From a virus: a stretch of DNA of 64,000 nt. Below the pieces are notes generated by a model. It worked only from the letters and a program-made list of their open reading frames with translations, searched no databases and was not told the origin of the DNA. Each line of letters begins with the position of its first letter. Position 1 is the first letter of the stretch. The stretch is taken from positions 1 through 64,000 of IMG/VR virus record IMGVR_UViG_3300017613_002552. The stretch is one strand, 5' to 3'. The translations under genes and the position numbers were made by a program. This document shows, piece by piece, positions 1-64,000 of this stretch.

Positions 1-2
1 AG

Positions 3-173
3 GGTGTTGCCTTACTCTTGTTTGGCGCATATTTTGGTAGCTTATCACCGGCGAGAGTAGACCTATTGATTTGGCGTCAGGTGTCCGGGAGACTCCCGGA
101 AGAAGAAGAGATTGGCGACATAGATATTACCAAGTTCGCCGGTGGATTTAGGGAGGAAAAATGGCAGGAGTAA
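3..173 (+). CDS. Partial hypothetical protein, hydrophobic (3' end only)
   Basis: Open frame running in from the window edge and ending at TAA 171-173. The visible 56 residues begin with a hydrophobic stretch (VALLLFGAYFGSL), probably part of a membrane segment, followed by an acidic tail (PEEEEIGDIDI). The last 13 bases overlap the start of the next gene, whose ribosome site (GGGAGGAAAA) lies in this frame; this fits the tight packing seen throughout. Start and family cannot be seen. It carries the first copy of the CGGCGAGAG word (49-57). Confidence 0.5.
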   Translation, partial: GVALLLFGAYFGSLSPARVDLLIWRQVSGRLPEEEEIGDIDITKFAGGFREEKWQE

Positions 174-853
174 CATATCATATCGGCACAATGGAGACGT
201 ATAATAGTCGTGGAACAAAGCTTAATGCACCCGCCTACATCAACATTGAAATCAGGGGCAAGAGATTTACATTCGAGGGCAGGTGCAGCGAGAATATGTT
301 CAGGGAGCGACCAACTCTTAAATCCTACGCCCCTGGATTCGACAAGGAAACGGTAGATGAGCTACTTCGGCTCTGCAATTACTGGCACCTTAACGATCTA
401 AGGCCAGGATGTGAACATCAGCGAACACTTCACCGGGCCGGTGTGGATGAGTGGAATAAAGATAAGGTCCTGACGCTCATTGAGTATAAATGGACAGAGG
501 ATTATCTCAACAAATCCTCACTTGCCAGACGAGGGGAACTATCCCAGAGAAAGTATGCCGCATATCAAAAAGAGGCAAAAATTGTAAAACGAGCCACGCT
601 TGCGCGTCACCCAGACAACGAAGATGTTGCTCTAGCCCTCGAAAACGGATGGATCAAGGAAGAATCAAGAGAGGAAAAGGTTGCCCACTGGGTCGGTTTC
701 AGGGAACACCCAGAAGGATTGCTGTCTCGACCTTGCCCAACATGCGGATACAAGTATGGCACCCAGTGGGTACTTGAACCCTTGACCAACGAGCCAATCC
801 AGTGGCTTAATGACTTGACACAAAAGGTAGATGAAGCATTGGGAGAAAGATAA
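161..853 (+). CDS. Hypothetical protein
   Basis: 230 residues, ATG after the ribosome site GGGAGGAAAA. Family not recognised. The protein is charged and mostly hydrophilic, without signal peptide or membrane segment. Near the C-terminus a CPTCGYKYG knuckle gives one CxxC pair, and a second pair is not obvious, so a complete zinc ribbon is not shown. It ends TAATG, sharing a base with the next gene, which also has CxxC knuckles. The two are therefore probably co-translated early phage proteins of related character. Confidence 0.7.
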   Translation: MAGVTYHIGTMETYNSRGTKLNAPAYINIEIRGKRFTFEGRCSENMFRERPTLKSYAPGFDKETVDELLRLCNYWHLNDLRPGCEHQRTLHRAGVDEWNKDKVLTLIEYKWTEDYLNKSSLARRGELSQRKYAAYQKEAKIVKRATLARHPDNEDVALALENGWIKEESREEKVAHWVGFREHPEGLLSRPCPTCGYKYGTQWVLEPLTNEPIQWLNDLTQKVDEALGER

Positions 854-1881
854 TGACTAGAACTTTTTATCAGATCGGCGGGAAGACCCCCTGGGCGCAG
901 CCAACCGGCTTTGGCTTTGGCCCTGGAGATGTTGTTGTATGCTACCGGCACCAGCGGCAGCCGCTTCAGCCAGTAGTTGATATGGATGTCGAGAAGGGGT
1001 ATGCCAGCAGGGGCGGGTGTCCATACTGCAAAGATGGCCCACTCTACAAACAGTATCACAAGCATCGATCAATTACAAAGTGGTGGGATGCACTTTCCAT
1101 CGTCGCCGTTCAGAACTGGCTCAATACCAGGCCAATCGAGCCTTATTGGGATAGCACTTCTGGGCTCTCGGAGAAGCACATAACCAAGCTCATCGAAGAC
1201 GGCGAGGAAGGAAGGTTTGAAGTAGAAGATGAACTCTACGAAGGCGCAATCGAATACATTTGGGAACTAGAACAACTTCTTCTTCAGGAAGCAATAGAAG
1301 AGTTCGAGCTAGAAACAACCACCGACGATCTGCGCCATGAAGTATATCCAATTGTCAGCATTGATCTCGAACGAATTGCAAGGTACACCAACGCCTATCT
1401 TGCCCTGAGACTTCCCGTTGAGCACTATGCTCCACAGTGGACAGCAGCAGAGTACCAGGATTTTATGGAGGAACTTGAATGGCTAGGCGTGAATCCGACA
1501 GATATTGCCAAGTTTTTCCAGACAAGTGGGCGCTGGTATGATTGCCCAACGAGAACGGACCCACTGGTGAAGCCGAAAGACCTGGTTGATGTTTGGACCA
1601 ACTGTTTCTATGTTGGCAATTGGTACGCCATGCTAAAGGCAAGCGATATTCTTGATCTGGTCGTTCGCGGCGAGCTACAGGAAAGAATGACACTCAAGAA
1701 AGGTGCCAGACTCGTTATCCATGACTACCTGAACGGAGCAAGTAGCACAGACTGCAACACACTGAGAGATATCGAAGTAGAAACGAAATACATCTTCAAT
1801 GATGGCGAAAATCGGTACGGAATCCAGTCGTGTTGTGGATACTGTGACTATGCCTGGGAAAGTGAGTTGGAGGTAATATAA
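853..1881 (+). CDS. Hypothetical protein with terminal CxxC knuckles
   Basis: 342 residues starting in the TAATG junction with the upstream gene. It has a cysteine knuckle near residue 56 (GGCPYCKDG) and another at the very C-terminus (SCCGYCDYAW), with an acidic helical middle rich in Glu. The two distant pairs could join in one zinc site, but this is inference. No enzyme motif was recognised. It ends in TAATG with the next gene, making a translationally coupled run of three small cysteine-knuckle proteins. Confidence 0.7.
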   Translation: MTRTFYQIGGKTPWAQPTGFGFGPGDVVVCYRHQRQPLQPVVDMDVEKGYASRGGCPYCKDGPLYKQYHKHRSITKWWDALSIVAVQNWLNTRPIEPYWDSTSGLSEKHITKLIEDGEEGRFEVEDELYEGAIEYIWELEQLLLQEAIEEFELETTTDDLRHEVYPIVSIDLERIARYTNAYLALRLPVEHYAPQWTAAEYQDFMEELEWLGVNPTDIAKFFQTSGRWYDCPTRTDPLVKPKDLVDVWTNCFYVGNWYAMLKASDILDLVVRGELQERMTLKKGARLVIHDYLNGASSTDCNTLRDIEVETKYIFNDGENRYGIQSCCGYCDYAWESELEVI

Positions 1882-2198
1882 TGAGTGAAATCAAAGAGAC
1901 TGATAAGTTAGTCATCGCTGCGGGATTTGAGAACACTTCTACATTCATATTCAATGCAATCTCTGCCCTGCACAGTGAGTTTGATGCTCTCAAGGCAGCG
2001 GCAGAGAGTGGGCCAAGTCCGGTGAAGTGTGGTGGTTGCGGGAGCGAAATTCAAAGAGTAGAAAAGAGCGTCCTTCTATTTACATACCTAGATGAAAACA
2101 CGCGAAGATTTGGCCTCAATTTCGAGTGCCCACATTGCTATAAAGAGGTTGCCCTTGACTTCCTGCCAATCGGAGACGCAGAAGAAGTGCCTTTCTAG
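1881..2198 (+). CDS. Small zinc-ribbon protein
   Basis: 105 residues. The C-terminal half has CGGCGSEI and, about 35 residues later, CPHCYKEV: two CxxC pairs spaced as in a zinc ribbon. The N-terminal half is a helix (ENTSTFIFNAISALHSEFDALKAAAE). Small zinc ribbons in phages often bind nucleic acid or polymerase, but nothing here fixes the target. Stop is TAG. Confidence 0.65.
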   Translation: MSEIKETDKLVIAAGFENTSTFIFNAISALHSEFDALKAAAESGPSPVKCGGCGSEIQRVEKSVLLFTYLDENTRRFGLNFECPHCYKEVALDFLPIGDAEEVPF

Positions 2199-2206
2199 GA
2201 GAAGAG

Positions 2207-2437
2207 ATGAATAAAACTGTTGCAAGATTCATAGTCCTTATTGTGGTGATTCTCCTTGTGCTTGGCGCGATGGCGTGCAGCGTTGGCTGAGATAAAAGCT
2301 ACGTCCTGACGTGTTGCAGGATAAAGAATCCAAGTGATTGTGTGGAATACAAGGGATGTACCGATGGCTCGTGTCCAAACGAATGTAAGTCGGGGTGGAC
2401 ATCTAATGGCTGCAAAGTCATTGATACAGACTGGTAA
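2207..2437 (+). pseudogene. Small lipoprotein-like gene interrupted by in-frame TGA
   Basis: ATG 2207 follows AGGAGAAG. The first 27 codons give a basic start, a hydrophobic helix and a lipobox-like end (LVLGAMACSVG), then TGA at 2288-2290. The same frame stays open for 48 more codons to TAA 2435, with a cysteine-rich secreted-looking domain containing about eight Cys (VLTCCRIKNPSDC, CTDGSCPNEC). An intact gene would encode a 75-residue exported or lipid-anchored Cys-rich protein. TGA ends other genes here, so this looks like a nonsense mutation, readthrough or sequencing error. A 27-residue membrane peptide could still be made. Confidence 0.5.
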
Positions 2438-2463
2438 ACTTTGTCGCAAAAAAAGTGAATAAT
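2436..2463 (+). promoter_or_regulatory. Candidate phage promoter, AAACTT-N14-TGAATAAT (copy 1)
   Basis: AAACTT 2436-2441 and TGAATAAT 2456-2463, exactly 14 bases apart. The same pair with the same spacing occurs at 9153-9180 and 56230-56257. The right half resembles an extended -10 (TGNATAAT); the left half is not a normal -35. It lies in the gap just before the gene at 2547, as a promoter would. Confidence 0.5.
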
Positions 2464-2546
2464 TCTACAGAGTTCTAAGCCAGCTTCTAAGCTCCAAAAA
2501 ATGAGAGAGAGTATCCTGGTATGCCTTTCAAGAGGAAAAAGTTGCC

Positions 2547-2981
2547 ATGAGTAAGGAAACACAAGATAAGGCAAGGAATATACTGAAACGGTTAAAGAAA
2601 TCCTGGGGCATCACCTGGGCAGAGATGGGCGAGGTCTTTGGCTTTAACTGGAAGAGCCTTTCTGTTTTTGCTTCCACTGTCAACGATGGTAGAGAGCCAG
2701 AAATACCAACATGGCTCGCCGAGGCCATCATTGATCTTGAGGATGCAGAATGTCCGAGTGATCCAAGGGCAGAATTCAGACCACCAAACACGAGGGCAGT
2801 GTTGCTAGACTTTGGAAAGGCGCATATTATCCCTGTTCCCAATATCGGCTATTGCCGAGTCTGCCGAAAGCCATTTATTGAGCACGGATTCGGGCAAAGA
2901 TACTGCACCGGAAGGCGCGGCGAGTGTGGGCTCTCCGCCAGAAGGAAAAGAGAACAAAAAAGGAGACAGCAGAATGCTTAA
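2547..2981 (+). CDS. Helix-turn-helix and zinc-knuckle protein
   Basis: 144 residues. The N-terminal half reads as a helical DNA-binding domain (ARNILKRLKKSWGITWAEMGEVFGFNWKSLSVFAS: helix, turn, recognition helix). The C-terminal third has CRVCRKPF and, further on, YCTGRRGECG, a likely zinc site, and ends in a very basic tail (ARRKREQKRRQQ). It is the first gene downstream of the candidate promoter at 2436-2463. A regulatory role is plausible but not shown. Confidence 0.65.
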   Translation: MSKETQDKARNILKRLKKSWGITWAEMGEVFGFNWKSLSVFASTVNDGREPEIPTWLAEAIIDLEDAECPSDPRAEFRPPNTRAVLLDFGKAHIIPVPNIGYCRVCRKPFIEHGFGQRYCTGRRGECGLSARRKREQKRRQQNA

Positions 2982-3279
2982 TTGGAATCTGATGATTGAT
3001 GTTCTTGCACAGGCAATGAACGGTCCTGACAGATTTGTCAAGGAATGTTTTGACGAGGATTCTTATCCGCAGATCGGCTATTACAGACGCCTCATTACGG
3101 AATGCGATTACAGCGGGATCAAGTTCTGGAAAAGGCTAGATATTGTAGGCCAGGAGTTGATGTCGAAGTGGCTCCAGGCAAGGTATGAGCAATTCGCGCC
3201 GAAGGAAGAAAAAGAGAAGCCGCCTATCCCCCTAATCCAACTTATGGAAACGCCAGGCGTTCAAAAGTGTGGCGGCTAA
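2974..3279 (+). CDS. Hypothetical protein
   Basis: 101 residues from ATG 2974, chosen because AAGGAGACAG stands 5-10 bases upstream; the frame is open further back but that part overlaps the previous gene deeply. Hydrophilic and helical (FWKRLDIVGQELMSKWLQARYEQF), with a Lys/Glu-rich linker. No family recognised. It overlaps its upstream neighbour by 8 bases and its downstream neighbour's GTG alternative start. Confidence 0.6.
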   Translation: MLNWNLMIDVLAQAMNGPDRFVKECFDEDSYPQIGYYRRLITECDYSGIKFWKRLDIVGQELMSKWLQARYEQFAPKEEKEKPPIPLIQLMETPGVQKCGG

Positions 3280-3280
3280 G

Positions 3281-4036
3281 ATGGATTGGTCAACGATTAA
3301 CATGAAACAGCTTCGGCGATTGAGGGAATATCCCATTCCGCCGACATACTTCTTGCAGGAGGACCCTGGGAACGGGTGCGTTGGTGATCCTCCTGGATTT
3401 CCGACATACTTTACGCGCTCTATCTACACAAAATACGGGAATAGTCCACCATGCCACCTGCCACAAATGGTTATTCGCACACAAGATTTCAGATGTTATG
3501 TAGTGGATTCTGGCTGGAAGGGTCATAGCTCATGGGATGAAAAGTACGGGAAATTCAAGAAACTCATGCGCCGATTATGGAAGCCATTACCCCTAGATCA
3601 CCCAAGAACGAGAGGGTGGATTGTCGGAAAATACAAACACCTGAATCATTGTTACAACGGGTACGGCGATGATACAGTTTTTTGGCCCGTACCAGGATGG
3701 AAGTTAAAGCACTTTCACGACGACGAACGCTTCTCGGATGAGTGGCGAACGAAAGCAAGGGAGGTTGTCAGCGTTGCCAACAAGGAGATTGTTGAAGAAG
3801 CAAGAAGGCTGGCTACCCCAGAGAACCATAGTGCGGTGAGATCAATCCGCAGCTTTTATCCTGAGTATGAACCAGAGATCAATTTGATTGAGAACCCGCC
3901 AAAACATCACGGTGGAAACTGGTGGGAGACAGAAGCCAAGTGTCCCTCGCCGGAAGAATGCAATCCGCGCTCGATGGGACCACACCCAATCAACGGAAGC
4001 TGGTGCCAATGGTGCGGGTGGAGGAAGACAAAATGA
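3281..4036 (+). CDS. Hypothetical protein with C-terminal Cys/His knuckle
   Basis: 251 residues from ATG 3281 (GTG 3269 would add four). Rich in Trp, Tyr, Pro and His. The C-terminal 40 residues contain CPSPEEC and WCQWCGW, a possible zinc site. No catalytic motif recognised. It ends in an ATGA overlap with the HNH-like gene, suggesting coupled translation. Confidence 0.6.
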   Translation: MDWSTINMKQLRRLREYPIPPTYFLQEDPGNGCVGDPPGFPTYFTRSIYTKYGNSPPCHLPQMVIRTQDFRCYVVDSGWKGHSSWDEKYGKFKKLMRRLWKPLPLDHPRTRGWIVGKYKHLNHCYNGYGDDTVFWPVPGWKLKHFHDDERFSDEWRTKAREVVSVANKEIVEEARRLATPENHSAVRSIRSFYPEYEPEINLIENPPKHHGGNWWETEAKCPSPEECNPRSMGPHPINGSWCQWCGWRKTK

Positions 4037-4425
4037 GCAAAGCATACGAAGAAGATGATTGGCGAGATAGCGAGTACCCCTCCGAGCGTGATCTGCTGCG
4101 GCAGTTCCTCGAAGATATGCAGTCTAACGTATGCCTTGTATGTGGAAACGGCCTGTATGGTAGCGGCGATGTCCATGAGGCAATCATCAAGAAAGGCGAT
4201 CTCCCCGCCGACGACCGGGTAAACAGTGAGTTCAATTGCGTGACGCTGCATCGGCAGTGCCACAAGAATACCAGGGAGGTAGATGCAATTTGCCTTGCCT
4301 TTCTAGTGTGGTATCATGGTGCAAGGAAAGTCCAGAACTGGATTCGATCTCTTGAAATGAGAAACTTACCCACAAGGGCACGCCTCATTCTTGAAATGGG
4401 AAAGGTGGAACCCGATGACTCGTGA
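4033..4425 (+). CDS. HNH-type nuclease-like protein
   Basis: 130 residues starting at the ATGA overlap. Visible HNH features in order: CLVCG (zinc pair, about residue 34), VHEAI with the central His, NCVTLHRQCHKN giving Asn, the C-terminal His and the second Cys pair partner. In this family the His/Asn triad binds one metal and cuts or nicks DNA. Small HNH proteins in phages serve as homing endonucleases or packaging nicking enzymes; it lies far from the terminase, so the role is open. No separate DNA-binding domain is apparent. Confidence 0.6.
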   Translation: MSKAYEEDDWRDSEYPSERDLLRQFLEDMQSNVCLVCGNGLYGSGDVHEAIIKKGDLPADDRVNSEFNCVTLHRQCHKNTREVDAICLAFLVWYHGARKVQNWIRSLEMRNLPTRARLILEMGKVEPDDS

Positions 4426-4744
4426 GGAAGCAGAAAAAGCGGCAAGGGAGTTGATAGCTCAACTTGATGGTGAGGGATGGGAAGTAGGTATTTGGCACAA
4501 TCTCAAGTGGTGCTATTGTGCCAGAAACGGATACTTATCGGTGCATCAATCTGTTAATGGCAAGTTTCATGCCTATTTGAGTGAAACAAGGCTTTTTGGT
4601 GGCTCCCCATCATACTGGTACCATAAAGGGAGTTATGATACTCCAATGGAAGCAGTGAATGCTCAAATAGAAAAAGCAAGACTATTTACAAATCGGTGCA
4701 TGGATATCGTTTATGAGGTATCCGGCATTTTTGCGGACTTGTAG
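4415..4744 (+). CDS. Hypothetical protein overlapping tRNA-Met
   Basis: 109 residues from ATG 4415 (AAAGGTGG upstream). Compact alpha/beta pattern with aromatic strands (WHNLKWCYCARNGYLSVH). Family not recognised. Its stop codon TAG (4742-4744) lies inside the tRNA gene that follows, so the mRNA and tRNA share ten bases; processing the tRNA 5' end from this transcript would remove the stop codon. Confidence 0.6.
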   Translation: MTREEAEKAARELIAQLDGEGWEVGIWHNLKWCYCARNGYLSVHQSVNGKFHAYLSETRLFGGSPSYWYHKGSYDTPMEAVNAQIEKARLFTNRCMDIVYEVSGIFADL

Positions 4745-4809
4745 CTCAGTGGAAGAGCGCCCGGCTCATAACCGGTCGGTCGCCGGTTCAAATCCGGCCA
4801 GGTCCACCA
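4735..4809 (+). tRNA. tRNA-Met (anticodon CAT)
   Basis: Full cloverleaf with encoded CCA. Acceptor GGACTTG pairs with CAGGTCC (one G-U), D stem GCTC/GAGC, anticodon loop CTCATAA with CAT, T stem GCCGG/CCGGC with loop TTCAAAT. The anticodon stem pairs four of five positions, with a C-T mismatch at the top (27-43). CAT can be elongator Met, initiator Met or lysidine-modified Ile; the first acceptor pair G-C argues against a classical bacterial initiator. Confidence 0.9.
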
Positions 4810-5121
4810 TGCGCGAGCCAACTATAACTCCGAGCATGTTCTAGGCGTGCGTTGCGCATCGGAGTGAAGCGCATCAAGTTGTATGACAGCAGTTGGCGTT
4901 GGTAAACCGTCCATCCCTCAAAACGGTGACACCGGGAAAGACTGGGTGATGCACAGACGATCCATGACGGTGGATGGCAGAAACAGCAATGGGCTGGAAG
5001 CAAGTTCGATTCTTGCGTGCATCATTTGCGGGTACGGCCCGGTAGTATAACCTGCAAAAAACTAAATACAAAAAACCTGAAGATCACTGCCGGGCCGAAT
5101 TAAAAAAGGAGGATTGTCTAC
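4810..5121 (+). other. Non-coding structured stretch between tRNA and SbcD gene
   Basis: About 310 bases with no convincing gene. It holds several strong pairings: ACTCCGA/TCGGAGT, CCAACT/AGTTGG, the tRNA-like element at 4947-5024, and an 8-bp inverted repeat CGGCCCGG (5035-5042) / CCGGGCCG (5090-5097) around a 47-base A-rich loop. The ribosome site AAAAGGAGGA of the next gene follows the last arm. Several of these may be decayed tRNAs from a former tRNA cluster. Confidence 0.4.
4947..5024 (+). other. tRNA-like element, possibly a decayed tRNA
   Basis: TGATGCAC at 4947-4954 pairs perfectly with GTGCATCA at 5017-5024. Directly inside the 3' strand is a perfect T arm: GCAAG, loop TTCGATT, CTTGC (5000-5016). 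A D-like stem ATCC/GGAT with GG in its loop is at 4960-4975. Total length (78) and arm order fit a tRNA, but no five-pair anticodon stem forms and CCA is not encoded. It is either a degenerate tRNA or a tRNA mimic. Confidence 0.4.
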
Positions 5122-6252
5122 ATGGCAAATAAGCCACTTAGGGGACAGCGTGCTTTTAAGGGAATGACCGGATATGATGTCTATTTTGGAGAGAGGCCGA
5201 AGCTCATCGTCTTCGCCGATGCGCACGTTGGAGAATACAAATATCCGATCAGGGAACACATTCTCTCATCGCTAGAGCAAATTCGGAAATTCTCGGCGAA
5301 GGTAGAACCCGATGCTGTTCTATTTGCAGGCGATGCCTTCAGAACAAGGGTGCCACCTGCAAGTCAGCTTAGAGAGTTTGGCGAATACATCGACGCAATT
5401 GCCAAGACAGCAATAAACGGAATCTACATGACACCTGGGAATCATGACCTTGCCGGTCGTGGCGCGACTACACTCGATGTATTTGACTTTTACGAGAATG
5501 TACACGTTCTCAAAGAACCCGATTGCCTCGATCTTGGAGATTGGCAATTAGTCACAGTGCCCTGGTTGCCCCAAAAAGCCGCTGCGTCATTCGGCGCAGA
5601 TGGTGAAAGCACACACGGGGCAATAGAAATGCTCCTTCGCCTTCTGGCTTCAAAACTCGATAAAGAAAAAGAATCGATTCTGCTGGCCCACGCCTCTGCC
5701 CTTGGCGGGACGATGGGCAGTGAAACCTCAACACTCATCACTTCTGATGTATTGTGGCCCTCCGGCTGGTTCAAAATGTTCGGGACCTGCTTCCTTGGTC
5801 ATCTGCACAGGCCACAAACAGTGCCCGGCACAGATAACGCTCACTACACCGGTTCGATCTGTCCCGTTTCCTTCAATGAAACCGAGCAAGAAAAATCATT
5901 CATCTACTTTCACGATGGAGTCGTCGAGCGCATCCCGCTAAAAACACCCAAGTTCATCCAGGCAGAAGTCAGTGAGCTTGGGGAGATCGAAGAAGATAAG
6001 AACGCATTCTTGCAGATCAAGGTCAGGCACGACGAAGAGGAACCTGACACAATACCAAAGTGTGCATGGTATGAAATCGTAACCATCCCGCCGAAAAGAG
6101 ATCAACGACAAAGACTTTCTTCGGATGACGCCATGAAAATGACAACAGAGGATGCACTAAAAAGATATATGGAATTGGAAGACGTGCCGCAGGAGTTAAT
6201 GCAGGGAGCACTTGCCCTTGCAGAAAAATTATTAGATGAGGAGGAAAAATGA
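5122..6252 (+). CDS. sbcD: SbcD/Mre11-type nuclease subunit
   Basis: 376 residues, a calcineurin-like metallophosphoesterase. Metal motifs in order: DAH (33-35), GD (70-71), GNHD (106-109), a lone His near 190 (LLAHAS) and GHLH (226-229), all in the usual SbcD/Mre11 spacing. The cap and Rad50-binding region follows. In the family this subunit, with the SbcC/Rad50 ATPase, opens hairpins and trims protein-blocked ends. The partner gene is at 12881, about 7 kb downstream on the same strand, as in T4 gp47/gp46 and other phage systems. Start ATG follows AAAAAAGGAGG. It overlaps the next gene by ATGA. Confidence 0.9.
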   Translation: MANKPLRGQRAFKGMTGYDVYFGERPKLIVFADAHVGEYKYPIREHILSSLEQIRKFSAKVEPDAVLFAGDAFRTRVPPASQLREFGEYIDAIAKTAINGIYMTPGNHDLAGRGATTLDVFDFYENVHVLKEPDCLDLGDWQLVTVPWLPQKAAASFGADGESTHGAIEMLLRLLASKLDKEKESILLAHASALGGTMGSETSTLITSDVLWPSGWFKMFGTCFLGHLHRPQTVPGTDNAHYTGSICPVSFNETEQEKSFIYFHDGVVERIPLKTPKFIQAEVSELGEIEEDKNAFLQIKVRHDEEEPDTIPKCAWYEIVTIPPKRDQRQRLSSDDAMKMTTEDALKRYMELEDVPQELMQGALALAEKLLDEEEK

Positions 6253-6629
6253 AGAAGAATCGACGGAAGAAAGAGAAGAGTGAGAAGGTGAAGAAGGTGA
6301 AGAAGCCGAAAAAGAAACAGACAGTATTTGTTGAGAGAGGGTCATTCAGAGATTGTATCGATTTCTATGCGCCAACCCTGATCGCATCTCTCGCAGGGGA
6401 GTTCGGGTTTGTAACGAAGATGTCAAGAAAAGATTCTTATTTCTTGCGCATCAACAAAAGATACGACTACGATGAAGTTGTTGAATGGCTGCTGTCGTTC
6501 AACACGGATGGATGGCTCCAGGCCAGCGAGCACTATGAACCATTGCTGGAAGATATGGTCACTACCATCCAGGAATTGCTGGCAGTGATCGATCTGATGA
6601 AAGAGGTCATGCAGGAAGAAGAGGAGTAA
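6249..6629 (+). CDS. Hypothetical protein with poly-lysine N-terminus
   Basis: 126 residues. The first 24 are almost all Lys/Arg/Glu (a long KK-rich tail that could bind nucleic acid), then a compact domain (DCIDFYAPTLIASLAGEFGF) and an acidic C-terminal helix ending EEEE. Family not recognised. It begins in the ATGA overlap with sbcD and shortly precedes the methylase, so it may act on the same DNA; this is inference. Confidence 0.6.
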   Translation: MKKNRRKKEKSEKVKKVKKPKKKQTVFVERGSFRDCIDFYAPTLIASLAGEFGFVTKMSRKDSYFLRINKRYDYDEVVEWLLSFNTDGWLQASEHYEPLLEDMVTTIQELLAVIDLMKEVMQEEEE

Positions 6630-6635
6630 CCATCC

Positions 6636-7424
6636 ATGAACCAGCTTTTCCCATACGCTGGATCATCGAAGAAGACATCCGGGCTTATTTCGGAAATCTT
6701 CAGACGCGAGGGGTTTAACGCCTATGCCGAGCCGATGTGTGGCTCGGCATCGGTGTTCTTCGAGTTACGCCCGGATGCAGCTTATCTATCTGACATAGAA
6801 TGGTACAACACAAATCTACTCCAGCATATAAAAGATGATCCAGTAGGATTGTGCCAGCGACTTCAGGAACTTGTACCAGAAAAAGAAGAATTCATCGCGT
6901 GGCAGGAGAGGATTGGTGATTCATCACTGCTTGATTCGGCGGGCGTATGGTTCTTCCTCCTAACAACTTGCTACAACGGCGTGGTGAAAAAGAAAGAGGG
7001 ACGACCGTATCTTACTCCAGGCACCAGGCTCGGAACATGGGGAGTGGATTTACAAAGGAAATACATCCCGTTACTTCACCAAGCAAGTGCGCCACTCCAG
7101 GCAGCCGATATTTTCCATTGTAGCTACGAACATTTGCCACCCGCAGATGTTGCATTCTTTGATCCGCCCTGGTTTGACAGCGATGAGGACTATGGGGTTG
7201 ACTTTTCCCATCGTGATCTTGCTGAGTATCTTGGTGAATATCCTGGCAAATTCCTCCTCACAATCAATGACTGCGAAAAAGCCAGATCAACATACTTACC
7301 ATTCGCGGAATGGATGCTTGAACTAGAGCCGTATTATTCCGTCGCGCCGGTGAAGAAGGGGAGGAAAAAGAGGCCAGAATTATTGCTTTCAAACTTTTCC
7401 CCAGTGATGTTTCCTCATGGTTAA
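6636..7424 (+). CDS. dam: D12-class N6-adenine DNA methyltransferase (Dam-like)
   Basis: 262 residues, usual length for a Dam/DpnM enzyme. Order of motifs is the D12 (alpha) class: FPYAGS (5-10) for AdoMet entry, AEPMCGSASVFFEL (31-44) for cofactor binding, acidic Asp in LSDIEW (51-56), then catalytic DPPW (176-179) where most relatives have DPPY. It methylates adenine N6 in a short DNA site; the site cannot be read from the sequence. In phages it usually protects the genome from restriction or adjusts replication. It overlaps the sigma-like gene by 8 bases. Confidence 0.85.
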   Translation: MNQLFPYAGSSKKTSGLISEIFRREGFNAYAEPMCGSASVFFELRPDAAYLSDIEWYNTNLLQHIKDDPVGLCQRLQELVPEKEEFIAWQERIGDSSLLDSAGVWFFLLTTCYNGVVKKKEGRPYLTPGTRLGTWGVDLQRKYIPLLHQASAPLQAADIFHCSYEHLPPADVAFFDPPWFDSDEDYGVDFSHRDLAEYLGEYPGKFLLTINDCEKARSTYLPFAEWMLELEPYYSVAPVKKGRKKRPELLLSNFSPVMFPHG

Positions 7425-8106
7425 TATCCTAAAGATCGGCGAGGAAGTCTTTGGTCAGCCTGAGATCGCTCAAGAGGCGGTTGCCAACGCAGAAGATTTT
7501 GGCAAGACCGGGGATGACTTTCTCACCCTTGCCTGGGAGACCTTTCAATACCTCTTGGAAGTGGAGGGCCTTACAAGGCAAGCTTTTAATCATGCTTGGC
7601 CTGAAAGTGGGGTTGTTCCATTCCTTCTAGGAAAAGGTGTTGGAATTTTCGATGCAGAAGATATCAGTCAAGCTGTTGCACTTGATGCCTGGAAGGGCTT
7701 TGAAGAGAAAAGATTTCTTCCCTGGATGTCCAAGTGGACAACGTGGATATTGACCATTGCCAGTAGGAAACACACAAACTGGGTGAAGGGAAAGTACACC
7801 GTAAAAGGAAAGATGATACTGGCCGATTATGCTGACTTGAGGATTGCTGGAAGCCAGGGAATAGTAATTGCAGACGAGTTCGATCTGGGATGGTCTATAC
7901 CAGTCGTCGCAGACCGATGGATGAGAAGTGACGACGAGAAAAGGGCACTCTTCGCCCTTGCGATCATGGCAAATTACCACAACTATGATCATATCCCAGT
8001 CACGAGTCAGCGAATGGTCGGTATAACAAAATCAAGCAAAAGAACGTGTCATGTGATGTTCAAAAGGTTTACAGAGGAGGTACTTGAACTTGAAGGCAAG
8101 AGTTGA
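7417..8106 (+). CDS. Sigma-factor-like protein (ECF-like regions 2 and 4, divergent)
   Basis: 229 residues. Residues 78-125 follow the pattern of sigma-70 region 2: AEDISQAVALDAWKGF, then FLPWMSKWTTWILTIASRKHTNWVKGK, matching the AED-Q-F--AW / W---IA-N---D--R layout of ECF sigmas. The C-terminal part (about 180-225, with SQRMVGITKSSKRTCHVMFKRF) resembles the region 4 helix-turn-helix. The match is by eye and the protein is divergent. It overlaps the clamp-like gene. If a sigma, it could direct the AAACTT-N14-TGAATAAT promoters. A plain HTH regulator is the alternative. Confidence 0.45.
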   Translation: MVNILKIGEEVFGQPEIAQEAVANAEDFGKTGDDFLTLAWETFQYLLEVEGLTRQAFNHAWPESGVVPFLLGKGVGIFDAEDISQAVALDAWKGFEEKRFLPWMSKWTTWILTIASRKHTNWVKGKYTVKGKMILADYADLRIAGSQGIVIADEFDLGWSIPVVADRWMRSDDEKRALFALAIMANYHNYDHIPVTSQRMVGITKSSKRTCHVMFKRFTEEVLELEGKS

Positions 8107-9151
8107 TAGTAAAGAACTCTCAGTCGCCGTGGCAGCAGCGGCAAAATACTCCAAGACCACTGGCAGTGGCATGACCTTGTGCATCAGGCTCAAAGTCACC
8201 GCCGACTGGCTGGAATTGAGAACGACGAATTTCACGGAGAACGCGATAGTGAGGGTGAACGCCTTTGATTGTGAAGAAGGGGAAGCAGTAACTCTCACGA
8301 GTCACCTTCTGGCAGCAGCAACGGATTCTGGCGGATGGGTGAGGATCAGGGATACAAAGAAGAGGCTTGTCCTCGACTATGAAGTTGCACCAATCCGTAT
8401 TGGCCTGATGGAAATTGATGCTTTCCCTGTGTGGCCTTCCGGCGAGAGGGTGGCAAGCTTACCATCTGGCCTGCTCAAGACAGCAGCGAGTATCTGTACC
8501 TTTGGTGCAGCGCCAGTCACGGATTGCGTTCACCTTGTTTCAAGAAATGGAATTATTTACGTCATGTCCAGCAACAGCATAATTGGTATTCAGGGAAGCA
8601 TCGAGGGCGAATTACCCGAATCGCTTGCACTGGATGGAACCGTGTTGTCCAAGGCGCTGTCTGTCCTAGATGGCATCGTGCATATTGTCGTAGAGAAATC
8701 CGTTGCAAGGCTCTCTTGCAGTGACAGCGCCTCGGAGATTTCCTTTTCGACAACCGGCCTGAAAAGTGGCGTTGAGACATGGATCGATTCCATCTTCAAC
8801 CTTGATACGCTTGGCGGGATGACAATCAGCAAGGCGGAGCTTTACAAGATTGTAAAATGGGCAAACGTCGCCGCAAAGATAGATGAAGTCTCCAGGCTTG
8901 TGCTTGATGGCGGATCGGCAGAGGTTGTTGGGAGAGAGGTAAACATCGATCCGTTCGAGATCGAGTACGAAGGGGACTTTATCCCAAGGATGGTGTTTTA
9001 TACCGGTATGTTCGCCAGGACGATTGGAACCGTTCGCGGTGAGGGTCCGTTCTCGGTCTTACCGGCGATTGTTCCAGGAAGAGATAACATTTCCTCCATC
9101 TACATCGACGGCGAAGACCGCCTAATGCTAAATGGGCTCTCTGAAAAATAG
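8090..9151 (+). CDS. DNA sliding-clamp-like protein (DnaN fold, divergent)
   Basis: 353 residues from TTG 8090, chosen because AGAGGAGG (8073-8080) is nine bases away; TTG 8084 would be too close. The start (MKARVDSKELSVAVAAAAKYSKTT) and the early strand pattern ending LELRTTNFTENAIVRV resemble DnaN, and the length is near the 366 of a bacterial beta clamp with three repeated domains. Clamps ring DNA, tether polymerase and in T4 also activate late transcription through a sigma. The start lies inside the sigma-like gene, so the two are made together. Structure prediction would decide. Confidence 0.45.
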   Translation: MKARVDSKELSVAVAAAAKYSKTTGSGMTLCIRLKVTADWLELRTTNFTENAIVRVNAFDCEEGEAVTLTSHLLAAATDSGGWVRIRDTKKRLVLDYEVAPIRIGLMEIDAFPVWPSGERVASLPSGLLKTAASICTFGAAPVTDCVHLVSRNGIIYVMSSNSIIGIQGSIEGELPESLALDGTVLSKALSVLDGIVHIVVEKSVARLSCSDSASEISFSTTGLKSGVETWIDSIFNLDTLGGMTISKAELYKIVKWANVAAKIDEVSRLVLDGGSAEVVGREVNIDPFEIEYEGDFIPRMVFYTGMFARTIGTVRGEGPFSVLPAIVPGRDNISSIYIDGEDRLMLNGLSEK

Positions 9152-9152
9152 T

Positions 9153-9180
9153 AAACTTTTTCTGCCGCAAGTTGAATAAT
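9153..9180 (+). promoter_or_regulatory. Candidate phage promoter, AAACTT-N14-TGAATAAT (copy 2)
   Basis: AAACTT 9153-9158 and TGAATAAT 9173-9180, spacing 14, just after the clamp-like gene stop and 20 bases before ATG 9201. The flanking bases also resemble copy 1 (TAAACTTT, then TC two bases on), so the match exceeds the two boxes. Confidence 0.5.
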
Positions 9181-9200
9181 GAAATAAAAGGAGTTAGAGC

Positions 9201-10460
9201 ATGACACAAGCGCTACAAAGAACTGCGCAAGATAGAAATTTACTTCTTCCAACATCCAGGGTTGTAAGGATGTCGCCCTTCCACAATCTAACATCCACCG
9301 AGGTTGTTCTGGATGTTACAGATGCACACCAAATGACCTGGGGACAAGACCCAACATTTATGCCATCTCGCTCCCAAGTTGAGAAGCTGGCAACGGCAGC
9401 CAATATCCAAATCACAAAATCTAAAATGTTGCGCAGTAGGCACAACAACATCATTGACTGGCAGGCTACTGCGAAAATCGAGAAGATCAGCGAGGGAAAG
9501 ACTCTAAGCGTCACAAAGACCTATACGCTTGATCTGAGAACAAAGGATCGAGATGGTGAAGACGGCTCCGTGATCAAGCTCATGCGCCAGCGAAAGTGGG
9601 ATCAGGTAGAAAGGGCAAAGAACAGGAATAAGTTCTATGGCGATATGCCCGGCAAGGATGGAACGAAAGAGGAGTGGGTCGAGTGGGTAGAGGCAAAGGT
9701 CAGGCGCGAGTTTGAGCAGGTTGAGCGCTACTCTGTCCAAAGGGCAGAAACCGGCGCATCGCTGCGTTGCTGCCGAACACTCCTGGGCATGAAAGGCACG
9801 TATACCAGAGAAGAGATGCAAAGACCATTCGTTGTCTACACGGCGACACTCAATATCCAAGCCATGCTTCGGTACGGTGGGCCAATGAAGGAAATGGCCC
9901 TGCGCACCCTTGCAGGGGCATTTGGTAGCCAACTTGGAATCAGCGGCGATGGCTTGGCTAACCTGCTCACAGATGGAGGGGGTAGCAGTAGTAGTGAACC
10001 AGAAAATGAGGACCTGTTGCTTCTGGAGGAAGGCGAAATAGAAGACCTTATTACCGAGATGGATGCCTTTGGCTTGAAAGATCGGCGACAGTGCGATGCC
10101 CTCTCTAACTCCCTCTTTGACACCCCGCTCTCTGGCCTGACGCAGCGGGGCGGAAGGTTGATCATCGAGGCCCTTGAAATGATCAGGGATGTAAGTAAGT
10201 TCGACATTGACGCTGAAATGCTTGAGGGCTTCAAAACCCATGTTCGGGAGCGAATTGGCCTTGCATACGCGGATGGAGAAATGATCCTCTCTGTGCTCGA
10301 TGAAGAATGGTATGAACTCCTCGTCTTCAGTCGTGACCACAATGGCGACGATGGAGAGGAAGAGGAAGATTTTCTCACAGCGACAGATGAGGAAATTGAG
10401 GCCGCCATTACTGTAAAGCAAGCAACTCCACAAGAGGTCTACGAGGAAAAGGATAAATGA
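9201..10460 (+). CDS. Putative single-strand annealing / recombination protein
   Basis: 419 residues, ATG after AAAAGGAG. The middle part resembles phage RecT-like annealing proteins: an early SRSQVEKLATAANIQITKSK helix, a strand-rich core, then AETGASLRCCRTLLGMKGTYT followed by EEMQRPFVV, a layout remembered from such proteins (AET-AR-RA-R--LG-K--YT-EEL-KPFVV). The C-terminus is long, acidic and probably flexible. An annealing protein beside SbcCD would form a recombination module. The assignment is by pattern only and could be wrong. Confidence 0.35.
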   Translation: MTQALQRTAQDRNLLLPTSRVVRMSPFHNLTSTEVVLDVTDAHQMTWGQDPTFMPSRSQVEKLATAANIQITKSKMLRSRHNNIIDWQATAKIEKISEGKTLSVTKTYTLDLRTKDRDGEDGSVIKLMRQRKWDQVERAKNRNKFYGDMPGKDGTKEEWVEWVEAKVRREFEQVERYSVQRAETGASLRCCRTLLGMKGTYTREEMQRPFVVYTATLNIQAMLRYGGPMKEMALRTLAGAFGSQLGISGDGLANLLTDGGGSSSSEPENEDLLLLEEGEIEDLITEMDAFGLKDRRQCDALSNSLFDTPLSGLTQRGGRLIIEALEMIRDVSKFDIDAEMLEGFKTHVRERIGLAYADGEMILSVLDEEWYELLVFSRDHNGDDGEEEEDFLTATDEEIEAAITVKQATPQEVYEEKDK

Positions 10461-11182
10461 GCAGCGTCATCACAGCTATCGAGGGTGAGAGAAGGCTACG
10501 GGCCTTAGAGGTTGAGGCCGGTGAAAGCTTCCATGCCTCAGAGGAAGCTTTTTCAAGGGGCATAATTGCTCTTTACGAAATCAACTCAGAGTCGCTATGG
10601 CACTTTGGGAAAGATGACGATGGAGTCCGGTTTGGTGACTACAGAAATCCGCGCTTTGAGGATTATCTACGACATTTCTGCCGGAAAAAAGGAATCAGTA
10701 GATCGTCGGCGCAAGATCACATTGGCACGGTCAGGACATGGGTCCTTGCACTGGAAAGGAAGACCGAGGAACTACAGGATGTTGGTGTAAAAAGAGCAGC
10801 GCCAATCAAAGAAATTGTCAAGGTAGATGGAAGAACCGGTGAAATTTCGTTGCCAAGGCCAGAAATACTAGAAAAACTTCCACCTGCACCAACTCCAATT
10901 GAGCAGGTTCAGAAGAAGATCGATGAAGTTCTCATTGAGCCCAAAATTCCTCTCACGCCGAATGATGTACGGGAGTCATTCACAATCGACATAGGAAAGA
11001 CAAACAAGCCATCCATACGCTTTTCTGAAACAGGAAGAGGCGATATCTGGGGGAGCTATGATGGCGGCGAAGATGTGTTCTGGGATGGCATTGTAATTCT
11101 GGCTGGCACACTCAGCGGAATGTCTGAAGAGATGAAAGAGGCGATATTTAAGCGCCTTAGAGTATTAAAATACGAATCATAG
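10457..11182 (+). CDS. Hypothetical protein, possible DNA-binding N-terminus
   Basis: 241 residues beginning in an ATGA overlap. The N-terminal 100 residues are helical and end in a helix-turn-helix-like run (FEDYLRHFCRKKGISRSSAQDHIGTVRTW). A proline-rich linker (PRPEILEKLPPAPTP) leads to a C-terminal domain with SIRFSETGRGDIWGSYDGG. No named family recognised. Its position between the annealing-like and DUF932 genes suggests DNA metabolism. Confidence 0.6.
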   Translation: MSSVITAIEGERRLRALEVEAGESFHASEEAFSRGIIALYEINSESLWHFGKDDDGVRFGDYRNPRFEDYLRHFCRKKGISRSSAQDHIGTVRTWVLALERKTEELQDVGVKRAAPIKEIVKVDGRTGEISLPRPEILEKLPPAPTPIEQVQKKIDEVLIEPKIPLTPNDVRESFTIDIGKTNKPSIRFSETGRGDIWGSYDGGEDVFWDGIVILAGTLSGMSEEMKEAIFKRLRVLKYES

Positions 11183-11190
11183 GAGGAAGA

Positions 11191-11658
11191 ATGAGCGGAC
11201 CAGCAGTAGAAGACAGAGTTTCACGACTTGAAGCACAAGTCATGTGGAGACGCGGTATTTTCGATGTGCTATACGACTCCTACGGTGGGCTTCAACAGAG
11301 CCTTATCGATGCACAGCGCACCCTAGAGGAGCGGCGGAATGATGAGCTTGCTGCCCTCAGAGCATTCAAGGCAGCAAAAGCGCTGTTCGAGGATGGCCTA
11401 GCCATTGCCCTGATGAACGAAACGGGAAAGGGAGGACGGCTAACTGGTGGGGCGGCAGATACCAGGAGGCTCATCAGGGAAGGTCTTATCGCCGAATTGA
11501 AGAAAGGAAAGCTTTCCCTGGAATGGGATGCCTTCCAGTCGGCAGAGAGGGTACTTGACCGGGCGACTATGGAAAAGGATGTTGCCCTTGACGAATTCAG
11601 CAAAATTCGGTATGCGGCCCGAATGACCTCCGGCCTTGCATACGCACTAGGAGGATAA
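11191..11658 (+). CDS. Hypothetical helical protein
   Basis: 155 residues, ATG after AGGAGGAAG. Almost entirely helical with heptad-like patterns (LIDAQRTLEERRNDELAALR), suggesting a coiled-coil oligomer. One small Gly-rich loop (ETGKGGRLTGGAAD) interrupts the helices. No family recognised. It is separated from the DUF932 gene by one base. Confidence 0.6.
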   Translation: MSGPAVEDRVSRLEAQVMWRRGIFDVLYDSYGGLQQSLIDAQRTLEERRNDELAALRAFKAAKALFEDGLAIALMNETGKGGRLTGGAADTRRLIREGLIAELKKGKLSLEWDAFQSAERVLDRATMEKDVALDEFSKIRYAARMTSGLAYALGG

Positions 11659-11659
11659 A

Positions 11660-12760
11660 ATGGCAGAGCTTCTCAAGCTGAACGATATTGCAAATGACCT
11701 GGTGATCCGCGCAGCGGATGGCGTCCACGACCACACAAGCACCGTTGACGAGGCGGTGAAGGCTTACTCTGGCGGCCTCTCACTCGAAACAGGGAGTGGA
11801 TCAGAACGGATGACAAAGAAGGCGGCAGGCCAATTGTTCAAGATGGTCGGCCTTCCAGTGAGCGTTCTGGGCCACTTCAAAGATGCGCCGGAACTACAGA
11901 TTGCAATGGCCCAAAACAAGTTAGAGGGACTGGACACAGATGCGCGGGACCGAAAAATCATCTGCCGTGGGCACCTTGACGGCGACGGTAACGGGGTCCT
12001 TGATACCTTCCTGTCAGACTCCTACGTCCCGGTATCTAACGCCCAAATGATCATGGCAATGAAAGAGGGCTTCGACGGCGAGGGCGTGGATGCCCGTGTC
12101 CACCAAAGCCAAATCTCCGACAGACAGATGTCGTTACGAATCGTTGCACCAGAATGGGATCACGACCTGGGCGGCGGGGATATGGCCTACACCGGGCTCT
12201 CGTTGATCAATAGCGAACTGGGCACCAGGGCGGTCACTGTCCGCGCATCTATAGCGCGTGTTGCTTGCTTCAACTACACACTCGCCGACAACGATGTCTT
12301 TAGTCACGAGCACCGCTTCTTGACGCCGGAAGAAATTCTGAATGGTGTCGTAGAGGGGATTCGCAAGCTGAACGGGATCGCCGGAGAAATCTCAGATCGC
12401 CTGCGCGGGATGAGAGACGTGGAAATCGAAGACGCAAAGGCAATGATCGGTGTGATGAGCAATGAAATGGGCCTCCCCAACTATGTCACCAACCCCGCCT
12501 ATCAGTGGTGGGAAGACACCGGCGCTGTCCCGAATTTGTTCTACGTGGTACAGGCAATCGCCTTTGCCGCAGCAAACTTCACCAGCAGAAAGGGATTTGC
12601 GTGGGATCGGAGAGAGATGGCTGAAACGCAATCTTTCCGAATGGCAGAGCATTACCAGGACACAGGTAAACTGCAACTATGCGAGTGCCCTCGCTGTCAC
12701 CGCCCGATGAACTCTTCCGCCGACACCATCGATGCCGACTACGAAGTCATCGAAGAATGA
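11660..12760 (+). CDS. DUF932-family protein
   Basis: 366 residues, ATG after GGAGGAT. The centre matches the DUF932 layout: FLSDSYVPVSNAQM, then a strand region, then TGLSLINSELGTRAVTVRAS followed by the Cys/Asn segment ARVACFNYTL. The C-terminus adds a CPRCHRPM knuckle. DUF932 proteins are common on phages and plasmids beside recombination genes; their biochemistry is not settled. The end overlaps a hidden small membrane-protein gene. Confidence 0.7.
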   Translation: MAELLKLNDIANDLVIRAADGVHDHTSTVDEAVKAYSGGLSLETGSGSERMTKKAAGQLFKMVGLPVSVLGHFKDAPELQIAMAQNKLEGLDTDARDRKIICRGHLDGDGNGVLDTFLSDSYVPVSNAQMIMAMKEGFDGEGVDARVHQSQISDRQMSLRIVAPEWDHDLGGGDMAYTGLSLINSELGTRAVTVRASIARVACFNYTLADNDVFSHEHRFLTPEEILNGVVEGIRKLNGIAGEISDRLRGMRDVEIEDAKAMIGVMSNEMGLPNYVTNPAYQWWEDTGAVPNLFYVVQAIAFAAANFTSRKGFAWDRREMAETQSFRMAEHYQDTGKLQLCECPRCHRPMNSSADTIDADYEVIEE

Positions 12761-12884
12761 TACCGAGAAAAAGGCAGCGATAATTATAGAGGAGTTCATT
12801 AGGGCACTAATCGATCTCCTCTGTAAAGGAAGAGCAATAATCGTACTGCTGATTTTCACGCTATCCGTCTGGAGGTACGCATGA
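12732..12884 (+). CDS. Small membrane protein between DUF932 and sbcC genes
   Basis: 50 residues, ATG 12732 inside the end of the DUF932 gene in another frame. The N-terminus is hydrophilic; residues about 33-46 are hydrophobic (AIIVLLIFTLSVW) with positive residues on both sides. Its stop forms ATGA with the sbcC start, and the sbcC ribosome site (GGAGGT) is inside it, the same coupling used by neighbouring genes. No clear ribosome site of its own is seen, so the exact start is uncertain. Without this frame the 120-base gap would be unexplained. Confidence 0.5.
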   Translation: MPTTKSSKNDTEKKAAIIIEEFIRALIDLLCKGRAIIVLLIFTLSVWRYA

Positions 12885-15394
12885 GGCCAACGCGCATCCA
12901 ATTGATCAACTTTATGAGCTACAAGAGGGCAGACATTGACTTGTCTGCCCTCCGCACCGTGGCAATCGTCGGTGAGAATGGTGCCGGAAAGAGCACTATC
13001 CTACAAGCGGTTACATACTGTCTCTGGGGAAAAGTGCGGACAGCATCTCACAATGACGTTGTACGGCGCGGAACGACCAAGTGTTCAGTCCGGCTGGACT
13101 TTGAGCACGATGGTCAGTCCTACCAGGTCACTCGCCGGAGAGACCTTCACGGCAACGGAAGCAGCGATCTTGAGATTGCCCTGCTGGATGGTGAGGTTCC
13201 ATACCCACTCACTGGTCCAACTATTCGAGAGACACAGGGAGTAATCAATGGTGTCCTTGGGCTATCATACGATGTCTTTGTAAGCTCTACCCTGCTCCAA
13301 CAGGGCGAAGCTGGAAAGTTTTCAAACGCAAGACCGGGCGAAAGGAAGGATTTACTAGGGCAAATACTTGACCTTGGCTCTCTTGCTACAATAGAAAAAG
13401 GGGCAAGGGTAGCGCTCACAACTTCAAATGCCGCTTTCAGAACCCTTGCCACGCTGCTTGATACAGCAAAGGAAAGAGCCATCAATGCAGAAGGCGGCGA
13501 AGAGGACCTGGCCCAATCTACCGAATGGCTTAATAGTACCGAGCTAGATATCATCGTTGCCAGGGATCATCTAAAACAGCTACAGCTTGACTTGGCAGAG
13601 GTAGCCGCCGTTACCAGAGATTTGGAATCGCTACTCACAAGCAAGGGGCACCTGAATGGCTCCCTGGCAACTATCCTTGATGAGATAGTTACCTCCTCCG
13701 AAAAGGCAAGAAACGCTGAAGGAGTAATCGAAAAAGAGGCAGAAATCAGAGCCTCATACGAGCGGTACAAGGAGCTTCGGGCAGAACTTGAAATCCTTGA
13801 CAAGAAAAAATACGCGAAGGCAAGTGCAGATATTACCAGGACACAGATCGATGTTGAGTCCGCCACGCTCAAGCAAGTGGCAGATACAGCACCGAAGCAC
13901 GAGGCCAAAATTGCGGCACTCAATGAAGAGATTGAAAGCTCAGAATCAATGCTTGCCACAATGCGGCAAGTTGTGATCGGAGCGAAAGAGAATAAGGCGC
14001 TTTCGCAAAAGGAAATTGACAGACTGAGCGATGAGATAGAGGAGGTCGCTCTTTCCAGGGCCGTTGCAACTACCACGCAACTCGCGCTACGGGAAAAGCT
14101 TGACCTGCTTTCCGATGATATCTGTCCAACGTGCGAACAGGAAATTCCAGAAGGTCACGGCGTGCTCCAAGATACAGAGGATGAAATCCTCAAACTAGAA
14201 AGTATGATTTCCGATCTTGAAGACACACTCAGAGCAGCACACGAACGCACCAGCCTCGTGCGACAAGATATTGAAAAGTTGCAAGCTGAAATCGCCAGGG
14301 ACGATAGGGCGAATGCGGCGAGAGAGGTAGAAATTGAGGGACAAGAGCGAGAAGTAGAAAGACTCACGGATGAACTCGCGGTATCACAGGATGCCGCCAA
14401 GGTTCTTTCGTCAGGCAACTTCGCCCTAGAGCTACGCACCAAGCTTCGGGGCCTAGAAGAAGAATCTCTTGGCTACAACAAAGAAGAACATGAAGGCGCA
14501 AAAAGGGAAATGGAAGAGCTTCAGGGTGCAGGGGCCGATCTTTCAGTGCTAGAGACAGCCAAATCCTCACTCGCCGAGTCCCTAGAGCTCAAAGGGAAAA
14601 AGGAACTTGCGCGAGATAAAGCGGTAGGTGAGATTGTCGCCATCGAGTATGACGAGAGAGGGCTACAGAAAAAGATTGCCAATCTGCAATGCCAGGAAGA
14701 ACTCTCAGGAAAAATAGAAGACCTGGAGCAAGGGCTACTTGACCTAGAAAACACCAAGTCCTCCGCAACCACCGCAGTAGCTCTGGCAGAGGCAAAAATC
14801 AAGGCCAGCCAGGAACTTGAAGCTCAAATCGAGAGGATGGAGTCTGAACTCGAAGAACTCAACGGGCAAGCCACCTGCGCCGATCTCCTGGTAAAAGCGG
14901 CGGGGAAAGGTGGGGCACAGGCCCTTATCGTTGAAGCTGCGCTTCCCCAGATCGAAAGAGACGCAAACGAATATCTCTCTACCATGTCTCCAAATATGAC
15001 AATCTCCCTGGAGAGCCAGAGAACAACGCAATCTGGAAGCGTGTCCGAAACATTGGATATTCGGGTGCAGTTTGACGGAATGGACGCACCCATCGAAACC
15101 CTTAGTGGCGGCGAGAGGTTCAGGAGTGACCTTGCATTGCGCCTCGCAATCGGGCAGATGCTTGCCCGGAGAAGCGGGACAGAAATGAAATTCCTGGCAA
15201 TCGATGAGGGATTTGGTAGCCAGGATACCGATGGTCAAGAGGGGATACTGGAGATCATTTCTTCTCTCTCTGCCCTCTTTGACCTAATCATGGTCATTAG
15301 TCATGTCAGCGCTGTTGCAGCGTCAATTGGCGCAGAAGGTAGCATAATCCGTGTTTCTAAGCCAGGTAACGCTTCAATGACAGAGGTAATGTAG
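12881..15394 (+). CDS. sbcC: SbcC/Rad50-type ATPase subunit
   Basis: 837 residues. Walker A GENGAGKST (31-39), long coiled coils, zinc hook CPTC (415-418) at the midpoint, signature LSGGER (741-746), Walker B ending in DE (775-776) and the H-loop in VISHVS. This is a complete SMC-like Rad50 homologue; two ATPase heads bind the SbcD nuclease and the hook joins coiled coils. Together with the sbcD product at 5122 it processes DNA ends and hairpins during replication or recombination. It begins in the ATGA overlap and ends in TAGTG with the next gene. Two CGGCGAGAG copies lie in it. Confidence 0.95.
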   Translation: MRPTRIQLINFMSYKRADIDLSALRTVAIVGENGAGKSTILQAVTYCLWGKVRTASHNDVVRRGTTKCSVRLDFEHDGQSYQVTRRRDLHGNGSSDLEIALLDGEVPYPLTGPTIRETQGVINGVLGLSYDVFVSSTLLQQGEAGKFSNARPGERKDLLGQILDLGSLATIEKGARVALTTSNAAFRTLATLLDTAKERAINAEGGEEDLAQSTEWLNSTELDIIVARDHLKQLQLDLAEVAAVTRDLESLLTSKGHLNGSLATILDEIVTSSEKARNAEGVIEKEAEIRASYERYKELRAELEILDKKKYAKASADITRTQIDVESATLKQVADTAPKHEAKIAALNEEIESSESMLATMRQVVIGAKENKALSQKEIDRLSDEIEEVALSRAVATTTQLALREKLDLLSDDICPTCEQEIPEGHGVLQDTEDEILKLESMISDLEDTLRAAHERTSLVRQDIEKLQAEIARDDRANAAREVEIEGQEREVERLTDELAVSQDAAKVLSSGNFALELRTKLRGLEEESLGYNKEEHEGAKREMEELQGAGADLSVLETAKSSLAESLELKGKKELARDKAVGEIVAIEYDERGLQKKIANLQCQEELSGKIEDLEQGLLDLENTKSSATTAVALAEAKIKASQELEAQIERMESELEELNGQATCADLLVKAAGKGGAQALIVEAALPQIERDANEYLSTMSPNMTISLESQRTTQSGSVSETLDIRVQFDGMDAPIETLSGGERFRSDLALRLAIGQMLARRSGTEMKFLAIDEGFGSQDTDGQEGILEIISSLSALFDLIMVISHVSAVAASIGAEGSIIRVSKPGNASMTEVM

Positions 15395-15738
15395 TGACAG
15401 GCAGAAAGTTCGATGAGAGGGACCTGCAAATCATAAGGGCCATCGCAACAAACGACCCACCACCATCTTGCCAGGAGCTAATGAAGCTGACCGGATTCCT
15501 TTCAAGTTCCTCTGTGTTTGGCCGCCTTGAAAAACTGAAAGACCTTGGCCTCATCGCTTGGAAGGAAGGGGAGTACGGGAAGAAAAAAAGGACCCTCACT
15601 GTCACTAGTGAGGGTCAGTTTTATGCTGATACCTATGTCACGGCAGAGGATGCCAGCCTACGCATCCACTGGCACCCCCCCCAAAGAAAGCTAACTGGCA
15701 GGCTTTTCTTGCGCGTCAAGAGAAAAAAGCCAAAATAG
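15394..15738 (+). CDS. Winged-helix regulator (LexA N-terminal-like fold)
   Basis: 114 residues starting with GTG in the TAGTG overlap. Residues 8-75 read as a winged helix: ERDLQIIRAIATNDPPPSCQEL, then SSSSVFGRLEKLKDLGLIAW as recognition helix and wing entry. The C-terminus is basic. It is the last gene of the left plus-strand operon and overlaps the convergent gene by 48 bases. The minus-strand terminator at 15591-15616 is inside its coding sequence. Confidence 0.65.
   Translation: MTGRKFDERDLQIIRAIATNDPPPSCQELMKLTGFLSSSSVFGRLEKLKDLGLIAWKEGEYGKKKRTLTVTSEGQFYADTYVTAEDASLRIHWHPPQRKLTGRLFLRVKRKKPK
15591..15616 (-). terminator. Rho-independent terminator inside a convergent gene
   Basis: Perfect 10-bp stem GACCCTCACT/AGTGAGGGTC with a 6-base loop. 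Read on the minus strand it is followed by CTTTTTTTCTTCC, a strong T run, so it should end the leftward transcript. On the plus strand it is followed only by AGTTTTA, so it may act weakly there too. It lies within the 3' third of the winged-helix gene. Confidence 0.75.
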
Positions 15739-16296
15739 ATCGGAAAGGGTTGAGGTTGGCAACTGTTTTTCGCTTAGTGCCTCAATCCCAAGTGGCGCAA
15801 CACCGATCTCTACCTCCCCCTCACCAATCTCCTCCATTGCCTTCTCCATCTCTTTCTCTGCATCCATTCTTGCTTCCCCGACGAGAATTTTGCCCTTGGC
15901 AACCGCATCGACAATGGTTTCCATTATGGCAAAAAAGTCTTCATCTTCAAGTCCGGCGAGAGAAGTTGCAGCAGCCTCCCTATCCTTGCCATTCACGGCA
16001 GCAATTAGCCCCCTTTGGACCTTGCCGTTGGAGCCAGATAGCTCTATCCCTACGCCGTGCCTGTCAACGATCTCTTCCCTTTGCTTATCCCAAGCAACTG
16101 TGATTTGCTCGTGCTCATCCGCTATTTTTCTGTACATCATGCTGGCGTAAAGCTGCTTCAGGGGATTTTCCCAAGGGGAATCAAAAAAGACCGAGAGGGC
16201 AGAGGGAAGAAATCTGTCCTGTCCCGCGACCTTTCGCGGACTCATGGCCCTTCTCAGGCTCCTGATTTTAACCTTTACTGTCTTCTTGCTTTCCAT
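15691..16296 (-). CDS. Hypothetical acidic protein
   Basis: 201 residues, ATG after AAAGGAGGTAGGTAA, preceded by its own promoter at 16323-16351. Basic N-terminus (MESKKTVKVKIRSLRRAM), then acidic helices (EARMDAEKEMEKAMEEIGEGE). Family not recognised. It is the last gene of the leftward block, and its own strong promoter sets it apart from the tail operon; it could be a regulator or an accessory factor expressed early. Confidence 0.6.
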   Translation of the reverse strand: MESKKTVKVKIRSLRRAMSPRKVAGQDRFLPSALSVFFDSPWENPLKQLYASMMYRKIADEHEQITVAWDKQREEIVDRHGVGIELSGSNGKVQRGLIAAVNGKDREAAATSLAGLEDEDFFAIMETIVDAVAKGKILVGEARMDAEKEMEKAMEEIGEGEVEIGVAPLGIEALSEKQLPTSTLSDLFWLFSLDAQEKPAS

Positions 16297-16322
16297 TTAC
16301 CTACCTCCTTTTTAGTTCCTCT

Positions 16323-16351
16323 ATTATACCACAAACCAGCTACAGGCGCAA
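16323..16351 (-). promoter_or_regulatory. Sigma-70 promoter, minus strand
   Basis: On the minus strand TTGCGC (16351-16346), 17-base spacer, TATAAT (16328-16323). It points to the 201-residue gene at 16296 and overlaps the end of the small membrane-protein gene at 16340-16486. Confidence 0.6.
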
Positions 16352-16486
16352 GACCTCAACCGGTGACATATCGGGCGTTAAAGCACTCGCAATAGCCAAC
16401 AAAAATGCTGCTTGAATGGCAGTGACAACAAATATAATGATGATGCAGGCTATGACAGTACATATTGCCACTTGGTATTCCTTCAT
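16340..16486 (-). CDS. Small membrane protein after the tail-fibre gene
   Basis: 48 residues. ATG at 16486 forms an ATGA overlap with the stop of the 1911-residue fibre gene, the coupling used between other late genes. One hydrophobic helix covers residues about 6-35 (AICTVIACIIIIFVVTAIQAAFLLAIASAL), followed by a short polar tail. It could be a lysis or holin-like peptide, or an entry accessory; nothing more can be said. Confidence 0.55.
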   Translation of the reverse strand: MKEYQVAICTVIACIIIIFVVTAIQAAFLLAIASALTPDMSPVEVLRL

Positions 16487-19400
16487 GCTTGACCCTTGAG
16501 CCTTTCGATTTCAAGTCTTTGCGTCTCTAGCTCTCTCTCATATTTCAAGAAACGATCCTGAACCTCGCCGTAGAATTGACGAAGTGCATCCACGGTAAGC
16601 ATTTGGAGCCCTCGCACCCCATACCAGACACTTCCATCTTCATTGAAGGTCGCCACGCCAGTTTTCTCTAAAACTGGCCTTGCTTCATTTATGAACTCCC
16701 CCCATCGCTCCTTGAGCCCTGGAGCAGAGGCAGCGCGGAAGCCATGCAGGAGGGCCATGTCGTCGTATTCATCCCATGCCTCTTCAGCCACAGTTCCCTC
16801 CATGTGCAAGTCTCCGTCAGAGTCAAAGATGAATCTCGTATTTCCACCCGCCGCAATAGCAAGTATATTTTTATCGGCGGTTGGGTTTCCCCTTGTTGTG
16901 GTAGACTGTGAATACGTTTTCAGCATGATCGGCGCTACGCCAGCAGTACCTCTTGTATCTGTCTCTTGCCCAACGGCCTCAACTACAAATCCCTCTGCCT
17001 GACTCGCCGTTTCACAATACCCCTCGATTAACAACCCGCCATAGCTTGAGCTAAATGGCTTCATGTTGCCAAATGTTTTCGTATCGGCGTCACCTGTCAT
17101 TCCGTGCGCAACAGATGATCCTTGCAGTGCAAGAAATTCCTTTACTCCAGACAGATAAATATTCAAGCCATCATCCAGATATGTAGAGGAGTTTTGAAGA
17201 GAAAGGGTACTGCCAACCTGTACCGCCGTGTCATACGCGGTTATCTTTCTTGCAGTATCTATCCTTAGAGCAGCGTGCGCGACATTTGAAGAATCCTCAC
17301 TGTACAAATCTATTCCAGCACTGTCGTATGAGCCATTTGCGCTCGCCTGAACCATCACAAGGCTTCTGTCCGAACTGGTTGCAGGAGCGTAAGTACTGAG
17401 GGTGATGTAATAATCGCCGCTTATTACATTTGACCACAACTTTGCAATAGATGTCCCGCTGTCTACCCACTTAACAAGGTTAGCAACTCCCGCACCAGCG
17501 TTAATTGTGATTCCATCTGCATCAAGTGCAACTTCTCCGCTTCCAGCAACGAGGGTGCCATCTGTATCGATATAGAGAGTTGTTGTCTGTCCGCCACGGA
17601 ACAACATCCGTCCGTTTGTGTAATCCCACTTGATGTTGGCCCTTGGTGAAACACCTGCCGTGTTGTCTCCGATGAGCATGTCGCCAGCAAGCATACCTTC
17701 AGTATTGTATGTTTGGTTATTCGCAAAAACTGAAAAATAAGTAGAGCCAGGAGATGAAATATCAGAGCCTATAAATATGTCTCCATCGTGTTGCCATCTA
17801 CCTCTAACGGTAGAACCATACATAATTGATATTCCAGCATCGGCACCAGTTCCCACTTTAGTAAGAACATGCCCCGCATTTGAATATCCAGTTCTTGTGA
17901 AAATGGTCGATGAAGAATCAATCTCGAAATATATCAGCCCCCCGGCCTTCATCTTTAGGCTATCAGAGGCAACATGAACACTCTCACCACCAGACTCATC
18001 GCCAATGACTATTTCTCCAGCACTAACCACAAGCTGATCATCGCCGTCACTGTCATACATTGTAATAGCAGATGATGAAATATCCAAGTACGCTTCATCT
18101 GTGTCGCCAAGTGTCCAAGTCGCGGACGAAAGGCTACCAAGTACCGTTGCCCCATCCTTGAACTCAATCGATGAGCCGTCAAGATACAAGTGCTCACTGT
18201 CAGGATCACTGAGCACGATATTTCCGGCGGAAAGCTGATTTGCGCCTGTGTAGGTTGTGCCCCACTCGACGGTAGCCGCAGCAATAGCGAATGCTTCCGC
18301 TCCGCTGTCATCCCAGGCATACAGGCCCTTGTTGTAGCCCATGACCTTCGCGCCATCGTCATCGGCAAGCCAAAGTTCGTGATTCCCGCGCTTGACGGTA
18401 GGGGCCTGGCCGGTCTCGAAAAGCTGTCTCAACTCCGTTTCGGTCATGGCCCGGTCGAGCACCGCGACCCACTCACACGACTGGGCAGCATCGCCATCTG
18501 CAACCATCAGGTCGAGCCGTTCATCTGTGCCGCCGCCGCTGTTAAAACCGTCGCCAGGCGACACACTCACAGCGCTGGCCCAGGCATCGCCATACACAAC
18601 CCCGTACCAATTCAGACTTGTTCCGTCCCAAGTTACTGCTATGAAAACCGATTCACCCGCCTCGTAGTCAATGCTCTTCCCCTCCGTGTCCGTCCAAGGC
18701 GAATCGTTGTGGTCTACATAGTAGGCGGTTGTGCTGGTCGATGTGTACCAGGTGCCAATCGCCAGGCTTGGGCTGGCGGTGTAATCCCCAATTTGAATTG
18801 GCCTAAATGGATAGCTTGAATATCCGCTACCGGCCACATAGGTAGCGGTGTCGTTCTCGTCAATGTGTGGGATGAACGAACCGACCACAGTAAACGAGTC
18901 CAGATTGACCGCGTTCTCTAGGCGAAGCTCTTCGACACCGGACTGCACCGATGTTGAGTTGTGCGCTGTACCGCTCCAATCGACGCCATTCGCGGAACCA
19001 AATAGGAAGGGGCAAGGGACTGTCCCCGTCGTTAGAACCACTCCGTCGATGTCAATTTCTTCTCCGCTATCCAGGTAGAAAAGAACATACACAGCGACAG
19101 ACCCGCTTGAAGCCGTTCGACCCTGAAGGTAGGCAAATGTCCACTCGTCTTTGTCGCCGTCGCCGTAAGTGATATCGTAGGTTTGGGCCAGGGTAGCAGT
19201 ACCCCCGCTGTCATACAGGCGAACACGAACATTATTGCCTTTCCGATACCAGAAAGAAACCACAACGTCCTTGTCGCCACCGACCGCAGGTGCGTACTGG
19301 TTGTAAAATGCCTGATTCGATGCAGTCGATGTAAGATTCGCGTATCCAGCACCAATAAACGGCTCATCCGTGCACCGAGTCGCAGTAAGGGAAGGACTCT

Positions 19401-22218
19401 TATTCCAAGAGTCTGTCACATTGACCCCAAATAGGCCATTTTTGATGTAATTCGTTCTAATGACATTGCCCCGACCGTGATACGCCTTCCCGGTGTTGCC
19501 GGGGACACCCATCGGTTCAGCGCCCGTAATCGTGGGGCGGGTGCCGTCAAAGGAATTGACATCAACCATGTAGTTCGTGACATAGGGCCTGCCGCCCTCG
19601 AAATTGCAGAACAACCTGGGATTCTCAAGACCAAACGTTGTTCCTGGGCCAATCAGCGTGTCCCCCATGACGGTAAGACCATCATCCCATGACCAACCCG
19701 CCGTCAACTTGCCTGCCGTAACCGTGCCCAGATGCGCCTTGATGTCTGCCCCGTCTTGGCCCATCCAAATGCCACTACTCGCCAGATGCCCCGTTGGGTA
19801 CGGCGTACCTATCGCAAGCGAAGGGTCAGATGGGTCAAGAACAATCACATGATTGGTCCCATCGTGCATTCGCAGCGTGAGGTTTCGAAGCTCCGTCGCG
19901 GCGGTGGACATTCTCAGCCAAACATCGTCATCCCCAAAGAGCCCATCTCCCGCAAAGAGCCCGTACTCGTCGGTCCCAGTGATTCCCTCAAGTTGCCCAA
20001 GCCGCACCTTGGTCTTGCTGGCGCTGCCGAAATCGCCCCAACTGTCCACATCGTCAAAGATGTCGATGAACGGCGCGTAGGTACTGGAGGCGTCCAGGTA
20101 GATTGCGCCTTCCCTGGCGGAGTCTGACGTGCTGCCAACACGAACCACAGTTCCACCAGCATCTAAGTCAGCCAGGCTCCCTGTGTCAACCGAGACCGTG
20201 TACTGGTACACAGTTTGTCCGTTCTTTGATACCCCGCCATCGGCGGAGCTAACAGTCATCTTGACTTCGGAGATACTGCCAGCGTCCAAATCGAAATCTT
20301 TGTACCAGAGCAAGTCTCCGGCCTGGAAGACGTTGTGCTTGCAAAAGATGTACGAGTTCCCTACATCGGCGGCATGGGTAATCTCTGAGCTATCCGCGAT
20401 GAACAGGTAGCCATTGGTGGCCCTCACAATGTCATACTGGAAAATGTGGGTGCGCATTGTGCCGCGTACAGTGAGGTTGTCTACCTCAGCAAAGCTGGAC
20501 GTGCCATCGTATTTGATTTCCCATCCAGCGCCGAACGACCCCGACGTGAACTCCGAGTAGGCACGCTTCCCGCTAGACCACTGCACGTCTGTTCCAGCGA
20601 TTATATGCCCGGTTCCATCGGGCTGAATAGTCAAATCACCATCCGAGGTTGTTGTGATGGTCCTTGAGCCACTAAATGCCAAGTTTCCTGAGATGGCAAC
20701 AGCGCCGGTAAGCTGAATATCAGGGGCAGTGAATCCGAACCAGTTCTCAGCAGATACTAGAAAATCACCGCCAGTAGCCATCATAAAGGTACTGGCGTCG
20801 TCCATGTAGATGTAATGCCCATCCTCAACGGTCAGGTTGCCATCCAGATTGACATTGCCCTCGAAGCCAGTCGTGCCAGTGACCTCCAGGTTGTAGCTAC
20901 CGCTCGGCTCGGCCCCGATGCCTACGAACTCATCCAGGTAGTGATGCAGGCCATCATCAGCCACGTAGAGGCCAAAGTAGTTTGTAGGTAGCTCTGTGCC
21001 ATAATGGGAGTAATGGAAGGCGTAGAAATTCGTCATGTCTCCAGGGCTCATATTATTGGTGTTGAGATAGACCTGAGCCCCGTAGGTGTCTGCGACTGTA
21101 CCTGTGTTGTTGGACCCAATGTACAGCCTGAAAGCGCCACCGTACATGCGACTAACGTCTCCACCGTCGGCGGTGACATAGCTATTGAGGCCGTACAAAT
21201 CCCAAACCTTACCCGTTGACCCCCACTTAACAGAGCCATAGTTGCCAGCAAGTTGAAGACCCGTATGGGTTCCGTCAATCTGAATGCTTGATAATACAGC
21301 AACGTACTGCCCCAGGTTAGACTGAGTTGTAATGTCTACATTGGCCGCAAATGTGTAAAAGCTATCTCGGTCGCTGAGTGAGCCTATGTACCCCACGCCA
21401 GCATGTGCGACTGGCGGAAAACCAAGAAACCCAATTGTGCCGGTCACGGCGACATCACCGTCAACATCTAGCTCATAGGACGGTGTACCCCCTATCCCAA
21501 CGAAGCAATCAGTAAACACAACTTCGTCAGTGGCTTCATCGTTGAATACTAGTCGCCCTGCACCAGCGCCCAACCCAACAGCAGCGCCATCCTCAAGTAC
21601 CAAGGACGCTGTATCTACAAGGTTAACGTCTTCGGCGAAGGTGTGATCTCCCAACCAGTCCAGGTCCTCGGAAGTATCAATAAAGACTACAATATCGTTT
21701 CCTGGCCCATTGTCCGCCAAGTCAATACCGAGACCACCGGAAAGCTCTCGTTCGTGAGTAAACACAGAAGATGGGGCAGTTGTAATAACCGGCGCTGAAA
21801 TGAATTCTGCCGGATTCCAATCGTAAGTCGAGTACGTTCCAGCAGGAAAGCTCATATCCCCAAGAGAGTTCACAGAGAAAACAACATCTCTCGCAGAGTT
21901 CAGGACATTGAAGGAGGTCGCGCCGTGAATGTCTCCAAGTGTAACACCTGGAGCACTTGAACTTATTGGCCTATCTTGAATGAGGGCAACTGCCGTCACG
22001 CTCCCAAGTGGGCCAACATAGACCAAGAGCCTAGACCTTGAGTTTAGGACCAGTTGCGGATCGATACTCCCAAGGCCAGCAACAACGGTCAGTGAGGTAG
22101 AACGCAAGCGAATTGTTGCTTGCCGTGTTTCTGTATGAACCTCAAGCACATCTGCCTCTCGCAGCGTGCCTTCTTGCACCATTTCTTTTACTAGGCTAAG
22201 TGGATCATCTTTTCTCAT
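16483..22218 (-). CDS. Large tail fibre / receptor-binding protein
   Basis: 1911 residues. The N-terminus (about 1-110) is a small beta domain for attachment to the tail. Then follow repeated modules typical of fibres: VGIG-P-Y-LDV-GDVAVTG, VGIGAEPSGSYNLEVTG, many GTxxFxG turns. Around residues 1030-1250 there is a LamG-like sandwich (DKDEWTFAYLQGR; IGTWYTSTSTTAYYVD; AWVAVLDRAMTETELRQLFETG). The last 110 residues (DDMALLHGFRAASAPGLKERW, then YGVRGLQMLTVDALRQFYGEV and a coiled coil) look like a chaperone-type C-terminal trimer domain. Last structural gene of the operon; ATGA overlap upstream. Confidence 0.8.
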   Translation of the reverse strand: MRKDDPLSLVKEMVQEGTLREADVLEVHTETRQATIRLRSTSLTVVAGLGSIDPQLVLNSRSRLLVYVGPLGSVTAVALIQDRPISSSAPGVTLGDIHGATSFNVLNSARDVVFSVNSLGDMSFPAGTYSTYDWNPAEFISAPVITTAPSSVFTHERELSGGLGIDLADNGPGNDIVVFIDTSEDLDWLGDHTFAEDVNLVDTASLVLEDGAAVGLGAGAGRLVFNDEATDEVVFTDCFVGIGGTPSYELDVDGDVAVTGTIGFLGFPPVAHAGVGYIGSLSDRDSFYTFAANVDITTQSNLGQYVAVLSSIQIDGTHTGLQLAGNYGSVKWGSTGKVWDLYGLNSYVTADGGDVSRMYGGAFRLYIGSNNTGTVADTYGAQVYLNTNNMSPGDMTNFYAFHYSHYGTELPTNYFGLYVADDGLHHYLDEFVGIGAEPSGSYNLEVTGTTGFEGNVNLDGNLTVEDGHYIYMDDASTFMMATGGDFLVSAENWFGFTAPDIQLTGAVAISGNLAFSGSRTITTTSDGDLTIQPDGTGHIIAGTDVQWSSGKRAYSEFTSGSFGAGWEIKYDGTSSFAEVDNLTVRGTMRTHIFQYDIVRATNGYLFIADSSEITHAADVGNSYIFCKHNVFQAGDLLWYKDFDLDAGSISEVKMTVSSADGGVSKNGQTVYQYTVSVDTGSLADLDAGGTVVRVGSTSDSAREGAIYLDASSTYAPFIDIFDDVDSWGDFGSASKTKVRLGQLEGITGTDEYGLFAGDGLFGDDDVWLRMSTAATELRNLTLRMHDGTNHVIVLDPSDPSLAIGTPYPTGHLASSGIWMGQDGADIKAHLGTVTAGKLTAGWSWDDGLTVMGDTLIGPGTTFGLENPRLFCNFEGGRPYVTNYMVDVNSFDGTRPTITGAEPMGVPGNTGKAYHGRGNVIRTNYIKNGLFGVNVTDSWNKSPSLTATRCTDEPFIGAGYANLTSTASNQAFYNQYAPAVGGDKDVVVSFWYRKGNNVRVRLYDSGGTATLAQTYDITYGDGDKDEWTFAYLQGRTASSGSVAVYVLFYLDSGEEIDIDGVVLTTGTVPCPFLFGSANGVDWSGTAHNSTSVQSGVEELRLENAVNLDSFTVVGSFIPHIDENDTATYVAGSGYSSYPFRPIQIGDYTASPSLAIGTWYTSTSTTAYYVDHNDSPWTDTEGKSIDYEAGESVFIAVTWDGTSLNWYGVVYGDAWASAVSVSPGDGFNSGGGTDERLDLMVADGDAAQSCEWVAVLDRAMTETELRQLFETGQAPTVKRGNHELWLADDDGAKVMGYNKGLYAWDDSGAEAFAIAAATVEWGTTYTGANQLSAGNIVLSDPDSEHLYLDGSSIEFKDGATVLGSLSSATWTLGDTDEAYLDISSSAITMYDSDGDDQLVVSAGEIVIGDESGGESVHVASDSLKMKAGGLIYFEIDSSSTIFTRTGYSNAGHVLTKVGTGADAGISIMYGSTVRGRWQHDGDIFIGSDISSPGSTYFSVFANNQTYNTEGMLAGDMLIGDNTAGVSPRANIKWDYTNGRMLFRGGQTTTLYIDTDGTLVAGSGEVALDADGITINAGAGVANLVKWVDSGTSIAKLWSNVISGDYYITLSTYAPATSSDRSLVMVQASANGSYDSAGIDLYSEDSSNVAHAALRIDTARKITAYDTAVQVGSTLSLQNSSTYLDDGLNIYLSGVKEFLALQGSSVAHGMTGDADTKTFGNMKPFSSSYGGLLIEGYCETASQAEGFVVEAVGQETDTRGTAGVAPIMLKTYSQSTTTRGNPTADKNILAIAAGGNTRFIFDSDGDLHMEGTVAEEAWDEYDDMALLHGFRAASAPGLKERWGEFINEARPVLEKTGVATFNEDGSVWYGVRGLQMLTVDALRQFYGEVQDRFLKYERELETQRLEIERLKGQA

Positions 22219-25200
22219 GGCGTCTCGCTGTCCACATCCTGTAGATTTTGCAGTGACATTTCATATTTGCCGCTGCCGATCACTTCACTTATTGAGAAAG
22301 CCCGGCGAGAGAAGGGTGTCCCGGTTGGCACCCTCGCCGTCTGTATCACATCGCACAACTCAAGTCCTGGGTGTCCATTTATGGACATTCTCTCATCTGT
22401 AATTCGTTGCGATCTCGCAACCTCCGCCTCGGCACGCTCAAGGCAAGCAACTCTAGTTCTCAGAACATTATCCTGCTGGTAGCCCCACTTGTGCCCAAGC
22501 AATTCTGCACCCCAATTACCATCCCGGCTCTCACCATAGGCATTACTGCCCACTACACGAGAGATCGACAATAATCTATCTGGCCTCCTTGAGATATCGA
22601 TCTCGTGCATTATACTCCTTGCATCAAGATCAACGTCCGTTCCATCGAAGATGCCAAACGTAAGCTCACCATCGCCGTTACAGAAAAACAAACCGTGTTC
22701 GTGCTTGCTGGCAATTTGCAACATGATCGATGCAATTGTATCATCCGGCTTTACTATCACTGCATCGATTGGATTGTAGAATCCATCGGCCACAAAGGTA
22801 TCGTGATTTGACGGAGAGCCAACTTGAGCATCGGAGAACAAGCCAATATACCCCTCGCTGAATGAGGTATCGTATGCCATTGCAAGGAGTCTGCCATCGA
22901 CAAACATGGTCAGGTAGCCACCACGAAGACAGAAAAGAACCTCGACCGTTCCGCTAAGTGTAACCGGCATGGAAAAGAGCGTTGACCACGCCGTGTCTTT
23001 TTTTCGTATCTCGGCAACGGTTGAGGAGACAACGGCAGCATAGCACTCTGTTATCCCATCATCTGCCCTGGCTATGATTCCGGTCTCCTCTGCCAGCACC
23101 GCAAGGGTTGCCTTGAAAACAATGTCCGTTGCTGATAAATCTGAACGCAACACAGTTGGATCAGTAGAGCTTCTATAGCCCTGCGCGTATCCACCAGAAA
23201 CAGACCATGTACCATCTACACCAGGAGTATCCCAGGAAGAAGAGAATGAAGTGCCAGGGAAGGCGTCGTTTGCTTCCATGACTTCATCTGTCTCAAGTCC
23301 TGCTGAACCAGCAAGGTAGGCCATTATATCTGAACCGGAAAGCGGCGGGTACATGGAGTAAATCCCAACATTGTCAAATCGAACCGTTGAAGAGCTTCCC
23401 TCTGGTATTTCGCAGTACAGACCAGCATAGCCGTTAAACCCAAGATTCTTTGCAGAGCCGCTTGCGTCAAGATCAGACAGCGCTTCGACCCAACTGATTC
23501 CGTCTGTTGAGTAATGAGCACCAAGGCGACCATGTTTCAGTGTAGCCATGATCCAATAATCTGTGTCGGCGGACCAGCCAAGTGGACTGGAAGACATAGC
23601 GATAAGATCGTAATCCCAATTTGTTACATTGAGGCGATAAGCTTCAACCCTGTCGGATGTTTCATTGTATCTGACAAGAAGCGCCATTGCCACACCATCA
23701 GAGTTTGTCCTATAGTGGACGAGCAGGCCCATTTTGATGTCTGTAATATCCGCCTGCGCATTCACCTTCGCCATTACAATGTGAGCGTCGTCAGCGTCGT
23801 AGCCAGCAATGATCATCGAGGTCTTATCTGCTTCAGTTGCCTCAAGGGTACCTGAGGCGATTTGCCACACGCCGCTCTGGGAAACAAAAAGATCGATATC
23901 TAACTCGTCTGAAAAGTCTGTGTAAAACATATTCTGACCAAGTAGTAAGTGGGGCTTCCCGCTCTTTGATGCAGTTGCCCTTGAGAATAGATCGAGCGCT
24001 TCCACGGCAACCGCCCCGCCGATTCCTGGCCTATCGGCGACCGCTGTGATTTGACCGGTGAACCTCTGCTGCAACTCTTCTCCCGCCGCTGTCATGTATC
24101 CGCAGGAGACCCTTAGAATCGAGCCGCCCTTCAATAAAGCGCCATCGTTGTAAAGCCCACCAATGTCAGTGACGGCAATGCCCGTTTTGGCAGCGACTAG
24201 CGCGGATTGATCTATACTGATATCGTTCTGGACATCATTTGTCAGTTCGGTCTCATTTGGCGTAGAACCAAACCACGAAGAAGCAGGAGTTAGATAAACC
24301 AAAGTATCTGTTGATCTAGCTACTGGTATGCAAATATAGCCGCTGTCTTCAGCAATTCCAGCTATTTCATCTGTGCTCTTAAGAGATAGACCAGTCGGAA
24401 CCATGTGAAAGGATTTCACATCCGAAGTTCTAGCAATAAAGAATTCGTATACAGAATCAGCACCATATTCATCGGCAGCGAAAATGTACTTCTCCACAAC
24501 ACCAGCAAACATGAAGCCGTTTGTCCACCTTGAGAGACCGGCGAGAGAGAGGATGTAGTCGAGATTCGTTGGAAGCCCACCAAACACAGGCTCTACAATG
24601 CCCCAGGTCTCGTTCTTGCACCTTGTCCTGAAAGACCACTCCCAACCATCTTCTTGATAACCCTTTATTGCGTTGATTGCCAGGGAATGATCGCTTTCGT
24701 CATTTGCATCTTCCCTAGCATGAATTTGCCACGAATAACCTCCGTAACTGAAGATGAAATTGCTTCCGCAATCCCACGCACCATCATCTGACCAGGACCC
24801 GACCTTGCTCGGCCTAGATGCTCTGTAGATAGTCGTATTATACGCAATGCCCTCATAGGCGAAAAAGTAAATGGTGTTTATGTTGGCAATGCTAACCATG
24901 TAGGTATCCAGACTTGAATCGCCGGTATCAACTATTTCATAGTCCGATCCCCAAGTCTGGCCGCCATCATCTGACTCAATTCCTCGCACAGTTCCATCAT
25001 CCATGCCATATATCACAAGGATGTCATCGCCATCTACGAAGGCATCGTGATTTCTAACAGAGGATGTAGACAGGGATGTAACAAGATTTGACCAACCAGA
25101 ATCCCAATCAGAAGATTGGGTAACACCTGTCATTCTCTTGTACTGAATTGCCGTGTCCGGTGAATCGTGACCAGTGGCAAAAAAGTAGTCATCTCCTTCC

Positions 25201-25361
25201 TGGAGTCGGCGAACGGCGACGGAGCAAGTTAGACCATCAATAGCTTCCATTTCCAGCGAGACAGGCTCGACCGTAACAGAAAAGATAGAGCTACGGCTCC
25301 TCTCTGAGACAGCAGCCTCAAGTGTCGAAGAGATGTCTATCACGGAACTGCATACCCCCAA
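22215..25361 (-). CDS. Tail-tip protein with Asp-box beta-propeller
   Basis: 1048 residues. Residues about 55-330 contain an Asp box (SDDGGQTW, 130-137) and similar W-rich turns, the mark of sialidase/BNR-type propellers. Residues about 500-900 hold two LamG-like jelly rolls (FDNVGIYSMYPP; TVEVLFCLRGGYLTMFVDGRLLA). The C-terminal 200 residues resemble the hub region of tail-tip (Tal-like) proteins. Its place between a distal-tail-like protein and the fibre fits baseplate assembly and glycan binding. Sialidase activity is not shown: no catalytic set was identified. Confidence 0.6.
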   Translation of the reverse strand: MGVCSSVIDISSTLEAAVSERSRSSIFSVTVEPVSLEMEAIDGLTCSVAVRRLQEGDDYFFATGHDSPDTAIQYKRMTGVTQSSDWDSGWSNLVTSLSTSSVRNHDAFVDGDDILVIYGMDDGTVRGIESDDGGQTWGSDYEIVDTGDSSLDTYMVSIANINTIYFFAYEGIAYNTTIYRASRPSKVGSWSDDGAWDCGSNFIFSYGGYSWQIHAREDANDESDHSLAINAIKGYQEDGWEWSFRTRCKNETWGIVEPVFGGLPTNLDYILSLAGLSRWTNGFMFAGVVEKYIFAADEYGADSVYEFFIARTSDVKSFHMVPTGLSLKSTDEIAGIAEDSGYICIPVARSTDTLVYLTPASSWFGSTPNETELTNDVQNDISIDQSALVAAKTGIAVTDIGGLYNDGALLKGGSILRVSCGYMTAAGEELQQRFTGQITAVADRPGIGGAVAVEALDLFSRATASKSGKPHLLLGQNMFYTDFSDELDIDLFVSQSGVWQIASGTLEATEADKTSMIIAGYDADDAHIVMAKVNAQADITDIKMGLLVHYRTNSDGVAMALLVRYNETSDRVEAYRLNVTNWDYDLIAMSSSPLGWSADTDYWIMATLKHGRLGAHYSTDGISWVEALSDLDASGSAKNLGFNGYAGLYCEIPEGSSSTVRFDNVGIYSMYPPLSGSDIMAYLAGSAGLETDEVMEANDAFPGTSFSSSWDTPGVDGTWSVSGGYAQGYRSSTDPTVLRSDLSATDIVFKATLAVLAEETGIIARADDGITECYAAVVSSTVAEIRKKDTAWSTLFSMPVTLSGTVEVLFCLRGGYLTMFVDGRLLAMAYDTSFSEGYIGLFSDAQVGSPSNHDTFVADGFYNPIDAVIVKPDDTIASIMLQIASKHEHGLFFCNGDGELTFGIFDGTDVDLDARSIMHEIDISRRPDRLLSISRVVGSNAYGESRDGNWGAELLGHKWGYQQDNVLRTRVACLERAEAEVARSQRITDERMSINGHPGLELCDVIQTARVPTGTPFSRRAFSISEVIGSGKYEMSLQNLQDVDSETP

Positions 25362-25795
25362 AGCTCAACCGGTATCTGCCATATACCTGGATCGTTGTTG
25401 TAGGGAACTTCCCAATCGATCTTCATAACAACGTAATGGGTATAGGTGCCTGAGAAATCTTGGTCAGCCGAGATATCGTAGAACTCAAGCCAGTCGTATG
25501 GCGGGACTTTATCCGCAGAAGTATGCAAGTCGTCTCTTGTTCCGACATCCCAACTGGCACCCTGGACATCAACAAGGTCCGCTGTGGATGGAGCAATGAT
25601 GTTAAACTTGTGCCTAGTCTTCCCTGTGTTTTGGATTTGCCTGTCAACTTCACCACTTGCAAGATAGTTCTCTTGAATCCTTTTCTCATCGTGCAGAAAA
25701 TTGTACGTGCCGCCAAGGATGAAGTAAATCTTACCGTCAAGCTGCACGACCGGTATCCGTCTTTGCTCTCCCTGTATTGTTACGGTGACGCCCAT
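25340..25795 (-). CDS. Small tail protein after tape measure (distal-tail-like position)
   Basis: 151 residues, mostly strands (VTVTIQGEQRRIPVVQLDGKIYFILGG; THYVVMKIDWEVPY). It follows the tape measure with an overlap (TAA in CCCATTAGCC) and precedes the tail-tip protein, where Dit-like or lambda gpM-like proteins lie. The sequence alone does not place it in a family. Confidence 0.55.
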   Translation of the reverse strand: MGVTVTIQGEQRRIPVVQLDGKIYFILGGTYNFLHDEKRIQENYLASGEVDRQIQNTGKTRHKFNIIAPSTADLVDVQGASWDVGTRDDLHTSADKVPPYDWLEFYDISADQDFSGTYTHYVVMKIDWEVPYNNDPGIWQIPVELWGYAVP

Positions 25796-28700
25796 TAGCC
25801 GCTCCTGCTCTTTTCAACCCACCAATCATACACGCCTTCAATTGCTGGCTGAATATCCTCCGGTCTCGCCGATCCATTGAGGATGATGTGTGGCGCGAAG
25901 GCTGGTACTTGCTGCTGCTGTTTTCCTGCCTGGAATGCTTTGTTGAGAACCTGGTCTAGCCTATCCAATGGCATCACAACCTCTCCGGCGTGCAGTTGAG
26001 CCACGGTATCTTGTAGCGTTATTCCGCCGACATCGAGACTTGGTAGTTGCGGTGCATTTATTTCACCTATTGGGAAAGGCCACTGATCGCCAAACCCGAT
26101 GACGCTGGCTGCGTCGTTGAGTGTCCGTATTAGGCTGTTGACAGAATTTGCCACACTGTTTATTACGTCTTGCAATGGCCCACGCAAATGGTTGTTCCAG
26201 ATACCCTTCACTGCGCCGGAAAGACTAACTGTTGCCCGATTGATCCCCTCAGAAATAGAGCTTATAATCGTCTCTCCAATGGACCGCCCTGCATCAGCGA
26301 AGCGACTTAGTACGTCCTGCGCGTTGACCGCACTAACAACACTGGAGAGCCAGCCACCAATCTTACCCATTATTCCATCGGGGCCAAGAATTCGCTCCCT
26401 GAATCCATCGACAATTCCAGATGCAACGCTCACCGCTGAATTGAAAAACATTTCAGCGGTCCCCTTCACCTTCTCCGAGATATCGAAGAACCACATATCA
26501 ACCTCTGCAAAGATATGCGCGATTTCGTTCTGAAAGCTATTGAAAATCTCAATTGCTGCCGTTGTTGCAGATTGGAGGAACATTTCAGCCGTTCCACTTA
26601 CCTTTTCTGAGATATCATAGAACCACATATCAATCTCATTCAAGATACCAAGGACCTGAGACTTAAAGCCTGTGTAAACCTCAATTCCAATGGCTGTCGC
26701 CGATGCCGCAAAATCGGCAACCATATTAAAAATCGCTGTCGGAATGCTGGCAATTAGTGTTAGAACTTCACTTACCATCTCTGGTATGATTGAATTGCCC
26801 ACAAGAATATTATACGCTTCCTGGAACGGCGCGACAATTATGCCGACAATGCTACCCACCGCATTAACGATTCCTTCAACCATTCCGTCGATTGCCGATA
26901 CAATTGGATCGATCAGGCTGGCTATTGCGCTTGGGTCCATGCCGAGGATTTTCCCAATCGCCTCCACCAGTTCCGCTGCATCTACAGCAAGGGCAGCCAT
27001 GTTCCCGGATGCGAGGTCAATGAATATCTGGGTTAGTTCGCTGAAGAACATTATGATCCCATCGGCAACCGGTGCAAACTTCAGCAGCGTGACAAGGAGG
27101 CCCTTCATGATCAAGGCCATCCCGCTCTCTACAATAGACGTGGCGTGTGAGGAAAGCTGACTGAGCAGATCAACGAATTGCGAGACAAATGGAATTTTTG
27201 TAGCTAGGATCAGGAGCCCACCTATCATACTGATGAGGTTTTCCTTTGCTATTCTGAACCCCTCTTTTACCCTATCTACAATCTCGGAATTCTCTTCAAG
27301 TAATGTCTTGATTCTTCCAGAAATAAATTCTTTCACTTTTCCGAGGAATAACCCGCCATACACAAAGGCCAACTTCAAGAGCCTTTGTAGATTATCGAAT
27401 GCTTGAATCGGCAGCTTTAGAATATTTAGCTGATCCATAAGCAAGACCAACTTATCGAGGCCAGTGAATTCAAGGACGCCAGTTATTGTATTGACGATAA
27501 TTTCATTTATCTTCTCAACGACCTGGTTTTTTATTTCAACTATAGCCTCCTGGAGCTTTTTTTGGATTCCCGTGATTAGCCCCGGAATTCCATCTTCAAG
27601 ACTTAGGCCCATTTTGTCAAGCCACTTGTTAAAGATAATCGAGAACTGCGGTGGTTCATCGTACTCGTCCCAACCATCTATATTCTCTTCGAGTTCCTGA
27701 ATATTTTTCAGCAGGTTCTCTCCAACGTCTTCAATTGCCTCTGCTGCTTCATCGATTTTCTCCTCAACCCCCTCAAGGGCCTTGGCATAATCTTCTTCGG
27801 CCTTCATTCTTTGATCGAGTAGAATAGAAAGGAGTTGAGCATGAGCGGCAACTTCTCTGGCATGTTCCTGCGCCTCGGCAAGTTGCTTATTCTCCTCTTC
27901 GGATGCGGTCTGATTCGCTCGCCGCAAGCCTTCAATTTGCTCCTGGGCAAATTCCGCCCTTTCCTTTGCAGCTTCAAGTTGCTCCTCAAGGGCAGTAAAT
28001 TGGGATTCATACTGTTCTGCAACTTCGGCGCGGACCCGCTCTATTTCGGTCTGAATCTGTTCCTGAACGTCTATTTGACTTTGGATTTCGTCTCGTCGTC
28101 TCTGAGCCAGTTCCATTTGGGCAGCAGCATTGATCTCTTCCCAGGTCAGGATATTCAATCCATACTTTGACGCACCGGCCCGAACCCTCTGTAACCTTGC
28201 CTGTGCCCGACGAATATCCCTATTTGCTTCTTCCAGTTGGCGACCAAGCTCATCCATCAGCTTCTCGTCAACCATCAGATTCATAACTTCAAGCCTAGCC
28301 TCAACCTCGGCTTCTATTCGCTCTTCCAGCGCTTTAACTTCATCCTGGATAGCTTTCATGCCATCGGTTATGGAGCGCAACCGCTCTTCCGCCGCCTTTA
28401 TTGCTGTTGCCCTTGCTTCCCTTGCAGCATTGATCTTCTCCTGAAGATTGTTGAAAACTTCCTGGGCCTGCATCGCATCAAACATTGCTTCAACGACAGC
28501 GGCAACATCTTGGGCGTAGACTGTCATGGTGCCAACGATTAGCTCACGCAAGGCGCTAAGATCGAGCGGTCCACCGGTTGCCCTGGCTTCAGCAATGGCA
28601 CCGGCAACAGCTTCCCTCACCTGGATCATGGCCTGTGCAACTTGGGCACCTGCGCTCTCTGCGTCCCCAACAAGAGAAGTGATTCGTTCCCGAACTAGAC

Positions 28701-31700
28701 TAAGTGCCCTGTCTAAAATGCTAAAGTCCGCAACCTCGAACGCAGTCAGGAACGCTTCAAAGACGTTCTTTCCCCAGTCTTCAATTTCAGAGAGTTTTCC
28801 TTCCTTCGGCGGGGAATGACCTTCAAGGAAGCTACCCAGGAGCCTTCCAACCGTGTCCATTGCTGGCCCAACTGCCCTGGCAGCCTTGCCGACGATTGCA
28901 TCCATGAACACGCCAATTATGTTGTCACCCCAAGCCTTTGCGCTTCCAGACAAACCAGAAAGGCCAGTGAACATTCCTTCGTCAAAGGCTATCTTCCTTC
29001 GGCGCAAGCTGCGCTCGAACTCAGACATGATCCCGGTTCCCCACGATCCAATATTGGACAGAGGGCCTTTCTTCGCCGGGCTATGACCCTCAAGGAACAT
29101 GGAAATCAGATTGCCAATTTGTGTCATGGCTCCAGGTATTGCTTCTCTGGCGCGTGCGATCAAGCCGGTCACGAACGATGAGATCAGCGCCTTGCCCCAC
29201 TCATAGGCGCTTACAACAACCTCCTGGAAAAACTCAACGGCCCAGGTGATTATGTATTTACCTGCGTCCTCCAGCTTGCCAAAGAAACCTTCCCAATCTT
29301 GACTCAGTAAATCCCCAATTGCCCCCAGGACCTTATCGACTACCGTGTAAACAACGGTAAACAAATCAGAAAGGACAATCTTTGCCTTTTCCAAGAACTC
29401 CATTAGTTCCGGGTGCTCATCAACAAAGCTGCCAACTTTGGATTTCAAGTCGTCTATAATTCTACTGATACGGTAGGAAATCACGCCGAAGTGAGTTTTG
29501 ATCATTTTCAAGAACGAACTGATCCAGTCAGCGATTGGTTGTAGCGCCCCTGTCACTTCCCCGATGTTGTCGATTAGGTACTGAACCCTATTGGCAATGC
29601 CCTCAACCCCCTCACCCTCGGCTTCGATTTTGAAGAAGAGTTTCCCAAGGGCAGCGGCAGCTATGCCAATCACGCCGACGAGTAACTGAAATTTACCGGT
29701 CAAAATTCCAATGACCGGCTTCAAGATTGTCAGAACACCCTTGATCTTCGGCAGAGCAACAGTCAACGAAAGACCAATTCCAGAAATCGCCGTTGCTATG
29801 GTTATGAAGGTCGTCACTGCTTGCTTTGTCTCTGCCGGAATCTTGGTAAGAATCTTGAGAAGTTTGTTGAAGTTGAAAATGATGGTAGCAAGAATTGGCT
29901 CAAAGTACTTGCCCCATTCAAGACGAAGCTCTTCAAGATACCTCTTCATCGAGCCAAGTTGCTTACTTGCCGTTTTCATCGCCTCTTCGTATACGCCTTG
30001 CACCTTGGCGCTTTCCCGCATCAAGCCCGAAATCAGAGCCTCGTAGCGCTGGCGCTCGGAAAGTTGTTTGACCGTCAGGCCAAGGGCATCTGCGTATTCC
30101 TTGAGCATGACAGAAGCATTCTTGGAAATTCCAATCGCATCCAATAGCTGGCTATTCCCCGTTTGAACAAATTGAATGAACCGGGAGAAGGCAGCAGAAG
30201 AATCGGTATTCATGGACACAGCAAGGTTCTGTGCAGACCGCGCCATATCCTTAATAGAAAAGCTTGCCTCCATGATCGGATCGTTCCAATTGGTCGGAAG
30301 CTTGGCTCTCATAAATTGAGTCAGGGCGTTGGTTGCAGCACGAGTAGTGATTCCAGTATCTTTCAATACTTCAACCCAACGATCCATCGCATCGGTACTG
30401 TAGCCTGTGTTCTTGGCAACAGCCCTCATTGTGATACCAAGTGTAGTTACTTCACTCGCCAGTTTCCCAGTGGAGATGATCAGGCCAGAAAATGCAGCGA
30501 TGATACCGGCAGAAATAAACTTTACCGTTGAAAGGGCCTTTACAATCGAGCCACTTTCGCTCTCAGCAACAGAGGCCATATTGGTCATAACCTCATCCAT
30601 TGCCATGCCCATCTCCCTACCGCCATGAGCCACCGACATGAACATTGGATCAAGATCGGCGAGAGCGTAACTGACCACATCTGTAGTCTGTTGGACCCCG
30701 TTGCCCATTCTTGAAAAGGTCCTCTGCACGTTGTCAGCCATCGCGCCTGACTCTTTTTGTGCCCGACCAATCATGGGGATGAACCGACCGATTGCTCCCC
30801 TTATCCCGCCGATCCTCTTCCCTGTTTCAAGAAAGGAGTTGTTGAGCTTTTCATTTGTTGCCTCAAGTCGCTCCTCGTGAGCGCCAAGCTCTCGAACTGA
30901 ACGGCTGGCGATATTGATGTTCTCGGTCATCTGCCCGAACCAGTTAGAAAGACCTGGTATATTGGCAAGGCCGGTCTTCGAGGCGTTGCTGAGTTCTCGG
31001 CCAAGGCCACCAATGGCGTGCTCTATGTCTCGGATTCTCTCACCGCTGACCCTGCCCGTATTCTGTAAGGTTGTCAGGAAGTGCCTGGTGTTGTCCTCAA
31101 GCTTGTTCAGTTGGGAGCCAATTGCTGAGATATTACGAGTGTAAACGACTTTCATCGAGCGGATTCTATCTGCATCCGCCGCGTTCTTTCTTTGTATGTC
31201 AGCTATATCTTCAGCGGTTAGGTCCTTGTTTTGCTCTGCTTCCCGCGCCCTGGCTGCCATCCGCTTCTTTATGCTGCGGATGTTTTCTTCAAAGAGGCGA
31301 GAGAATACCTGCTGCTGGTTTTTCAATGAAGAAGCAACGGTATCAATTCGCTTGCTCGTAGCAAGCATGGAACCGTCGATCTGCTTCGCATCGCCGCTGA
31401 GTCGCCTGAACATTCCGCTAAGTCTTTCAGCGTAACCACTCAGGTTCCGTACTGAGCTAACCGTCTTGTCAGAGAAAAATCCAAGTCTCTGTCCAAGATC
31501 GCCAACGGCATCAACCATGATCGGCATAGCCCCGGCGAGGCCCACCCCCTCGGCACGGGCAAGCTGGAAGGATCGAGCAACACCACCCATCGCCTCAACG
31601 ATGGTTGGCCTCATCTCGCGCATTGAGTACTCTACCTGTAGCGCTGAGTCTCTTAGACCAAAGCCGAAATCAACGAACTTTTGCTCTATTTCTTTCAGCC

Positions 31701-32388
31701 TGATGCCAATAATATTTGCTTCTTCATGGAGACCGGCGTCGATGGCTGCCTTTTGCTTATCAAGCAAGCTTATGTACTCAGCTTCGAGGTCCGGCGACAT
31801 TGAGGCTATTCGGCTCCGAATTTGCTCTGGCAGGAAGGAGAGTGCATCCTCAATTTGCTTGCTGCTCATCCTTGTTATTTGGCGACTCAAATCTTCAACT
31901 GCTGCCACGGCGGGAGTGAAAGTCTCAACGCTCTGCTGCATTCGCCCAAGTGCCTGATCGAAACCTTCAGCCATCTTGTTCGACGCTGCGACGACATTCT
32001 CAGTGATGCCGCCCATGCGTTCAAATTCTTTTTCCGTAGCATCAATACCGTCTGGAACAATGGACCTGTGAACAACCTTATCCCACGTACTCTTCCATGT
32101 GCCCTCGATTCGGCCCTTGATCGAGTCCATGATAGAGCCGATACTTGAAGAGTGATCCTTGAAGACTCTCTCGACGGCATCTGTGCCGCTCTCTACGGTG
32201 CGCTTTACATTCGATATCCCATAGTCGAAATCCGAGAATTGGCGCTCTACCCCAGAGAAGGTTTTGTTGAACTGATCTTCAAGGCGCTCCGCGCTTCGCT
32301 GAAGTCTTTTGATCTGCGCTTCTGCGGCTCTTGTATCTATATTGGGGCGTATTTCACTCTCGAAAAGGAGTTCTACTTGCTCTGCCAT
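25795..32388 (-). CDS. Tape measure protein
   Basis: 2197 residues, the longest gene, directly after the frameshifted chaperones. N-terminal third is coiled coil; the TMP core has phage minor-tail motifs (VVSYALADLDPMFMSVAHG; TSVKFISAGIIAAFSGLII-type membrane helices). It contains two FLEGHSP(A/P)K-G-L copies, common in tape measures, a long Glu/Arg coiled coil, many amphipathic membrane segments and two near-repeats around MWF(Y/F)DISEKV-GTAEMF. The C-terminal helix-rich end includes the tail-tip attachment region. At 1.5 angstrom per residue a tail near 330 nm would follow. Confidence 0.9.
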   Translation of the reverse strand: MAEQVELLFESEIRPNIDTRAAEAQIKRLQRSAERLEDQFNKTFSGVERQFSDFDYGISNVKRTVESGTDAVERVFKDHSSSIGSIMDSIKGRIEGTWKSTWDKVVHRSIVPDGIDATEKEFERMGGITENVVAASNKMAEGFDQALGRMQQSVETFTPAVAAVEDLSRQITRMSSKQIEDALSFLPEQIRSRIASMSPDLEAEYISLLDKQKAAIDAGLHEEANIIGIRLKEIEQKFVDFGFGLRDSALQVEYSMREMRPTIVEAMGGVARSFQLARAEGVGLAGAMPIMVDAVGDLGQRLGFFSDKTVSSVRNLSGYAERLSGMFRRLSGDAKQIDGSMLATSKRIDTVASSLKNQQQVFSRLFEENIRSIKKRMAARAREAEQNKDLTAEDIADIQRKNAADADRIRSMKVVYTRNISAIGSQLNKLEDNTRHFLTTLQNTGRVSGERIRDIEHAIGGLGRELSNASKTGLANIPGLSNWFGQMTENINIASRSVRELGAHEERLEATNEKLNNSFLETGKRIGGIRGAIGRFIPMIGRAQKESGAMADNVQRTFSRMGNGVQQTTDVVSYALADLDPMFMSVAHGGREMGMAMDEVMTNMASVAESESGSIVKALSTVKFISAGIIAAFSGLIISTGKLASEVTTLGITMRAVAKNTGYSTDAMDRWVEVLKDTGITTRAATNALTQFMRAKLPTNWNDPIMEASFSIKDMARSAQNLAVSMNTDSSAAFSRFIQFVQTGNSQLLDAIGISKNASVMLKEYADALGLTVKQLSERQRYEALISGLMRESAKVQGVYEEAMKTASKQLGSMKRYLEELRLEWGKYFEPILATIIFNFNKLLKILTKIPAETKQAVTTFITIATAISGIGLSLTVALPKIKGVLTILKPVIGILTGKFQLLVGVIGIAAAALGKLFFKIEAEGEGVEGIANRVQYLIDNIGEVTGALQPIADWISSFLKMIKTHFGVISYRISRIIDDLKSKVGSFVDEHPELMEFLEKAKIVLSDLFTVVYTVVDKVLGAIGDLLSQDWEGFFGKLEDAGKYIITWAVEFFQEVVVSAYEWGKALISSFVTGLIARAREAIPGAMTQIGNLISMFLEGHSPAKKGPLSNIGSWGTGIMSEFERSLRRRKIAFDEGMFTGLSGLSGSAKAWGDNIIGVFMDAIVGKAARAVGPAMDTVGRLLGSFLEGHSPPKEGKLSEIEDWGKNVFEAFLTAFEVADFSILDRALSLVRERITSLVGDAESAGAQVAQAMIQVREAVAGAIAEARATGGPLDLSALRELIVGTMTVYAQDVAAVVEAMFDAMQAQEVFNNLQEKINAAREARATAIKAAEERLRSITDGMKAIQDEVKALEERIEAEVEARLEVMNLMVDEKLMDELGRQLEEANRDIRRAQARLQRVRAGASKYGLNILTWEEINAAAQMELAQRRRDEIQSQIDVQEQIQTEIERVRAEVAEQYESQFTALEEQLEAAKERAEFAQEQIEGLRRANQTASEEENKQLAEAQEHAREVAAHAQLLSILLDQRMKAEEDYAKALEGVEEKIDEAAEAIEDVGENLLKNIQELEENIDGWDEYDEPPQFSIIFNKWLDKMGLSLEDGIPGLITGIQKKLQEAIVEIKNQVVEKINEIIVNTITGVLEFTGLDKLVLLMDQLNILKLPIQAFDNLQRLLKLAFVYGGLFLGKVKEFISGRIKTLLEENSEIVDRVKEGFRIAKENLISMIGGLLILATKIPFVSQFVDLLSQLSSHATSIVESGMALIMKGLLVTLLKFAPVADGIIMFFSELTQIFIDLASGNMAALAVDAAELVEAIGKILGMDPSAIASLIDPIVSAIDGMVEGIVNAVGSIVGIIVAPFQEAYNILVGNSIIPEMVSEVLTLIASIPTAIFNMVADFAASATAIGIEVYTGFKSQVLGILNEIDMWFYDISEKVSGTAEMFLQSATTAAIEIFNSFQNEIAHIFAEVDMWFFDISEKVKGTAEMFFNSAVSVASGIVDGFRERILGPDGIMGKIGGWLSSVVSAVNAQDVLSRFADAGRSIGETIISSISEGINRATVSLSGAVKGIWNNHLRGPLQDVINSVANSVNSLIRTLNDAASVIGFGDQWPFPIGEINAPQLPSLDVGGITLQDTVAQLHAGEVVMPLDRLDQVLNKAFQAGKQQQQVPAFAPHIILNGSARPEDIQPAIEGVYDWWVEKSRSG

Positions 32389-32401
32389 GTTCTATACCTC
32401 A

Positions 32402-32428
32402 AAAGGAGGGCCTTGTCAGCCCTCCTTT
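32402..32428 (-). terminator. Hairpin between chaperone and tape-measure genes
   Basis: Perfect 10-bp stem AAAGGAGGGC/GCCCTCCTTT with a 7-base loop that contains the stop codon of the gpT-like frame. On the minus strand it is followed by TGAGG, so the T run is short. It could attenuate transcription or regulate translation: the 5' arm holds AAGGAGGG, while the tape-measure ribosome site (GAGG) lies just outside the 3' arm. Confidence 0.5.
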
Positions 32429-32878
32429 AGTGGAATCATACGTTCGCCGGGCCGACTCTTGTACGGCTGGCCGTTCTCGTCAACTATCTCACCCGTACTG
32501 AGCCTGAAGACTTTTCTCCCGCTGACATCTGCATACCCACTGGCAGCACCCTTCCTCCCAAACATCTTCACGTCACCACCGGTGAGGGCATCGAGTATCA
32601 TCTGAACAGGGTTATCGTTCTGCCGTCGCTCCTCCTGGTATGGAGGTACGTGCTTGTAGTCTTTCGGGTCCCCTCCGGCGAGAAGAAAGTTCTCATACCT
32701 CTTCTTCTCGTCAACATCCATCGCCACGCTCAGTAAGCAGTACCAATCTGGCACCGGCACATCGAATTGGAGGTACGTCAATTCGATGTTGCACTTCTCG
32801 GCAATGAGTTGTGCTTGTTTCCACCAAGCAAGTAAGTCTACGCCAGGCTCACCACCATCGCTGGCGTACCTGCTTAGT
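32416..32878 (-). CDS. Tail assembly chaperone, frameshifted part (gpT-like)
   Basis: Read by -1 slippage at 32877-32883. After the slip the frame gives KKLSRYASDGGEPG, then LAWWKQAQLIAEKCNIELTYLQF and on to PLKEG at TGA 32416, with no stop in between. The only alternative start is a TTG near 32781 with no good ribosome site, so the fusion is the more likely product. In lambda the analogous gpGT binds both tube and tape measure. Fused length is about 274 residues. Confidence 0.75.
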
Positions 32879-33242
32879 TTTTTAGGGCTTCATCTGCCTC
32901 GTCTTCACCAAGTCCGGCCATCGAAGCGAAGCTTGCGCCCAAAACTGCATTCAAGGATTCAACGTATGTGATGTTTTCCAACTCTTCTGCTGTCACCCCA
33001 AGAAGTGCTGGCAGGCCGGTTGACCAGAACCAGTCATCGGCAAGCATTTCGCCGACCACCGAGAATGCTTCAGCACCCTCATCATCAGAGCCGATGAACC
33101 GACCAAGCTTGTTCATCACATAGTTTACGGCCTGTACGCCGCGCTTACCCTTCGGCTGCTGCCACTCCACCTTTTCGCCGCCAAGCTTGAACGATTTGAA
33201 ACCGGTGTACTTTTCCTCTACTGTCTTCTTCTCTTCTGCCAT
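32874..33242 (-). CDS. Tail assembly chaperone (gpG-like)
   Basis: 122 residues in the standard place between major tail protein and tape measure. Helical, acidic C-terminus ending EADEALKN. The last codons contain the heptamer A-AAA-AAC in the right phase (CTA AAA AAC TAA), the classical -1 slip site of such genes. Ordinary translation yields this chaperone, which coats the tape measure during tube growth. Confidence 0.75.
   Translation of the reverse strand: MAEEKKTVEEKYTGFKSFKLGGEKVEWQQPKGKRGVQAVNYVMNKLGRFIGSDDEGAEAFSVVGEMLADDWFWSTGLPALLGVTAEELENITYVESLNAVLGASFASMAGLGEDEADEALKN
32877..32883 (-). promoter_or_regulatory. Programmed -1 frameshift site A-AAA-AAC
   Basis: On the minus strand AAAAAAC is read CTA AAA AAC just before the TAA stop. 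A -1 slip joins the gpG-like and gpT-like frames. Both frames are open across the joint (the -1 frame from well upstream to 32416). This is the same type of site as in lambda G-T and many other siphophages. Confidence 0.8.
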
Positions 33243-33251
33243 CTCTCTCTC

Positions 33252-33908
33252 CTAGTAGCAGTACATATTTCCGAGGCGATTGCCACGGTCATGGGCCAGA
33301 ACGGGTCGCGCCTGGAATTCAATGGCAAGCTCATTGATTGCCTTGGCGTCCATCGTATCCCAGTTCAGGCCAGATGTCGAAATCACATCGTACAGCGTGA
33401 TGATGATTGCAGTGATACCGGCTTGCACATCCTCGGAGGTTGGGGCGTTGCACGCAGCGTTGGCCGCCTCGATGCACAGCGGCCTCGTGTCCATTGTGCA
33501 TTTCCCACCAAAGGTGAGCAGGGTCTCGGTGTCTGAAGCGAAATCTCGGCGGATGCCGGAGCCCAGTGCGAGTTGGAGCACTGCCATATCGAATTGACGC
33601 AGGCCAACTGACACACTTGTCTCTTCGCCAGACATATTCCAGATTGATGCATCCTGGATGTTGGCGCTCTCAACGGGTTCATAGGTCGGAACGTGAGAGA
33701 AGCCAAGACTTGCCAGGGTTCCCAGGTCAACGGATGCGCCACTGGCAAGCCCAATGCTCGCCGTGTACGCAAGATAGGTCGCCGATTCAGTTTCCAGCGA
33801 TCCGTAGAGGTTGGCGTTACCAAGCAGGACCCGGCTCTCTGCCTGAACAAGCAATTCCTCAACGATGGTCGGGGCACTGGCCCCTGACGCATAATACGTT
33901 CCGGCCAT
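33252..33908 (-). CDS. Major tail (tube) protein
   Basis: 218 residues, ATG after GAGGAATAAC. Strand-rich, Ala/Ser/Thr-rich domain with alternate charged turns, upstream of chaperones and downstream of the terminator/completion genes: the location of tube proteins. No extra Ig-like domain at the C-terminus is apparent. Stop is TAG and the next ATG follows four codons later in the same frame. Assignment rests mostly on position. Confidence 0.7.
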   Translation of the reverse strand: MAGTYYASGASAPTIVEELLVQAESRVLLGNANLYGSLETESATYLAYTASIGLASGASVDLGTLASLGFSHVPTYEPVESANIQDASIWNMSGEETSVSVGLRQFDMAVLQLALGSGIRRDFASDTETLLTFGGKCTMDTRPLCIEAANAACNAPTSEDVQAGITAIIITLYDVISTSGLNWDTMDAKAINELAIEFQARPVLAHDRGNRLGNMYCY

Positions 33909-33909
33909 G

Positions 33910-34275
33910 TTATTCCTCCTCTTTTATCCTGCCAGCTTCCCTTTCTGGTTTCGTCCTGACAGGACTCTTCAAATCTTTCTTCGGTTTTGCTTTCACTTCA
34001 ACGGCAACTGGTTTGAGATCGTAAACCCACTGAGGTATCTCACGAACCTGCCTCGCCGACGCTGAGTGCGGCAGGAAGACGCGAACCTTTCCGTCGAACG
34101 GCAGGGCCTTGCCACAGCAGGGATCGCCGAGTACCGCAAGGATACCCTCGTAATCGTGCTCAGAGACCGGCGTGCCAGTTGGCTCCACCAGATACTCAGC
34201 ACCAGTGACCGGGCCAGTAGCCCTTGTGTTCCCCCGCTCACTTTTGACGCTGACAAATTTGACGCCCATCAGCAC
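33910..34275 (-). CDS. Hypothetical structural or assembly protein
   Basis: 121 residues (ATG 34275; ATG 34269 is equally possible). Small beta domain (VKFVSVKSERGNT; VRVFLPHSASARQV), then a long charged tail with Lys/Glu repeats (KPKKDLKSPVRTKPEREAGRIKEEE). It lies between tail terminator-like and tube genes. Family not recognised. Confidence 0.55.
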   Translation of the reverse strand: MLMGVKFVSVKSERGNTRATGPVTGAEYLVEPTGTPVSEHDYEGILAVLGDPCCGKALPFDGKVRVFLPHSASARQVREIPQWVYDLKPVAVEVKAKPKKDLKSPVRTKPEREAGRIKEEE

Positions 34276-34799
34276 TCCTCCAATTGGAAAGAAATTGTAC
34301 TGTATAGAATTGGCACTACGATTTCTTCAGAGACATCCGACCAGTTATGGTCCATATTTACAACGGTCACTTCCCTGTCCCCGCCGCGCTGTGTTGGCAA
34401 CTTGAATGTTGGACCATCATCCGGCGACGGTGCAGAAAAACTGACCCCTCTCAGTAGTGCGACAATCCTGTCAGACAGAATTCTGAAATCAAGGGCCACG
34501 TCCTCGAAAGCAGCCTCTTCGCCGTAAGTCGCTGAAGCAGCATCGGCGATATGGATGGTGCAATCGTAGAAACACTTCTCTACTGGCCTGGCGACATTTC
34601 CGCTACCCGGAAAGGACATTGAAGTCACTTTCCTTACCTGGGCCATAACAAAGTAGTAGTCATTTGGCGCAGAAAGTGGCGTAACCGCTACCGTGTTTAG
34701 CTTGCGAGGCTGACCCTGATGGTTGAAACCATCAATGAGTGTGTCCTCATTTGCTGACATTAACTCTCGCATTGCGAGAAGGCAAGCTCTCTGGTTCAT
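34269..34799 (-). CDS. Tail terminator-like protein
   Basis: 176 residues. Layout helix, then strands (DYYFVMAQVRKVTSMSF; EKCFYDCTIHIAD), then FEDVALDFRILSDRIVALLRG fits the alpha/beta fold of tail terminator (gpU-like) proteins, which cap the tube. Position just after the gp10-like neck gene supports it. Starts in an ATGA overlap with the upstream gene. Confidence 0.45.
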   Translation of the reverse strand: MNQRACLLAMRELMSANEDTLIDGFNHQGQPRKLNTVAVTPLSAPNDYYFVMAQVRKVTSMSFPGSGNVARPVEKCFYDCTIHIADAASATYGEEAAFEDVALDFRILSDRIVALLRGVSFSAPSPDDGPTFKLPTQRGGDREVTVVNMDHNWSDVSEEIVVPILYSTISFQLEEC

Positions 34800-35386
34800 G
34801 CGGCAGTAAGCCCCTCGTCCAACATTGCATCCTTGATAAAGCCTGCAATTCCCTCTTTTACAAGCACAACGCTGCTATCTAGCACGGCATCGGCAGCCTC
34901 TTGCGGGAATGGATTCGCCTGAGTTCCAGGATGAGGCACGCTCGAATGCTTTCTCATCCCAGGTGCCCTGCCATCGAGAGCAGGCCAAGGGTGTGGAGAG
35001 CCCCACCAGTAGTAGCAGAAAGCATCAGGACTAGCAGGTATAGGGTGTCGCCTTGTCTTGCCAACATAGAAAGCAATGTGCTCCGAGATGTTGCCAATCC
35101 AGATTCGGACTCCCTCGCTGGTGTCCTCCACGCCGCTCTGCCATCCCTGACTAATTGGCGTGTGCCCAAGCCTCTCGGAAACGGTCTGGCCGGTATTGTG
35201 CTCGATGTGGCCGTAAGGTTGCCTTGCCGCCATTTCCTGAAGGTAGAGATCGAGCGCTTCTTGGGCAGTGCTTCTCAGGTGCCCACGGAATCCAACCCGA
35301 TCTCCTATCTTTCTCAGGACATTAAGGACCCGATCAAGAATCATATTCCGATTAGGCTCTGCCTGTTCGTAGCCATGTGATCCCAC
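34796..35386 (-). CDS. Neck protein, HK97 gp10-like
   Basis: 196 residues. N-terminal helices (LNVLRKIGDRVGFRGHLRSTAQEALDLYLQEM) followed by a strand (VRIWIGNISEHIAFYVGKTRRHPIP) with a basic/aromatic turn, and a C-terminal helix (VLVKEGIAGFIKDAML), as in HK97 gp10-type completion proteins. It overlaps the interrupted connector gene by 46 bases, which is longer than elsewhere in this operon. Confidence 0.5.
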   Translation of the reverse strand: MGSHGYEQAEPNRNMILDRVLNVLRKIGDRVGFRGHLRSTAQEALDLYLQEMAARQPYGHIEHNTGQTVSERLGHTPISQGWQSGVEDTSEGVRIWIGNISEHIAFYVGKTRRHPIPASPDAFCYYWWGSPHPWPALDGRAPGMRKHSSVPHPGTQANPFPQEAADAVLDSSVVLVKEGIAGFIKDAMLDEGLTAA

Positions 35387-35952
35387 GTCTGGCTCGTTGA
35401 AACGCCGTACCTGGTTCGCACCTGTTGAATCATATCGGTGTATTCACTAAGTGTTTGGTGTCTGGTTACATCGATATAGCCCATCAGATAATCGGTGATC
35501 GGTCCCTGCGGGTCCCTGACAAAGCCCTCGGCGGGAGAGCCTGGGCGGTAGTCGCACCTGAAACCAAACCCAGATTTGACTACCTCTTCGAGCATCCCCT
35601 GGTACTCTCTGGTGAGCCAGTTTGAAGAACTGCCGCGATTACTACCAATCGATGGTGCAGGTTTCACAATTGGACCAGCAACCGCACCAGCAACACCAAA
35701 GGCATTCATCAGTGCGAGCATGTATGTCTGGTGTTCGGGCCAACTTTCACCACTTATCTCTTGGAAAGGTACAAAGAATCCAGCCTGCGCAAACTTCGCG
35801 CCAATCTAACCGCCGTACTGCCCGATCAGGTTGTTGACAGCAGTCTTTGTTGGTATTGTAGCCTCAGTGAAATCCGTAGCCTGCTTGATCAGGTTCGGAA
35901 GTAAAGCTGCAACATCACTGCTCTCACAGTACGGCGCGGTTGGAGCGGCCAT
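35341..35952 (-). pseudogene. Head-tail connector gene interrupted by in-frame TAG
   Basis: ATG 35952 follows immediately on the capsid stop. The first 48 codons (APYCESSDVAALLPNLIKQ, then FTEATIPTKTAVNNLIGQY) resemble the start of gp6-like head-tail connector proteins. TAG at 35808-35806 is codon 49. The same frame continues open (IGAKFAQAGFFVPF, LMNAFGVAGAVAG, TREYQGMLEEVVKSG) to TGA 35341, giving 203 codons in total. Both halves look like one protein. TAG ends other genes here, so this is a nonsense mutation, sequencing error or readthrough. Downstream Met 35721 could restart only the C-terminal 126 residues. Confidence 0.6.
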
Positions 35953-37089
35953 TTACAGGTCGGCGTCAAAGATGAAAATCTGGTCGGCGCGTTCGAGAAT
36001 TGGGAATACGACTTCGCCGACACCAACACGGTCCTCATACGGAGGCTCAACGTCCTTGCCGTGCCAGGTGTACTTGCCAGGCTTGTACGTTCCATCTGGT
36101 GCAGGCGCAGAGGCAGTGTAGCCAACATCGACACCGGGCGGGATGACAATCAAGCGGTTCTCTCGCAGGAACGGGACGGTGTTGAGCGTAGGACCATCTG
36201 GGCTGGTGATATTACTGCGATACGTCCAGTTGGCATTGTACGGAATCAGTTCATACCCGAACTGGACCTTCAAGAACTCCTGGAACTTACTTGTGTTGAT
36301 GAAGGGAGTTCCCTTCTCGGTGCCTTGCACCCAGGCCAGAACCTTTGTGTTGAAGGCGATATACGAAAGCAAGGTTCCACCCATGATGATCTTGGAGCCA
36401 TGCGCATTGACGCCGATGGTCCTCTCGATCAGGTGGGCAATGACCTCAAGGTCCAGGATTGGATCACTTGAGGGATCAGTCCACGCAACCCCACCACCGG
36501 CGCGAGCGTTGTATCCAGAGAGGGTCGTTGCGGCTTGCTGGAACACAGCCCTGAGCGGGAAAGAGATGGTGATCTGAACGTCACCCCAACTCGGCATCGG
36601 CGATTCGATATCGGCCCCGGAGCCATCAACTGGGGGCCACACAATCTCGCCTTGCAGAGCGTGCATCTGCATATACTCGATCTGCGAATCTACCTCGTCA
36701 TCGCAGGCTGCGGCTTTCTTCCGCAACTTGTCCTGTGCTTCCTTCCGCATATTCCAGGCATTGGTGCCCACGGCAGGCTTGCCAGGCTCGCGCAAAATCA
36801 TCACGTCCTGCGCGTGCATCACGCGGGAGGCCATGACATTTTTGGCCTCGGAGAACTTGCTGGCAAACGGCAGTTCAGAACCAGGAACCGGCACGCCGTT
36901 GATGGCGTACAAGCCAGCCAGGTTGTTCTCACTCGATACGACATCCCAGGTCAATTTGTACGCGCCGACAGGCTTCTTTGGAAGAAGCGTGCTGCCAAGG
37001 TACTGAGCCCGATACGCATCAAGCTCCGGGCGGGTCTTGATCACACCGGTCATGAACTGTTTCGTCAGCGGGTTTGGATGTAGTGCCAT
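35953..37089 (-). CDS. Major capsid protein (lambda gpE family)
   Basis: 378 residues, ATG after GAGGAGGAAAAC. Family features: N-terminal ALHPNPLTKQFMTGV, a central ALQGEIVWPP loop typical of phage_cap_E, DPILDLEVIAHLIERTIGVNAHGSKIIMGG, and C-terminal KYTWHGKDVEPPYEDRVGVGEVVFPILERADQ. Length near lambda gpE (341) and relatives. It is preceded by decoration and protease/scaffold genes, the lambda/Mu order. Confidence 0.85.
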   Translation of the reverse strand: MALHPNPLTKQFMTGVIKTRPELDAYRAQYLGSTLLPKKPVGAYKLTWDVVSSENNLAGLYAINGVPVPGSELPFASKFSEAKNVMASRVMHAQDVMILREPGKPAVGTNAWNMRKEAQDKLRKKAAACDDEVDSQIEYMQMHALQGEIVWPPVDGSGADIESPMPSWGDVQITISFPLRAVFQQAATTLSGYNARAGGGVAWTDPSSDPILDLEVIAHLIERTIGVNAHGSKIIMGGTLLSYIAFNTKVLAWVQGTEKGTPFINTSKFQEFLKVQFGYELIPYNANWTYRSNITSPDGPTLNTVPFLRENRLIVIPPGVDVGYTASAPAPDGTYKPGKYTWHGKDVEPPYEDRVGVGEVVFPILERADQIFIFDADL

Positions 37090-37101
37090 TGTTTTCCTCC
37101 T

Positions 37102-37518
37102 CTAGCCCCACTCTACCAGTCGAGCTTTGAAATTGTGGCCGGTGGCCTGCTTGATGGCATCCGGGATATCACCAACGGTTCCACCCCAGACGAAGCATCG
37201 TTCCTCGATGGCGTTTGCACGGGTCGCCGGGGCAACGATCTGCGACTCGAAGGTGCAATCCCATAGTTCGGTGATAATGCCTTCGTAGTAGGCAGAGTAG
37301 GCACCGTAGCTACTCGCGGCGCTCCAAGGCACGTACATACTCTGATCGTCGTTCTTGCCGACGATCATGCCCGGCCTCAAAAAGTAGTTGCCAAAGTCAT
37401 CGACGGTCAACTTGGTTCTATCAAACGGAAGGCTCACGCCCCGATCCCAAACCCGCTTGACAACCGTCTCAACGGTTCGGTCTCCCATACTGGTTACTGC
37501 GTCTACACTTAGGGCCAT
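37102..37518 (-). CDS. Head decoration protein (lambda gpD-like)
   Basis: 138 residues from ATG 37518, placed after GGAGGAGTAAAC. FLRPGMIVGKNDDQSMYVPW matches the gpD-type pattern in which a Gly-rich strand is followed by a Tyr/Pro hook. C-terminal RANAIEERCFVWGGTVGD is also typical. In relatives it forms trimers that lock the expanded capsid. Position between scaffold and capsid supports the call. Confidence 0.65.
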   Translation of the reverse strand: MALSVDAVTSMGDRTVETVVKRVWDRGVSLPFDRTKLTVDDFGNYFLRPGMIVGKNDDQSMYVPWSAASSYGAYSAYYEGIITELWDCTFESQIVAPATRANAIEERCFVWGGTVGDIPDAIKQATGHNFKARLVEWG

Positions 37519-37520
37519 GT

Positions 37521-38687
37521 TTACTCCTCCCACTCTTTGGCGTAGTCAAATTCATCTTCTTCGCCATCTTCTTCCCGACCGGAAGAACTTTTTCGTTCCA
37601 GCGGGACACTGCCTGGCATCACTTCGATCAGGCTGCCGACAGCATCAATCAGATATTCCAGCAAGAGTCGGCCCGGTTTCTCGCTATCTTTCGACAGCTT
37701 CACAGGGTCATCGCCCTCACCAATCTCTCCGAATCGGAGAATACCGCCAAACCATTCAATGAGCGGCTTCGGCAAACCATTCCCCTCTTCATCCCGATGG
37801 GTTTCGGCCCTTGCTACAACAGCAGCAACTTTGGCCTCCATCGCCTCGGCCTCAAGCTTGACCAGTCTCTCCTCGGCGAGCTTGAGATTCTTTCCGTCTT
37901 GCTCAAGTTCGGCTACCTTGGCGGCGAGAGAAGCCTTCTCTTGCTCAAGCTTTTTCAGTTCTTTGTCACTCACTGAATCCTCCTCTTCTTCTTCTACTCC
38001 TACTTCAAGGTTAACGATTGGGCAAAAATCACCGGTGGCAAGCTCAAGATCGAGCTTGACATCATCTCGTTTCCAATTGCGGTGAAACTCCATGCTGGAA
38101 TACTTGAATTCACCACCTGAGATTGCCTGGATACCAGGAGGAGTCGGATCGACCAGGCCCCAAAACTCCTTCTCAGTAGGCTCAGAATCCAGCTTCACAT
38201 CGCCGACAACTACCTGGATTTCATCACCTAACAGCAAGTGCGTAAACCAGCCAAGGGCACCAGCTTGCGGCTTGTGCCGGGCATCATACGCCGCATCCTG
38301 CCCAGTCACCTGGTCGGCGAAATTCTTCTGCATTGCAAGGAAAATCGGCCTGTTCAGAACAAAGGGGCCACTTGGATGATCGAAAAATCCAGGGTTCGCC
38401 AGGTGGACAAGGAGCTTGCTTTCACCATCGATCTCAACGACCTGCGTTGGTTTCAGTTTCGGAATATACGGTCGATTTGTTGCAGCGGCACCAATGAGGG
38501 CGGGGCCAAATCCGTCTGAGAGCATAATCTCAAGGGATTCCGCCTTGGACTTTTTCAGCGCGGCAGTGCATATCGCATGAGCCTGAGACTTCGCATCCTG
38601 ACCATCTTTTGCAGTTGGCCTAGAAGCAGGGTCCTTCTTCCACTTTGCCAAGAGCCCGGCAACACATTTATCAAGATTTGCTGGCAT
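37521..38687 (-). CDS. Capsid protease/scaffold (Mu I-protein type)
   Basis: About 388 residues from ATG 38687 (GAGGAG six bases upstream); ATG 38693 would leave the ribosome site too close. Residues about 75-230 resemble the Mu I-type protease: FVLNRPIFLAMQKNF, YDARHKPQAGALGWFTHLLLG and GEFKYSSMEFHRN. The rest is a Glu-rich coiled coil (KELKKLEQEKASLAAKVAELEQ) as in an attached scaffold, ending in an acidic tail. In the family the protein assembles the prohead, then cleaves itself. It might also trim the giant portal fusion upstream. Confidence 0.65.
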   Translation of the reverse strand: MPANLDKCVAGLLAKWKKDPASRPTAKDGQDAKSQAHAICTAALKKSKAESLEIMLSDGFGPALIGAAATNRPYIPKLKPTQVVEIDGESKLLVHLANPGFFDHPSGPFVLNRPIFLAMQKNFADQVTGQDAAYDARHKPQAGALGWFTHLLLGDEIQVVVGDVKLDSEPTEKEFWGLVDPTPPGIQAISGGEFKYSSMEFHRNWKRDDVKLDLELATGDFCPIVNLEVGVEEEEEDSVSDKELKKLEQEKASLAAKVAELEQDGKNLKLAEERLVKLEAEAMEAKVAAVVARAETHRDEEGNGLPKPLIEWFGGILRFGEIGEGDDPVKLSKDSEKPGRLLLEYLIDAVGSLIEVMPGSVPLERKSSSGREEDGEEDEFDYAKEWEE

Positions 38688-38706
38688 TTTCATCTCCTCA
38701 ATTGCT

Positions 38707-38735
38707 ATAATACCATAAAACTCTTATGGTGTCAA
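38707..38735 (-). promoter_or_regulatory. Sigma-70 promoter inside the late operon
   Basis: On the minus strand TTGACA (38735-38730), 17-base spacer, TATTAT (38712-38707). It lies in the gap between the glycosyltransferase and protease/scaffold genes and would start transcription near 38700, right before the scaffold-capsid block. It gives the head genes an extra promoter independent of the terminase promoter. Confidence 0.65.
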
Positions 38736-40025
38736 GTGGGTTGATGGGATTACATTGACACCAGTTTTGTTAAGTTCAGCGGCGAGAGCGTAACAGCTTT
38801 TGATTTTCTCCTCGAATAAACTGGCGGTAGTATCCCAAGAAAGGCTTCCAGCCAGCTTTAAGCCACGAGCTATCCACATCTCTCGCTCAACTTTATCTTC
38901 GTAAAGGTAAAGAACTGCCTCGGCCATCTCCGTGCAACTCACAAGGGGCAACTGAGCGCCGGTGTGCCAGAAATCCACGGCACTGGGCTGCATCATAACA
39001 GCGCTCTCGCCATAGATTTCCGATCTTGCAAAACCATCGTCAGTTGTAATTACTGGAACACCGCAAGCCATTGCTTCGATGGCCGGTAGATTGAAGCCAT
39101 GAGCACTCGCCGGATCAATGTAGACATCGAAGAGGTTCATCATGCTTATGAAATCCAGCTTTGACAAATTTTCTAGCTCCTGCTCCTCTTCTACTGGTAG
39201 CGGGAGATTCAGTAACTCTTTCAGGTCCCCACTTCTTGGCCTACCTACAAACTTCCTGCCAGATTGCGCAGGCTTGAGAGTCACCACGTCTTCAACGCCA
39301 AACTCTTTGATCATCCAGCCGAGTTCCCATCCACCAATATGGCCGTCGCCCTTCTCCTCGCAGTGGAGATAAACCATGAACTTCGGGCCGATCCGCTCCT
39401 TCAGTTGTCGGGCCATTCCTAGTACGGCGGGTTGACGATTGGTACGCTTGTTCACGCCAACCATTCCAATGATGAACTTGTCACCCCACCCAACGATTTC
39501 CTTCAATTGCATTCTAGTTTCTTCATCGTATCGGCGGAATGGGGCATGATCGGCACCATGATACACATAGTCAACTGCATGACCATACTCCATTAACACA
39601 TCCCTTCCCCACTTTGTGTAAGTCACTGGCTCCTTTACTATCGAAACCTGTGTAACAACGTGTGGGTTCAATGGGGAACCTTCTATCGGGAAATACGTCA
39701 CTGCCGGGAGAAGCTTACCAGTAACGGCGAGGGTGCCAAAGCGGTTTCGCAGCGTTCCAGGGTCTCCAAGGAAAAAGATCACATCTGGGTCGGCTTGCTG
39801 CAAGAAATCCACAGAGCACCTGAAACCCAACGGGTCATTTGCCGGTACTGGGTAGTACATATTGTATGGCGAAATGTCACTTGGAATTACTCGGTGCATA
39901 GCACCGAGGACACTTACCTCGAATTCATCCATCGGCCAGCGGGACATGATAGCCCTGGCTACGACGCCGAATCCTGAAAAAATGAATGGCGAATCTCCAA
40001 TGTACGCGACTTTGATTTTGCTCAT
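38724..40025 (-). CDS. Glycosyltransferase, GT4-like (GT-B fold)
   Basis: 433 residues. Start IKVAYIGDSPFIFSGFGVVARAI has the Gly-rich nucleotide-sugar loop of GT-B enzymes; the C-terminal domain has HGFNLPAIEAMACGVPVITTD, the GT4 E-x7-E region that binds the donor. It is embedded among structural genes, between the coiled-coil membrane protein and the capsid protease. In phages such enzymes decorate virion proteins or DNA, or alter host surface glycans. The acceptor cannot be read here. Confidence 0.75.
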   Translation of the reverse strand: MSKIKVAYIGDSPFIFSGFGVVARAIMSRWPMDEFEVSVLGAMHRVIPSDISPYNMYYPVPANDPLGFRCSVDFLQQADPDVIFFLGDPGTLRNRFGTLAVTGKLLPAVTYFPIEGSPLNPHVVTQVSIVKEPVTYTKWGRDVLMEYGHAVDYVYHGADHAPFRRYDEETRMQLKEIVGWGDKFIIGMVGVNKRTNRQPAVLGMARQLKERIGPKFMVYLHCEEKGDGHIGGWELGWMIKEFGVEDVVTLKPAQSGRKFVGRPRSGDLKELLNLPLPVEEEQELENLSKLDFISMMNLFDVYIDPASAHGFNLPAIEAMACGVPVITTDDGFARSEIYGESAVMMQPSAVDFWHTGAQLPLVSCTEMAEAVLYLYEDKVEREMWIARGLKLAGSLSWDTTASLFEEKIKSCYALAAELNKTGVNVIPSTHLTP

Positions 40026-40046
40026 CTGTCTTCTCCTATTTTTATT

Positions 40047-40583
40047 CTACTCGAACGGCCTGCTGCTAATTTCTTCTTGCGGACCCCTCAATTCATGATT
40101 TTCCTCTTCAAGTACTTCCATCCGCCCACGCAGGGTCTCTATTTCTCTTGATTGGGTTTCTATTTCTTCTGATTGCCTTTCTTTCTCCTCCCTTTCTTCA
40201 GCTAGTTTTTTACCAAGCTCTTTAACAGTAGCAGTGAGTAACGTATTTCTTTGCTGCTCCCTCCCAAGCTTCGCTTTTACTTCTCCGAGTTCACTCTCAA
40301 GCTTGCTTTTTGTTTCCGCCAAATCCTCCTTCAGTGCCGTAACCTGATCTTGTAGATCATCTATTATGCCACTCTGTGCTGTAACTTTCACAGCATCGGT
40401 TTCAGCATCGACTTTCTCTGTCTCAGCATCGACTTTCTCTGTCTCAGCATCGACTTTCCTTGTCTCAGCATCGACCTTCTTTTTTTGTGACTTTGCAAGA
40501 AAATATGGAACAAGCTGACCAAGCAGTGTGATTATAATGCTGATAATGAGTGGTACAATCAGATCGGCCCATTCAATTTCCAT
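40047..40583 (-). CDS. Membrane-anchored coiled-coil protein with VDAET repeats
   Basis: 178 residues from ATG 40583. One N-terminal helix (LIVPLIISIIITLLGQLVPYFLA), then four VDAET repeats coded by a 21-bp tandem repeat, then a long Glu/Lys coiled coil (KLAEEREEKERQSEEI). Topology resembles inner-membrane spanins, and the two multi-helix neighbours resemble holins, so a lysis cassette is possible. The embedded repeat may vary in copy number among relatives. Confidence 0.55.
   Translation of the reverse strand: MEIEWADLIVPLIISIIITLLGQLVPYFLAKSQKKKVDAETRKVDAETEKVDAETEKVDAETDAVKVTAQSGIIDDLQDQVTALKEDLAETKSKLESELGEVKAKLGREQQRNTLLTATVKELGKKLAEEREEKERQSEEIETQSREIETLRGRMEVLEEENHELRGPQEEISSRPFE
40401..40483 (-). 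repeat. 21-bp tandem repeat, four imperfect units
   Basis: Units begin at about 40401, 40421, 40442 and 40463, all sharing the core CAGCATCGACTTTC with few changes. Each encodes VDAET(E/R/D)K on the minus strand, lengthening the region between the membrane helix and the coiled coil. Confidence 0.8.
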
Positions 40584-40863
40584 CGCTAAACCTCGTATGC
40601 ACTGTGATAAAGATAGCAACAATAGACCACAATGAAGAAATGTTACCAAGCAAGATAAATATATCAGATAATGGCGGCTCGCCCATGCTAGTAATCACCC
40701 TTGCAACAAGAATTACCCCAAATACAACCTGACCGACGAGCCAGCTAATAATGTACGCCCAGTCAACCAGGTATCGCCTATTCCGCCTTGCCCTGTAAGC
40801 TATGTAAGCTAGTGTAGCTAACACCATGACAAGGTAAGCAATTTGTATGGGCCACCTGACCAT
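40573..40863 (-). CDS. Membrane protein, holin-like
   Basis: 96 residues with three likely membrane helices (IQIAYLVMVLATLAYIAY; YIISWLVGQVVFGVILVAR; IFILLGNISSLWSIVAIFI) and basic RARRNRRY after the first. Size and topology fit class I holins. It is followed by the coiled-coil membrane protein and preceded by another small membrane protein. No endolysin is adjacent, so the role stays open. Confidence 0.5.
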   Translation of the reverse strand: MVRWPIQIAYLVMVLATLAYIAYRARRNRRYLVDWAYIISWLVGQVVFGVILVARVITSMGEPPLSDIFILLGNISSLWSIVAIFITVHTRFSDGN

Positions 40864-40875
40864 GATCTCACCTTT

Positions 40876-41127
40876 CTATTCTATTACGGCATCAAAAATC
40901 CACCCAAGGACAACGCCCGATCCAACAGTTGCAAAAGACACGAAGGTCTTTGCAGCATGTCGCCAGCCATTTGAAAAAGCATCAACAAAGACAACAATCA
41001 GGCTGCCGACTAGATAGCAAGCTATGGGCAATAGCCCCCTCCGGCTTGGGGTAAGTTTGTTGATCGCTGGTCTCATCAAATGCCCGGAAAATCCGGCGAA
41101 GATACCAAGTAGTAAATTGAGTACCAT
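40876..41127 (-). CDS. Small membrane protein, holin-like
   Basis: 83 residues with hydrophobic segments LNLLLGIFAGFSGHLM, ACYLVGSLIVVFVDAF and FATVGSGVVLGWIFDAV. It could be the holin, with the following gene its partner or antiholin. Only the topology supports this. Confidence 0.45.
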   Translation of the reverse strand: MVLNLLLGIFAGFSGHLMRPAINKLTPSRRGLLPIACYLVGSLIVVFVDAFSNGWRHAAKTFVSFATVGSGVVLGWIFDAVIE

Positions 41128-41136
41128 GCAGTTCTC

Positions 41137-41466
41137 CTATGCGTGGAAAAGCTTCTTAACGGCCATGTAAACGAAAGCTGATGGAGCATCCCTGAGCTTC
41201 AAACCACTTGGGCTCCGCTGCTCTACATTTACCTTGATTGGGATAAACGTGATGGCTGGCTCGCTAAGATCGCCCATCATTTCGGGCCACTCGTTAGTTT
41301 TTTCCCTATGCTCAAGCATCGATCTGTCCAAGCGAAGACTTAACTCCTCATTCGCAACAAACGTGCCACCGTACTCAAGCATTGCTGCCCGTACCTGCTC
41401 AACCGAAAGGGAAACATTTCTGATTGTCACAAAGCCATTTTCTACAGGAACCCTGCCCCTTGGCAT
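41137..41466 (-). CDS. Hypothetical protein
   Basis: 109 residues from ATG 41466, preferred because GAGAGGTAG is just upstream; the open frame reaches further back into the previous gene. Mixed alpha/beta with one clear helix (VEQVRAAMLEYG). Family not recognised. It lies between small structural genes and the membrane-protein pair. Confidence 0.5.
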   Translation of the reverse strand: MPRGRVPVENGFVTIRNVSLSVEQVRAAMLEYGGTFVANEELSLRLDRSMLEHREKTNEWPEMMGDLSEPAITFIPIKVNVEQRSPSGLKLRDAPSAFVYMAVKKLFHA

Positions 41467-41468
41467 AT

Positions 41469-41744
41469 CTACCTCTCTACAACTCTGCAATAGCCCCTTC
41501 TGACGGCGGTACGACCGGCAGCGGTGACAATTTCATTCTTGACGGTGTATCGCTCACCGGTCGTACCGCCAGACAGAAAGACAGTTGCGCTTGTCGTCGT
41601 GTTGCTCTCCGAATCCTTGGTCAGACCACTCCCAACAGTAAACTCACTGGAGGAAATTGTATCTTCATCCCCCATTGATTCGAGCCAGTCTCCCCAGTCA
41701 ACTCGGAAATCCAGAACTTCTTCTGGGTCTTTCTTGAATTCCAT
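41469..41744 (-). CDS. Conserved small virion protein (fibre-tail adaptor-like)
   Basis: 91 residues. The pattern VLDFRVDWGDWLES, DTISSSEFTVGSGL, ATVFLSGGTTGERYTVKNEI and GRTAVRRGYCRVVE is a common short phage protein, recalled under the name fibre-tail adaptor in some databases; the label is from memory and position. Strand-rich fold. Stop is TAG. Confidence 0.55.
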   Translation of the reverse strand: MEFKKDPEEVLDFRVDWGDWLESMGDEDTISSSEFTVGSGLTKDSESNTTTSATVFLSGGTTGERYTVKNEIVTAAGRTAVRRGYCRVVER

Positions 41745-41754
41745 ACTACCTCGC

Positions 41755-42321
41755 TTATGAAGCGCTGGCCGTACAGGTCATCGTAACCGTCAGCGTGTCA
41801 TCGTCATCAAGCGTCTTGTCTCCGGCAGAGAAGGCACCACCACCGTACAGGGTCCCGGTGCTTCCACCTTTGGTGTTATTTGTGACAAGACAGGCACCAC
41901 CAACGGTTGTATCGTTGGCTGAGATGGTGAATACTGCCGGGCTACCGCTGTTATCGACACTCTGGCCTGAGACACTGCCAAAGGTTGCAGTTTGCCGCGT
42001 GGCTTCGTCGTAAGCTGTGACCTCAGTCCATCCGGCGTGAGAAGCCATCGTATCCCCGGCAGCAACAGAGGGCGTGCCATCTGTCAGGAGAATGTAAAAA
42101 GCGGCGGTGTAAGCAGAACCCTTCAGGTGCTTGTCGAGGCTGTCATCTAGCCCCTCGTTGACGACGAGGTTATGCTCAATGGTATCTCTCCACTTCACCT
42201 TGCCGTCTCTGTCGCGGCATACAAATTCCCATACATTCTTCCGGCCCATTGCGGCCAACGCACCGGCACCGGCACCGGCACCGGCACCAACCTTGACGTT
42301 TTTACTGGAATCCTGAATCAT
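41755..42321 (-). CDS. Virion structural protein with Gly-Ala repeat
   Basis: 188 residues. An N-terminal GAGAGAGAG run is coded by a 6-bp repeat. The body has WEFVCRDRDGKVKWRDTIEHNLVVNEGLDDSLDKHL, then YILLTDGTPS and FTISANDTTVGGACLVTNN, a pattern common in a widespread phage structural family of unclear role, often near fibres or neck. Its neighbour has a matching style. Confidence 0.55.
   Translation of the reverse strand: MIQDSSKNVKVGAGAGAGAGALAAMGRKNVWEFVCRDRDGKVKWRDTIEHNLVVNEGLDDSLDKHLKGSAYTAAFYILLTDGTPSVAAGDTMASHAGWTEVTAYDEATRQTATFGSVSGQSVDNSGSPAVFTISANDTTVGGACLVTNNTKGGSTGTLYGGGAFSAGDKTLDDDDTLTVTMTCTASAS
42261..42288 (-). repeat. 6-bp repeat coding Gly-Ala
   Basis: CACCGG repeated four times plus a partial unit. 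It encodes the GAGAGAG linker of the structural protein at 41755-42321 and is a likely site of slippage. Confidence 0.75.
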
Positions 42322-43913
42322 TTTTCCTCCATTTTTCTATCTTCAAAAGAAATAAAATACGCTCTTCCTTCGTGACCAACAGAGATGGACCTATTCTCTC
42401 TCAGGACAAACAGCGTTCTTTCTGCCGGTGTCACGATATCCAAATCTACAATAGTGCCACTTGTTTGAATTGCACTGACGACTTGAAGATCAATTCCTGC
42501 AATAGAAGCTACTGTGGCAAGAATTTCTGCAACAACAGAAGCGTTCAGGCCCAAATCAGCGCCAGCACCGGCCCGGCCAGCAATAGAGTCTGCCCTTGAT
42601 ACCGATATCGAAACACTACTCAACGCTCCAGAGGCACCACTCTCAGTCAAGCCCCTGGAGTGCCCAATCGAAAGCGAGACATCGTAGTTCAAGCCAGATG
42701 AGGCGCTTATTGCTAAAACAGTGCTTTCCACAATCGAGACGAGCGCCGACGCAAGTCCAGAACTGGACAAACCCGCCGATCTTTCGCCCAATACAGAGGC
42801 TTCAGTACTTGCTCCTGCCGAAGCAGCCATAGACTCGTAAATCGCTACGGCGAGAGAGGAGGTTGCTTGAACACCCGCCCCTTGAGAAATTGACTTCAGG
42901 GAAGAAAGCTCGCTATCTGAGAGGGCAACAGCAAGACCATCCTCACTAATGCCCTGAGTCAAGGAAAGACTGGCACTCGCCGCTAACTGGGCAAGGGCTT
43001 CCTCCGAAATACTTACAACCTTCTCAACTTGAACCCCACCAGCGACTTGACCAAGTGCGGATTGAGAAGCGGCAAATACAGAAGATAATGCAGCGTCACC
43101 AACTGACTCACCAAGTGCGGATTGAGAAGCAGTCAAAACGGAAGATAGCGCCATGTCACCAACAGACTCACCAACGCCGGATTGAGCAATTGTGGCAATT
43201 CTGGACACTGACAGCGATACTTCCACATCTTCTGATGCACTTGCAGGCTGCGTAAAACCCATGACTGGCGCAGGGTAGTAAATTGGTATGTGATCAAGGA
43301 CAGATGGCGTATTGTTCAGTGAAAGAGTGTTTCCACCTACCCGATCCTCAAGCCCCCTGATAAGGGGCCAGTAGCCAACCAAGCTCTGTGGCCTAACAAG
43401 TAATGGCGATGCTCCAGCAGCAAGAGAAGCTATTTCGGCTGCCGTCAGCGCAACATCCCAGATAGCCGCCTCTGCAATGAACCCGTTGCACCAATTCTCT
43501 GACGGAGAATACATCACCGCTCCAATGCTCACCCTATCTGCATCGGTCGGAGCCACGTCTGTAGTCTCCGAACCAGAACTACCACCATCGATATAGGCAG
43601 TCCGTGACGTATCCGAGGTAAAGACGGCTGCACCATGATGCCAAGTGTCTTTAGTGTAGCCCGTACTCGTGAGTGCAGTGTATGGATTGCCCTCGCCCCT
43701 CGCCCTTGCTGCAACCGGATCGCCAGATTCATACCCTGCTGCAATTAGTGCCCAGTAATTCTTGTTGCGATCCTTGTCGCCAAGGTAGATCAAGCCGTGG
43801 TTGTCATAGCCGACATCGATATTAAACCAGCAGGCCATTGTGAGCGGCGTATCTGTTGCCGGTGCCGCATCGACATATAGGCATTCATCTGAGCCGTTAA
43901 AAGAGTACGCCAC
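42318..43913 (-). CDS. LamG-domain virion protein with Ala/Ser helical repeats
   Basis: 531 residues. Residues 1-205 are a LamG/concanavalin-type sandwich (MAYSFNGSDECLYVDA; MACWFNIDVGYDNHGLIYLG; WHHGAAVFTSDTSRTAYIDG; GFIAEAAIWDVALTAAEIASLA). The rest is very rich in Ala, Ser and Val, with imperfect repeats of about 22 residues (TASQSALGESVGDAALSSV). The long repeat region may form an extended stalk. A surface-exposed sugar-binding virion protein is likely; it overlaps both neighbours by a few bases. Confidence 0.65.
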   Translation of the reverse strand: MAYSFNGSDECLYVDAAPATDTPLTMACWFNIDVGYDNHGLIYLGDKDRNKNYWALIAAGYESGDPVAARARGEGNPYTALTSTGYTKDTWHHGAAVFTSDTSRTAYIDGGSSGSETTDVAPTDADRVSIGAVMYSPSENWCNGFIAEAAIWDVALTAAEIASLAAGASPLLVRPQSLVGYWPLIRGLEDRVGGNTLSLNNTPSVLDHIPIYYPAPVMGFTQPASASEDVEVSLSVSRIATIAQSGVGESVGDMALSSVLTASQSALGESVGDAALSSVFAASQSALGQVAGGVQVEKVVSISEEALAQLAASASLSLTQGISEDGLAVALSDSELSSLKSISQGAGVQATSSLAVAIYESMAASAGASTEASVLGERSAGLSSSGLASALVSIVESTVLAISASSGLNYDVSLSIGHSRGLTESGASGALSSVSISVSRADSIAGRAGAGADLGLNASVVAEILATVASIAGIDLQVVSAIQTSGTIVDLDIVTPAERTLFVLRENRSISVGHEGRAYFISFEDRKMEEK

Positions 43914-44404
43914 TATGTTTCCTTTATCTCGACAAACCTAAGTTCAGCATCGCCAGCAGCGGTGTCGCTGGAAGCATCCCTGGTCACTTTAACCCTGAAG
44001 CCCTCACCAACAGCAATGCTGTCCATGTCTGCGCCGTCTGTAAAGGCGACACTGACGATATCAACATTCCCACTCGTTCCTGGAACAGTAGTGTTATCGA
44101 CGCTGTTCACGGCAGCGAAACCATCAGAGTCGAGGTCTTGTTGCTGGTCGCCGATCCTCTCAAGCGACACATCCCAGTCAACATCGCCAGATGTAGCAGA
44201 AGACATTGCAAAATGAAGATAAACCGTGATCCCGCCGCCAGCGTAGTTCCTGGGCATGATATCAGAGAGCACAGCCGATTCGTTTGTCGAATCATCGAAG
44301 TCCAAAACCGGATGACCATTCCTAAAATCTATGGTCGCATAATTGCTACTCGGAGGCTCATTGTGAAGCGCTGTGAACCTGCAAAGCGTATCGCCACTAG
44401 CCAT
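43913..44404 (-). CDS. Virion structural protein, beta-rich
   Basis: 163 residues. Begins MASGDTLCRFTALHNEPPSSNYATIDFRNGH, which recalls a family of phage jelly-roll proteins; then ITVYLHFAMSSATSGDVDWDVSLERIG and a C-terminal FRVKVTRDA strand. Likely decorates the virion together with the LamG protein, which it overlaps by one base (TAATG-like). Confidence 0.5.
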   Translation of the reverse strand: MASGDTLCRFTALHNEPPSSNYATIDFRNGHPVLDFDDSTNESAVLSDIMPRNYAGGGITVYLHFAMSSATSGDVDWDVSLERIGDQQQDLDSDGFAAVNSVDNTTVPGTSGNVDIVSVAFTDGADMDSIAVGEGFRVKVTRDASSDTAAGDAELRFVEIKET

Positions 44405-44688
44405 TAGCCCATCCCTCCCACGAGCCTTCGAGCAAGGGCGATAGACACCCTAGCCGATGCAACCAGACAGAAGACGAGGGTTTTCTGACTAAGCGTGGCG
44501 TTGCCCCTGAATGCAACGGGCAGGGCCGTATTGAAGCTGGCCTGATTGTCGTCAATCCACTCATCAGTTGCAACAATGGCGGCCAGAAGGTCTGCCTTAT
44601 CAAAATCTCCAAGTGTCTCGAAGGACCTGGACCAATACCTGGCAAGTCCCCGCCGAACCTTGTTTCTATCTTCGGTACTAAGGGGCAT
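44404..44688 (-). CDS. Small phage protein, helical
   Basis: 94 residues. Helical, with DKADLLAAIVATDEWIDDNQASFNTALP followed by LSQKTLVFCLVASARVSIA. This short pattern occurs near the virion genes of many phages, but its function is not known to me. ATG overlaps the end of the upstream small gene. Confidence 0.55.
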   Translation of the reverse strand: MPLSTEDRNKVRRGLARYWSRSFETLGDFDKADLLAAIVATDEWIDDNQASFNTALPVAFRGNATLSQKTLVFCLVASARVSIALARRLVGGMG

Positions 44689-44854
44689 CTTTTAACTCCA
44701 CTTCTCGCCAATGCAATTCACCATCGGCGAGGTACAATTCCAGAACTACTCCGTCGCAAAACTCAAATGGTTGCGGCTTTCCAGAAAAGGCACTATCAAT
44801 AAGCAAGGAAAACGATCTCAAGTAGCCCTCTTTAAGAACCTTCTTCTGTTCCAC
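44678..44854 (-). CDS. Small hypothetical protein
   Basis: 58 residues, GTG 44854 about eight bases after GGAGGG. Sequence ends with strands (GVVLELYLADGELHWREVEL). It overlaps both neighbours by about 10-23 bases, as expected in this densely packed block. Not recognised. Confidence 0.45.
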   Translation of the reverse strand: MEQKKVLKEGYLRSFSLLIDSAFSGKPQPFEFCDGVVLELYLADGELHWREVELKDAP

Positions 44855-45008
44855 TCACTACCCTCCAAACCATTCCATCTAGCTCTTCGTCTATTTCCGG
44901 GTCCGGCTTCGGCTCCTCGACATCCCAACCACGAATAGCGTGCGCCCCGGCCTCCTGTTCGTCCTGCTTCACCATCTCGCCGTCTTCAAGCTTCCAGCGC
45001 TCTGTCAT
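44832..45008 (-). CDS. Small acidic hypothetical protein
   Basis: 58 residues, ATG 45008 three bases after the portal stop. Acidic, with Trp and Gln/Glu (WKLEDGEMVKQDEQEAG). Its own ribosome site is poor, so it may depend on coupling to portal translation. Not recognised. Confidence 0.4.
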   Translation of the reverse strand: MTERWKLEDGEMVKQDEQEAGAHAIRGWDVEEPKPDPEIDEELDGMVWRVVSGTEEGS

Positions 45009-45011
45009 TTT

Positions 45012-48000
45012 TTAATCTTCTCCATAGAGCCACTTGAGGTCTTTGTATCGACTCCACTCTGCGGCACGTCCAAACTTGCTCACGGCGGAGAAGTAGGATC
45101 GGTCATCCCAACCATTCTTCGGCTCTCCACCAAGCGCCTTTGTAAAAAGTCCGTGCATATAATCGTCATCGTTGATGTTGAAGTGTATTTCGTCAATGAG
45201 CTTCCATGCTTTGTCTCTGTCCCCACCAGAAAGAACACCGGCGAGAGAGGCAACGGTTCCCATGTGCCCCTTGTAAACAGGACTTGAGTACTTGTTGGCC
45301 CAATATCGATGGTTGACGCCCATTGCTCGCCGTGCAAGTAAGTCTGTTGTACCCTCTTCAACAAGGACGTTTCCGTAATTCCTGTGCGCTCTGCCCTCCT
45401 TGATCTGCAATCCGAGTGAACCATCGGAGCGCTTGCGCGTGTGCGTCATTTCGTGTACGATGGAGTAACTGCCAAACTTGCGGTCTTTCTCTATTTTTTC
45501 AAGTAGGTGTGGACCTACAAAGATGTCACCATCCCGCGCAGCCGCATACGTTCGCTTGGTCTTCAGCAGACAGGCTTTGTTCTGCCCACAAACGGCAGCC
45601 CCATAAGCGGAACCATCTGCGTAAAGTGTGAGGTTTGGACCTTTGATCCCAAGGGCCTCAGAGGTCATTGCGGCAGCATCATTCACCCTGAACGCCGCTC
45701 TTTCACTTACCTTGCCACTGAGCTTGAACCTGTCTTCTGGGTATGGCTTCGCCGCATGTCGCTTATCTGTGAACCTTCCACCTGTATCATGGTACGGGTT
45801 TTCGAGCTTTTCACTGCCATCGCCACGATCCACGGCAAGTCCAATGAGTTCTTGTGTCAACCCGTAAATGTTTCTGACCATTTCAGCATCGATATAGGCT
45901 CTTCCATCCTCCACTGGGAAAATAGACTTCCCGCCGTCATCCTCAAATGAAATGAAGTCAGCACCCTCTTCTACCATCCTCATCATTGCGGCGAGAACAA
46001 AGAGTGCAGCAGCAAATCTTTCACCACCACCAGCCTCCAACTTCTTATACAGGCTTTCGATAAATGACCAATCTTGGCGCTCATAGGCAGCATTGATCTC
46101 TTGCATAATGTCTTTAGAGCCACCATGATCTGGGTGATAAACCTTCGCAAGTTTGCGGTACATACCCTTGAATTCTTTTTCTGTAGACCCAGAGGGCCAA
46201 GAGGATTTCCCAGACGGCTTATAATCCCACCGGCTCTCTCTGTAGGTCCTCTCGTACCTCTTCTTTTGTTTCTCCCACTGGCTCTTCCTCCACTCCTCAT
46301 CCTTCTTATATTTTCTCTCATCTACGAGGTCCCTGGCAAGCGCAGCAGAGCACGAAACACCAAAGGCAGCAACACCTACCTTAAAAGATGTTGCAAATAC
46401 TCTTGCAGATTCTTTTTCTATCTCACCGTATGTTAGGCTATACTCATTGCCGCGAATCTTCATCGATAGTGCAATGTCTCGCTTCTTTTTCCCCTTCGCC
46501 TTCCTTATTTCTCCAGATGTAATATTGACAACGCCAGAGCCAATGGCAAGAATGCCACTGGTAACAAATGCTGCCCATCCAGCTTGCGCCACTGCATGAC
46601 TGGCAGTAGCAAACCTGCCCAAGTTATCATGATGTGGATTATAAAGCTCGGTGCCACTTTTGTTATACGGAGCTATTAACCTGATCTCTTCAAAAAGCAA
46701 CCATCGCTTGACCTCATCCTTTGTGTTTTTTGCTTCCTCGACTAACTCCTCGAATCTCTCAACCTCATCAGAGAACCATGTAAATTCAGCGCTCTCTGGC
46801 TTGTGTCCAAGAAGTTCTTCGTAACCTGTTCCCCAATCGATACCCGTGTCTCTCAGGTGACTACTGAGCCAGCTATAAGATGGCCTACTACTCGATTTCC
46901 AATTCGAGTTGGTGCCCTCAAAGAAAGATCGTGTAGACTTGAAAGAATGTGTGTTCAAGTGCAGATCATCGATCAGCTTCCATGCCTTACTCGCATTTCC
47001 GCCGCTAGTATGCCACGCCCAATCTGCAACGGCGACGGTGTAGTGCTGGTACACTGTGTGCGTTGTCTTTTTGCCGTAAAAGTCCTTCATAAAACGGCGA
47101 GTGAGGAGTTCTGTTGCACCCTCCTCTACATCGTTCGGGAAAAACTTCGACCACTTGGTTAGTTGAGGTCCACCAAGCGGCAGAGTCTTGCCGCCCTTTC
47201 TCCTTCTTGAGTGGATGATCTCATGGGCAACTGGGTGAGCGGGGTGAACATCTTTGTACTTGCCAAATAGATAATCGCTCTCTTTGCCTTTCTCAATAGC
47301 TTCAAGCCCCTTCGGGCTCACATGCGTCGTTTTTGTAACCGGGTTGTAAGCTCCAAGGGCAGGAACTCCATAGGTGTTAGCAAGGAATCCGGGCCACTCC
47401 TCATGGAGCTTCACATTCTTGGCGCTGATGCCGCTTATTCGTTCCTGGAGCGCACCAGCAACTCTTCCAACCTCTTCCTTTCCACCAGCAAAGCCAATTG
47501 CACCGGATGCGCCTTGTTTACTGGTGAACCTGCCCTTGTCATCATGGTAAGGGTTGAAAAGCTCGACCGTGCTATCGTCGCCGCGAAGACCAAGGCGTTC
47601 AAGAATCTCAACTTGTCTGACAGAAAGCGCGACAAGAGAAGTGTTAAGGGCCTGCTGTATCATTTCTAGGGATTCGGTCTTCCCCTCTTTATCTCTCTGG
47701 GAAGACCACCGGCCCTCGCCGCCAGGTTGCTGCTTCGCCTTCTCCTCTGCATCGGCCTTCTTTGCTTTCTGTTGCTGCTCAAAAGCTTCCTGCGCTTCCT
47801 GCTTGGCCTGCTCCTTTATCTCATCTACTTCTTTTTCTGTGAGCGTTGGAACCCCACCCTTAATGAATAGCTCGCGCCAGTTCACATTCTGCAAGGCATC
47901 GCCAGCGGTGTTGCCAGCAACAGCCATGAGCTTGAATAGCAATGGGAGAACCCGACTATTCGCTCCCTGAAAATCAAGCCAAATCTTCGTTGCCTTGGAG

Positions 48001-49157
48001 CCATTGTACCGAAGGGACTTTCTGAGAACGTATTGAGAGATATGAAGGCCAATATGCGATAGAATTCTCTCAGTGTCCAGCATTACGGCGAATTCATCAT
48101 TTTCGCTATCCGCGCTCCCTGTCAGCAAGAAACGATTGATATTATCTGACAGCAATTCAAGAGCAGAAATAAAGCCGTTGCCTGCCTGATCGTTGCCTGT
48201 TTTTTGTAGATCGATTGTCCAAAGTCGCTCGCCGGATTCTCTGTAGGTATCAGAGGGCAACGCAGCATAGTTTGTCCTATGCAAGCTCTGTGCCATTTGT
48301 ATGGCCCAGGCCATGCAATCAACCTTCTGACCATTTACCAAAATGCGGCCCTTGCTCGGCGCACGGACGATAACGGTCCCCTCACCAGCCCTTTTCAGGT
48401 AGCGAAGAAACGATCTCCACACCAATTCAAACCAGAACCACCAGACATATACTGGTTCAAGGATGCTCTTTCCTTGCAGGTCCCCAAAAAGACCATCGTT
48501 TGCAATTATGAGCGCCCGATCCAGTCCAATTGTCACGGGGTCTTCCATCCACGATGCGGCTTGGACAAAGCCCTCGAAGGATCGTGTCTTTTTGTTACGA
48601 AGGATTTCCTGGATCGTATTTGGGTGACAGCCATGAATGTCATCAATAACCCAGTACGGATACGCAGATTTTGCCAGCCCATATCCTTGTGGGTATTCAG
48701 GCGTCCAGACCGTCTCTCCATAGAATGCACCGTACTCAAGGAAAGTCAGAATCTCACCAATCACCTTCGGCAAAATTTCTCGAAGGTTAGCATGAACTAC
48801 TTCTGACAACCTCTCATCGGCAGATTTGACACTGAAGCCAGAATCAGCGTTGACGACACCAATAACCGGTGCCTTCTTCAGTGCCATTGGGTATGCGATT
48901 TGGCCGGAGGACATCATCTGATCAATTATGTCCACGTTGACACCGCTCGACGCACCCCTGTTCAGCATTCCAACATGGTAGTCTAAAAGGTATCCTTCAA
49001 CTTCTTCCGGCGATGGCTGACTAGACCTACTCATTGGAGGAAGTGCCCCGTAACTGCCTTCAACCTCAAGCATTACGGTTTGTCGCTCTTCTTCTGGCAG
49101 GGTAGCCAGTGCCTTTTCCAAGGCTGACAGATCAGCCGATTTGCTGTCGTAAGTCAT
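45012..49157 (-). CDS. Portal protein fused to two zincin-like domains and a J domain
   Basis: 1381 residues from ATG 49157 (AAGGAA upstream; GTG 49193 is possible). Residues 1-500 are a Mu gp29/DUF935-like portal (YGAFYGETVW; IMAQSLHR). After it come three NPYHD/NPHHD-GRF linkers (about 535, 840, 1120). Domain A: HEIIH 645-649 then EEGATELL 678; domain B: HEMTH 1235-1239 then EEGTTDLL 1267. Both also share a GG---KAWKLID--H segment, so they are duplicates. Between them: two membrane-like helices (about 850-940) and a J domain (HPD 1008-1010). In other phages the GRF linkers occur in polyvalent proteins injected with DNA. Normal portals are 400-600 residues. Confidence 0.85.
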   Translation of the reverse strand: MTYDSKSADLSALEKALATLPEEERQTVMLEVEGSYGALPPMSRSSQPSPEEVEGYLLDYHVGMLNRGASSGVNVDIIDQMMSSGQIAYPMALKKAPVIGVVNADSGFSVKSADERLSEVVHANLREILPKVIGEILTFLEYGAFYGETVWTPEYPQGYGLAKSAYPYWVIDDIHGCHPNTIQEILRNKKTRSFEGFVQAASWMEDPVTIGLDRALIIANDGLFGDLQGKSILEPVYVWWFWFELVWRSFLRYLKRAGEGTVIVRAPSKGRILVNGQKVDCMAWAIQMAQSLHRTNYAALPSDTYRESGERLWTIDLQKTGNDQAGNGFISALELLSDNINRFLLTGSADSENDEFAVMLDTERILSHIGLHISQYVLRKSLRYNGSKATKIWLDFQGANSRVLPLLFKLMAVAGNTAGDALQNVNWRELFIKGGVPTLTEKEVDEIKEQAKQEAQEAFEQQQKAKKADAEEKAKQQPGGEGRWSSQRDKEGKTESLEMIQQALNTSLVALSVRQVEILERLGLRGDDSTVELFNPYHDDKGRFTSKQGASGAIGFAGGKEEVGRVAGALQERISGISAKNVKLHEEWPGFLANTYGVPALGAYNPVTKTTHVSPKGLEAIEKGKESDYLFGKYKDVHPAHPVAHEIIHSRRRKGGKTLPLGGPQLTKWSKFFPNDVEEGATELLTRRFMKDFYGKKTTHTVYQHYTVAVADWAWHTSGGNASKAWKLIDDLHLNTHSFKSTRSFFEGTNSNWKSSSRPSYSWLSSHLRDTGIDWGTGYEELLGHKPESAEFTWFSDEVERFEELVEEAKNTKDEVKRWLLFEEIRLIAPYNKSGTELYNPHHDNLGRFATASHAVAQAGWAAFVTSGILAIGSGVVNITSGEIRKAKGKKKRDIALSMKIRGNEYSLTYGEIEKESARVFATSFKVGVAAFGVSCSAALARDLVDERKYKKDEEWRKSQWEKQKKRYERTYRESRWDYKPSGKSSWPSGSTEKEFKGMYRKLAKVYHPDHGGSKDIMQEINAAYERQDWSFIESLYKKLEAGGGERFAAALFVLAAMMRMVEEGADFISFEDDGGKSIFPVEDGRAYIDAEMVRNIYGLTQELIGLAVDRGDGSEKLENPYHDTGGRFTDKRHAAKPYPEDRFKLSGKVSERAAFRVNDAAAMTSEALGIKGPNLTLYADGSAYGAAVCGQNKACLLKTKRTYAAARDGDIFVGPHLLEKIEKDRKFGSYSIVHEMTHTRKRSDGSLGLQIKEGRAHRNYGNVLVEEGTTDLLARRAMGVNHRYWANKYSSPVYKGHMGTVASLAGVLSGGDRDKAWKLIDEIHFNINDDDYMHGLFTKALGGEPKNGWDDRSYFSAVSKFGRAAEWSRYKDLKWLYGED

Positions 49158-50715
49158 ACATTGGGTTCCTTGGGTCAAATTCTGACCAATCACTCATGAT
49201 TTCGACATCCGCTCCATCGATAACACCCATAGTCGGTATAAGAATGTTGACCGGATCGAAATCTGTATCAAGCTCTGTCGGGACCATTGGCAGAGAGACT
49301 ATTCTCTCCGGCATTTCAAAGTCGTACCCACCCATCTCAACTAGGGCATCATACGCCAAGATAGCAGCAATTACAAGGTCATCATATTGTCCAGATGGCG
49401 CAGAGTATTGATTGTTTCCAAGGTCCTCATAGGTGAGAAGCTGGTAATAAAGAGCTTTGCTTGTAATAGCCACCAAGCCGCCAGCAAGGGCAAGCGCGAA
49501 CTGATTCACAAGCCTCGGCTTGCTTTTTGATGTTGTTCTTGAGAGTCCAATTTCGGACACGTCATCTTCAGGCAAAATGTGCCTATTCTCTACCGTTAGA
49601 CCTGGGCCATTCTCCTCGATCAGCATTAGACCGGGCCACTTTTTGTGCCATGCAGACACATAGCCCATCATTTCTACGCGCTCGCCGCCGATCTCTTCTG
49701 TTTTCCCCGCCCACTCATCAAGGGGCATCTGGTTTGCTTCGCTTGCAACCTCCATGCCATACTCATTGAAGGTGACAACTGCGTTAAAGTCACGAGTGCG
49801 AACCTTCTTATTCCGCCTGATTTCGGCAGAGTCAATACCAGAAGCAAAGGTCCCCTTATTGACTGGCAAATCGGCGAGTTCTTGTGGGAGCCCATGCTCA
49901 AAGAAGCACTTTGCAAGGTAGGTTGGGTCAAACGCAGGAGAACCAGTGCCAAGGAAAACAAGCTCAAACTCCTGGTTAATTTGATTATCGGTCATCCCAT
50001 CCGATGCATCCGCCAGCCATTTACTTCCAAAGCCGCAGTCCGTGTAGTGGACCCGTATCGCCCTGAAGGTGCTTTCCCCGCCGTCTGCCTGCATCCACAA
50101 ACGAGCAAACGCACCAGAAACACCGTTCGGCGAAGAGGCTGCAACCACCTGACCACCATGAGAGGTCGTTGGCTTAATCGAGGTCCAGGTCTCCTCTGCG
50201 TTGTCGAGGTGGGCAAACTCGTCAAGGAAAACAAACCGCGCAGTATCACCACGACCGGAATCACCGGTGGTTGTGAGTGAGTCAATGCTCGATTCACTGG
50301 TTATGTGCTTACCTGCTCGCCTGTGAACAACTGCCAGGCGCGTTTGTGATGTGGATGAATATGGCCTTCGGATGAAGTCTGGGAAGTTGTCAATAACAAA
50401 CTTCACCTTGGCGAGCAACTTGATCGCCTTCTTCTCTTTTTGGGAAAGCAAGAGGATTTCAATGTCTGGATTGAAGAGAATCAGCCAGGCCACAAAACCA
50501 GCAATTGTCCAAGATGCACCGACTTGACGGCTCTTGAGAATAACCGCGTTTTGGCCGCTTTGCAAGTACTCAATGAGGTCTTCTTGCCAGGGGTACGGGA
50601 CCCACTTGATCTTCCCTCTGATAATATGCCTCAAGTGGCCGTATTTTTCTATGGTGTACAAGGCAGATGCGCGACAACGCTTATACTCGTCTGCCTCTTC
50701 CCTGGTCAACTTCAT
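49132..50715 (-). CDS. terL: Terminase large subunit
   Basis: 527 residues. Walker A-like SRQVGASW (62-69), Walker B FVFLDE (161-166), then the C-terminal RNase-H-like nuclease with SGIDSAE (Asp near 295), MLIEEN and DDLVIAAILAYDAL. It powers DNA translocation into the prohead and cuts the concatemer. The start overlaps the small subunit by TAATG. The packaging type (cos or headful) cannot be told. Confidence 0.95.
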   Translation of the reverse strand: MKLTREEADEYKRCRASALYTIEKYGHLRHIIRGKIKWVPYPWQEDLIEYLQSGQNAVILKSRQVGASWTIAGFVAWLILFNPDIEILLLSQKEKKAIKLLAKVKFVIDNFPDFIRRPYSSTSQTRLAVVHRRAGKHITSESSIDSLTTTGDSGRGDTARFVFLDEFAHLDNAEETWTSIKPTTSHGGQVVAASSPNGVSGAFARLWMQADGGESTFRAIRVHYTDCGFGSKWLADASDGMTDNQINQEFELVFLGTGSPAFDPTYLAKCFFEHGLPQELADLPVNKGTFASGIDSAEIRRNKKVRTRDFNAVVTFNEYGMEVASEANQMPLDEWAGKTEEIGGERVEMMGYVSAWHKKWPGLMLIEENGPGLTVENRHILPEDDVSEIGLSRTTSKSKPRLVNQFALALAGGLVAITSKALYYQLLTYEDLGNNQYSAPSGQYDDLVIAAILAYDALVEMGGYDFEMPERIVSLPMVPTELDTDFDPVNILIPTMGVIDGADVEIMSDWSEFDPRNPMYDLRQQIG

Positions 50716-51059
50716 TAGATATCGTCCCTATCAAATTCTTCTTCTCCGTCACTAGAATAGGCAGTAAGTGCTTGCCATGACTCTATTAGGGCAACGGTAT
50801 CCTTTGGCGAGCACGAACCTTCAGAAACCAAAGAGAAGATTTTGTGGCGCATTATCTCTGCTTGTACAGCAGCATCGCTTGAGCAGTTACCATATCCAGC
50901 AGAAAACCTCTTGTGCTGCCATGAATCCTCAGAACCCCAAACCTTCACGGTATCATGGCTGACACCAATGCGTTCTGCAACATCCTTGTAGCCCACGTCA
51001 TTGCCAGACATGAAGTACTCGAATGCTCTTTCTTTATCGGTAAGAGGCTTCCTATCCAT
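50715..51059 (-). CDS. terS: Terminase small subunit-like protein
   Basis: 114 residues. The N-terminal helix-turn-helix (KERAFEYFMSGNDVGYKDVAERIGVSHDTVKVW) is of the TerS/phage regulatory type, followed by an oligomerisation helix region and an acidic tail. First gene of the late operon, directly before terL. Its start codon sits at the expected transcription start of the promoter at 51066-51094, so the mRNA may be leaderless; no ribosome site is visible. Confidence 0.7.
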   Translation of the reverse strand: MDRKPLTDKERAFEYFMSGNDVGYKDVAERIGVSHDTVKVWGSEDSWQHKRFSAGYGNCSSDAAVQAEIMRHKIFSLVSEGSCSPKDTVALIESWQALTAYSSDGEEEFDRDDI

Positions 51060-51065
51060 ACACGA

Positions 51066-51094
51066 ATTGTAACATAAACAGCCAGCAATGTCAA
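51066..51094 (-). promoter_or_regulatory. Sigma-70 promoter for the late operon
   Basis: Minus strand TTGACA (51094-51089), 17-base spacer, TACAAT (51071-51066). Initiation would fall at 51059-51060, the A of the terS start codon. The -35 box is eight bases from that of the divergent plus-strand promoter. Confidence 0.75.
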
Positions 51095-51102
51095 GGGGGT
51101 AC

Positions 51103-51131
51103 TTGACACGAAAAGTGAAATATGCTATACT
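51103..51131 (+). promoter_or_regulatory. Sigma-70 promoter for the rightward operon
   Basis: TTGACA 51103-51108, 17-base spacer, TATACT 51126-51131. It would start transcription near 51138 and read the small membrane-protein gene and regulators at 51.2-52.1 kb. It diverges from the late promoter. Confidence 0.8.
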
Positions 51132-51133
51132 AT

Positions 51134-51175
51134 GTCACACGAGTAGCTGTATTATAAAGAGAGGATAGGTGTGAC
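51134..51175 (+). promoter_or_regulatory. Inverted repeat at the rightward transcription start
   Basis: GTCACAC (51134-51140) and GTGTGAC (51169-51175), perfect over 7 bp, spacer 28. It overlaps the start of transcription and ends at the GTG of the next gene. It may be a split operator for a dimer or an mRNA hairpin covering the start codon. Confidence 0.4.
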
Positions 51176-51313
51176 GTGGTTGACAGCTTAACATTTTATG
51201 TAACTTGGAAAGCAACGGTGGTAATGCTATGCGCGGCCTCCTTCATCTTGGGCATCATGGCAACAGTGATCTTCCTGGCGATCCTGTCGAAGAAAACAGA
51301 ATCTCAGGAGTAA
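51176..51313 (+). CDS. Small membrane protein
   Basis: 45 residues from GTG 51176 after GAGAGGATAGGTGTGAC. One hydrophobic helix (VVMLCAASFILGIMATVIFLAIL) and a short polar tail (SKKTESQE). It is the first gene after the rightward promoter and overlaps the next gene in another frame. Could be an early superinfection-exclusion type peptide, but that is a guess. Confidence 0.5.
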   Translation: MVDSLTFYVTWKATVVMLCAASFILGIMATVIFLAILSKKTESQE

Positions 51314-51672
51314 TAGAATACCCCCCGAAGTGGGGCTTTTTGATTCCATACCAAGGAAGGCCGCTGACACTGAAAGATGTAGATGTGGAAGCGCTCGAAT
51401 GGATGCGAGAACATTTCAAGGAACGCTACGAAGACGAGCCGATTCCAATTAAAGGTGTCCTGAAAGAAACAGCAAGTCCGTTCGTGAGGAAAACAAGTAT
51501 CCTTCCGCATCTCTTGAGGCTTTGGGCGAACGGGCGCATAGAAAGGTTCGCCAAGGGCTTTCACACTTTATCTGGGAGACCTAACTATGGTAGCTACTTT
51601 ATCTGGCATTCCTGGGCCGGAGATCACATTGCTGACAATGATCTCAGAGGTCCCGCTTATTTTATGCCGTGA
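51229..51672 (+). CDS. Hypothetical early protein
   Basis: 147 residues if ATG 51229 is used (TTG 51205 also possible). Because the 5' part overlaps the small membrane gene, the true start may be near 51316, after AGGAGTA, where the conserved-looking part begins (GVIEYPPKWGFLIPYQGRP). The body has DVEALEWMREHFKERYEDEPIPIKGVL and a basic end. Not recognised. Confidence 0.45.
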   Translation: MRGLLHLGHHGNSDLPGDPVEENRISGVIEYPPKWGFLIPYQGRPLTLKDVDVEALEWMREHFKERYEDEPIPIKGVLKETASPFVRKTSILPHLLRLWANGRIERFAKGFHTLSGRPNYGSYFIWHSWAGDHIADNDLRGPAYFMP

Positions 51673-52141
51673 CGAAGACACGGCAATGATCATCCAGGCG
51701 GCCCTTCACTCTCACCTTACAAGAGAGCCGCCGGTTATGGTTGTCGGCGAGGAAGAATGGCCTGAGAAGATGCAGTGCAGTGCAGCGCTCATCACGCCCA
51801 TTCAAATCCTTGGCTCTGGTGAACCAAAAAGTTTCTCCCTGCCAGATATTGAAAGGCTGACAAAAAGCACAAAAAAGGTCCTTTCTTCCATTATGCGCTA
51901 CAAGATGGCAAACGATGGCAAATTCCCTCCAATTCGCTGGATTGCCGCCGCAGCTTTTGGCGAAGATACCCCACTATCAAAAAGAGGGGTCAGAAACGCA
52001 ATTAAGGAACTTGAGAGAGCAAAATTCCTGTTCAGGCCAGATGAACAAACCATAGATTACAGAACAAACTTTGGCAGATGGAGACCTGATCCATCTATCG
52101 CTCGCTCCGCTGGCCTTGAGGTAGAAGAATATGAGCGTTGA
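51587..52141 (+). CDS. Putative winged-helix regulator
   Basis: 184 residues, ATG within the end of the previous gene (86-base overlap). The N-terminal half is alpha/beta (ISEVPLILCRDEDTAMIIQAALHS); the C-terminal half reads as a winged helix (SIMRYKMANDGKFPPIRWIAAAAFG; LSKRGVRNAIKELERAKFLFRPD). Placed near the divergent promoters, it may control the early/late switch. The next promoter starts within its last codons. Confidence 0.5.
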   Translation: MVATLSGIPGPEITLLTMISEVPLILCRDEDTAMIIQAALHSHLTREPPVMVVGEEEWPEKMQCSAALITPIQILGSGEPKSFSLPDIERLTKSTKKVLSSIMRYKMANDGKFPPIRWIAAAAFGEDTPLSKRGVRNAIKELERAKFLFRPDEQTIDYRTNFGRWRPDPSIARSAGLEVEEYER

Positions 52142-52166
52142 CAAGTTTGCAGATGTGATGTATAAT
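52138..52166 (+). promoter_or_regulatory. Strong sigma-70 promoter (short-RNA cassette 1)
   Basis: TTGACA 52138-52143, 17-base spacer, TATAAT 52161-52166: perfect consensus boxes and spacing. It begins four bases before the end of the preceding gene. The initially transcribed bases resemble those of the promoter at 56311-56339. Confidence 0.85.
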
Positions 52167-52171
52167 AGAAT

Positions 52172-52243
52172 CACTGTCTTCTTCTGTTGCCATTTGCCGC
52201 AGAGGGCGCAAACCGGCTGGCTGCCCAGTCGGTTTGTGTTTTG
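52172..52243 (+). ncRNA. Short RNA or attenuated leader (cassette 1)
   Basis: From the start expected near 52173 to the end of a hairpin: 12-bp stem CAAACCGGCTGG/CCAGTCGGTTTG (52209-52220 / 52225-52236, one G-U), 4-base loop, then TGTTTTG. About 70 bases. The next gene begins 14 bases on with a poor ribosome site. The transcript either ends here as a small RNA or reads through partly as an attenuated leader. Confidence 0.5.
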
Positions 52244-52256
52244 AAAGAAAATCCCA

Positions 52257-52529
52257 ATGTCACAAAATGAAAAAGAACTCGAACTTGCAAGGATTGCAAA
52301 ATCAATAGAGACTGACTTCTGCGGCGATTTCGCAGAGGCACTTGCTGTCTTCCAAAAAGCAGCGGCCAAATCGTATGAAGTATTATGCAAGGCTATCATA
52401 GAGATGCACAACAACATGGCCGAAATCTATGTCAAGTATTCTGAAGAAATCGATGGCAGGGCACTAAGCCAAGAGGAGAAGCGGAAAATCTTCCTCGACC
52501 ACATCACATCCACAATGGAGGAAAAGTGA
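52257..52529 (+). CDS. Small helical hypothetical protein
   Basis: 90 residues, fully helical (ELELARIAKSIETDFCGDFAEALAVFQKAAAKSY), weak ribosome site. Ends in a GTGA overlap with the glycosyltransferase. It opens the sugar-modification cluster downstream of the hairpin. Not recognised. Confidence 0.5.
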   Translation: MSQNEKELELARIAKSIETDFCGDFAEALAVFQKAAAKSYEVLCKAIIEMHNNMAEIYVKYSEEIDGRALSQEEKRKIFLDHITSTMEEK

Positions 52530-53308
52530 TCGGAATAACCTGTGTTGCATACAACCAACCTGACCTTCTCTTGAAGATGGCAAGAACGGCGAGCGAGAGT
52601 GGGCACCCTATTCGTTTCTACATTACCAGAACCTCAATGATCCCACAGGTAACTCTAGCTTGCGATGAAATACTTGAGAAATACGATGCAGTTGTCGATG
52701 GAAGCGGCAAAAATATTGGCGTCTCTCGCTGCTGGAACAACAACCTGATCAAGATGCAAGAGGACGAATGCGAGTTCATGATGGTCGTCAACGACGATAT
52801 CTGGTTTGAACCGGGCGACGTTGACTTACTCATCTCGGCTGCGCTTGCACACAGAGACAACTACGCCATCCAGTGCGCAGGCCCCAACCTTACCCTGAAT
52901 GCCCGTGTTGGAGATCATGGCTTCTCGTGTGTAGTTTTCAACCCAATTGCCCTGGAAACACTTGGCTATTTCGATGAAAACTTCTTCCCTGCCTACAATG
53001 AAGATGTTGACTATGCGTACCGGGCCGGTCTCGCCGGTCTTGTTGCTCATATCGAACCAAACACACAGGTTCATCATGTTGGAAGTGCCGCGATTCAGAC
53101 AAATAGCAAGCTGGCAAATCAAAACCACCGGACCCACGGACTAAATGACCAATACTGGACGAGAAAGTGGGGGTGTTCCAAGGGCGGGAAGGGCCACTCT
53201 CGCCCATTCAATAACCAGGAATTTCACCCATACTACATCTCAATAGAAAGCAGACACGAACCATATCCCGGTTTCAATAGGGCAGATCGGGAAGTAGTCG
53301 TAATTTAG
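52526..53308 (+). CDS. Glycosyltransferase, GT2-like (GT-A fold)
   Basis: 260 residues, GTG in the GTGA overlap. N-terminal IGITCVAYNQPDLLLKMA is the nucleotide-sugar start, FMMVVNDDIWFEPGDVDLL holds the DxD-like metal motif, and GYFDENFFPAYNEDVDYAYRAGLAG carries the acidic ED acceptor/base motif with the conserved E-D-x-D-Y-R order of family 2 enzymes. A GT2 that transfers one sugar to DNA, protein or glycan is likely; the acceptor is not known. First enzyme of a sugar cluster. Confidence 0.8.
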   Translation: MIGITCVAYNQPDLLLKMARTASESGHPIRFYITRTSMIPQVTLACDEILEKYDAVVDGSGKNIGVSRCWNNNLIKMQEDECEFMMVVNDDIWFEPGDVDLLISAALAHRDNYAIQCAGPNLTLNARVGDHGFSCVVFNPIALETLGYFDENFFPAYNEDVDYAYRAGLAGLVAHIEPNTQVHHVGSAAIQTNSKLANQNHRTHGLNDQYWTRKWGCSKGGKGHSRPFNNQEFHPYYISIESRHEPYPGFNRADREVVVI

Positions 53309-53322
53309 AAAGGAGAAGACAG

Positions 53323-54543
53323 ATGGTTTGCCGTATTTGTAGTGGGAGCCTAATGACCTCCCTAGACCTCGGAGAAATTTATCCTTCCGCTTTTGTAGAC
53401 GGCTCTTTTCTTGGGCAACCAAAAAGGCTCACTCTGACAAGGTGCTCCGATTGCGGGATCGCGCAACTCCTCGAAACAATAGACCCAGACAGGATGTACC
53501 GAAACTACTGGTATAAGTCCAGCCTCAACAAGACAATGCTCGACGCACTCAAGGATATTGTCGGCGGGGCACTCGAAGTGTTCAACTTCCCGCTGCACGA
53601 AAAAATGGTGGTGGTAGATATTGGCGCAAATGATGGCTCGATGCTCTCGATGTTCCCGGACAGCTATGTGAAGATAGGATTTGACCCTGCAAAGAACCTC
53701 GCGTCTGAAGCAGATGAAAAATGCGATGTCTTCATAAACGACTACTTCTCAGCGAGTGCCTACCCACTTAAAGTAAAAGCAGATATCATCACGGCAATCG
53801 CAATGTTCTATGATTTGGATGACCCCTATACATTTCTGCGCGATGTCAAAGAAATTCTCGCAGAAGAAGGGGTTTTCATTGTCCAAATGACCGATCTCTT
53901 CTCCATGCTCAAGGCAAATGCCTTCGACAATATTTGCCACGAGCACCTTGTTTACTACTCACTTGAAAACATGATGAATCTGATGAATAGCATTGACCTT
54001 CGAGTGTTCGATGTGGAATACAATGAGGTAAACGGTGGCTCGCTAAGGGCTTATATCTGTCACATGGGCAGCAGTAGAAAAACTAAAGAATGTGTCAATG
54101 TTGCCCTTGCAGTGGAAGACGAATACTTGGACCTATGGCACGATCCAATAGGAGCTTTTGCTTGCAGGGTAAACACGGCGAGAAAAGGGTTGGCCTCCTT
54201 CCTGCACTCCTCGGCAAGTGCGGGGAAGGTAATTTACGGCCTCGGAGCATCTACAAAGGGGAACACGCTGCTCCAGGCTTTCAACCTCGGCAGACCGGTT
54301 ATCAGAGCGATTGCAGAAGTGAACCCCGACAAATTTGGCCTAAGAACAATTGGCAGCGATATCCCAATCATACCAGAACCACAAGCAATTGGCGATGGCC
54401 CAGATATGTTCCTCGTGCTCCCCTGGCACTTTAGGGACTTCTTTATCAAAGAATTTGGCAGCTACCTTTCGATGGGCGGATCACTCGTTTTTCCGCTCCC
54501 GACCCCACAAATAGTAACAGCGAATGGAGTATACAACCTATGA
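53323..54543 (+). CDS. Sugar C-methyltransferase-like SAM enzyme
   Basis: 406 residues, three parts as in TylCIII/NovU-type C-methyltransferases: N-terminal zinc site (CRICSGSLMTSLDLG ... CSDCGIAQL), central Rossmann domain (MVVVDIGANDGSML, binding SAM), and C-terminal methyltransf_14-like domain (VIYGLGASTKGNTLLQAF). In the family it adds a methyl to the carbon ring of a nucleotide-linked keto-sugar. Together with the adjacent transferases it points to a modified sugar put on a phage or host glycan. Confidence 0.75.
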   Translation: MVCRICSGSLMTSLDLGEIYPSAFVDGSFLGQPKRLTLTRCSDCGIAQLLETIDPDRMYRNYWYKSSLNKTMLDALKDIVGGALEVFNFPLHEKMVVVDIGANDGSMLSMFPDSYVKIGFDPAKNLASEADEKCDVFINDYFSASAYPLKVKADIITAIAMFYDLDDPYTFLRDVKEILAEEGVFIVQMTDLFSMLKANAFDNICHEHLVYYSLENMMNLMNSIDLRVFDVEYNEVNGGSLRAYICHMGSSRKTKECVNVALAVEDEYLDLWHDPIGAFACRVNTARKGLASFLHSSASAGKVIYGLGASTKGNTLLQAFNLGRPVIRAIAEVNPDKFGLRTIGSDIPIIPEPQAIGDGPDMFLVLPWHFRDFFIKEFGSYLSMGGSLVFPLPTPQIVTANGVYNL

Positions 54544-54773
54544 GCAGCATTGCAGAAAAGTCAACCGCAACCCTGATTGACGAACTGATCACCACGAGCA
54601 TGAAGTGCTGGAACGCCCAAGAGAAGGTCGTGGCTGGCGGCGATGACAAGGAAGTAGCAGAAGCGGCGAAAGAGGCGCAAGAAACCAACGCTCGCCGCAA
54701 CAAACTAATCCGAGCCATAGATAGGCGTCTTGGTGAGGAAGAAAGGACACAACTAGGTAAAACCTATGGCTAA
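54540..54773 (+). CDS. Small helical hypothetical protein
   Basis: 77 residues beginning in an ATGA overlap. Alpha-helical, charged (VAEAAKEAQETNARRNKLIRAIDRRLG). Not recognised. Embedded between sugar enzymes and overlaps the next gene by 8 bases. Confidence 0.5.
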   Translation: MSSIAEKSTATLIDELITTSMKCWNAQEKVVAGGDDKEVAEAAKEAQETNARRNKLIRAIDRRLGEEERTQLGKTYG

Positions 54774-55527
54774 ATTCGCAGTTACCCATCCAGGAAAAAT
54801 TGGAGACACGCTTTTTGCCCTTCACGTCGCTCGTTCTGTATCAGAATCAAGGGGGTGCGAACCAGTTGACTTCTACACATCGTCCTACTGCACTCCGCTG
54901 AAGAGGCTCTTTGAGTACCAGGATCATATCGAGGAACTTATAGTGCCAGACGGCTATGTGATCGAGCGGATGGACATGGGGGTCCAGCCCTGGCGGATGA
55001 CCGTGCCCAACAAATACGAGACTGTCTACCACCTTGGCTTCCGAAAAGTGCCCAACACTACCCTTCATTTCTTTATGGCCGACAGCATTGGAATCCAGCG
55101 ACCAGAAATCTTCTACAAGTACCCAGAAGACTTTCCCGCACCAGAAGAACCATATATGATCGTTGCACCAAGGGGCGAAACAACCTTCAAGGGGCTCTTC
55201 TATGACGTAATCGCAAAGTCCCCAATCAAAACAGTACAGATCGGCGGCAAATGGGAGTTCATTGGCGGCGGGGAAAAGACTATCGATATGACAGGTACGG
55301 ACTTTCTCGAAACAGCAACCCTCCTAGCCCACGCAACTGCCTTCGTTGGCCTCATGTCTAGCCAGCTTGTTTTGGCGAATGGGTTTGACATACCAAAGGT
55401 TGCCCCACACGATGGACGCTCATGGGATATGACTCATGTGGCTTACTCGCCAACAAACTTCTACCCTGTCAATCCAACAGCAGAGCAAGTCATCGAGATT
55501 GCAATGAGCAGGAGCGAAGAAGGATGA
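54766..55527 (+). CDS. Glycosyltransferase, GT9 heptosyltransferase-like
   Basis: 253 residues. HPGKIGDTLFALHVARSVSE matches the GT9 N-terminal loop; VAPRGETTFKGLFYDVI and ATLLAHATAFVGLMSSQLVLANGF match the C-terminal donor site, where relatives read DSG-H-A-A. GT9 enzymes add heptose or similar sugars to lipopolysaccharide cores or to protein in phages and bacteria. The protein is shorter than typical GT9 (about 330). The target is not known. Confidence 0.65.
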   Translation: MAKFAVTHPGKIGDTLFALHVARSVSESRGCEPVDFYTSSYCTPLKRLFEYQDHIEELIVPDGYVIERMDMGVQPWRMTVPNKYETVYHLGFRKVPNTTLHFFMADSIGIQRPEIFYKYPEDFPAPEEPYMIVAPRGETTFKGLFYDVIAKSPIKTVQIGGKWEFIGGGEKTIDMTGTDFLETATLLAHATAFVGLMSSQLVLANGFDIPKVAPHDGRSWDMTHVAYSPTNFYPVNPTAEQVIEIAMSRSEEG

Positions 55528-56252
55528 TCTATTCAAAAACGCTGCACCCAATGGACTATGATTATCTTACAGTTGAAAAAATGAAGCTGGCAGAGGTCGG
55601 AAGAATGCTTGGAACTGTGCAGCACCGATTTGAACACAAGCACCGGGCGTGGGAATACGGGATGGTCATGTCGGCAATTTCTCAAGTGGAGGGAGAGCGC
55701 ATCCTAGATGTCGGCGGAGGAGGTTCTGTCTTCGCCGTCGCCGAGGCAGGCAGGGGCTACAATACTGTCCAGGTTGATCCTGGCGATGTTGGCTCCTGGA
55801 TAGAAAGGCAATCCTCGCTCCTGACAGACCCATCAACTCTAAGGCATATCCAAAAAGACTTCATGGCGCTCAATGCTGAAGAACTCGAATGGAAACCGGA
55901 CTTTGTTACTTGTATATCTGTACTGGAGCACGTACCAGATGATACCCCTTTCTTCCTGAAGCTCCTTGATTTCGTTAGCGATGGAGGGCTCTTGGCCCTA
56001 ACTGTTGATTTCCATCCATCCGGCGAGAGCATGGTTGGTGGACACATACGAACCTACAACCAAGAAGCTCTCTACAGAATGTATCAACTCGCCAAAGAGC
56101 GCGGCTTTGAGTGGTTTGTAACAAAGCCGCGCCATCTACTCGAAGATCGGAGCAGAGAGAAATTTGACTACGCCTACTTTGACACCCACGTCAACAACTA
56201 CAATTTCGCCTCACTCATCTTACGAAGGGAAACTTCATCGGAGAAAAAGTGA
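55524..56252 (+). CDS. Class I SAM-dependent methyltransferase
   Basis: 242 residues from ATG 55524 in an ATGA overlap. SAM-binding loop ERILDVGGGGSVFAVAEAG, post-II NTVQVDPGD, and FVTCISVLEHVPDDTPFF form the methyltransf_11/23 pattern. No targeting domain, so substrate unknown; last in the sugar cluster, it may methylate the attached sugar. The CGGCGAGAG copy at 56021 lies in it. Confidence 0.7.
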   Translation: MIYSKTLHPMDYDYLTVEKMKLAEVGRMLGTVQHRFEHKHRAWEYGMVMSAISQVEGERILDVGGGGSVFAVAEAGRGYNTVQVDPGDVGSWIERQSSLLTDPSTLRHIQKDFMALNAEELEWKPDFVTCISVLEHVPDDTPFFLKLLDFVSDGGLLALTVDFHPSGESMVGGHIRTYNQEALYRMYQLAKERGFEWFVTKPRHLLEDRSREKFDYAYFDTHVNNYNFASLILRRETSSEKK

Positions 56253-56257
56253 ATAAT
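56230..56257 (+). promoter_or_regulatory. Candidate phage promoter, AAACTT-N14-TGAATAAT (copy 3)
   Basis: AAACTT 56230-56235 and TGAATAAT 56250-56257, spacing 14, same as copies 1 and 2. The left box lies in the methyltransferase gene end and the right box covers its stop codon. Transcription would begin just upstream of a 15-codon open frame with a strong ribosome site. Confidence 0.5.
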
Positions 56258-56273
56258 AGGGTAGTAGGAGGAA

Positions 56274-56321
56274 ATGAAAACAAAACAGCCAATGCTTTGT
56301 AATGACACCCTTGACACCTAG
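56274..56321 (+). CDS. Possible 15-codon leader peptide
   Basis: ATG 56274 follows TAGTAGGAGGAA, a strong ribosome site at good spacing; 15 codons (MKTKQPMLCNDTLDT) to TAG 56319. It is located between the AAACTT-type promoter and the sigma-70 promoter of the second short-RNA cassette, whose -35 box overlaps its end. Translating it could disturb or protect the following RNA. Confidence 0.35.
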   Translation: MKTKQPMLCNDTLDT

Positions 56322-56339
56322 TATCTATGGTGGTATAAT
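56311..56339 (+). promoter_or_regulatory. Strong sigma-70 promoter (short-RNA cassette 2)
   Basis: TTGACA 56311-56316, 17-base spacer, TATAAT 56334-56339. The bases after -10 share CACT---TTCT-CT with cassette 1 at the same distance. A terminator follows within 35 bases of the expected start. Confidence 0.85.
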
Positions 56340-56344
56340 GTAGG

Positions 56345-56416
56345 CACTCCTTTCTCCTCCTTGTGAGGAATGGCGGCGGGTACTTGCATGGTGTTCCCGC
56401 CGCCAGTTTTTCTTTT
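56345..56416 (+). ncRNA. Short terminated RNA (cassette 2)
   Basis: From the expected start near 56346 to the T run. It begins with CACTCCTTTCTCCTCCTTG, a pyrimidine stretch that includes TCCTCC, complementary to Shine-Dalgarno sites, then ends in the terminator hairpin. About 70 bases, similar in size and design to cassette 1. It could act as a small antisense or titrating RNA, or as an attenuated leader of the gene at 56437. Confidence 0.55.
56371..56416 (+). terminator. Rho-independent terminator of cassette 2
   Basis: Perfect 10-bp GC-rich stem TGGCGGCGGG/CCCGCCGCCA, 15-base loop, then GTTTTTCTTTT. It is among the strongest terminators in the window and stands only 20 bases before the next gene's start region. 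Confidence 0.9.
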
Positions 56417-56436
56417 GATTTCTCAGGAGATTGAAG

Positions 56437-56766
56437 ATGCGCCGTTCCCAAACGGCCAATAGAATACAGCGAAAGAATCGGCCTTCTCATCAGGTTGGTT
56501 GTACTGTTGGCGCTTCGCTGGCCGCCAATGGTCTTGGGAGCCAGCCTGTTGAGAGTGCCGATTTTTCGCATCTTGTGAACTGGATCAACAAAGAAAAGGA
56601 AGAGCCACCTTGGAATACTCGCCGACTGTTATGGTTCTGGGATGGCAGCCTTGCACACCTTGGGCACTACTTTGGATACGGTGTGTGGTTTGGTAGTACA
56701 AAAACATTCAGCACTTTCACTCATTGGGCAGAGGTAGGGCAACCAAGTCCGCCCACTACAGAATAA
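56437..56766 (+). CDS. Hypothetical protein
   Basis: 109 residues from ATG 56437 after CAGGAG. Basic N-terminus (MRRSQTANRIQRKNRPSH), hydrophilic middle, C-terminal Trp/Phe-rich run (RRLLWFWDGSLAHLGHYFGYGVWFG). No family recognised. Expression must come from readthrough of the terminator or from an upstream promoter. Confidence 0.5.
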   Translation: MRRSQTANRIQRKNRPSHQVGCTVGASLAANGLGSQPVESADFSHLVNWINKEKEEPPWNTRRLLWFWDGSLAHLGHYFGYGVWFGSTKTFSTFTHWAEVGQPSPPTTE

Positions 56767-56775
56767 GGAGGTACT

Positions 56776-57354
56776 ATGTTCTACGATTTGAATGGCGTGG
56801 AGATGGACCAAGAAGAAGTACTCAGGATGTTCAAGGTGCAAGAAATTGATCAGAATGAAGATGCCAAGTTCAGAGTCCTCCGCCTGGACTGGGAAAGAGG
56901 CACCGAGCCTGTCTTCACCGTGACAGTCATTGACAAAAACGGGGAGCCACTACCAAATATCGAGGCTGGCGTCCGTGCAGGACAAGGAAATCAAGTAGCA
57001 CGCTTCAAAAAGACTGGCGATGATGGCAAAGCTAAATTTCCGATGAGTAAAGACTTTCGCTACTCAGCATTTGATCAGAGAGGGACCGGCGCGGTTGGGA
57101 TAAGAACCTCCCCCTCAGAAACCTACAAGTCTGTTGGGTACGTCATGATTAAACCAAAAGGATCGCCCCAACGCTGGTTCAACATTACATTCCAGCAAGT
57201 CGGAGATAGCCCACCGGAACCTCCCCCAATAGAACCTCCTCCAATAGAACCTCCTCCAGAAGATAACTGGTCCATGCTCCTTGCAAAGCTCGATCACATT
57301 ATCACGCTTGTAGAAGAGCTTGTAGAAGAGCTTGTAGAAGAGCAGTGCGATTAA
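56776..57354 (+). CDS. Beta-sandwich protein with PPPIE and VEEL repeats
   Basis: 192 residues, ATG after AAGGAGG. Residues about 45-110 look like an Ig/carboxypeptidase-regulatory-like sandwich (VFTVTVIDKNGEPLPNIEAGVR; DDGKAKFPMSK). A proline hinge of three PPPIE/PPPED units (15-bp DNA repeat 57217-57261) joins it to an acidic coiled coil of three VEEL units (12-bp DNA repeat 57307-57342). Modular build suggests an adaptor or surface-binding protein; no signal peptide is visible. Confidence 0.55.
   Translation: MFYDLNGVEMDQEEVLRMFKVQEIDQNEDAKFRVLRLDWERGTEPVFTVTVIDKNGEPLPNIEAGVRAGQGNQVARFKKTGDDGKAKFPMSKDFRYSAFDQRGTGAVGIRTSPSETYKSVGYVMIKPKGSPQRWFNITFQQVGDSPPEPPPIEPPPIEPPPEDNWSMLLAKLDHIITLVEELVEELVEEQCD
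57217..57342 (+). repeat. Two short tandem repeats in one gene
   Basis: Three 15-bp units starting at 57217, 57232 and 57247 encode the proline hinge; three 12-bp units starting at 57307, 57319 and 57331 (CTTGTAGAAGAG) are exact. Both keep frame. Confidence 0.85.
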
Positions 57355-57390
57355 CAACATTTGTCAGTGCTGCCAGAACAGAGAGGTAAC

Positions 57391-57843
57391 ATGACTGCCA
57401 CAGATGTCTTTCATATCCTAGCCAAGAGATTCTGTTTACCTGAATGGGCTCTCCTTTATGAGGTTCGCCTTGGCACCGGGTATGTCAGGCCGTGGCGCAA
57501 TGAAAACTTTGAACAGCGCATGGATGCTTTTGCAATCAACTGTTACCCATCCAAGGATCTCGTTCGCATTGCATTTGAAATCAAGGTTTCGAGATCTGAT
57601 TATCTGCGAGAGATCCGGAATCCTCAGAAGCGACAGGGGGCACTAGAGTTGAGCAATCAGTTCTATATTGTTGCTCCGCCAGGCATTGTCAGGGATGACC
57701 TACCCGACGATTGCGGGTACATAGAAGTCACGGACAAGGCCAGAGTAAAGATTCCCGCTCCCACGCGAGACATACCCGATCCACCGATGCGCTTTGTAGC
57801 ATCGCTGGTAAGACATGCCTTGCAGGTCAAACAGACTGCATAA
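57391..57843 (+). CDS. PD-(D/E)XK nuclease-like protein (MmcB-like)
   Basis: 150 residues from ATG 57391 after AGAGAGGTAAC. Core: RMDAFAI (acidic residue on the first strand), then RIAFEIKVSRSDYLREI (E-x-K on the next strand), followed by a helix and FYIVAPPGIV. This matches the MmcB/VRR-like PD-(D/E)XK pattern of DNA repair nucleases. Substrate unknown; a neighbour of accessory genes, not of the replication block. Confidence 0.6.
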   Translation: MTATDVFHILAKRFCLPEWALLYEVRLGTGYVRPWRNENFEQRMDAFAINCYPSKDLVRIAFEIKVSRSDYLREIRNPQKRQGALELSNQFYIVAPPGIVRDDLPDDCGYIEVTDKARVKIPAPTRDIPDPPMRFVASLVRHALQVKQTA

Positions 57844-57864
57844 TAACCAAATTAAGGAGGAAAC

Positions 57865-58071
57865 ATGGGGCAACCAATGTCATTTAAGAAAAAGCTGGCT
57901 CGTTGGATAGCAAACCATCTACCGAGCCGCGTAGTCTATTTCGCCGTCGTTCGTGCCTGGAACGAGGCGACAACTGGACGCTGGTCAGATACCGACGCAA
58001 CAGAAATCACGGTATCTGAAACGCTGTCCAGGTTACACGTCATCATTCGAGATGGGCAGGATACACAATAA
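57865..58071 (+). CDS. Small conserved phage protein
   Basis: 68 residues, ATG after AAGGAGGAAAC. FKKKLARWIANHLPSRVVYFAVVRAWNEATTGRWSDTD resembles a small protein I remember from actinobacterial phages (basic start, LP-R-VY-A-IR-W--ATTG-Y-D). Function unknown. This is a faint host hint, not proof. Confidence 0.55.
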   Translation: MGQPMSFKKKLARWIANHLPSRVVYFAVVRAWNEATTGRWSDTDATEITVSETLSRLHVIIRDGQDTQ

Positions 58072-58106
58072 CCATTATTGACACCGGGAGAAAAAGGAGG
58101 TAAGAA

Positions 58107-58454
58107 ATGAGCTTCCAGAAGGTGGAACAGAAACAGTTTTCGATGTGGACCAATGAAACAGATTGGGTGATCGCTTCTTCTAGGGAAGAAGCCCAGAAAG
58201 TACTTGCAGAACAGTACGGTTACGATTCCATTGAGAATTATTCCGCAGATTATCCCTCTGAAGATATGACCGTTCTGGATATGGAAGAACATTTCAGAAT
58301 GTGTGAAACAGACGGCGTTTGGTCATACGAATTGAAACGATCCGGCAACATATCAACCCCAGAAAGGTCATGGGTTTCCATTACTGCGCGTGTAAGCCAC
58401 TGGATTGATCACTTCGGACACAAACCAAAGTTCGTGGCATCAACTGAGTGGTAG
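58107..58454 (+). CDS. Hypothetical protein
   Basis: 115 residues, ATG after AAAAGGAGGTAAG. Compact: FSMWTNETDWVIASSREEAQKVLAEQYGY then acidic helix and C-terminal FGHKPKFVASTEW. Not recognised. The upstream TTGACA 58078 is too close to be its -35. Confidence 0.55.
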   Translation: MSFQKVEQKQFSMWTNETDWVIASSREEAQKVLAEQYGYDSIENYSADYPSEDMTVLDMEEHFRMCETDGVWSYELKRSGNISTPERSWVSITARVSHWIDHFGHKPKFVASTEW

Positions 58455-58517
58455 TAAGGCAGGGCGGCCATTGACAAACGTAATGAGGCAGGCTAATTAG
58501 TGTTATAAGGAGGTACT
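58455..58517 (+). promoter_or_regulatory. Possible weak promoter before small gene
   Basis: TTGACA at 58471-58476 is followed at 17 bases by TAATTA (58494-58499), a poor -10, and by TTATAA at 58502-58507 at a wrong distance. Only the -35 and the intergenic position support it. Confidence 0.25.
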
Positions 58518-58658
58518 GTGTCAATCTTTTTCGATATACTTGACCGCCGTTATCGTTATTTGGGGATTCTCACTGAGCCAGACGCCATAGGCAATAAATT
58601 AATCTGTTTTGGATTCTGGTGGTTCCACATCTACATAGATACCGGCGATAAATATTAA
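58518..58658 (+). CDS. Small aromatic protein
   Basis: 46 residues, GTG 58518 four bases after AAGGAGG (58507-58513). Rich in aromatics (FFDILDRRYRYLG; LICFGFWWFHIYID), possibly membrane-associated. The strong ribosome site is the main evidence. It fills a gap otherwise without a gene. Confidence 0.5.
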   Translation: MSIFFDILDRRYRYLGILTEPDAIGNKLICFGFWWFHIYIDTGDKY

Positions 58659-58690
58659 GCCAGTCAAGCGACCAGCAGAAAGAGGATAAA

Positions 58691-58894
58691 GTGCAAAAAC
58701 GAATTGAACTATTAGTCAAGCTGTTGGAATCAGAGGCAAAATCTGACAAGTTTATCGCAAGGGCTTGGAAGGCAGAAGGCTCTGCCCCCGGCGAGAGCCC
58801 GGAAGACCGCGAAAGCGAAATTGGATTCAAAGAAGGGGTCGCTCACGGGCTGGCTCACGCCTCTGCCCTCATTGAAGAATACCTACTCGATTAA
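58691..58894 (+). CDS. Small helical hypothetical protein
   Basis: 67 residues, GTG 58691 after AGAAAGAGGATAAA. Helical (IELLVKLLESEAKSDKFIARAW; EGVAHGLAHASALIEEYL) with an acidic loop. One CGGCGAGAG copy (58789) encodes part of PGESPED. Not recognised. Confidence 0.5.
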   Translation: MQKRIELLVKLLESEAKSDKFIARAWKAEGSAPGESPEDRESEIGFKEGVAHGLAHASALIEEYLLD

Positions 58895-58926
58895 CACGAC
58901 CAACAAGCAAGGAGACGAAGAAGAGA

Positions 58927-59883
58927 ATGGAGTCTTTTAGCTTTACATGGGGCGGCGAGATGGAGGGCCTTGGTCACGTCCAGGTCTTCCGCTTCATGCT
59001 CTCAACATACGCCAGGCTTGGAATCACAAGACAGGAAATGCTTTGCATAATTCACCTTGCGAGCTATCACTACAACTCCGCAACTGGAAAGAGTAAACCA
59101 TCTCGCAGATCGATTGCCGATGAAATGGGTTACGGCAGCGAGGCGCGGATCAGTGAACTAACCAAGAGCCTCGAAAAAAAGGGAATGCTCGAAATAACGA
59201 GACGTTCCGGCGCGAGAAGTATCTACGATGGTTCCCCATTCGCAAAAAGAGCGTTTGCGCTATGGAAAAAAGACCCCTACGGAAAAGCGGACCCCTCCGT
59301 AAAACCGGATGGGACCCCTACGGAAAAGCGTACGGGACCCCTCCGCAAAAGCGTACACGAAGAAGAAGAAAAGAAGAAGAAAGAAGAAGAGGCTCCCCCC
59401 TCTTTTCAGGAAGACTTTCACATTCAAGTTTACTTCAAAGATAAGTCCGTAGACTCTATGGGCAAGGTCACATCTCCTCCGTGGTCCGTCGAGTGCCAGG
59501 AGTGTGGATCAGCGGTAAGAATAAACGCACTCGATACAGAAAAAGAATGTTTCGCCTGCGGTATTCATTCCTACTCCCTGACAAAACACAGACCAAAGGC
59601 TAAAGTGACAGTTCACCCCGCCGTTCTTGCGTACAGAAAGAAAGCTGGCAAAACACCAAATCCAGAACAGATCGCACTCATTGAGCAAACAGTGACCGAT
59701 GTCCAATTTTGGACTGAGGTTGTTTCGGGATACTTGGCGGCGGGTTGGTATGCAGGGAGCGTAGACACCATGCTCGAATACTACGACCGCAGAGAAATAC
59801 CGAAGAGGGGCGGCAAAAAGAAGGAACCAAAGAAATCACCGATTGTGAAGGAAGGCAACGTTCACATAATCAAAACAGGATAA
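58927..59883 (+). CDS. Replication initiator with internal origin (lambda O-like layout)
   Basis: 318 residues. N-terminal winged helix (LGITRQEMLCIIHLASYHYN; PSRRSIADEMGYGSEARISELTKSLEKKGMLEITRRSG) is the DnaD/lambda O type of DNA-binding domain. The middle (residues 115-155) is coded by four DNA iterons and a purine tract and is low-complexity Lys/Glu. The C-terminal part has a CQECG/CFACG zinc ribbon and a helical end that may bind helicase. Followed directly by the DnaB-like gene. Initiator and origin in one gene is as in lambda. Confidence 0.75.
   Translation: MESFSFTWGGEMEGLGHVQVFRFMLSTYARLGITRQEMLCIIHLASYHYNSATGKSKPSRRSIADEMGYGSEARISELTKSLEKKGMLEITRRSGARSIYDGSPFAKRAFALWKKDPYGKADPSVKPDGTPTEKRTGPLRKSVHEEEEKKKKEEEAPPSFQEDFHIQVYFKDKSVDSMGKVTSPPWSVECQECGSAVRINALDTEKECFACGIHSYSLTKHRPKAKVTVHPAVLAYRKKAGKTPNPEQIALIEQTVTDVQFWTEVVSGYLAAGWYAGSVDTMLEYYDRREIPKRGGKKKEPKKSPIVKEGNVHIIKTG
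59272..59392 (+). other. Likely replication origin: four 18-bp iterons plus purine tract
   Basis: Iterons at 59272-59289, 59290-59307, 59313-59330 and 59336-59353 share GACCCCT(A/C)CG(N)AAAA(G/C)CG. Starts are 18, 23 and 23 apart, so they fall in all three reading frames of the gene; conservation is therefore in the DNA. A 34-base purine-only tract (59359-59392) follows directly, as the A-rich strand follows the iterons in lambda. Confidence 0.75.
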
Positions 59884-59892
59884 GGAGAAGGA

Positions 59893-60912
59893 ATGAGTAC
59901 ATTTCAAATCCAAGATATCATCTATACATCTGATCAATTAGCAACGCAACACGTTCTGAACGCAGAAAAAATTCAGAGTGAGCCCGGAATCACGTGGGGC
60001 ATCGACGCCATAGATGCCCGTGCGCGTGGGGGAGTATTGCCAATGCGCGGCGGGGATGTGGCACTGATCGTTGGTCGCCCAGGAGACGGAAAAAGCACGA
60101 TCCTCTCTTACCTTGCCATGAATGAAGCAATGAAAATCATGGAAGCAGGTCTGGACCAAAAAGAGACCGTCATCTACGCTACCTGGGAAGGCACAGTTGA
60201 TATGATCTATGGCTCTATCATGTCTAGTGTGAGTATGCAGAACGGCAACAATGGATACACAAGTTCAGATTTTTATTGGGGCGAAGTGGACCTTGGCGTC
60301 GTACAGGCAAACGTAGCTATTCATGGAATTCTCCCAATCACCATGATAGGCTTTTCTACATTCAGAAAAAACCCAAGTATTAGGCTCACGCTCGATGTTC
60401 TCCTTGGCGCAATCCGAGCCATCCAGCAAGGAAAAGGCATAGCGAAAAGGAAAGTCACAATGGTTTGTGCCGACTACCTGCAACTTATTCCGTGCGCCGA
60501 CAATGTTGAGCGCACAACACAGGTCTCCAGAGCAATTGAGGGTGCAAAGCTTGTTGGAATAGATATAGATGCACCCTTCTACCTGGGCGCACAGGCGCAC
60601 AGGCGCGTAGATGACTATGGCGTGAAACTGGCAAGGATGAACGATGTTCAGTGGTCTTCCCAGGCAGAGCAGCACACAGATAAACAGTTTTCCATTTGGA
60701 GGCCCTGGAGAACCGAGGATGTTCCACAAGTTACGGCGAATGAGGCCGTTCAGATTGAAGTGCATGGGAGAAGGTACGATCTGACTCAGCAGCTACTCTT
60801 TATGGAAATGCTGAAACAGCGCGGAGATAGCGGACGACATCTTTGGGCACTCTACCTTCGCCCAGAGCTTCTGCGTCTCGCAGAATTCGAGATCGACATT
60901 GAGGAGGTATGA
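59893..60912 (+). CDS. dnaB: Replicative helicase, DnaB-like C-terminal domain
   Basis: 339 residues, ATG after AAGGAGAAGG. RecA-fold core with Walker A GRPGDGKST (61-69), then VIYATWEGTVDMIYGSI, Walker B-like MVCADYLQLIP and GAQAHRR (arginine/sensor region), matching DnaB-family helicases. The N-terminal domain is short, so the primase- and loader-binding collar is reduced. It unwinds DNA at the fork and probably is loaded by the initiator upstream. ATGA overlap with primase gene. Confidence 0.8.
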   Translation: MSTFQIQDIIYTSDQLATQHVLNAEKIQSEPGITWGIDAIDARARGGVLPMRGGDVALIVGRPGDGKSTILSYLAMNEAMKIMEAGLDQKETVIYATWEGTVDMIYGSIMSSVSMQNGNNGYTSSDFYWGEVDLGVVQANVAIHGILPITMIGFSTFRKNPSIRLTLDVLLGAIRAIQQGKGIAKRKVTMVCADYLQLIPCADNVERTTQVSRAIEGAKLVGIDIDAPFYLGAQAHRRVDDYGVKLARMNDVQWSSQAEQHTDKQFSIWRPWRTEDVPQVTANEAVQIEVHGRRYDLTQQLLFMEMLKQRGDSGRHLWALYLRPELLRLAEFEIDIEEV

Positions 60913-61838
60913 CGGTGATTGATGCAGTTGAAATTGCAGCGAGGCACTTTCAGGTCAATTTCATCCCAGATGGCAGAGGGGAATTCAGGAGCGACGGCGG
61001 TTGCCCCTGGTGTGGGGATGGCGGCAAGGGGCGACACTCACGCCGGTTTAAGTTGTTTGTCAACGGCAGATCAGGGCCAAGGGTTTGGTGCCGCTCCTGC
61101 GGCAAGAAAGCATTCATTGACTCCTTAGATAAACAGAAGCCCCTCACAGCAGAGGAACGGCTCGTTCTCAAAAAAGCAGCAGAAGAACGGCGAGCGAGGG
61201 AGCTTGCTGACCAAATAGATGCGCTTGAACGAATCAAGTCAATGGACGTTCATCTTCGTTATCACGAGGCGTTGACGCCAAGTGCCTATGAGTACTGGAT
61301 AACGCAGGGCATCTCCCCAAGCTCCATGAATCACTATAAACTTGGGTTTTGCGACAAGTGCCCAACAGCGCCTTACTCCTCATCTCACACGATCCCCGTT
61401 GTGTGGCGCGACGAGTTGTGGAACGTCAGGCATGTTCTGACGAACCCAAACGGACAAGGGAAGTACCGGCCACAAATGGGAGGGCTGCCCATTACACTCT
61501 TCAACGCCGATATGCTTGACATCGGCGGGGAAGAGTGTATGCTTGTAGAGGGGGAAAAGAAGGCAATGGTAGTCCAGGAGAGGACAGGAATCCCCACAAT
61601 TGGAACGATGGGCAAGCAGGTTTTTCTCCCTCACTGGACCAAGTACTTCGATGACTACAAAACTGTATACGTTGCCTTCGATCCAGATGCCTACGAGGAG
61701 GGTTTAAGGGTTGCGTCTCTCCTGAATGGCAAATCGAGACTCGCTTCAATCCCTGTGAAGCCGGACGACTTTTTTGTCTTGCACGGCGGGACCGTGGATG
61801 GATTCAGAAAGTTCCTCGATCTCGCTAGACCGGTATGA
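60909..61838 (+). CDS. DnaG-like primase with zinc finger and Toprim
   Basis: 309 residues. N-terminal zinc site C32, C35, H43, C61, C64 (CPWCGDGG ... VWCRSCG); Toprim core with VEGEKKAM (213-220, catalytic Glu 214) and AFDPDAYEEG (Asp 258 and 260). It lacks a full RNA polymerase domain of bacterial DnaG, like compact phage primases. Coupled to the helicase by an ATGA overlap, so both subunits likely work together at the fork. Confidence 0.8.
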   Translation: MTVIDAVEIAARHFQVNFIPDGRGEFRSDGGCPWCGDGGKGRHSRRFKLFVNGRSGPRVWCRSCGKKAFIDSLDKQKPLTAEERLVLKKAAEERRARELADQIDALERIKSMDVHLRYHEALTPSAYEYWITQGISPSSMNHYKLGFCDKCPTAPYSSSHTIPVVWRDELWNVRHVLTNPNGQGKYRPQMGGLPITLFNADMLDIGGEECMLVEGEKKAMVVQERTGIPTIGTMGKQVFLPHWTKYFDDYKTVYVAFDPDAYEEGLRVASLLNGKSRLASIPVKPDDFFVLHGGTVDGFRKFLDLARPV

Positions 61839-62182
61839 AATCGAGGCCAGTAGAGCTTAAAAGTACAACTACAGAGATACAAACGCCATCCGGCGATATC
61901 TTTGTCACGCTCGGTTATAGGAGCGAGGAATTATTTGAAATCATTGTCAACGGCGGAAAGAGGGGGTCTGAAGTCTATGCCTTTACCGAGGCGCTGTGCA
62001 GGCTAATGAACATAATTTTGAGACTAGAGGGCCATGAAGATAGTACCGAGAGAGTTTGGGAGATCGTAGGGCAGTTAGGTGGTATCGGCGGCTCGCGTCA
62101 GTTTGCGCTTGGCGACGATGGCCCAAGGTCTCTACCAGATGCCATAGCAATACTGCTAGAAAAGAAGGTTCAAAATGGATGA
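61835..62182 (+). CDS. Stand-alone TSCPD-domain protein (NrdJ C-terminal-like)
   Basis: 115 residues in an ATGA overlap with the primase. GDIFVTLGYRSEELFEIIVNGGKRGSEVYAF and ALCRLMNIILRLEG, then LGGIGGSRQFALG and SLPDAIAILL match the TSCPD domain otherwise seen at the C-terminus of B12-dependent ribonucleotide reductase. The usual Cys pair for reduction is absent. It stands alone within the replication block, so a role in nucleotide supply or regulation is likely but unproven. Confidence 0.7.
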   Translation: MKSRPVELKSTTTEIQTPSGDIFVTLGYRSEELFEIIVNGGKRGSEVYAFTEALCRLMNIILRLEGHEDSTERVWEIVGQLGGIGGSRQFALGDDGPRSLPDAIAILLEKKVQNG

Positions 62183-62930
62183 TTTCGATAGGCTTGTGGC
62201 GAGCTTGCCCGATCCAGAAACAGACGAAAAACCACCACCGGTCATGGCGACCAGTGACGAAGTTGCTCAATCGGCCAGGGACTCTGCCTTTATGTCCGCG
62301 CTCCTCGATCCAAAAAACGATTCAGAGGATAGGGTCAAGTATGTTTTAACCAAGGCAAAGTTCGGGCGCGGCGGGAAAGAGATTTTCGGAGCAGCGCTGG
62401 AGAAAGATGGCGATTGGGAAACCAGTGCGAGCGGTAGAGACTTTTACAGGAAGCGCACTGCTGATTTTCGTGGTGGCGTGTATATCGATGAGGGCGATGA
62501 GCACAGAAGCGCCGTTTTTGTCGAAGTCAAAGGCATTTCGCCGGACAAGTCCTTTGCCCTGAGTAGGTTGACGAAGCCGCCAAGCAGTAGTGGGCCTAGC
62601 CAGTACAAAAAGCTGACAGAGCGCTACCTTGGCGGGGATGTAGTTTGGCTGGCGCTATGCTGGTGGGATGCAGTGCCCTGGTCAGAGCCAGTTGACCTAA
62701 AGCAGAGAACACGCACCATCAAAAAGTGGAGAAGTCCCGATGTTAAGCTAACAATCACCCTGATCAGATGGGGCGAGTTCACTGAGGAGATCATGCCGAG
62801 CTTGAGATACAAATCCATCCGACAGAAAGATAGGCACCTGCTCGATCATTGTCGAATTTACAAAAAGGGGAGCATGTGGGCATTATGTCCGAACCATTGG
62901 TGGCTCGACACTCAGCAGCCAAAGTCGTAG
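62175..62930 (+). CDS. PD-(D/E)XK nuclease, RecU/Holliday resolvase-like
   Basis: 251 residues. The nuclease core: TADFRGGVYID (metal Asp), SAVFVEVKGIS (E-x-K), then FALSRLTKPPSSSGPSQYKKLTERYLGGDVVWLALCWWD, the helix-strand order of RecU-type resolvases. N-terminal 80 residues hold a charged acidic start. In phages such enzymes cut branched DNA before packaging. It overlaps the next small gene. Confidence 0.6.
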   Translation: MDDFDRLVASLPDPETDEKPPPVMATSDEVAQSARDSAFMSALLDPKNDSEDRVKYVLTKAKFGRGGKEIFGAALEKDGDWETSASGRDFYRKRTADFRGGVYIDEGDEHRSAVFVEVKGISPDKSFALSRLTKPPSSSGPSQYKKLTERYLGGDVVWLALCWWDAVPWSEPVDLKQRTRTIKKWRSPDVKLTITLIRWGEFTEEIMPSLRYKSIRQKDRHLLDHCRIYKKGSMWALCPNHWWLDTQQPKS

Positions 62931-63082
62931 ATAGGCAGCAGGGTGTTTTGCTCAAAGCAGCTAGGCATTCATTAAGGGCAGCAGTTGGCATTTATAAAAA
63001 GCTTGGTCATGGGTTGACAAGTGTCGAATGCACCCTCAAAGAAGAATGGGAAAGCTGCCATATCCCAAGTAGTGAGCGGTGA
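62885..63082 (+). CDS. Small basic hypothetical protein
   Basis: 65 residues from ATG 62885; GGGGAG stands near 62870. Basic and helical (RHSAAKVVDRQQGVLLKAARHSLRAAVGIYKKLG). Overlaps the nuclease end by 46 bases in another frame. Not recognised; moderate trust. Confidence 0.4.
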   Translation: MSEPLVARHSAAKVVDRQQGVLLKAARHSLRAAVGIYKKLGHGLTSVECTLKEEWESCHIPSSER

Positions 63083-63203
63083 TACAGAAGCCTACACAAT
63101 AAACGTATCGACTTGCTGCGCGATCTACTTGGAAGAAAGGTGGTGGTGTAAAGAGAATCTGAATTGTTTTTCGCAGAATGCACCGGGGCACAAGGGAGGG
63201 TAA
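63021..63203 (+). CDS. Doubtful small ORF with Cys cluster
   Basis: 60 residues from GTG 63021, overlapping the previous gene by 62 bases and lacking a clear ribosome site. Contains CCAIYLEERWWCKENLNC. In the adjoining frame a TTG-started 36-residue ORF (about 63163-63273) with CTGAQG, CKARGGC and LKPRAEL, in the style of a Mu Com-type zinc protein, also exists; at most one is likely to be real. Confidence 0.25.
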   Translation: MSNAPSKKNGKAAISQVVSGDTEAYTINVSTCCAIYLEERWWCKENLNCFSQNAPGHKGG

Positions 63204-63213
63204 TCCGGTGCAA

Positions 63214-63265
63214 GGCGCGGGGCGGATGTAAAGAGGTCATAGAGCCCACGCTGAAACCCCGCGCC
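63214..63265 (+). repeat. GC-rich inverted repeat before hydrolase gene
   Basis: GGCGCGGGG (63214-63222) and CCCCGCGCC (63257-63265), perfect over 9 bp, loop 34, followed by GAGCTTTAG. No T run, so not a standard terminator. It lies in the 220-base gap before the gene at 63300, which otherwise shows only the doubtful small ORFs. Confidence 0.4.
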
Positions 63266-63299
63266 GAGCTTTAGATGTATTCGTAGGAGGGGGGGAAGT

Positions 63300-64000
63300 A
63301 TGAAGAAGAAATCGAGAAGATACATAGCAATACTTGCAGTCATAATCATCGTGCTCATCGTTTCTACCATGATTGCATCCGTTATCCAACAGCAGAGCCC
63401 AACAGCAGATTCCATAACAATCAATAGGGTGTTTGTCTCGCCCCTGTATGACAACGGTGCCTTCTTGCCCAAGGTGACAATTGAACAGGGGCAAGAATGC
63501 CCGATCAAGCAGCCAGGCTTTGGCGTGTGTAAACAAAAGGCAAATTGCGAAGAGCTTTCTGCACTGAATCCGTCTTGGTATGTCAATTCTTTTGGAATAC
63601 AATTACCATCAGATATGTGTCCTGGGTATATCTATGGGAGCACGATGGTTCCATATTTCGCATACCCATTCCAAGTGAGAGATCAGTGGCCTTTACTCAC
63701 CGAGCCTGAGAAAGAGAATATAGACTACCTTATGTTCTCTAATGAATGGGATATAGGAACCTACGGCATTGGTGATTGGAGAGAAGCGGTAGCAGACTAT
63801 ATTCCATTCCTTCAGGAAGCAGTAGCTAATGGCACAATCGTTGTCGGTCCATTCCCTGCCGAAAAACAGGACTTCTATGGAGATTTTTGGAATGAGGTAG
63901 AAAGCCAGAGTGGTTGGTTGCCAGCTTGGAGCCAGGTTAGGGCCGGGGTACACTGCTATTATGGTCATTCTTGCACTGACAAGTTGTGGGAAGCCTGGGA
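63300..64000 (+). CDS. Membrane-anchored, possibly glycoside-hydrolase-like protein (cut by window end)
   Basis: ATG 63300 after GGAGGGGGG. Frame open to the window edge, 233 residues visible. Basic start and one hydrophobic helix (YIAILAVIIIVLIVSTMIASV) make a signal anchor or lipid-free export signal. The rest looks extracytoplasmic, with several Cys. The part YLMFSNEWDIGTYGIGDW and GTIVVGPFPAEKQDFYGDFW resembles the SNEWD-like strand ends of TIM-barrel glycosidases. An envelope-acting enzyme or surface protein of the infected cell is possible; family unconfirmed. Confidence 0.5.
   Translation, partial: MKKKSRRYIAILAVIIIVLIVSTMIASVIQQQSPTADSITINRVFVSPLYDNGAFLPKVTIEQGQECPIKQPGFGVCKQKANCEELSALNPSWYVNSFGIQLPSDMCPGYIYGSTMVPYFAYPFQVRDQWPLLTEPEKENIDYLMFSNEWDIGTYGIGDWREAVADYIPFLQEAVANGTIVVGPFPAEKQDFYGDFWNEVESQSGWLPAWSQVRAGVHCYYGHSCTDKLWEAW

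Follow-up and report, generated by a model that had tools for sequence, protein, structure and literature searches.

A phage portal protein extended by motif-opened zincin-like and J-like modules that may represent virion cargo

A portal protein gene in a 64,000-nucleotide stretch of viral DNA (the window; positions 1 to 64,000 of IMG/VR record IMGVR_UViG_3300017613_002552) encodes a 1381-amino-acid protein in which the portal domain is followed by about 850 extra residues. These residues form three modules, a zincin-like module A, a hydrophobic/J-like module, and a zincin-like module B, and each module is opened by the motif NPxHDxxGRF (Table 1). The initial annotation had described a portal fused to modular cargo of the polyvalent type, and that description held for both the PHROG 113 portal and the three tagged modules. 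The frame is open throughout from an ATG start, with an alternative GTG start possible at 49193, and the fused gene was confirmed as real and no assembly artefact. The portal C terminus is probably, in our judgment, a tandem cargo of two gluzincin-like domains and one hydrophobic/J-like module that would be stored in the head, freed, and discharged with the DNA.

Residues 1 to 534 were identified as a portal by their profile match and by their position directly after the terminase large subunit gene, and the order terminase-portal-cargo was preserved in relatives. All seven family members scanned matched PHROG 113, and Pfam Portal_Mu matched the fused protein at 5.8e-5, slightly under its cut-off. 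Phage_Mu_F, the domain that would have placed the protein among the MuF toxins, was not matched when the whole protein was scanned against Pfam up to E=1, and a search of the fused gene for an internal start yielding a free tail revealed none. With a portal, two zincin-like domains, and a J-like domain, the polypeptide combines at least two unrelated domains in a phage with portal-terminase packaging, as polyvalent proteins do. In P22, the C-terminal barrel of the portal is directed inward, and the ejection proteins are clustered there (PMC4992974); by analogy, the portal studied here would be a dodecameric ring with its C terminus inside the head. Since portal C termini face the head interior, every subunit of the ring, which presumably has twelve, would project approximately 850 residues into the capsid where the DNA leaves.

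Table 1. Coordinates of the fused gene, its parts, and neighboring head and tail genes in the window
Feature	Position	Strand	Evidence
Whole fused gene (portal + three tagged modules)	45012..49157	-	Open frame; whole-protein relatives L061, L104/L121, L123, L125
Portal domain, residues 1-534	47556..49157	-	PHROG 113 3e-12 (1e-11 with whole protein); aligned relatives; stand-alone L126 portal ends at same boundary
Module-start motif 1, NPYHDDKGRF, residues 535-544	47526..47555	-	Sequence motif
Zincin-like module A, residues 535-839 (HEIIH 645, EEGATELL 678)	46641..47555	-	Homology to B; L061 module 51% identical; AlphaFold topology
Module-start motif 2, NPHHDNLGRF, residues 840-849	46611..46640	-	Sequence motif
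Hydrophobic + J-like module, residues 840-1119 (HPD 1008-1010)	45801..46640	-	Pfam DnaJ 1.2e-5 (sub-threshold); phrog_13942 1.3e-7 (J region); L061 counterpart
Module-start motif 3, NPYHDTGGRF, residues 1120-1129	45771..45800	-	Sequence motif
Zincin-like module B, residues 1120-1381 (HEMTH 1235, EEGTTDLL 1267)	45015..45800	-	Homology to A and to L061, L104, L125, L126 modules
Terminase large subunit, directly upstream of portal gene	49132..50715	-	Pfam Terminase_6N 5e-13
Probable Mu gpI-like head protease/scaffold	37521..38693	-	39% identical G005 orthologue, above PF10123 Mu-like_Pro cut-off
Major capsid protein	35953..37089	-	PHROG 29 1e-18; orthologues in 4/4 large relatives
Tape measure protein, 2197 aa	25795..32388	-	PHROG 1535 1e-22; orthologues in relatives

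Modules A and B proved, as proposed earlier, to contain two copies of one metallopeptidase-like domain, aligning at E=7e-20 with 32% identity. All 12 aligned domains keep HExxH and the downstream EEG glutamate without change, giving the gluzincin arrangement of HExxH and a Glu ligand on a later helix (H111, E112, H115, and E145 in domain numbering). The AlphaFold model (pTM 0.68, pLDDT 67) consisted of a helix, three strands, the HExxH helix, and the Glu helix, with helices at 106-115 and 140-160. The top five Foldseek matches of this model in the PDB were all zincins, but with E-values of about 1; the top matches in BFVD included IrrE-like and SprT-like proteins (E, 0.04 to 0.4). No structural or PDB profile match reached significance, profile searches of the PDB gave marginal gluzincin matches, and Pfam recognized no domain in either module. 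Motifs and model topology fit the proposed zincin identity, and assignment of A and B as two divergent gluzincin-like metallopeptidase domains is partly supported. Minigluzincins and thermolysin-like gluzincins (selecase, projannalysin, and vibriolysin) likewise have an HExxH helix followed by a Glu-bearing helix, and it is these proteins that gave the weak Foldseek and profile matches; unlike known gluzincins, the modules carry their own signature, EEGxT(D/E)L. The zincin tree was poorly resolved and was left out of consideration for the order of events.

The J domain, previously called clear, was partly supported. DnaJ profile positions 11 to 51 aligned at residues 990 to 1026, and HPD, which is also kept in the counterpart in L061, lies between helices II and III as in J domains; however, the J module alone scored 25.8 bits against a Pfam cut-off of 27.8, and no helix I of the four-helix fold was recognizable. 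The model of this module had a pLDDT of 49, and Foldseek returned no J-domain match. Among the relatives, the module was seen in L061, 37 to 41% identical and at another position in the tail, and was absent from L104, L123, and L125. Matches of the J core in L134 to L140 were unrelated phage proteins, and L133 had no open frame containing HPD. The two membrane-like segments that had been noted were weak, with Kyte-Doolittle maxima of 1.61 and 1.49, the first of which was reached by 95 of 2,000 shuffles, but similar hydrophobic stretches were present in relatives (up to 2.19 in L125).

The initial annotation had proposed a search of relatives for the same fusion and for modules encoded as separate genes, and both forms were found. 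Whole-protein tblastn against 50,697 phage records gave no match and exact-peptide scans gave no relatives; relatives were reached only through the motif, used as a DNA pattern, and through alignments. Portal-tail fusions were present in five contigs belonging to this phage family, with variation in module order or number: portal-J-zincin-zincin in L061 (1413 aa), portal-zincin-TM-zincin in L104/L121 (1598 aa) and in L125 (1479 aa), portal with one zincin only in L123 (904 aa), and portal-motif followed by the contig end in L124. A further candidate, L132, was dropped, being a 72-amino-acid frame with no portal. In a sixth contig, L126/G005, a stand-alone portal of 566 amino acids is followed by tagged genes of 405 and then 672 amino acids for homologous zincin modules, and in the portal tree this split form clusters with the fused L061 and L104 (90/93). 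Between the window and L061, identity was 28% for the portal, 41% for the terminase, 51% for zincin A, and 37 to 41% for the J module, and the module order was swapped. The permuted orders, together with the split genes, imply mobile cargo modules beside the portal. An assembly error or degenerate reading frame, to which the unusual length might point, has next to no probability: it is refuted by the recurrence of the same fusion type with permuted modules in independent contigs, and it is further contradicted by similar GC and GC3 over most of the gene (slightly lower in the J module) and by the kept catalytic residues.

Recurrence of the motif is not due to chance, because eight fixed residues are repeated within one protein and the modules of relatives stand behind the same motif. 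The motifs had been taken for linkers known from the work of Iyer et al., but the motif was not mentioned in that paper (PMC5512222) as far as it was searched, the term "linker" was absent, and NPxHDxxGRF was not found in the literature searched. In 30 of 82 complete proteins, the motif lay no more than 30 residues from the start, so that it looks like a module-start tag; a role solely as a linker or solely as a cleavage site is accordingly disfavored, and since the motif also opens free-standing genes, "linker" is probably not its whole role. In a wide sample, the domains preceding the motif were MuF (12/43), portals of several families, and head protease (4), and those following it were ADP-ribosyltransferase (12/100), ART (5), Zeta (4), and ART-PolyVal (3), in addition to LPD3, papain-fold toxin, and ATLF and M91 zincins. 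Untagged neighbors, used as a control, contained ADP-ribosyltransferase in 1/100 (p=0.0025) and MuF in 2/100 (p=9e-6), and tagged genes occurred in tandem inside head gene clusters. We tentatively suggest, at somewhat less than even odds, that tailed phages in general use NPxHDxxGRF, together with a preceding [VIL]x(K/L)(F/A/Y), as a cargo tag: a short signal for docking or head loading would stand at the start of every effector module and bring the module, whether fused to a head protein or encoded freely, to the portal/MuF apparatus. The portal in the window would then be an extreme case, with three tagged modules, one of them co-chaperone-like, joined to the ring.

The architecture and the shuffled or separate parts in relatives suggest that effectors are stored as cargo where the DNA leaves the head. 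Interchangeable modules would recombine at the motif, and the tails would be incorporated along with the portal in procapsid assembly and cut at the motif or close to it, either by the head protease of the phage or through the zincins' own activity. The Mu gpI-like protease/scaffold homologue is a candidate that could release tail parts; PF10123 did not match the copy in the window directly, and its assignment comes only through orthologues. Freed cargo would exit with the DNA; inside the host, target proteins would be cleaved, or processing completed, by the zincins, and the J-like domain would engage DnaK. The 2197-residue tape measure indicates a long-tailed phage, in which large folded cargo would have to thread the tail tube, and this counts against delivery.

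It is unlikely that the tail is instead an assembly aid, with the J-like domain recruiting DnaK for portal folding or assembly, the zincins serving as extra maturation proteases, and nothing being delivered. J domains are classically co-chaperones of DnaK, and the cargo lies within the head gene cluster. Zincin autoprocessing in phage heads has, moreover, been proposed by Iyer et al. (PMC5512222). However, a separate Mu gpI-like protease/scaffold homologue exists, most related portals have no J module, the L126 portal stands alone with its zincins as free genes, and elsewhere the motif stands ahead of toxins and ADP-ribosyltransferases, proteins that play no part in assembly. Slightly more doubtful is an internal core or pilot above the portal, as in P22 and T7, whose hydrophobic segments would enter the host membrane and whose zincins would clear envelope proteins for DNA entry. 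Hydrophobic stretches do reappear in modules that are homologous or hold the equivalent position, with the L125 value the highest, and in P22 the ejection proteins gather on the inward side of the portal crown (PMC4992974), but in a long-tailed phage the tape measure normally fills that role, the segments in the window are weak, and the module set is variable, with one zincin in L123.

Several known systems come close to the protein in the window. Portal-effector fusions and polyvalent proteins are already known: Iyer et al. (2017) described PBECR and 2H domains fused to portal and MuF proteins, as well as an inorganic pyrophosphatase domain fused to a portal (PMC5512222), and the earlier claim of a new way to deliver effectors was therefore too strong. 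The protein in the window resembles polyvalent proteins in its unrelated domains in one polypeptide, its zincin-like metallopeptidases, which occur there in one or more copies, and its head gene context; it differs in having three modules on the portal, permuted in relatives and with the zincins split off in one, and in its J domain and module-start motif, which term searches did not find in that paper. MuF polymorphic toxins of temperate phages, about 20% of which have metallopeptidase domains (Jamet et al. 2017, PMC5576092), likewise consist of a head protein, encoded next to the portal, with a C-terminal effector extension, whereas here there is no MuF domain, the portal itself is the carrier, and several modules replace one. 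Like ejection proteins of the P22/T7 type, the tail would place protein mass on the inward side of the portal, poised to exit with the DNA, but those proteins are separate and belong to short-tailed phages, whereas this cargo is found in a long-tailed phage, is covalently attached to its portal, and has peptidase-like and J-like domains. Giants of the N4 virion RNA polymerase type are also virion-packaged multidomain proteins with a zincin domain (PMC5512222), but the present protein has no polymerase and uses the portal as its carrier.

What appears to be new is the J domain, the tag, and the existence of permuted and split forms. If the preferred reading is right, the portal is both DNA gate and cargo rack, with contents swapped by recombination at a short motif, and a portal-borne J-like domain would offer an unusual way of reaching host DnaK. 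The motif renders the loading and release of internal virion proteins directly testable, and it offers a search handle for phage-delivered effectors overlooked by standard domain searches: it led to relatives for this orphan tail and picked up many effector domains that were already known.

The fused portal-tail gene lies in a virus record of 68,942 bases. The PHROG 113 portal family was matched by the whole protein (1e-11) and by residues 1-534 alone (3e-12), as well as by six collected relatives. Behind the portal domain are three tail stretches, each opened by one copy of a module-start motif, NPxHDxxGRF. A zinc-ribbon-like segment, CxRxGCxNxxxxGxxxCSxxC, opens the portals of the viral contigs L061, L104, L123, L124, and L126 and is absent from those of the window and L125.

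Coordinates of the portal fusion, its motifs, and associated loci (window positions unless a residue or contig is named)
Location	Strand	Feature
49157 to 45012	minus	Fused portal-tail frame, 1381 residues; adjoins terminase large subunit, directly after terminase gene
Residue 535		Module-start motif 1, NPYHDDKGRF
Residue 840		Module-start motif 2, NPHHDNLGRF
Residue 1120		Module-start motif 3, NPYHDTGGRF
42318-43913		Protein of head cluster with LamG/concanavalin-like domain (Pfam 5e-17); may decorate capsid or bind carbohydrate
38724-40025		Glycosyltransferase gene within head cluster; kept 3' of portal cargo in L123, L125/L127, and L126
37521-38693		Probable Mu gpI-like protease/scaffold; divergence hides it from Pfam, and orthologues in relatives' records G005 and G001 were needed to recognise it
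16483-25361		Pair of very large ORFs (1911 and 1048 aa) following tape measure and unmatched in PHROG; probably encode proteins of baseplate or tail tip
L126:5948-7000		Motif-bounded zincin homologue without HExxH, beside an intact one; dead or repurposed copy
L074:4217-7843, L033:2031-4505, L080:3404-9661		Rows of genes with motif at start or contained; probably cargo operons
L033:157-972		Protein opened by variant tag FNPYHDPKDGRFTT
L033:2985-3998		Protein opened by variant tag FDENQPRKPKGTPEGGQFAST

The first and third stretches share homology (E=7e-20), and in both of them EEGxT(D/E)LL follows HExxH by about 30 residues. Across 12 aligned domains from the window and its relatives, both His and the Glu of HExxH and one Glu of EEG are invariant. 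An AlphaFold model from this alignment (pTM 0.68) showed an N-terminal helix, three strands, the HExxH helix, and a Glu-bearing helix, which is the zincin order and that given for polyvalent metallopeptidases by Iyer et al. (PMC5512222). Pfam recognised no domain in either window module; single members of the wider alignment weakly matched DUF6782, a putative metallopeptidase family (1e-3). The best five Foldseek matches in the PDB were all zincins (vibriolysin, ACE three times, and selecase), but with E about 1; in a viral library, IrrE-like, SprT-like, and polyvalent proteins ranked near the top, none significantly. A profile search of PDB sequences gave three marginal matches, two of them gluzincins. 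The duplicated zincin domains of the initial annotation have good but not final support as gluzincin-like modules.

The middle module had been described as two membrane-like segments and a clear J domain. It contains two to three hydrophobic stretches, though modest ones, and a region matching DnaJ (1.2e-5, slightly below the threshold of Pfam), in which HPD is at 1008. The parts that match a J domain are helix II, HPD, and helix III, all kept in L061; however, helix I was not recognisable, the AlphaFold model was poor (pLDDT 49), and Foldseek returned no J domain, so the region should be called J-like.

Whole-protein searches found no relatives of the fusion. A DNA pattern of the motif, run over viral contigs, recovered L061 and L104, and L121-L127 were then added through alignments. 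They are members of a single family of long-tailed phages. TerL identity is 31-41% in every one of them, and the four large records share capsid protein and tape measure orthologues and a protease/scaffold gene, whose G005 copy scores as a Mu-like protease. The portal is followed by zincin-J-zincin in the window, J-zincin-zincin in L061, zincin-TM-zincin in L104/L121 and L125, one zincin in L123, and the motif and then the contig end in L124. L125 has an additional 657-aa tagged gene after its fused portal. In L126, a stand-alone 566-aa portal ends where the motif starts in the others; two genes follow it, one for a tagged zincin (405 aa) and one for two tagged modules (672 aa). Among the window and its relatives, no separate gene for the J-like module was seen. 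Between the window and L061, identity is 28% for the portal, 51% for the first zincin, and 37-41% for the J module, and module order is swapped, the pattern given by recombining modules. In the portal tree, L126 groups with two fused relatives, so the fusion state changes within the family. Misassembly is therefore ruled out; covalent attachment of the zincin modules to the portal is also shown not to be essential in this family.

The C-termini of portals face into the head, where ejection proteins cluster in P22 (PMC4992974). The most economical reading is that the tails would be effector cargo racked on inward-pointing C-termini, freed by proteolysis, and leaving the head together with DNA, although we infer the step from architecture to delivery. 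Iyer et al. (PMC5512222) proposed the same general fate, including zincin self-processing, for polyvalent proteins, and MuF toxins follow the same logic but one gene downstream (Jamet et al. 2017, PMC5576092). In rival readings, the zincins and the J-like domain would serve assembly, or the tails would act as pilot proteins in DNA entry. A fixed assembly role fits poorly with a module set that varies and is partly free-standing. A pilot role of the short-tail type is less needed because the phage has a 2197-aa tape measure. The new route of effector delivery once envisaged is too strong a claim, because fusing an effector to a portal is known in itself: portal fusions with PBECR, 2H, and InPase domains have been described (PMC5512222). 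As far as the literature searched shows, a portal with a J-like domain (searches gave nothing relevant), the duplicated zincins in permuted multi-module tails, and the split counterpart of the zincin modules appear to be new.

The same appears to hold for a shared module-start motif that, in many different phages, ties effectors to head proteins; such linkers had been taken as known from polyvalent proteins, but NPxHDxxGRF was not found in print in the literature searched. A pattern scan conditioned on NPYHD..GRF gave at least 142 distinct occurrences, and among those listed conservation extended beyond the searched letters: position -4 is [VIL], position -2 is K in 114 of 142, and position -1 is F/A/Y, while T/A at +10 and S/T at +11 precede Gly/Ala-rich sequence. 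With starts taken as the first ATG, 45 of 82 complete dereplicated proteins among the matches listed had their first copy in the opening 60 residues (random placement predicted 15.9 and never exceeded 29 across 2000 draws), and 30 of them had it in the opening 30. Among the matches listed, MuF (12 of 43), several portal families, and XkdF protease (4) lay upstream of internal motifs, and downstream were ADP-ribosyltransferases, Zeta toxins, ART-PolyVal, LPD3, a papain-fold toxin, two zincin families, RelA/SpoT, and 2H. Among 100 sampled untagged neighbours, there were one ADP-ribosyltransferase and two MuF (p=0.0025 and 9e-6, respectively, for the difference from tagged proteins). Tagged genes stand in rows inside the head gene clusters of three contigs (L074, L033, and L080), adjoining portal, MuF, head protease, or capsid genes. 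The variant tags that open L033 proteins suggest a tag class broader than the searched pattern.

What the first reader, a model, noticed from the sequence alone, without database searches (positions are those of the whole stretch)
59272..59392. Lambda-like origin hidden in the initiator gene: iterons read in all three frames
Four 18-bp repeats GACCCCT(A/C)CG-AAAA-CG are spaced 18, 23 and 23 apart. Because the spacings are not all multiples of three they encode DPYGKA, DPSVKP, TPTEKR-type and PLRKS-type peptides, so selection acts on DNA. A 34-base purine tract follows, then helicase and primase genes. This is the layout of lambda ori within gene O, yet the initiator has a different domain make-up (C-terminal zinc ribbon).
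Basis: partly seen in the sequence, partly recalled or inferred. Interest (0 to 1): 0.87.

Follow-up and report, generated by a model that had tools for sequence, protein, structure and literature searches.

The report
Phage replication origin inside initiator gene
The four repeats are real and almost certainly are the sites where this virus's replication-starting protein binds, but placing such sites inside the gene for that protein, in shifting reading frames, is the textbook arrangement of phage lambda and is widespread in other phages, so this is a new example of a known kind.

Summary
Four 18-bp direct repeats, GACCCCTMCGNAAAANCG, lie at 59272, 59290, 59313 and 59336 inside the ORF 58927-59883. 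They fall in codon frames 0, 0, 2, 1, are followed by a 34-nt purine run (59359-59392, the longest in the window), and then by helicase and primase genes. Synonymous recoding of the same protein never gives such repeats (0 of 20,000), so selection acts on the DNA.

The ORF is a phage initiator: its N-terminal winged-helix domain scores with DnaD_N and with PHROG initiation/O-like families. The best reading is an iteron origin inside the initiator gene, coded by a linker after the DNA-binding domain.

This is a known kind. Lambda's annotated iterons fall in frames 0, 2, 2, 1 of gene O, at almost the same distance from the start codon (348 versus 345 nt), spaced 20, 24, 23. SPP1, 80alpha and pSK41 are precedents in the literature. 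In a survey of 99 related initiator genes, 63 carry significant repeats at the same place, 59 of them in more than one frame.

Differences from lambda: the repeats are not palindromic, the initiator is not a Phage_rep_O protein, and it has a CxxC-x14-CxxC motif. Origin activity itself is not shown.

The parts
58927..59883 (+). Replication initiator gene, 318 aa
   Evidence: Pfam DnaD_N E 2.6e-7 above its cut-off; PHROG 270 'replication initiation protein' 2e-6, 391 and 345 'replication initiation O-like'
58999..59262 (+). Winged helix-turn-helix DNA-binding domain, residues about 25-112
   Evidence: AlphaFold2 model confident mainly over residues 31-90; LexA-type and DnaD/DnaB/initiator winged helices among structural matches
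59234..59247 (+). Possible degenerate fifth iteron (CCCCATTCGCAAAA)
   Evidence: 11 of 14 match to the core; weak
59272..59289 (+). Iteron 1, GACCCCTACGGAAAAGCG, frame 0
59290..59307 (+). Iteron 2, GACCCCTCCGTAAAACCG, frame 0
59313..59330 (+). Iteron 3, GACCCCTACGGAAAAGCG, frame 2
59336..59353 (+). Iteron 4, GACCCCTCCGCAAAAGCG, frame 1
59359..59392 (+). 34-nt A+G tract, candidate strand-opening region
   Evidence: longest purine run in the window; same position as lambda's AT-rich tract and the A-rich tract of relatives; function inferred
59494..59559 (+). CxxC-x14-CxxC motif, possible zinc knuckle, residues 190-211
   Evidence: sequence motif; model confidence too low to confirm a fold
59893..60912 (+). 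DnaB-like helicase, C-terminal domain only (339 aa)
   Evidence: Pfam DnaB_C 2.1e-10; PHROG 19 4e-19
60909..61838 (+). DNA primase (309 aa)
   Evidence: PHROG 47 1.8e-27; tblastn to mycobacteriophage primases at about 30% identity

Best explanation
This is a theta-type phage replication origin lying inside its own initiator gene. The winged-helix N-terminal domain of the initiator most likely binds the four direct 18-bp iterons encoded just downstream of it, the filled array opens the adjacent A-rich tract, and the phage's own DnaB-like helicase and primase, encoded next, are loaded there. The iterons sit in the stretch that codes for a flexible linker, so the protein tolerates peptides read in any frame while the DNA sites and their spacing of about two helical turns are kept. 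Shown here: the repeats, selection on the DNA, the wHTH initiator identity, the gene order and the same layout in distant relatives. Inferred: binding, strand opening, helicase loading and origin activity.
For: Repeats far exceed synonymous recoding. Initiator families; a confident wHTH ends before the iterons, and a low-confidence stretch starts there, as expected of a linker. Helicase and primase are adjacent. The two-copy core pattern found 5 viral contigs of 2.9 million, and in all 5 it lies directly behind a wHTH-like domain in an initiator-like gene. Skulduggery gp49, annotated 'replication initiation protein' and followed by a DnaC-like loader, has CCCCTTCGGAAAA four times, spacing 20, 22, 23, in mixed frames. 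Survey: 63 of 99 distinct genes pass the recoding test, 59 of 63 in more than one frame, 60 of 78 spacings are 22-24 nt, and AT content rises from 57% to 71% in the next 50 nt. Lambda: iterons at offsets 348, 368, 392, 415 in gene O, frames 0, 2, 2, 1. BK5-T's record marks a repeat region inside its initiator gene. Experimental precedents: SPP1 gp38 binds oriL inside gene 38 (PMC6316719); 80alpha ORF20 cannot be complemented in trans, ori taken to be embedded (PMC5499656); pSK41 Rep (319 aa) binds four Rep boxes in its own gene, where the encoded segment is a linker (PMC5703833).
Against: No close homologue of this initiator was found in viral, genome or phage collections, so conservation in true close relatives is untested. 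The GC-skew extremum is not at 59.3 kb. The purine tract is only moderately AT-rich (58% over 50 nt against 51% for the gene). The first iteron spacing, 18, departs from the usual 20-24. The wHTH fold is also that of transcription regulators.
Confidence: 0.9

Rival explanations
1. The repeats are operator sites: the wHTH protein is a transcription regulator that binds within its own gene to control the replication operon, and the origin lies elsewhere.
For: The wHTH resembles LexA and MarR-like regulators; skew does not mark this site.
Against: Better-scoring families are replication initiators and DnaD_N; helicase and primase follow directly; a repeat array mid-gene is the initiator layout in lambda, SPP1, 80alpha and pSK41. 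No second array of the core was found in the 68.9-kb record.
Confidence: 0.06
2. The repeats are selected as protein: a repetitive charged linker peptide with no DNA function.
For: The stretch encodes a K-, P- and E-rich, probably disordered linker.
Against: The copies lie in three frames and encode different peptides, and synonymous recoding never reproduces the DNA repeats.
Confidence: 0.01
3. The repeats are a chance or recent tandem duplication without function.
For: Tandem Repeats Finder reports the block as imperfect tandem arrays of period 18 and 23.
Against: Spacers differ in length (0, 5 and 5 nt between copies) while the cores stay nearly identical, and the same core recurs at the same gene position in unrelated phages.
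Confidence: 0.03

Closest known systems
Phage lambda ori inside gene O
   Same: Four 18-bp iterons in the middle of the initiator gene, offset 348 (here 345), spacing 20, 24, 23 (here 18, 23, 23), iterons in all three frames, A-rich tract right behind
   Different: Lambda iterons are imperfect palindromes (two of the four at 12-14 of 17 self-complementary; here at most 8 of 16); O is Phage_rep_O, not found here; lambda next encodes the loader P, here helicase and primase follow
HTH_36-type phage initiators (PHROG 270; e.g. Pseudomonas phage Skulduggery gp49, Lactococcus phage BK5-T ORF49, Staphylococcus phage 77)
   Same: N-terminal wHTH, direct iterons of about 22-24 nt spacing in shifting frames straight after it, A-rich tract, replication neighbours; Skulduggery shares the core CCCCT-CGGAAAA
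   Different: No BLAST-level similarity of the window protein to phage records; window has CxxC-x14-CxxC (1 of 113 surveyed) and a GAA/AAG tract instead of AATAATAC repeats
SPP1 gp38/oriL and Staphylococcus phage 80alpha ORF20
   Same: Origin-binding protein whose origin lies within its own gene (PMC6316719, PMC5499656)
   Different: Firmicute phages; SPP1 has a second origin, none found here
RepA_N plasmid pSK41 Rep
   Same: 319-aa initiator, N-terminal domain binds four boxes within its own gene, the segment they encode is a linker (PMC5703833); entries titled 'Structure of initiator' (4pt7) and 4pql appear among fold matches (Z 7.3)
   Different: Plasmid, not phage; these Z values are in the common range for wHTH folds

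Membership tests
Iteron origin embedded in a phage initiator gene | Three or more repeats inside the initiator ORF, beyond what its protein sequence requires | tested here: met
   0 of 20,000 recodings reach the observed identity
Iteron origin embedded in a phage initiator gene | The gene encodes an initiator with a DNA-binding domain upstream of the iterons | tested here: met
   DnaD_N and PHROG 270/391/345 matches; wHTH model
Iteron origin embedded in a phage initiator gene | A/T-rich strand-opening tract next to the iterons | tested here: inconclusive
   A-rich purine tract present, but only 58% AT over 50 nt against 51% in the gene
Iteron origin embedded in a phage initiator gene | Replication starts there | not testable with these tools
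   GC skew uninformative because it follows gene orientation
Lambda O (Phage_rep_O, PF04492) | Phage_rep_O domain | tested here: not met
   No PF04492 match for the window protein at E 0.1, while lambda O matches at 5.7e-36
Lambda-type palindromic iterons | Iterons with imperfect dyad symmetry | tested here: not met
   Best self-complementarity 6-8 positions in the window against 8-14 in lambda
HTH_36 / PHROG 270 phage initiators | Profile match | tested here: inconclusive
   PHROG 270 E 2e-6 over residues 36-160, but no PF13730 HTH_36 match and no BLAST match
DnaD-type N-terminal domain | PF21984 above its curated cut-off | tested here: met
   31.2 bits against a cut-off of 27

The most novel reading that the evidence does not exclude
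Origins embedded in wHTH phage initiators follow a shared two-part grammar: iterons phased at 22-24 nt regardless of codon frame, then a codon-phased trinucleotide tract (AATAATAC in relatives, GAA/AAG here) whose complementary strand reads TnnT, as in the DnaD recognition element of B. subtilis, and which the DnaD-like initiator reads as single strand to choose the strand for helicase loading. The window would be a member with a swapped tract and an added zinc motif.
Probability: 0.12. Interest if true: 0.55.

Novelty: new member of a known kind. Interest (0 to 1): 0.22.

Why it matters
It gives a testable origin and initiator for an uncultured phage with no close relatives. It also supports a general rule: in embedded phage origins the DNA phasing of iterons is kept while the codon frame is free, because the encoded linker tolerates it. 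The comparative set shows this across phages of Firmicutes, Pseudomonas, Cellulophaga and uncultured viruses, and lambda itself obeys it.

Tried and rejected
Close relatives of the initiator, helicase and primase: none found in viral contigs, and none of the initiator in bacterial genomes or phage records; the primase has remote phage matches. A blastn search of the iteron block against phages found nothing. The relaxed three-copy pattern in bacterial genomes returned 37 loci that are mostly unrelated tandem repeats, so that relaxed motif alone is not specific there. One of six viral hits of the three-copy pattern (L009) showed no wHTH context. GC skew does not point to this site. No terminal repeats were found in the record with exact 15-30-nt end matches. 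Terminator-like hits on the minus strand over the iterons come from the repeats and the T-rich complement of the tract. Single-strand folding of the block is only mildly stable, z -2.0. The zinc ribbon could not be confirmed: the model is below pLDDT 50 there.

Full report
WHAT IS THERE. The window is the first 64,000 bases of a 68,942-base viral record. The gene 58927-59883 encodes 318 residues. Four 18-bp direct repeats, consensus GACCCCTMCGNAAAANCG, start at 59272, 59290, 59313 and 59336. Fifteen of 18 columns are invariant. Spacings are 18, 23 and 23, so the repeats fall in frames 0, 0, 2 and 1 and encode DPYGKA, DPSVKP, TPTEKR and GPLRKS. A weaker fifth copy may lie at 59234. A 34-nt purine run follows at 59359-59392, the longest purine or pyrimidine run in the window.

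IS IT MORE THAN CHANCE. Recoding the same protein with the phage's own codon usage gave a mean pairwise identity of 52.8 of 108 and a maximum of 77 in 20,000 trials, against 96 observed. A free search for repeats in the gene scored 32 against a null maximum of 13. The core with at most one mismatch occurs four times in 64 kb, all here; no shuffle of 100 reached four. Selection on the DNA is therefore well supported.

WHAT THE GENE IS. The protein matches DnaD_N above its cut-off and PHROG families named replication initiation protein and replication initiation O-like. The predicted structure has a winged helix at residues about 25-112, confident mainly over 31-90, with LexA, Gram-positive DnaB/DnaD and plasmid initiator winged helices among its matches. 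Many unrelated winged helices score alike, so this shows the fold and not the function. From residue 114 on, most of the model is of low confidence, including the iteron-encoded stretch and the Cys motif. Next come a DnaB-like helicase lacking the N-terminal domain and a primase. The helicase and primase have no close relatives in viral contigs.

COMPARISON WITH LAMBDA. The lambda record annotates four iterons in gene O. I computed their offsets from the start codon as 348, 368, 392 and 415, frames 0, 2, 2 and 1. The window's are 345, 363, 386 and 409. The literature describes oriLambda as iterons plus an AT-rich tract in the middle of gene O (PMC7466680; PMC6022878). Two differences were measured: lambda iterons have dyad symmetry and these do not, and lambda O is a Phage_rep_O protein whereas this one gave no such match.

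RELATIVES. Two copies of the core CCCCTMCGNAAAA within 30 bases occur in 5 viral contigs (two nearly identical). In all of them they lie directly behind a winged-helix-like domain in an initiator-like gene. One of these proteins led to 97 annotated phage records, many named replication initiation protein. Among ten inspected, Skulduggery has CCCCTTCGGAAAAC four times at 20, 22, 23 in mixed frames, and BK5-T has an annotated repeat region in the gene. A survey of 106 viral-contig loci plus named genes gave 99 distinct genes. In 63, repeats of three or more copies beat at least 98 of 100 recodings; 59 of these use more than one frame; 60 of 78 spacings over 33 distinct motif-and-spacing groups are 22, 23 or 24 nt. 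The first repeat starts at a median of 284 nt from the start codon. The 50 nt after the repeats are richer in AT than the gene in 62 of 64 cases, lambda included. The threshold is lenient, and the set was picked by similarity of the DNA-binding domain to a few seeds, so the fractions describe these subfamilies only.

EXPERIMENTAL PRECEDENT. SPP1 gp38 binds direct repeats of oriL inside gene 38 (PMC6316719). Phage 80alpha ORF20 is essential, cannot be complemented in trans, and with ORF21 drives autonomous replication; the authors conclude that the origin is embedded in ORF20 (PMC5499656). In plasmid pSK41 a 319-residue Rep binds four boxes in the middle of its own gene and the residues they encode act as a linker (PMC5703833). 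The window fits this pattern closely.

MECHANISM. Most likely the winged-helix domain binds each asymmetric iteron, the occupied array opens the neighbouring A-rich tract, and the phage helicase and primase load there. Binding, opening and loading are inferred. The spacing of about two helical turns suggests that bound domains face the same side, which would explain why phasing is kept at the cost of codon frame; this too is inference.

WHAT IS UNUSUAL. The CxxC-x14-CxxC motif at residues 190-211 occurs in 1 of 113 surveyed initiators, the window's own. The tract is GAA/AAG rather than the AATAATAC repeats of most relatives. Neither changes the kind of system.

VERDICT. Real, correctly interpreted in its main point, and a new member of a known kind.

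Noticed in passing
Loci L059-L164, gene nt 330-480: Behind the iterons, related initiators carry a sense-strand, codon-phased motif AATAATAC, often 2-3 copies at 12 or 15 nt: 76 copies in 68 dereplicated genes against 1 on the other strand, synonymous null mean 41.6, max 56 of 200. Its complement reads TnnT, like the DnaD recognition element (PMC10201434).
   Followed up: partly
L007 259-1344: A viral gene with no Pfam or PHROG match has the same core in mixed frames (PYGNR, TLRKP, PTESV) followed by an E-rich stretch (EYEEEEERIENLEE), like the window; its C-terminal part also has several Cys and His.
   Followed up: partly
window 40402-40480 and 43050-43186: Tandem arrays of 21-bp units (3.8 copies, 93% match) and 60-bp units (2.3 copies) in the late region.
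   Followed up: no
window 61835-62182: Small TSCPD-domain protein (2.6e-10) directly after the primase gene; the domain is known from ribonucleotide reductases (the latter from general knowledge).
   Followed up: no
window 5122-6252 and 12881-15394: SbcD-like and SbcC-like nuclease genes (PHROG 100 and 77).
   Followed up: no
L021, L032 (Selenomonadaceae MAG contigs): Repeats with the CCT-CG-AAA core at 33-34-nt spacing in rotating frames (PTEN, PYGK, PLRK) in a possible prophage initiator gene.
   Followed up: no
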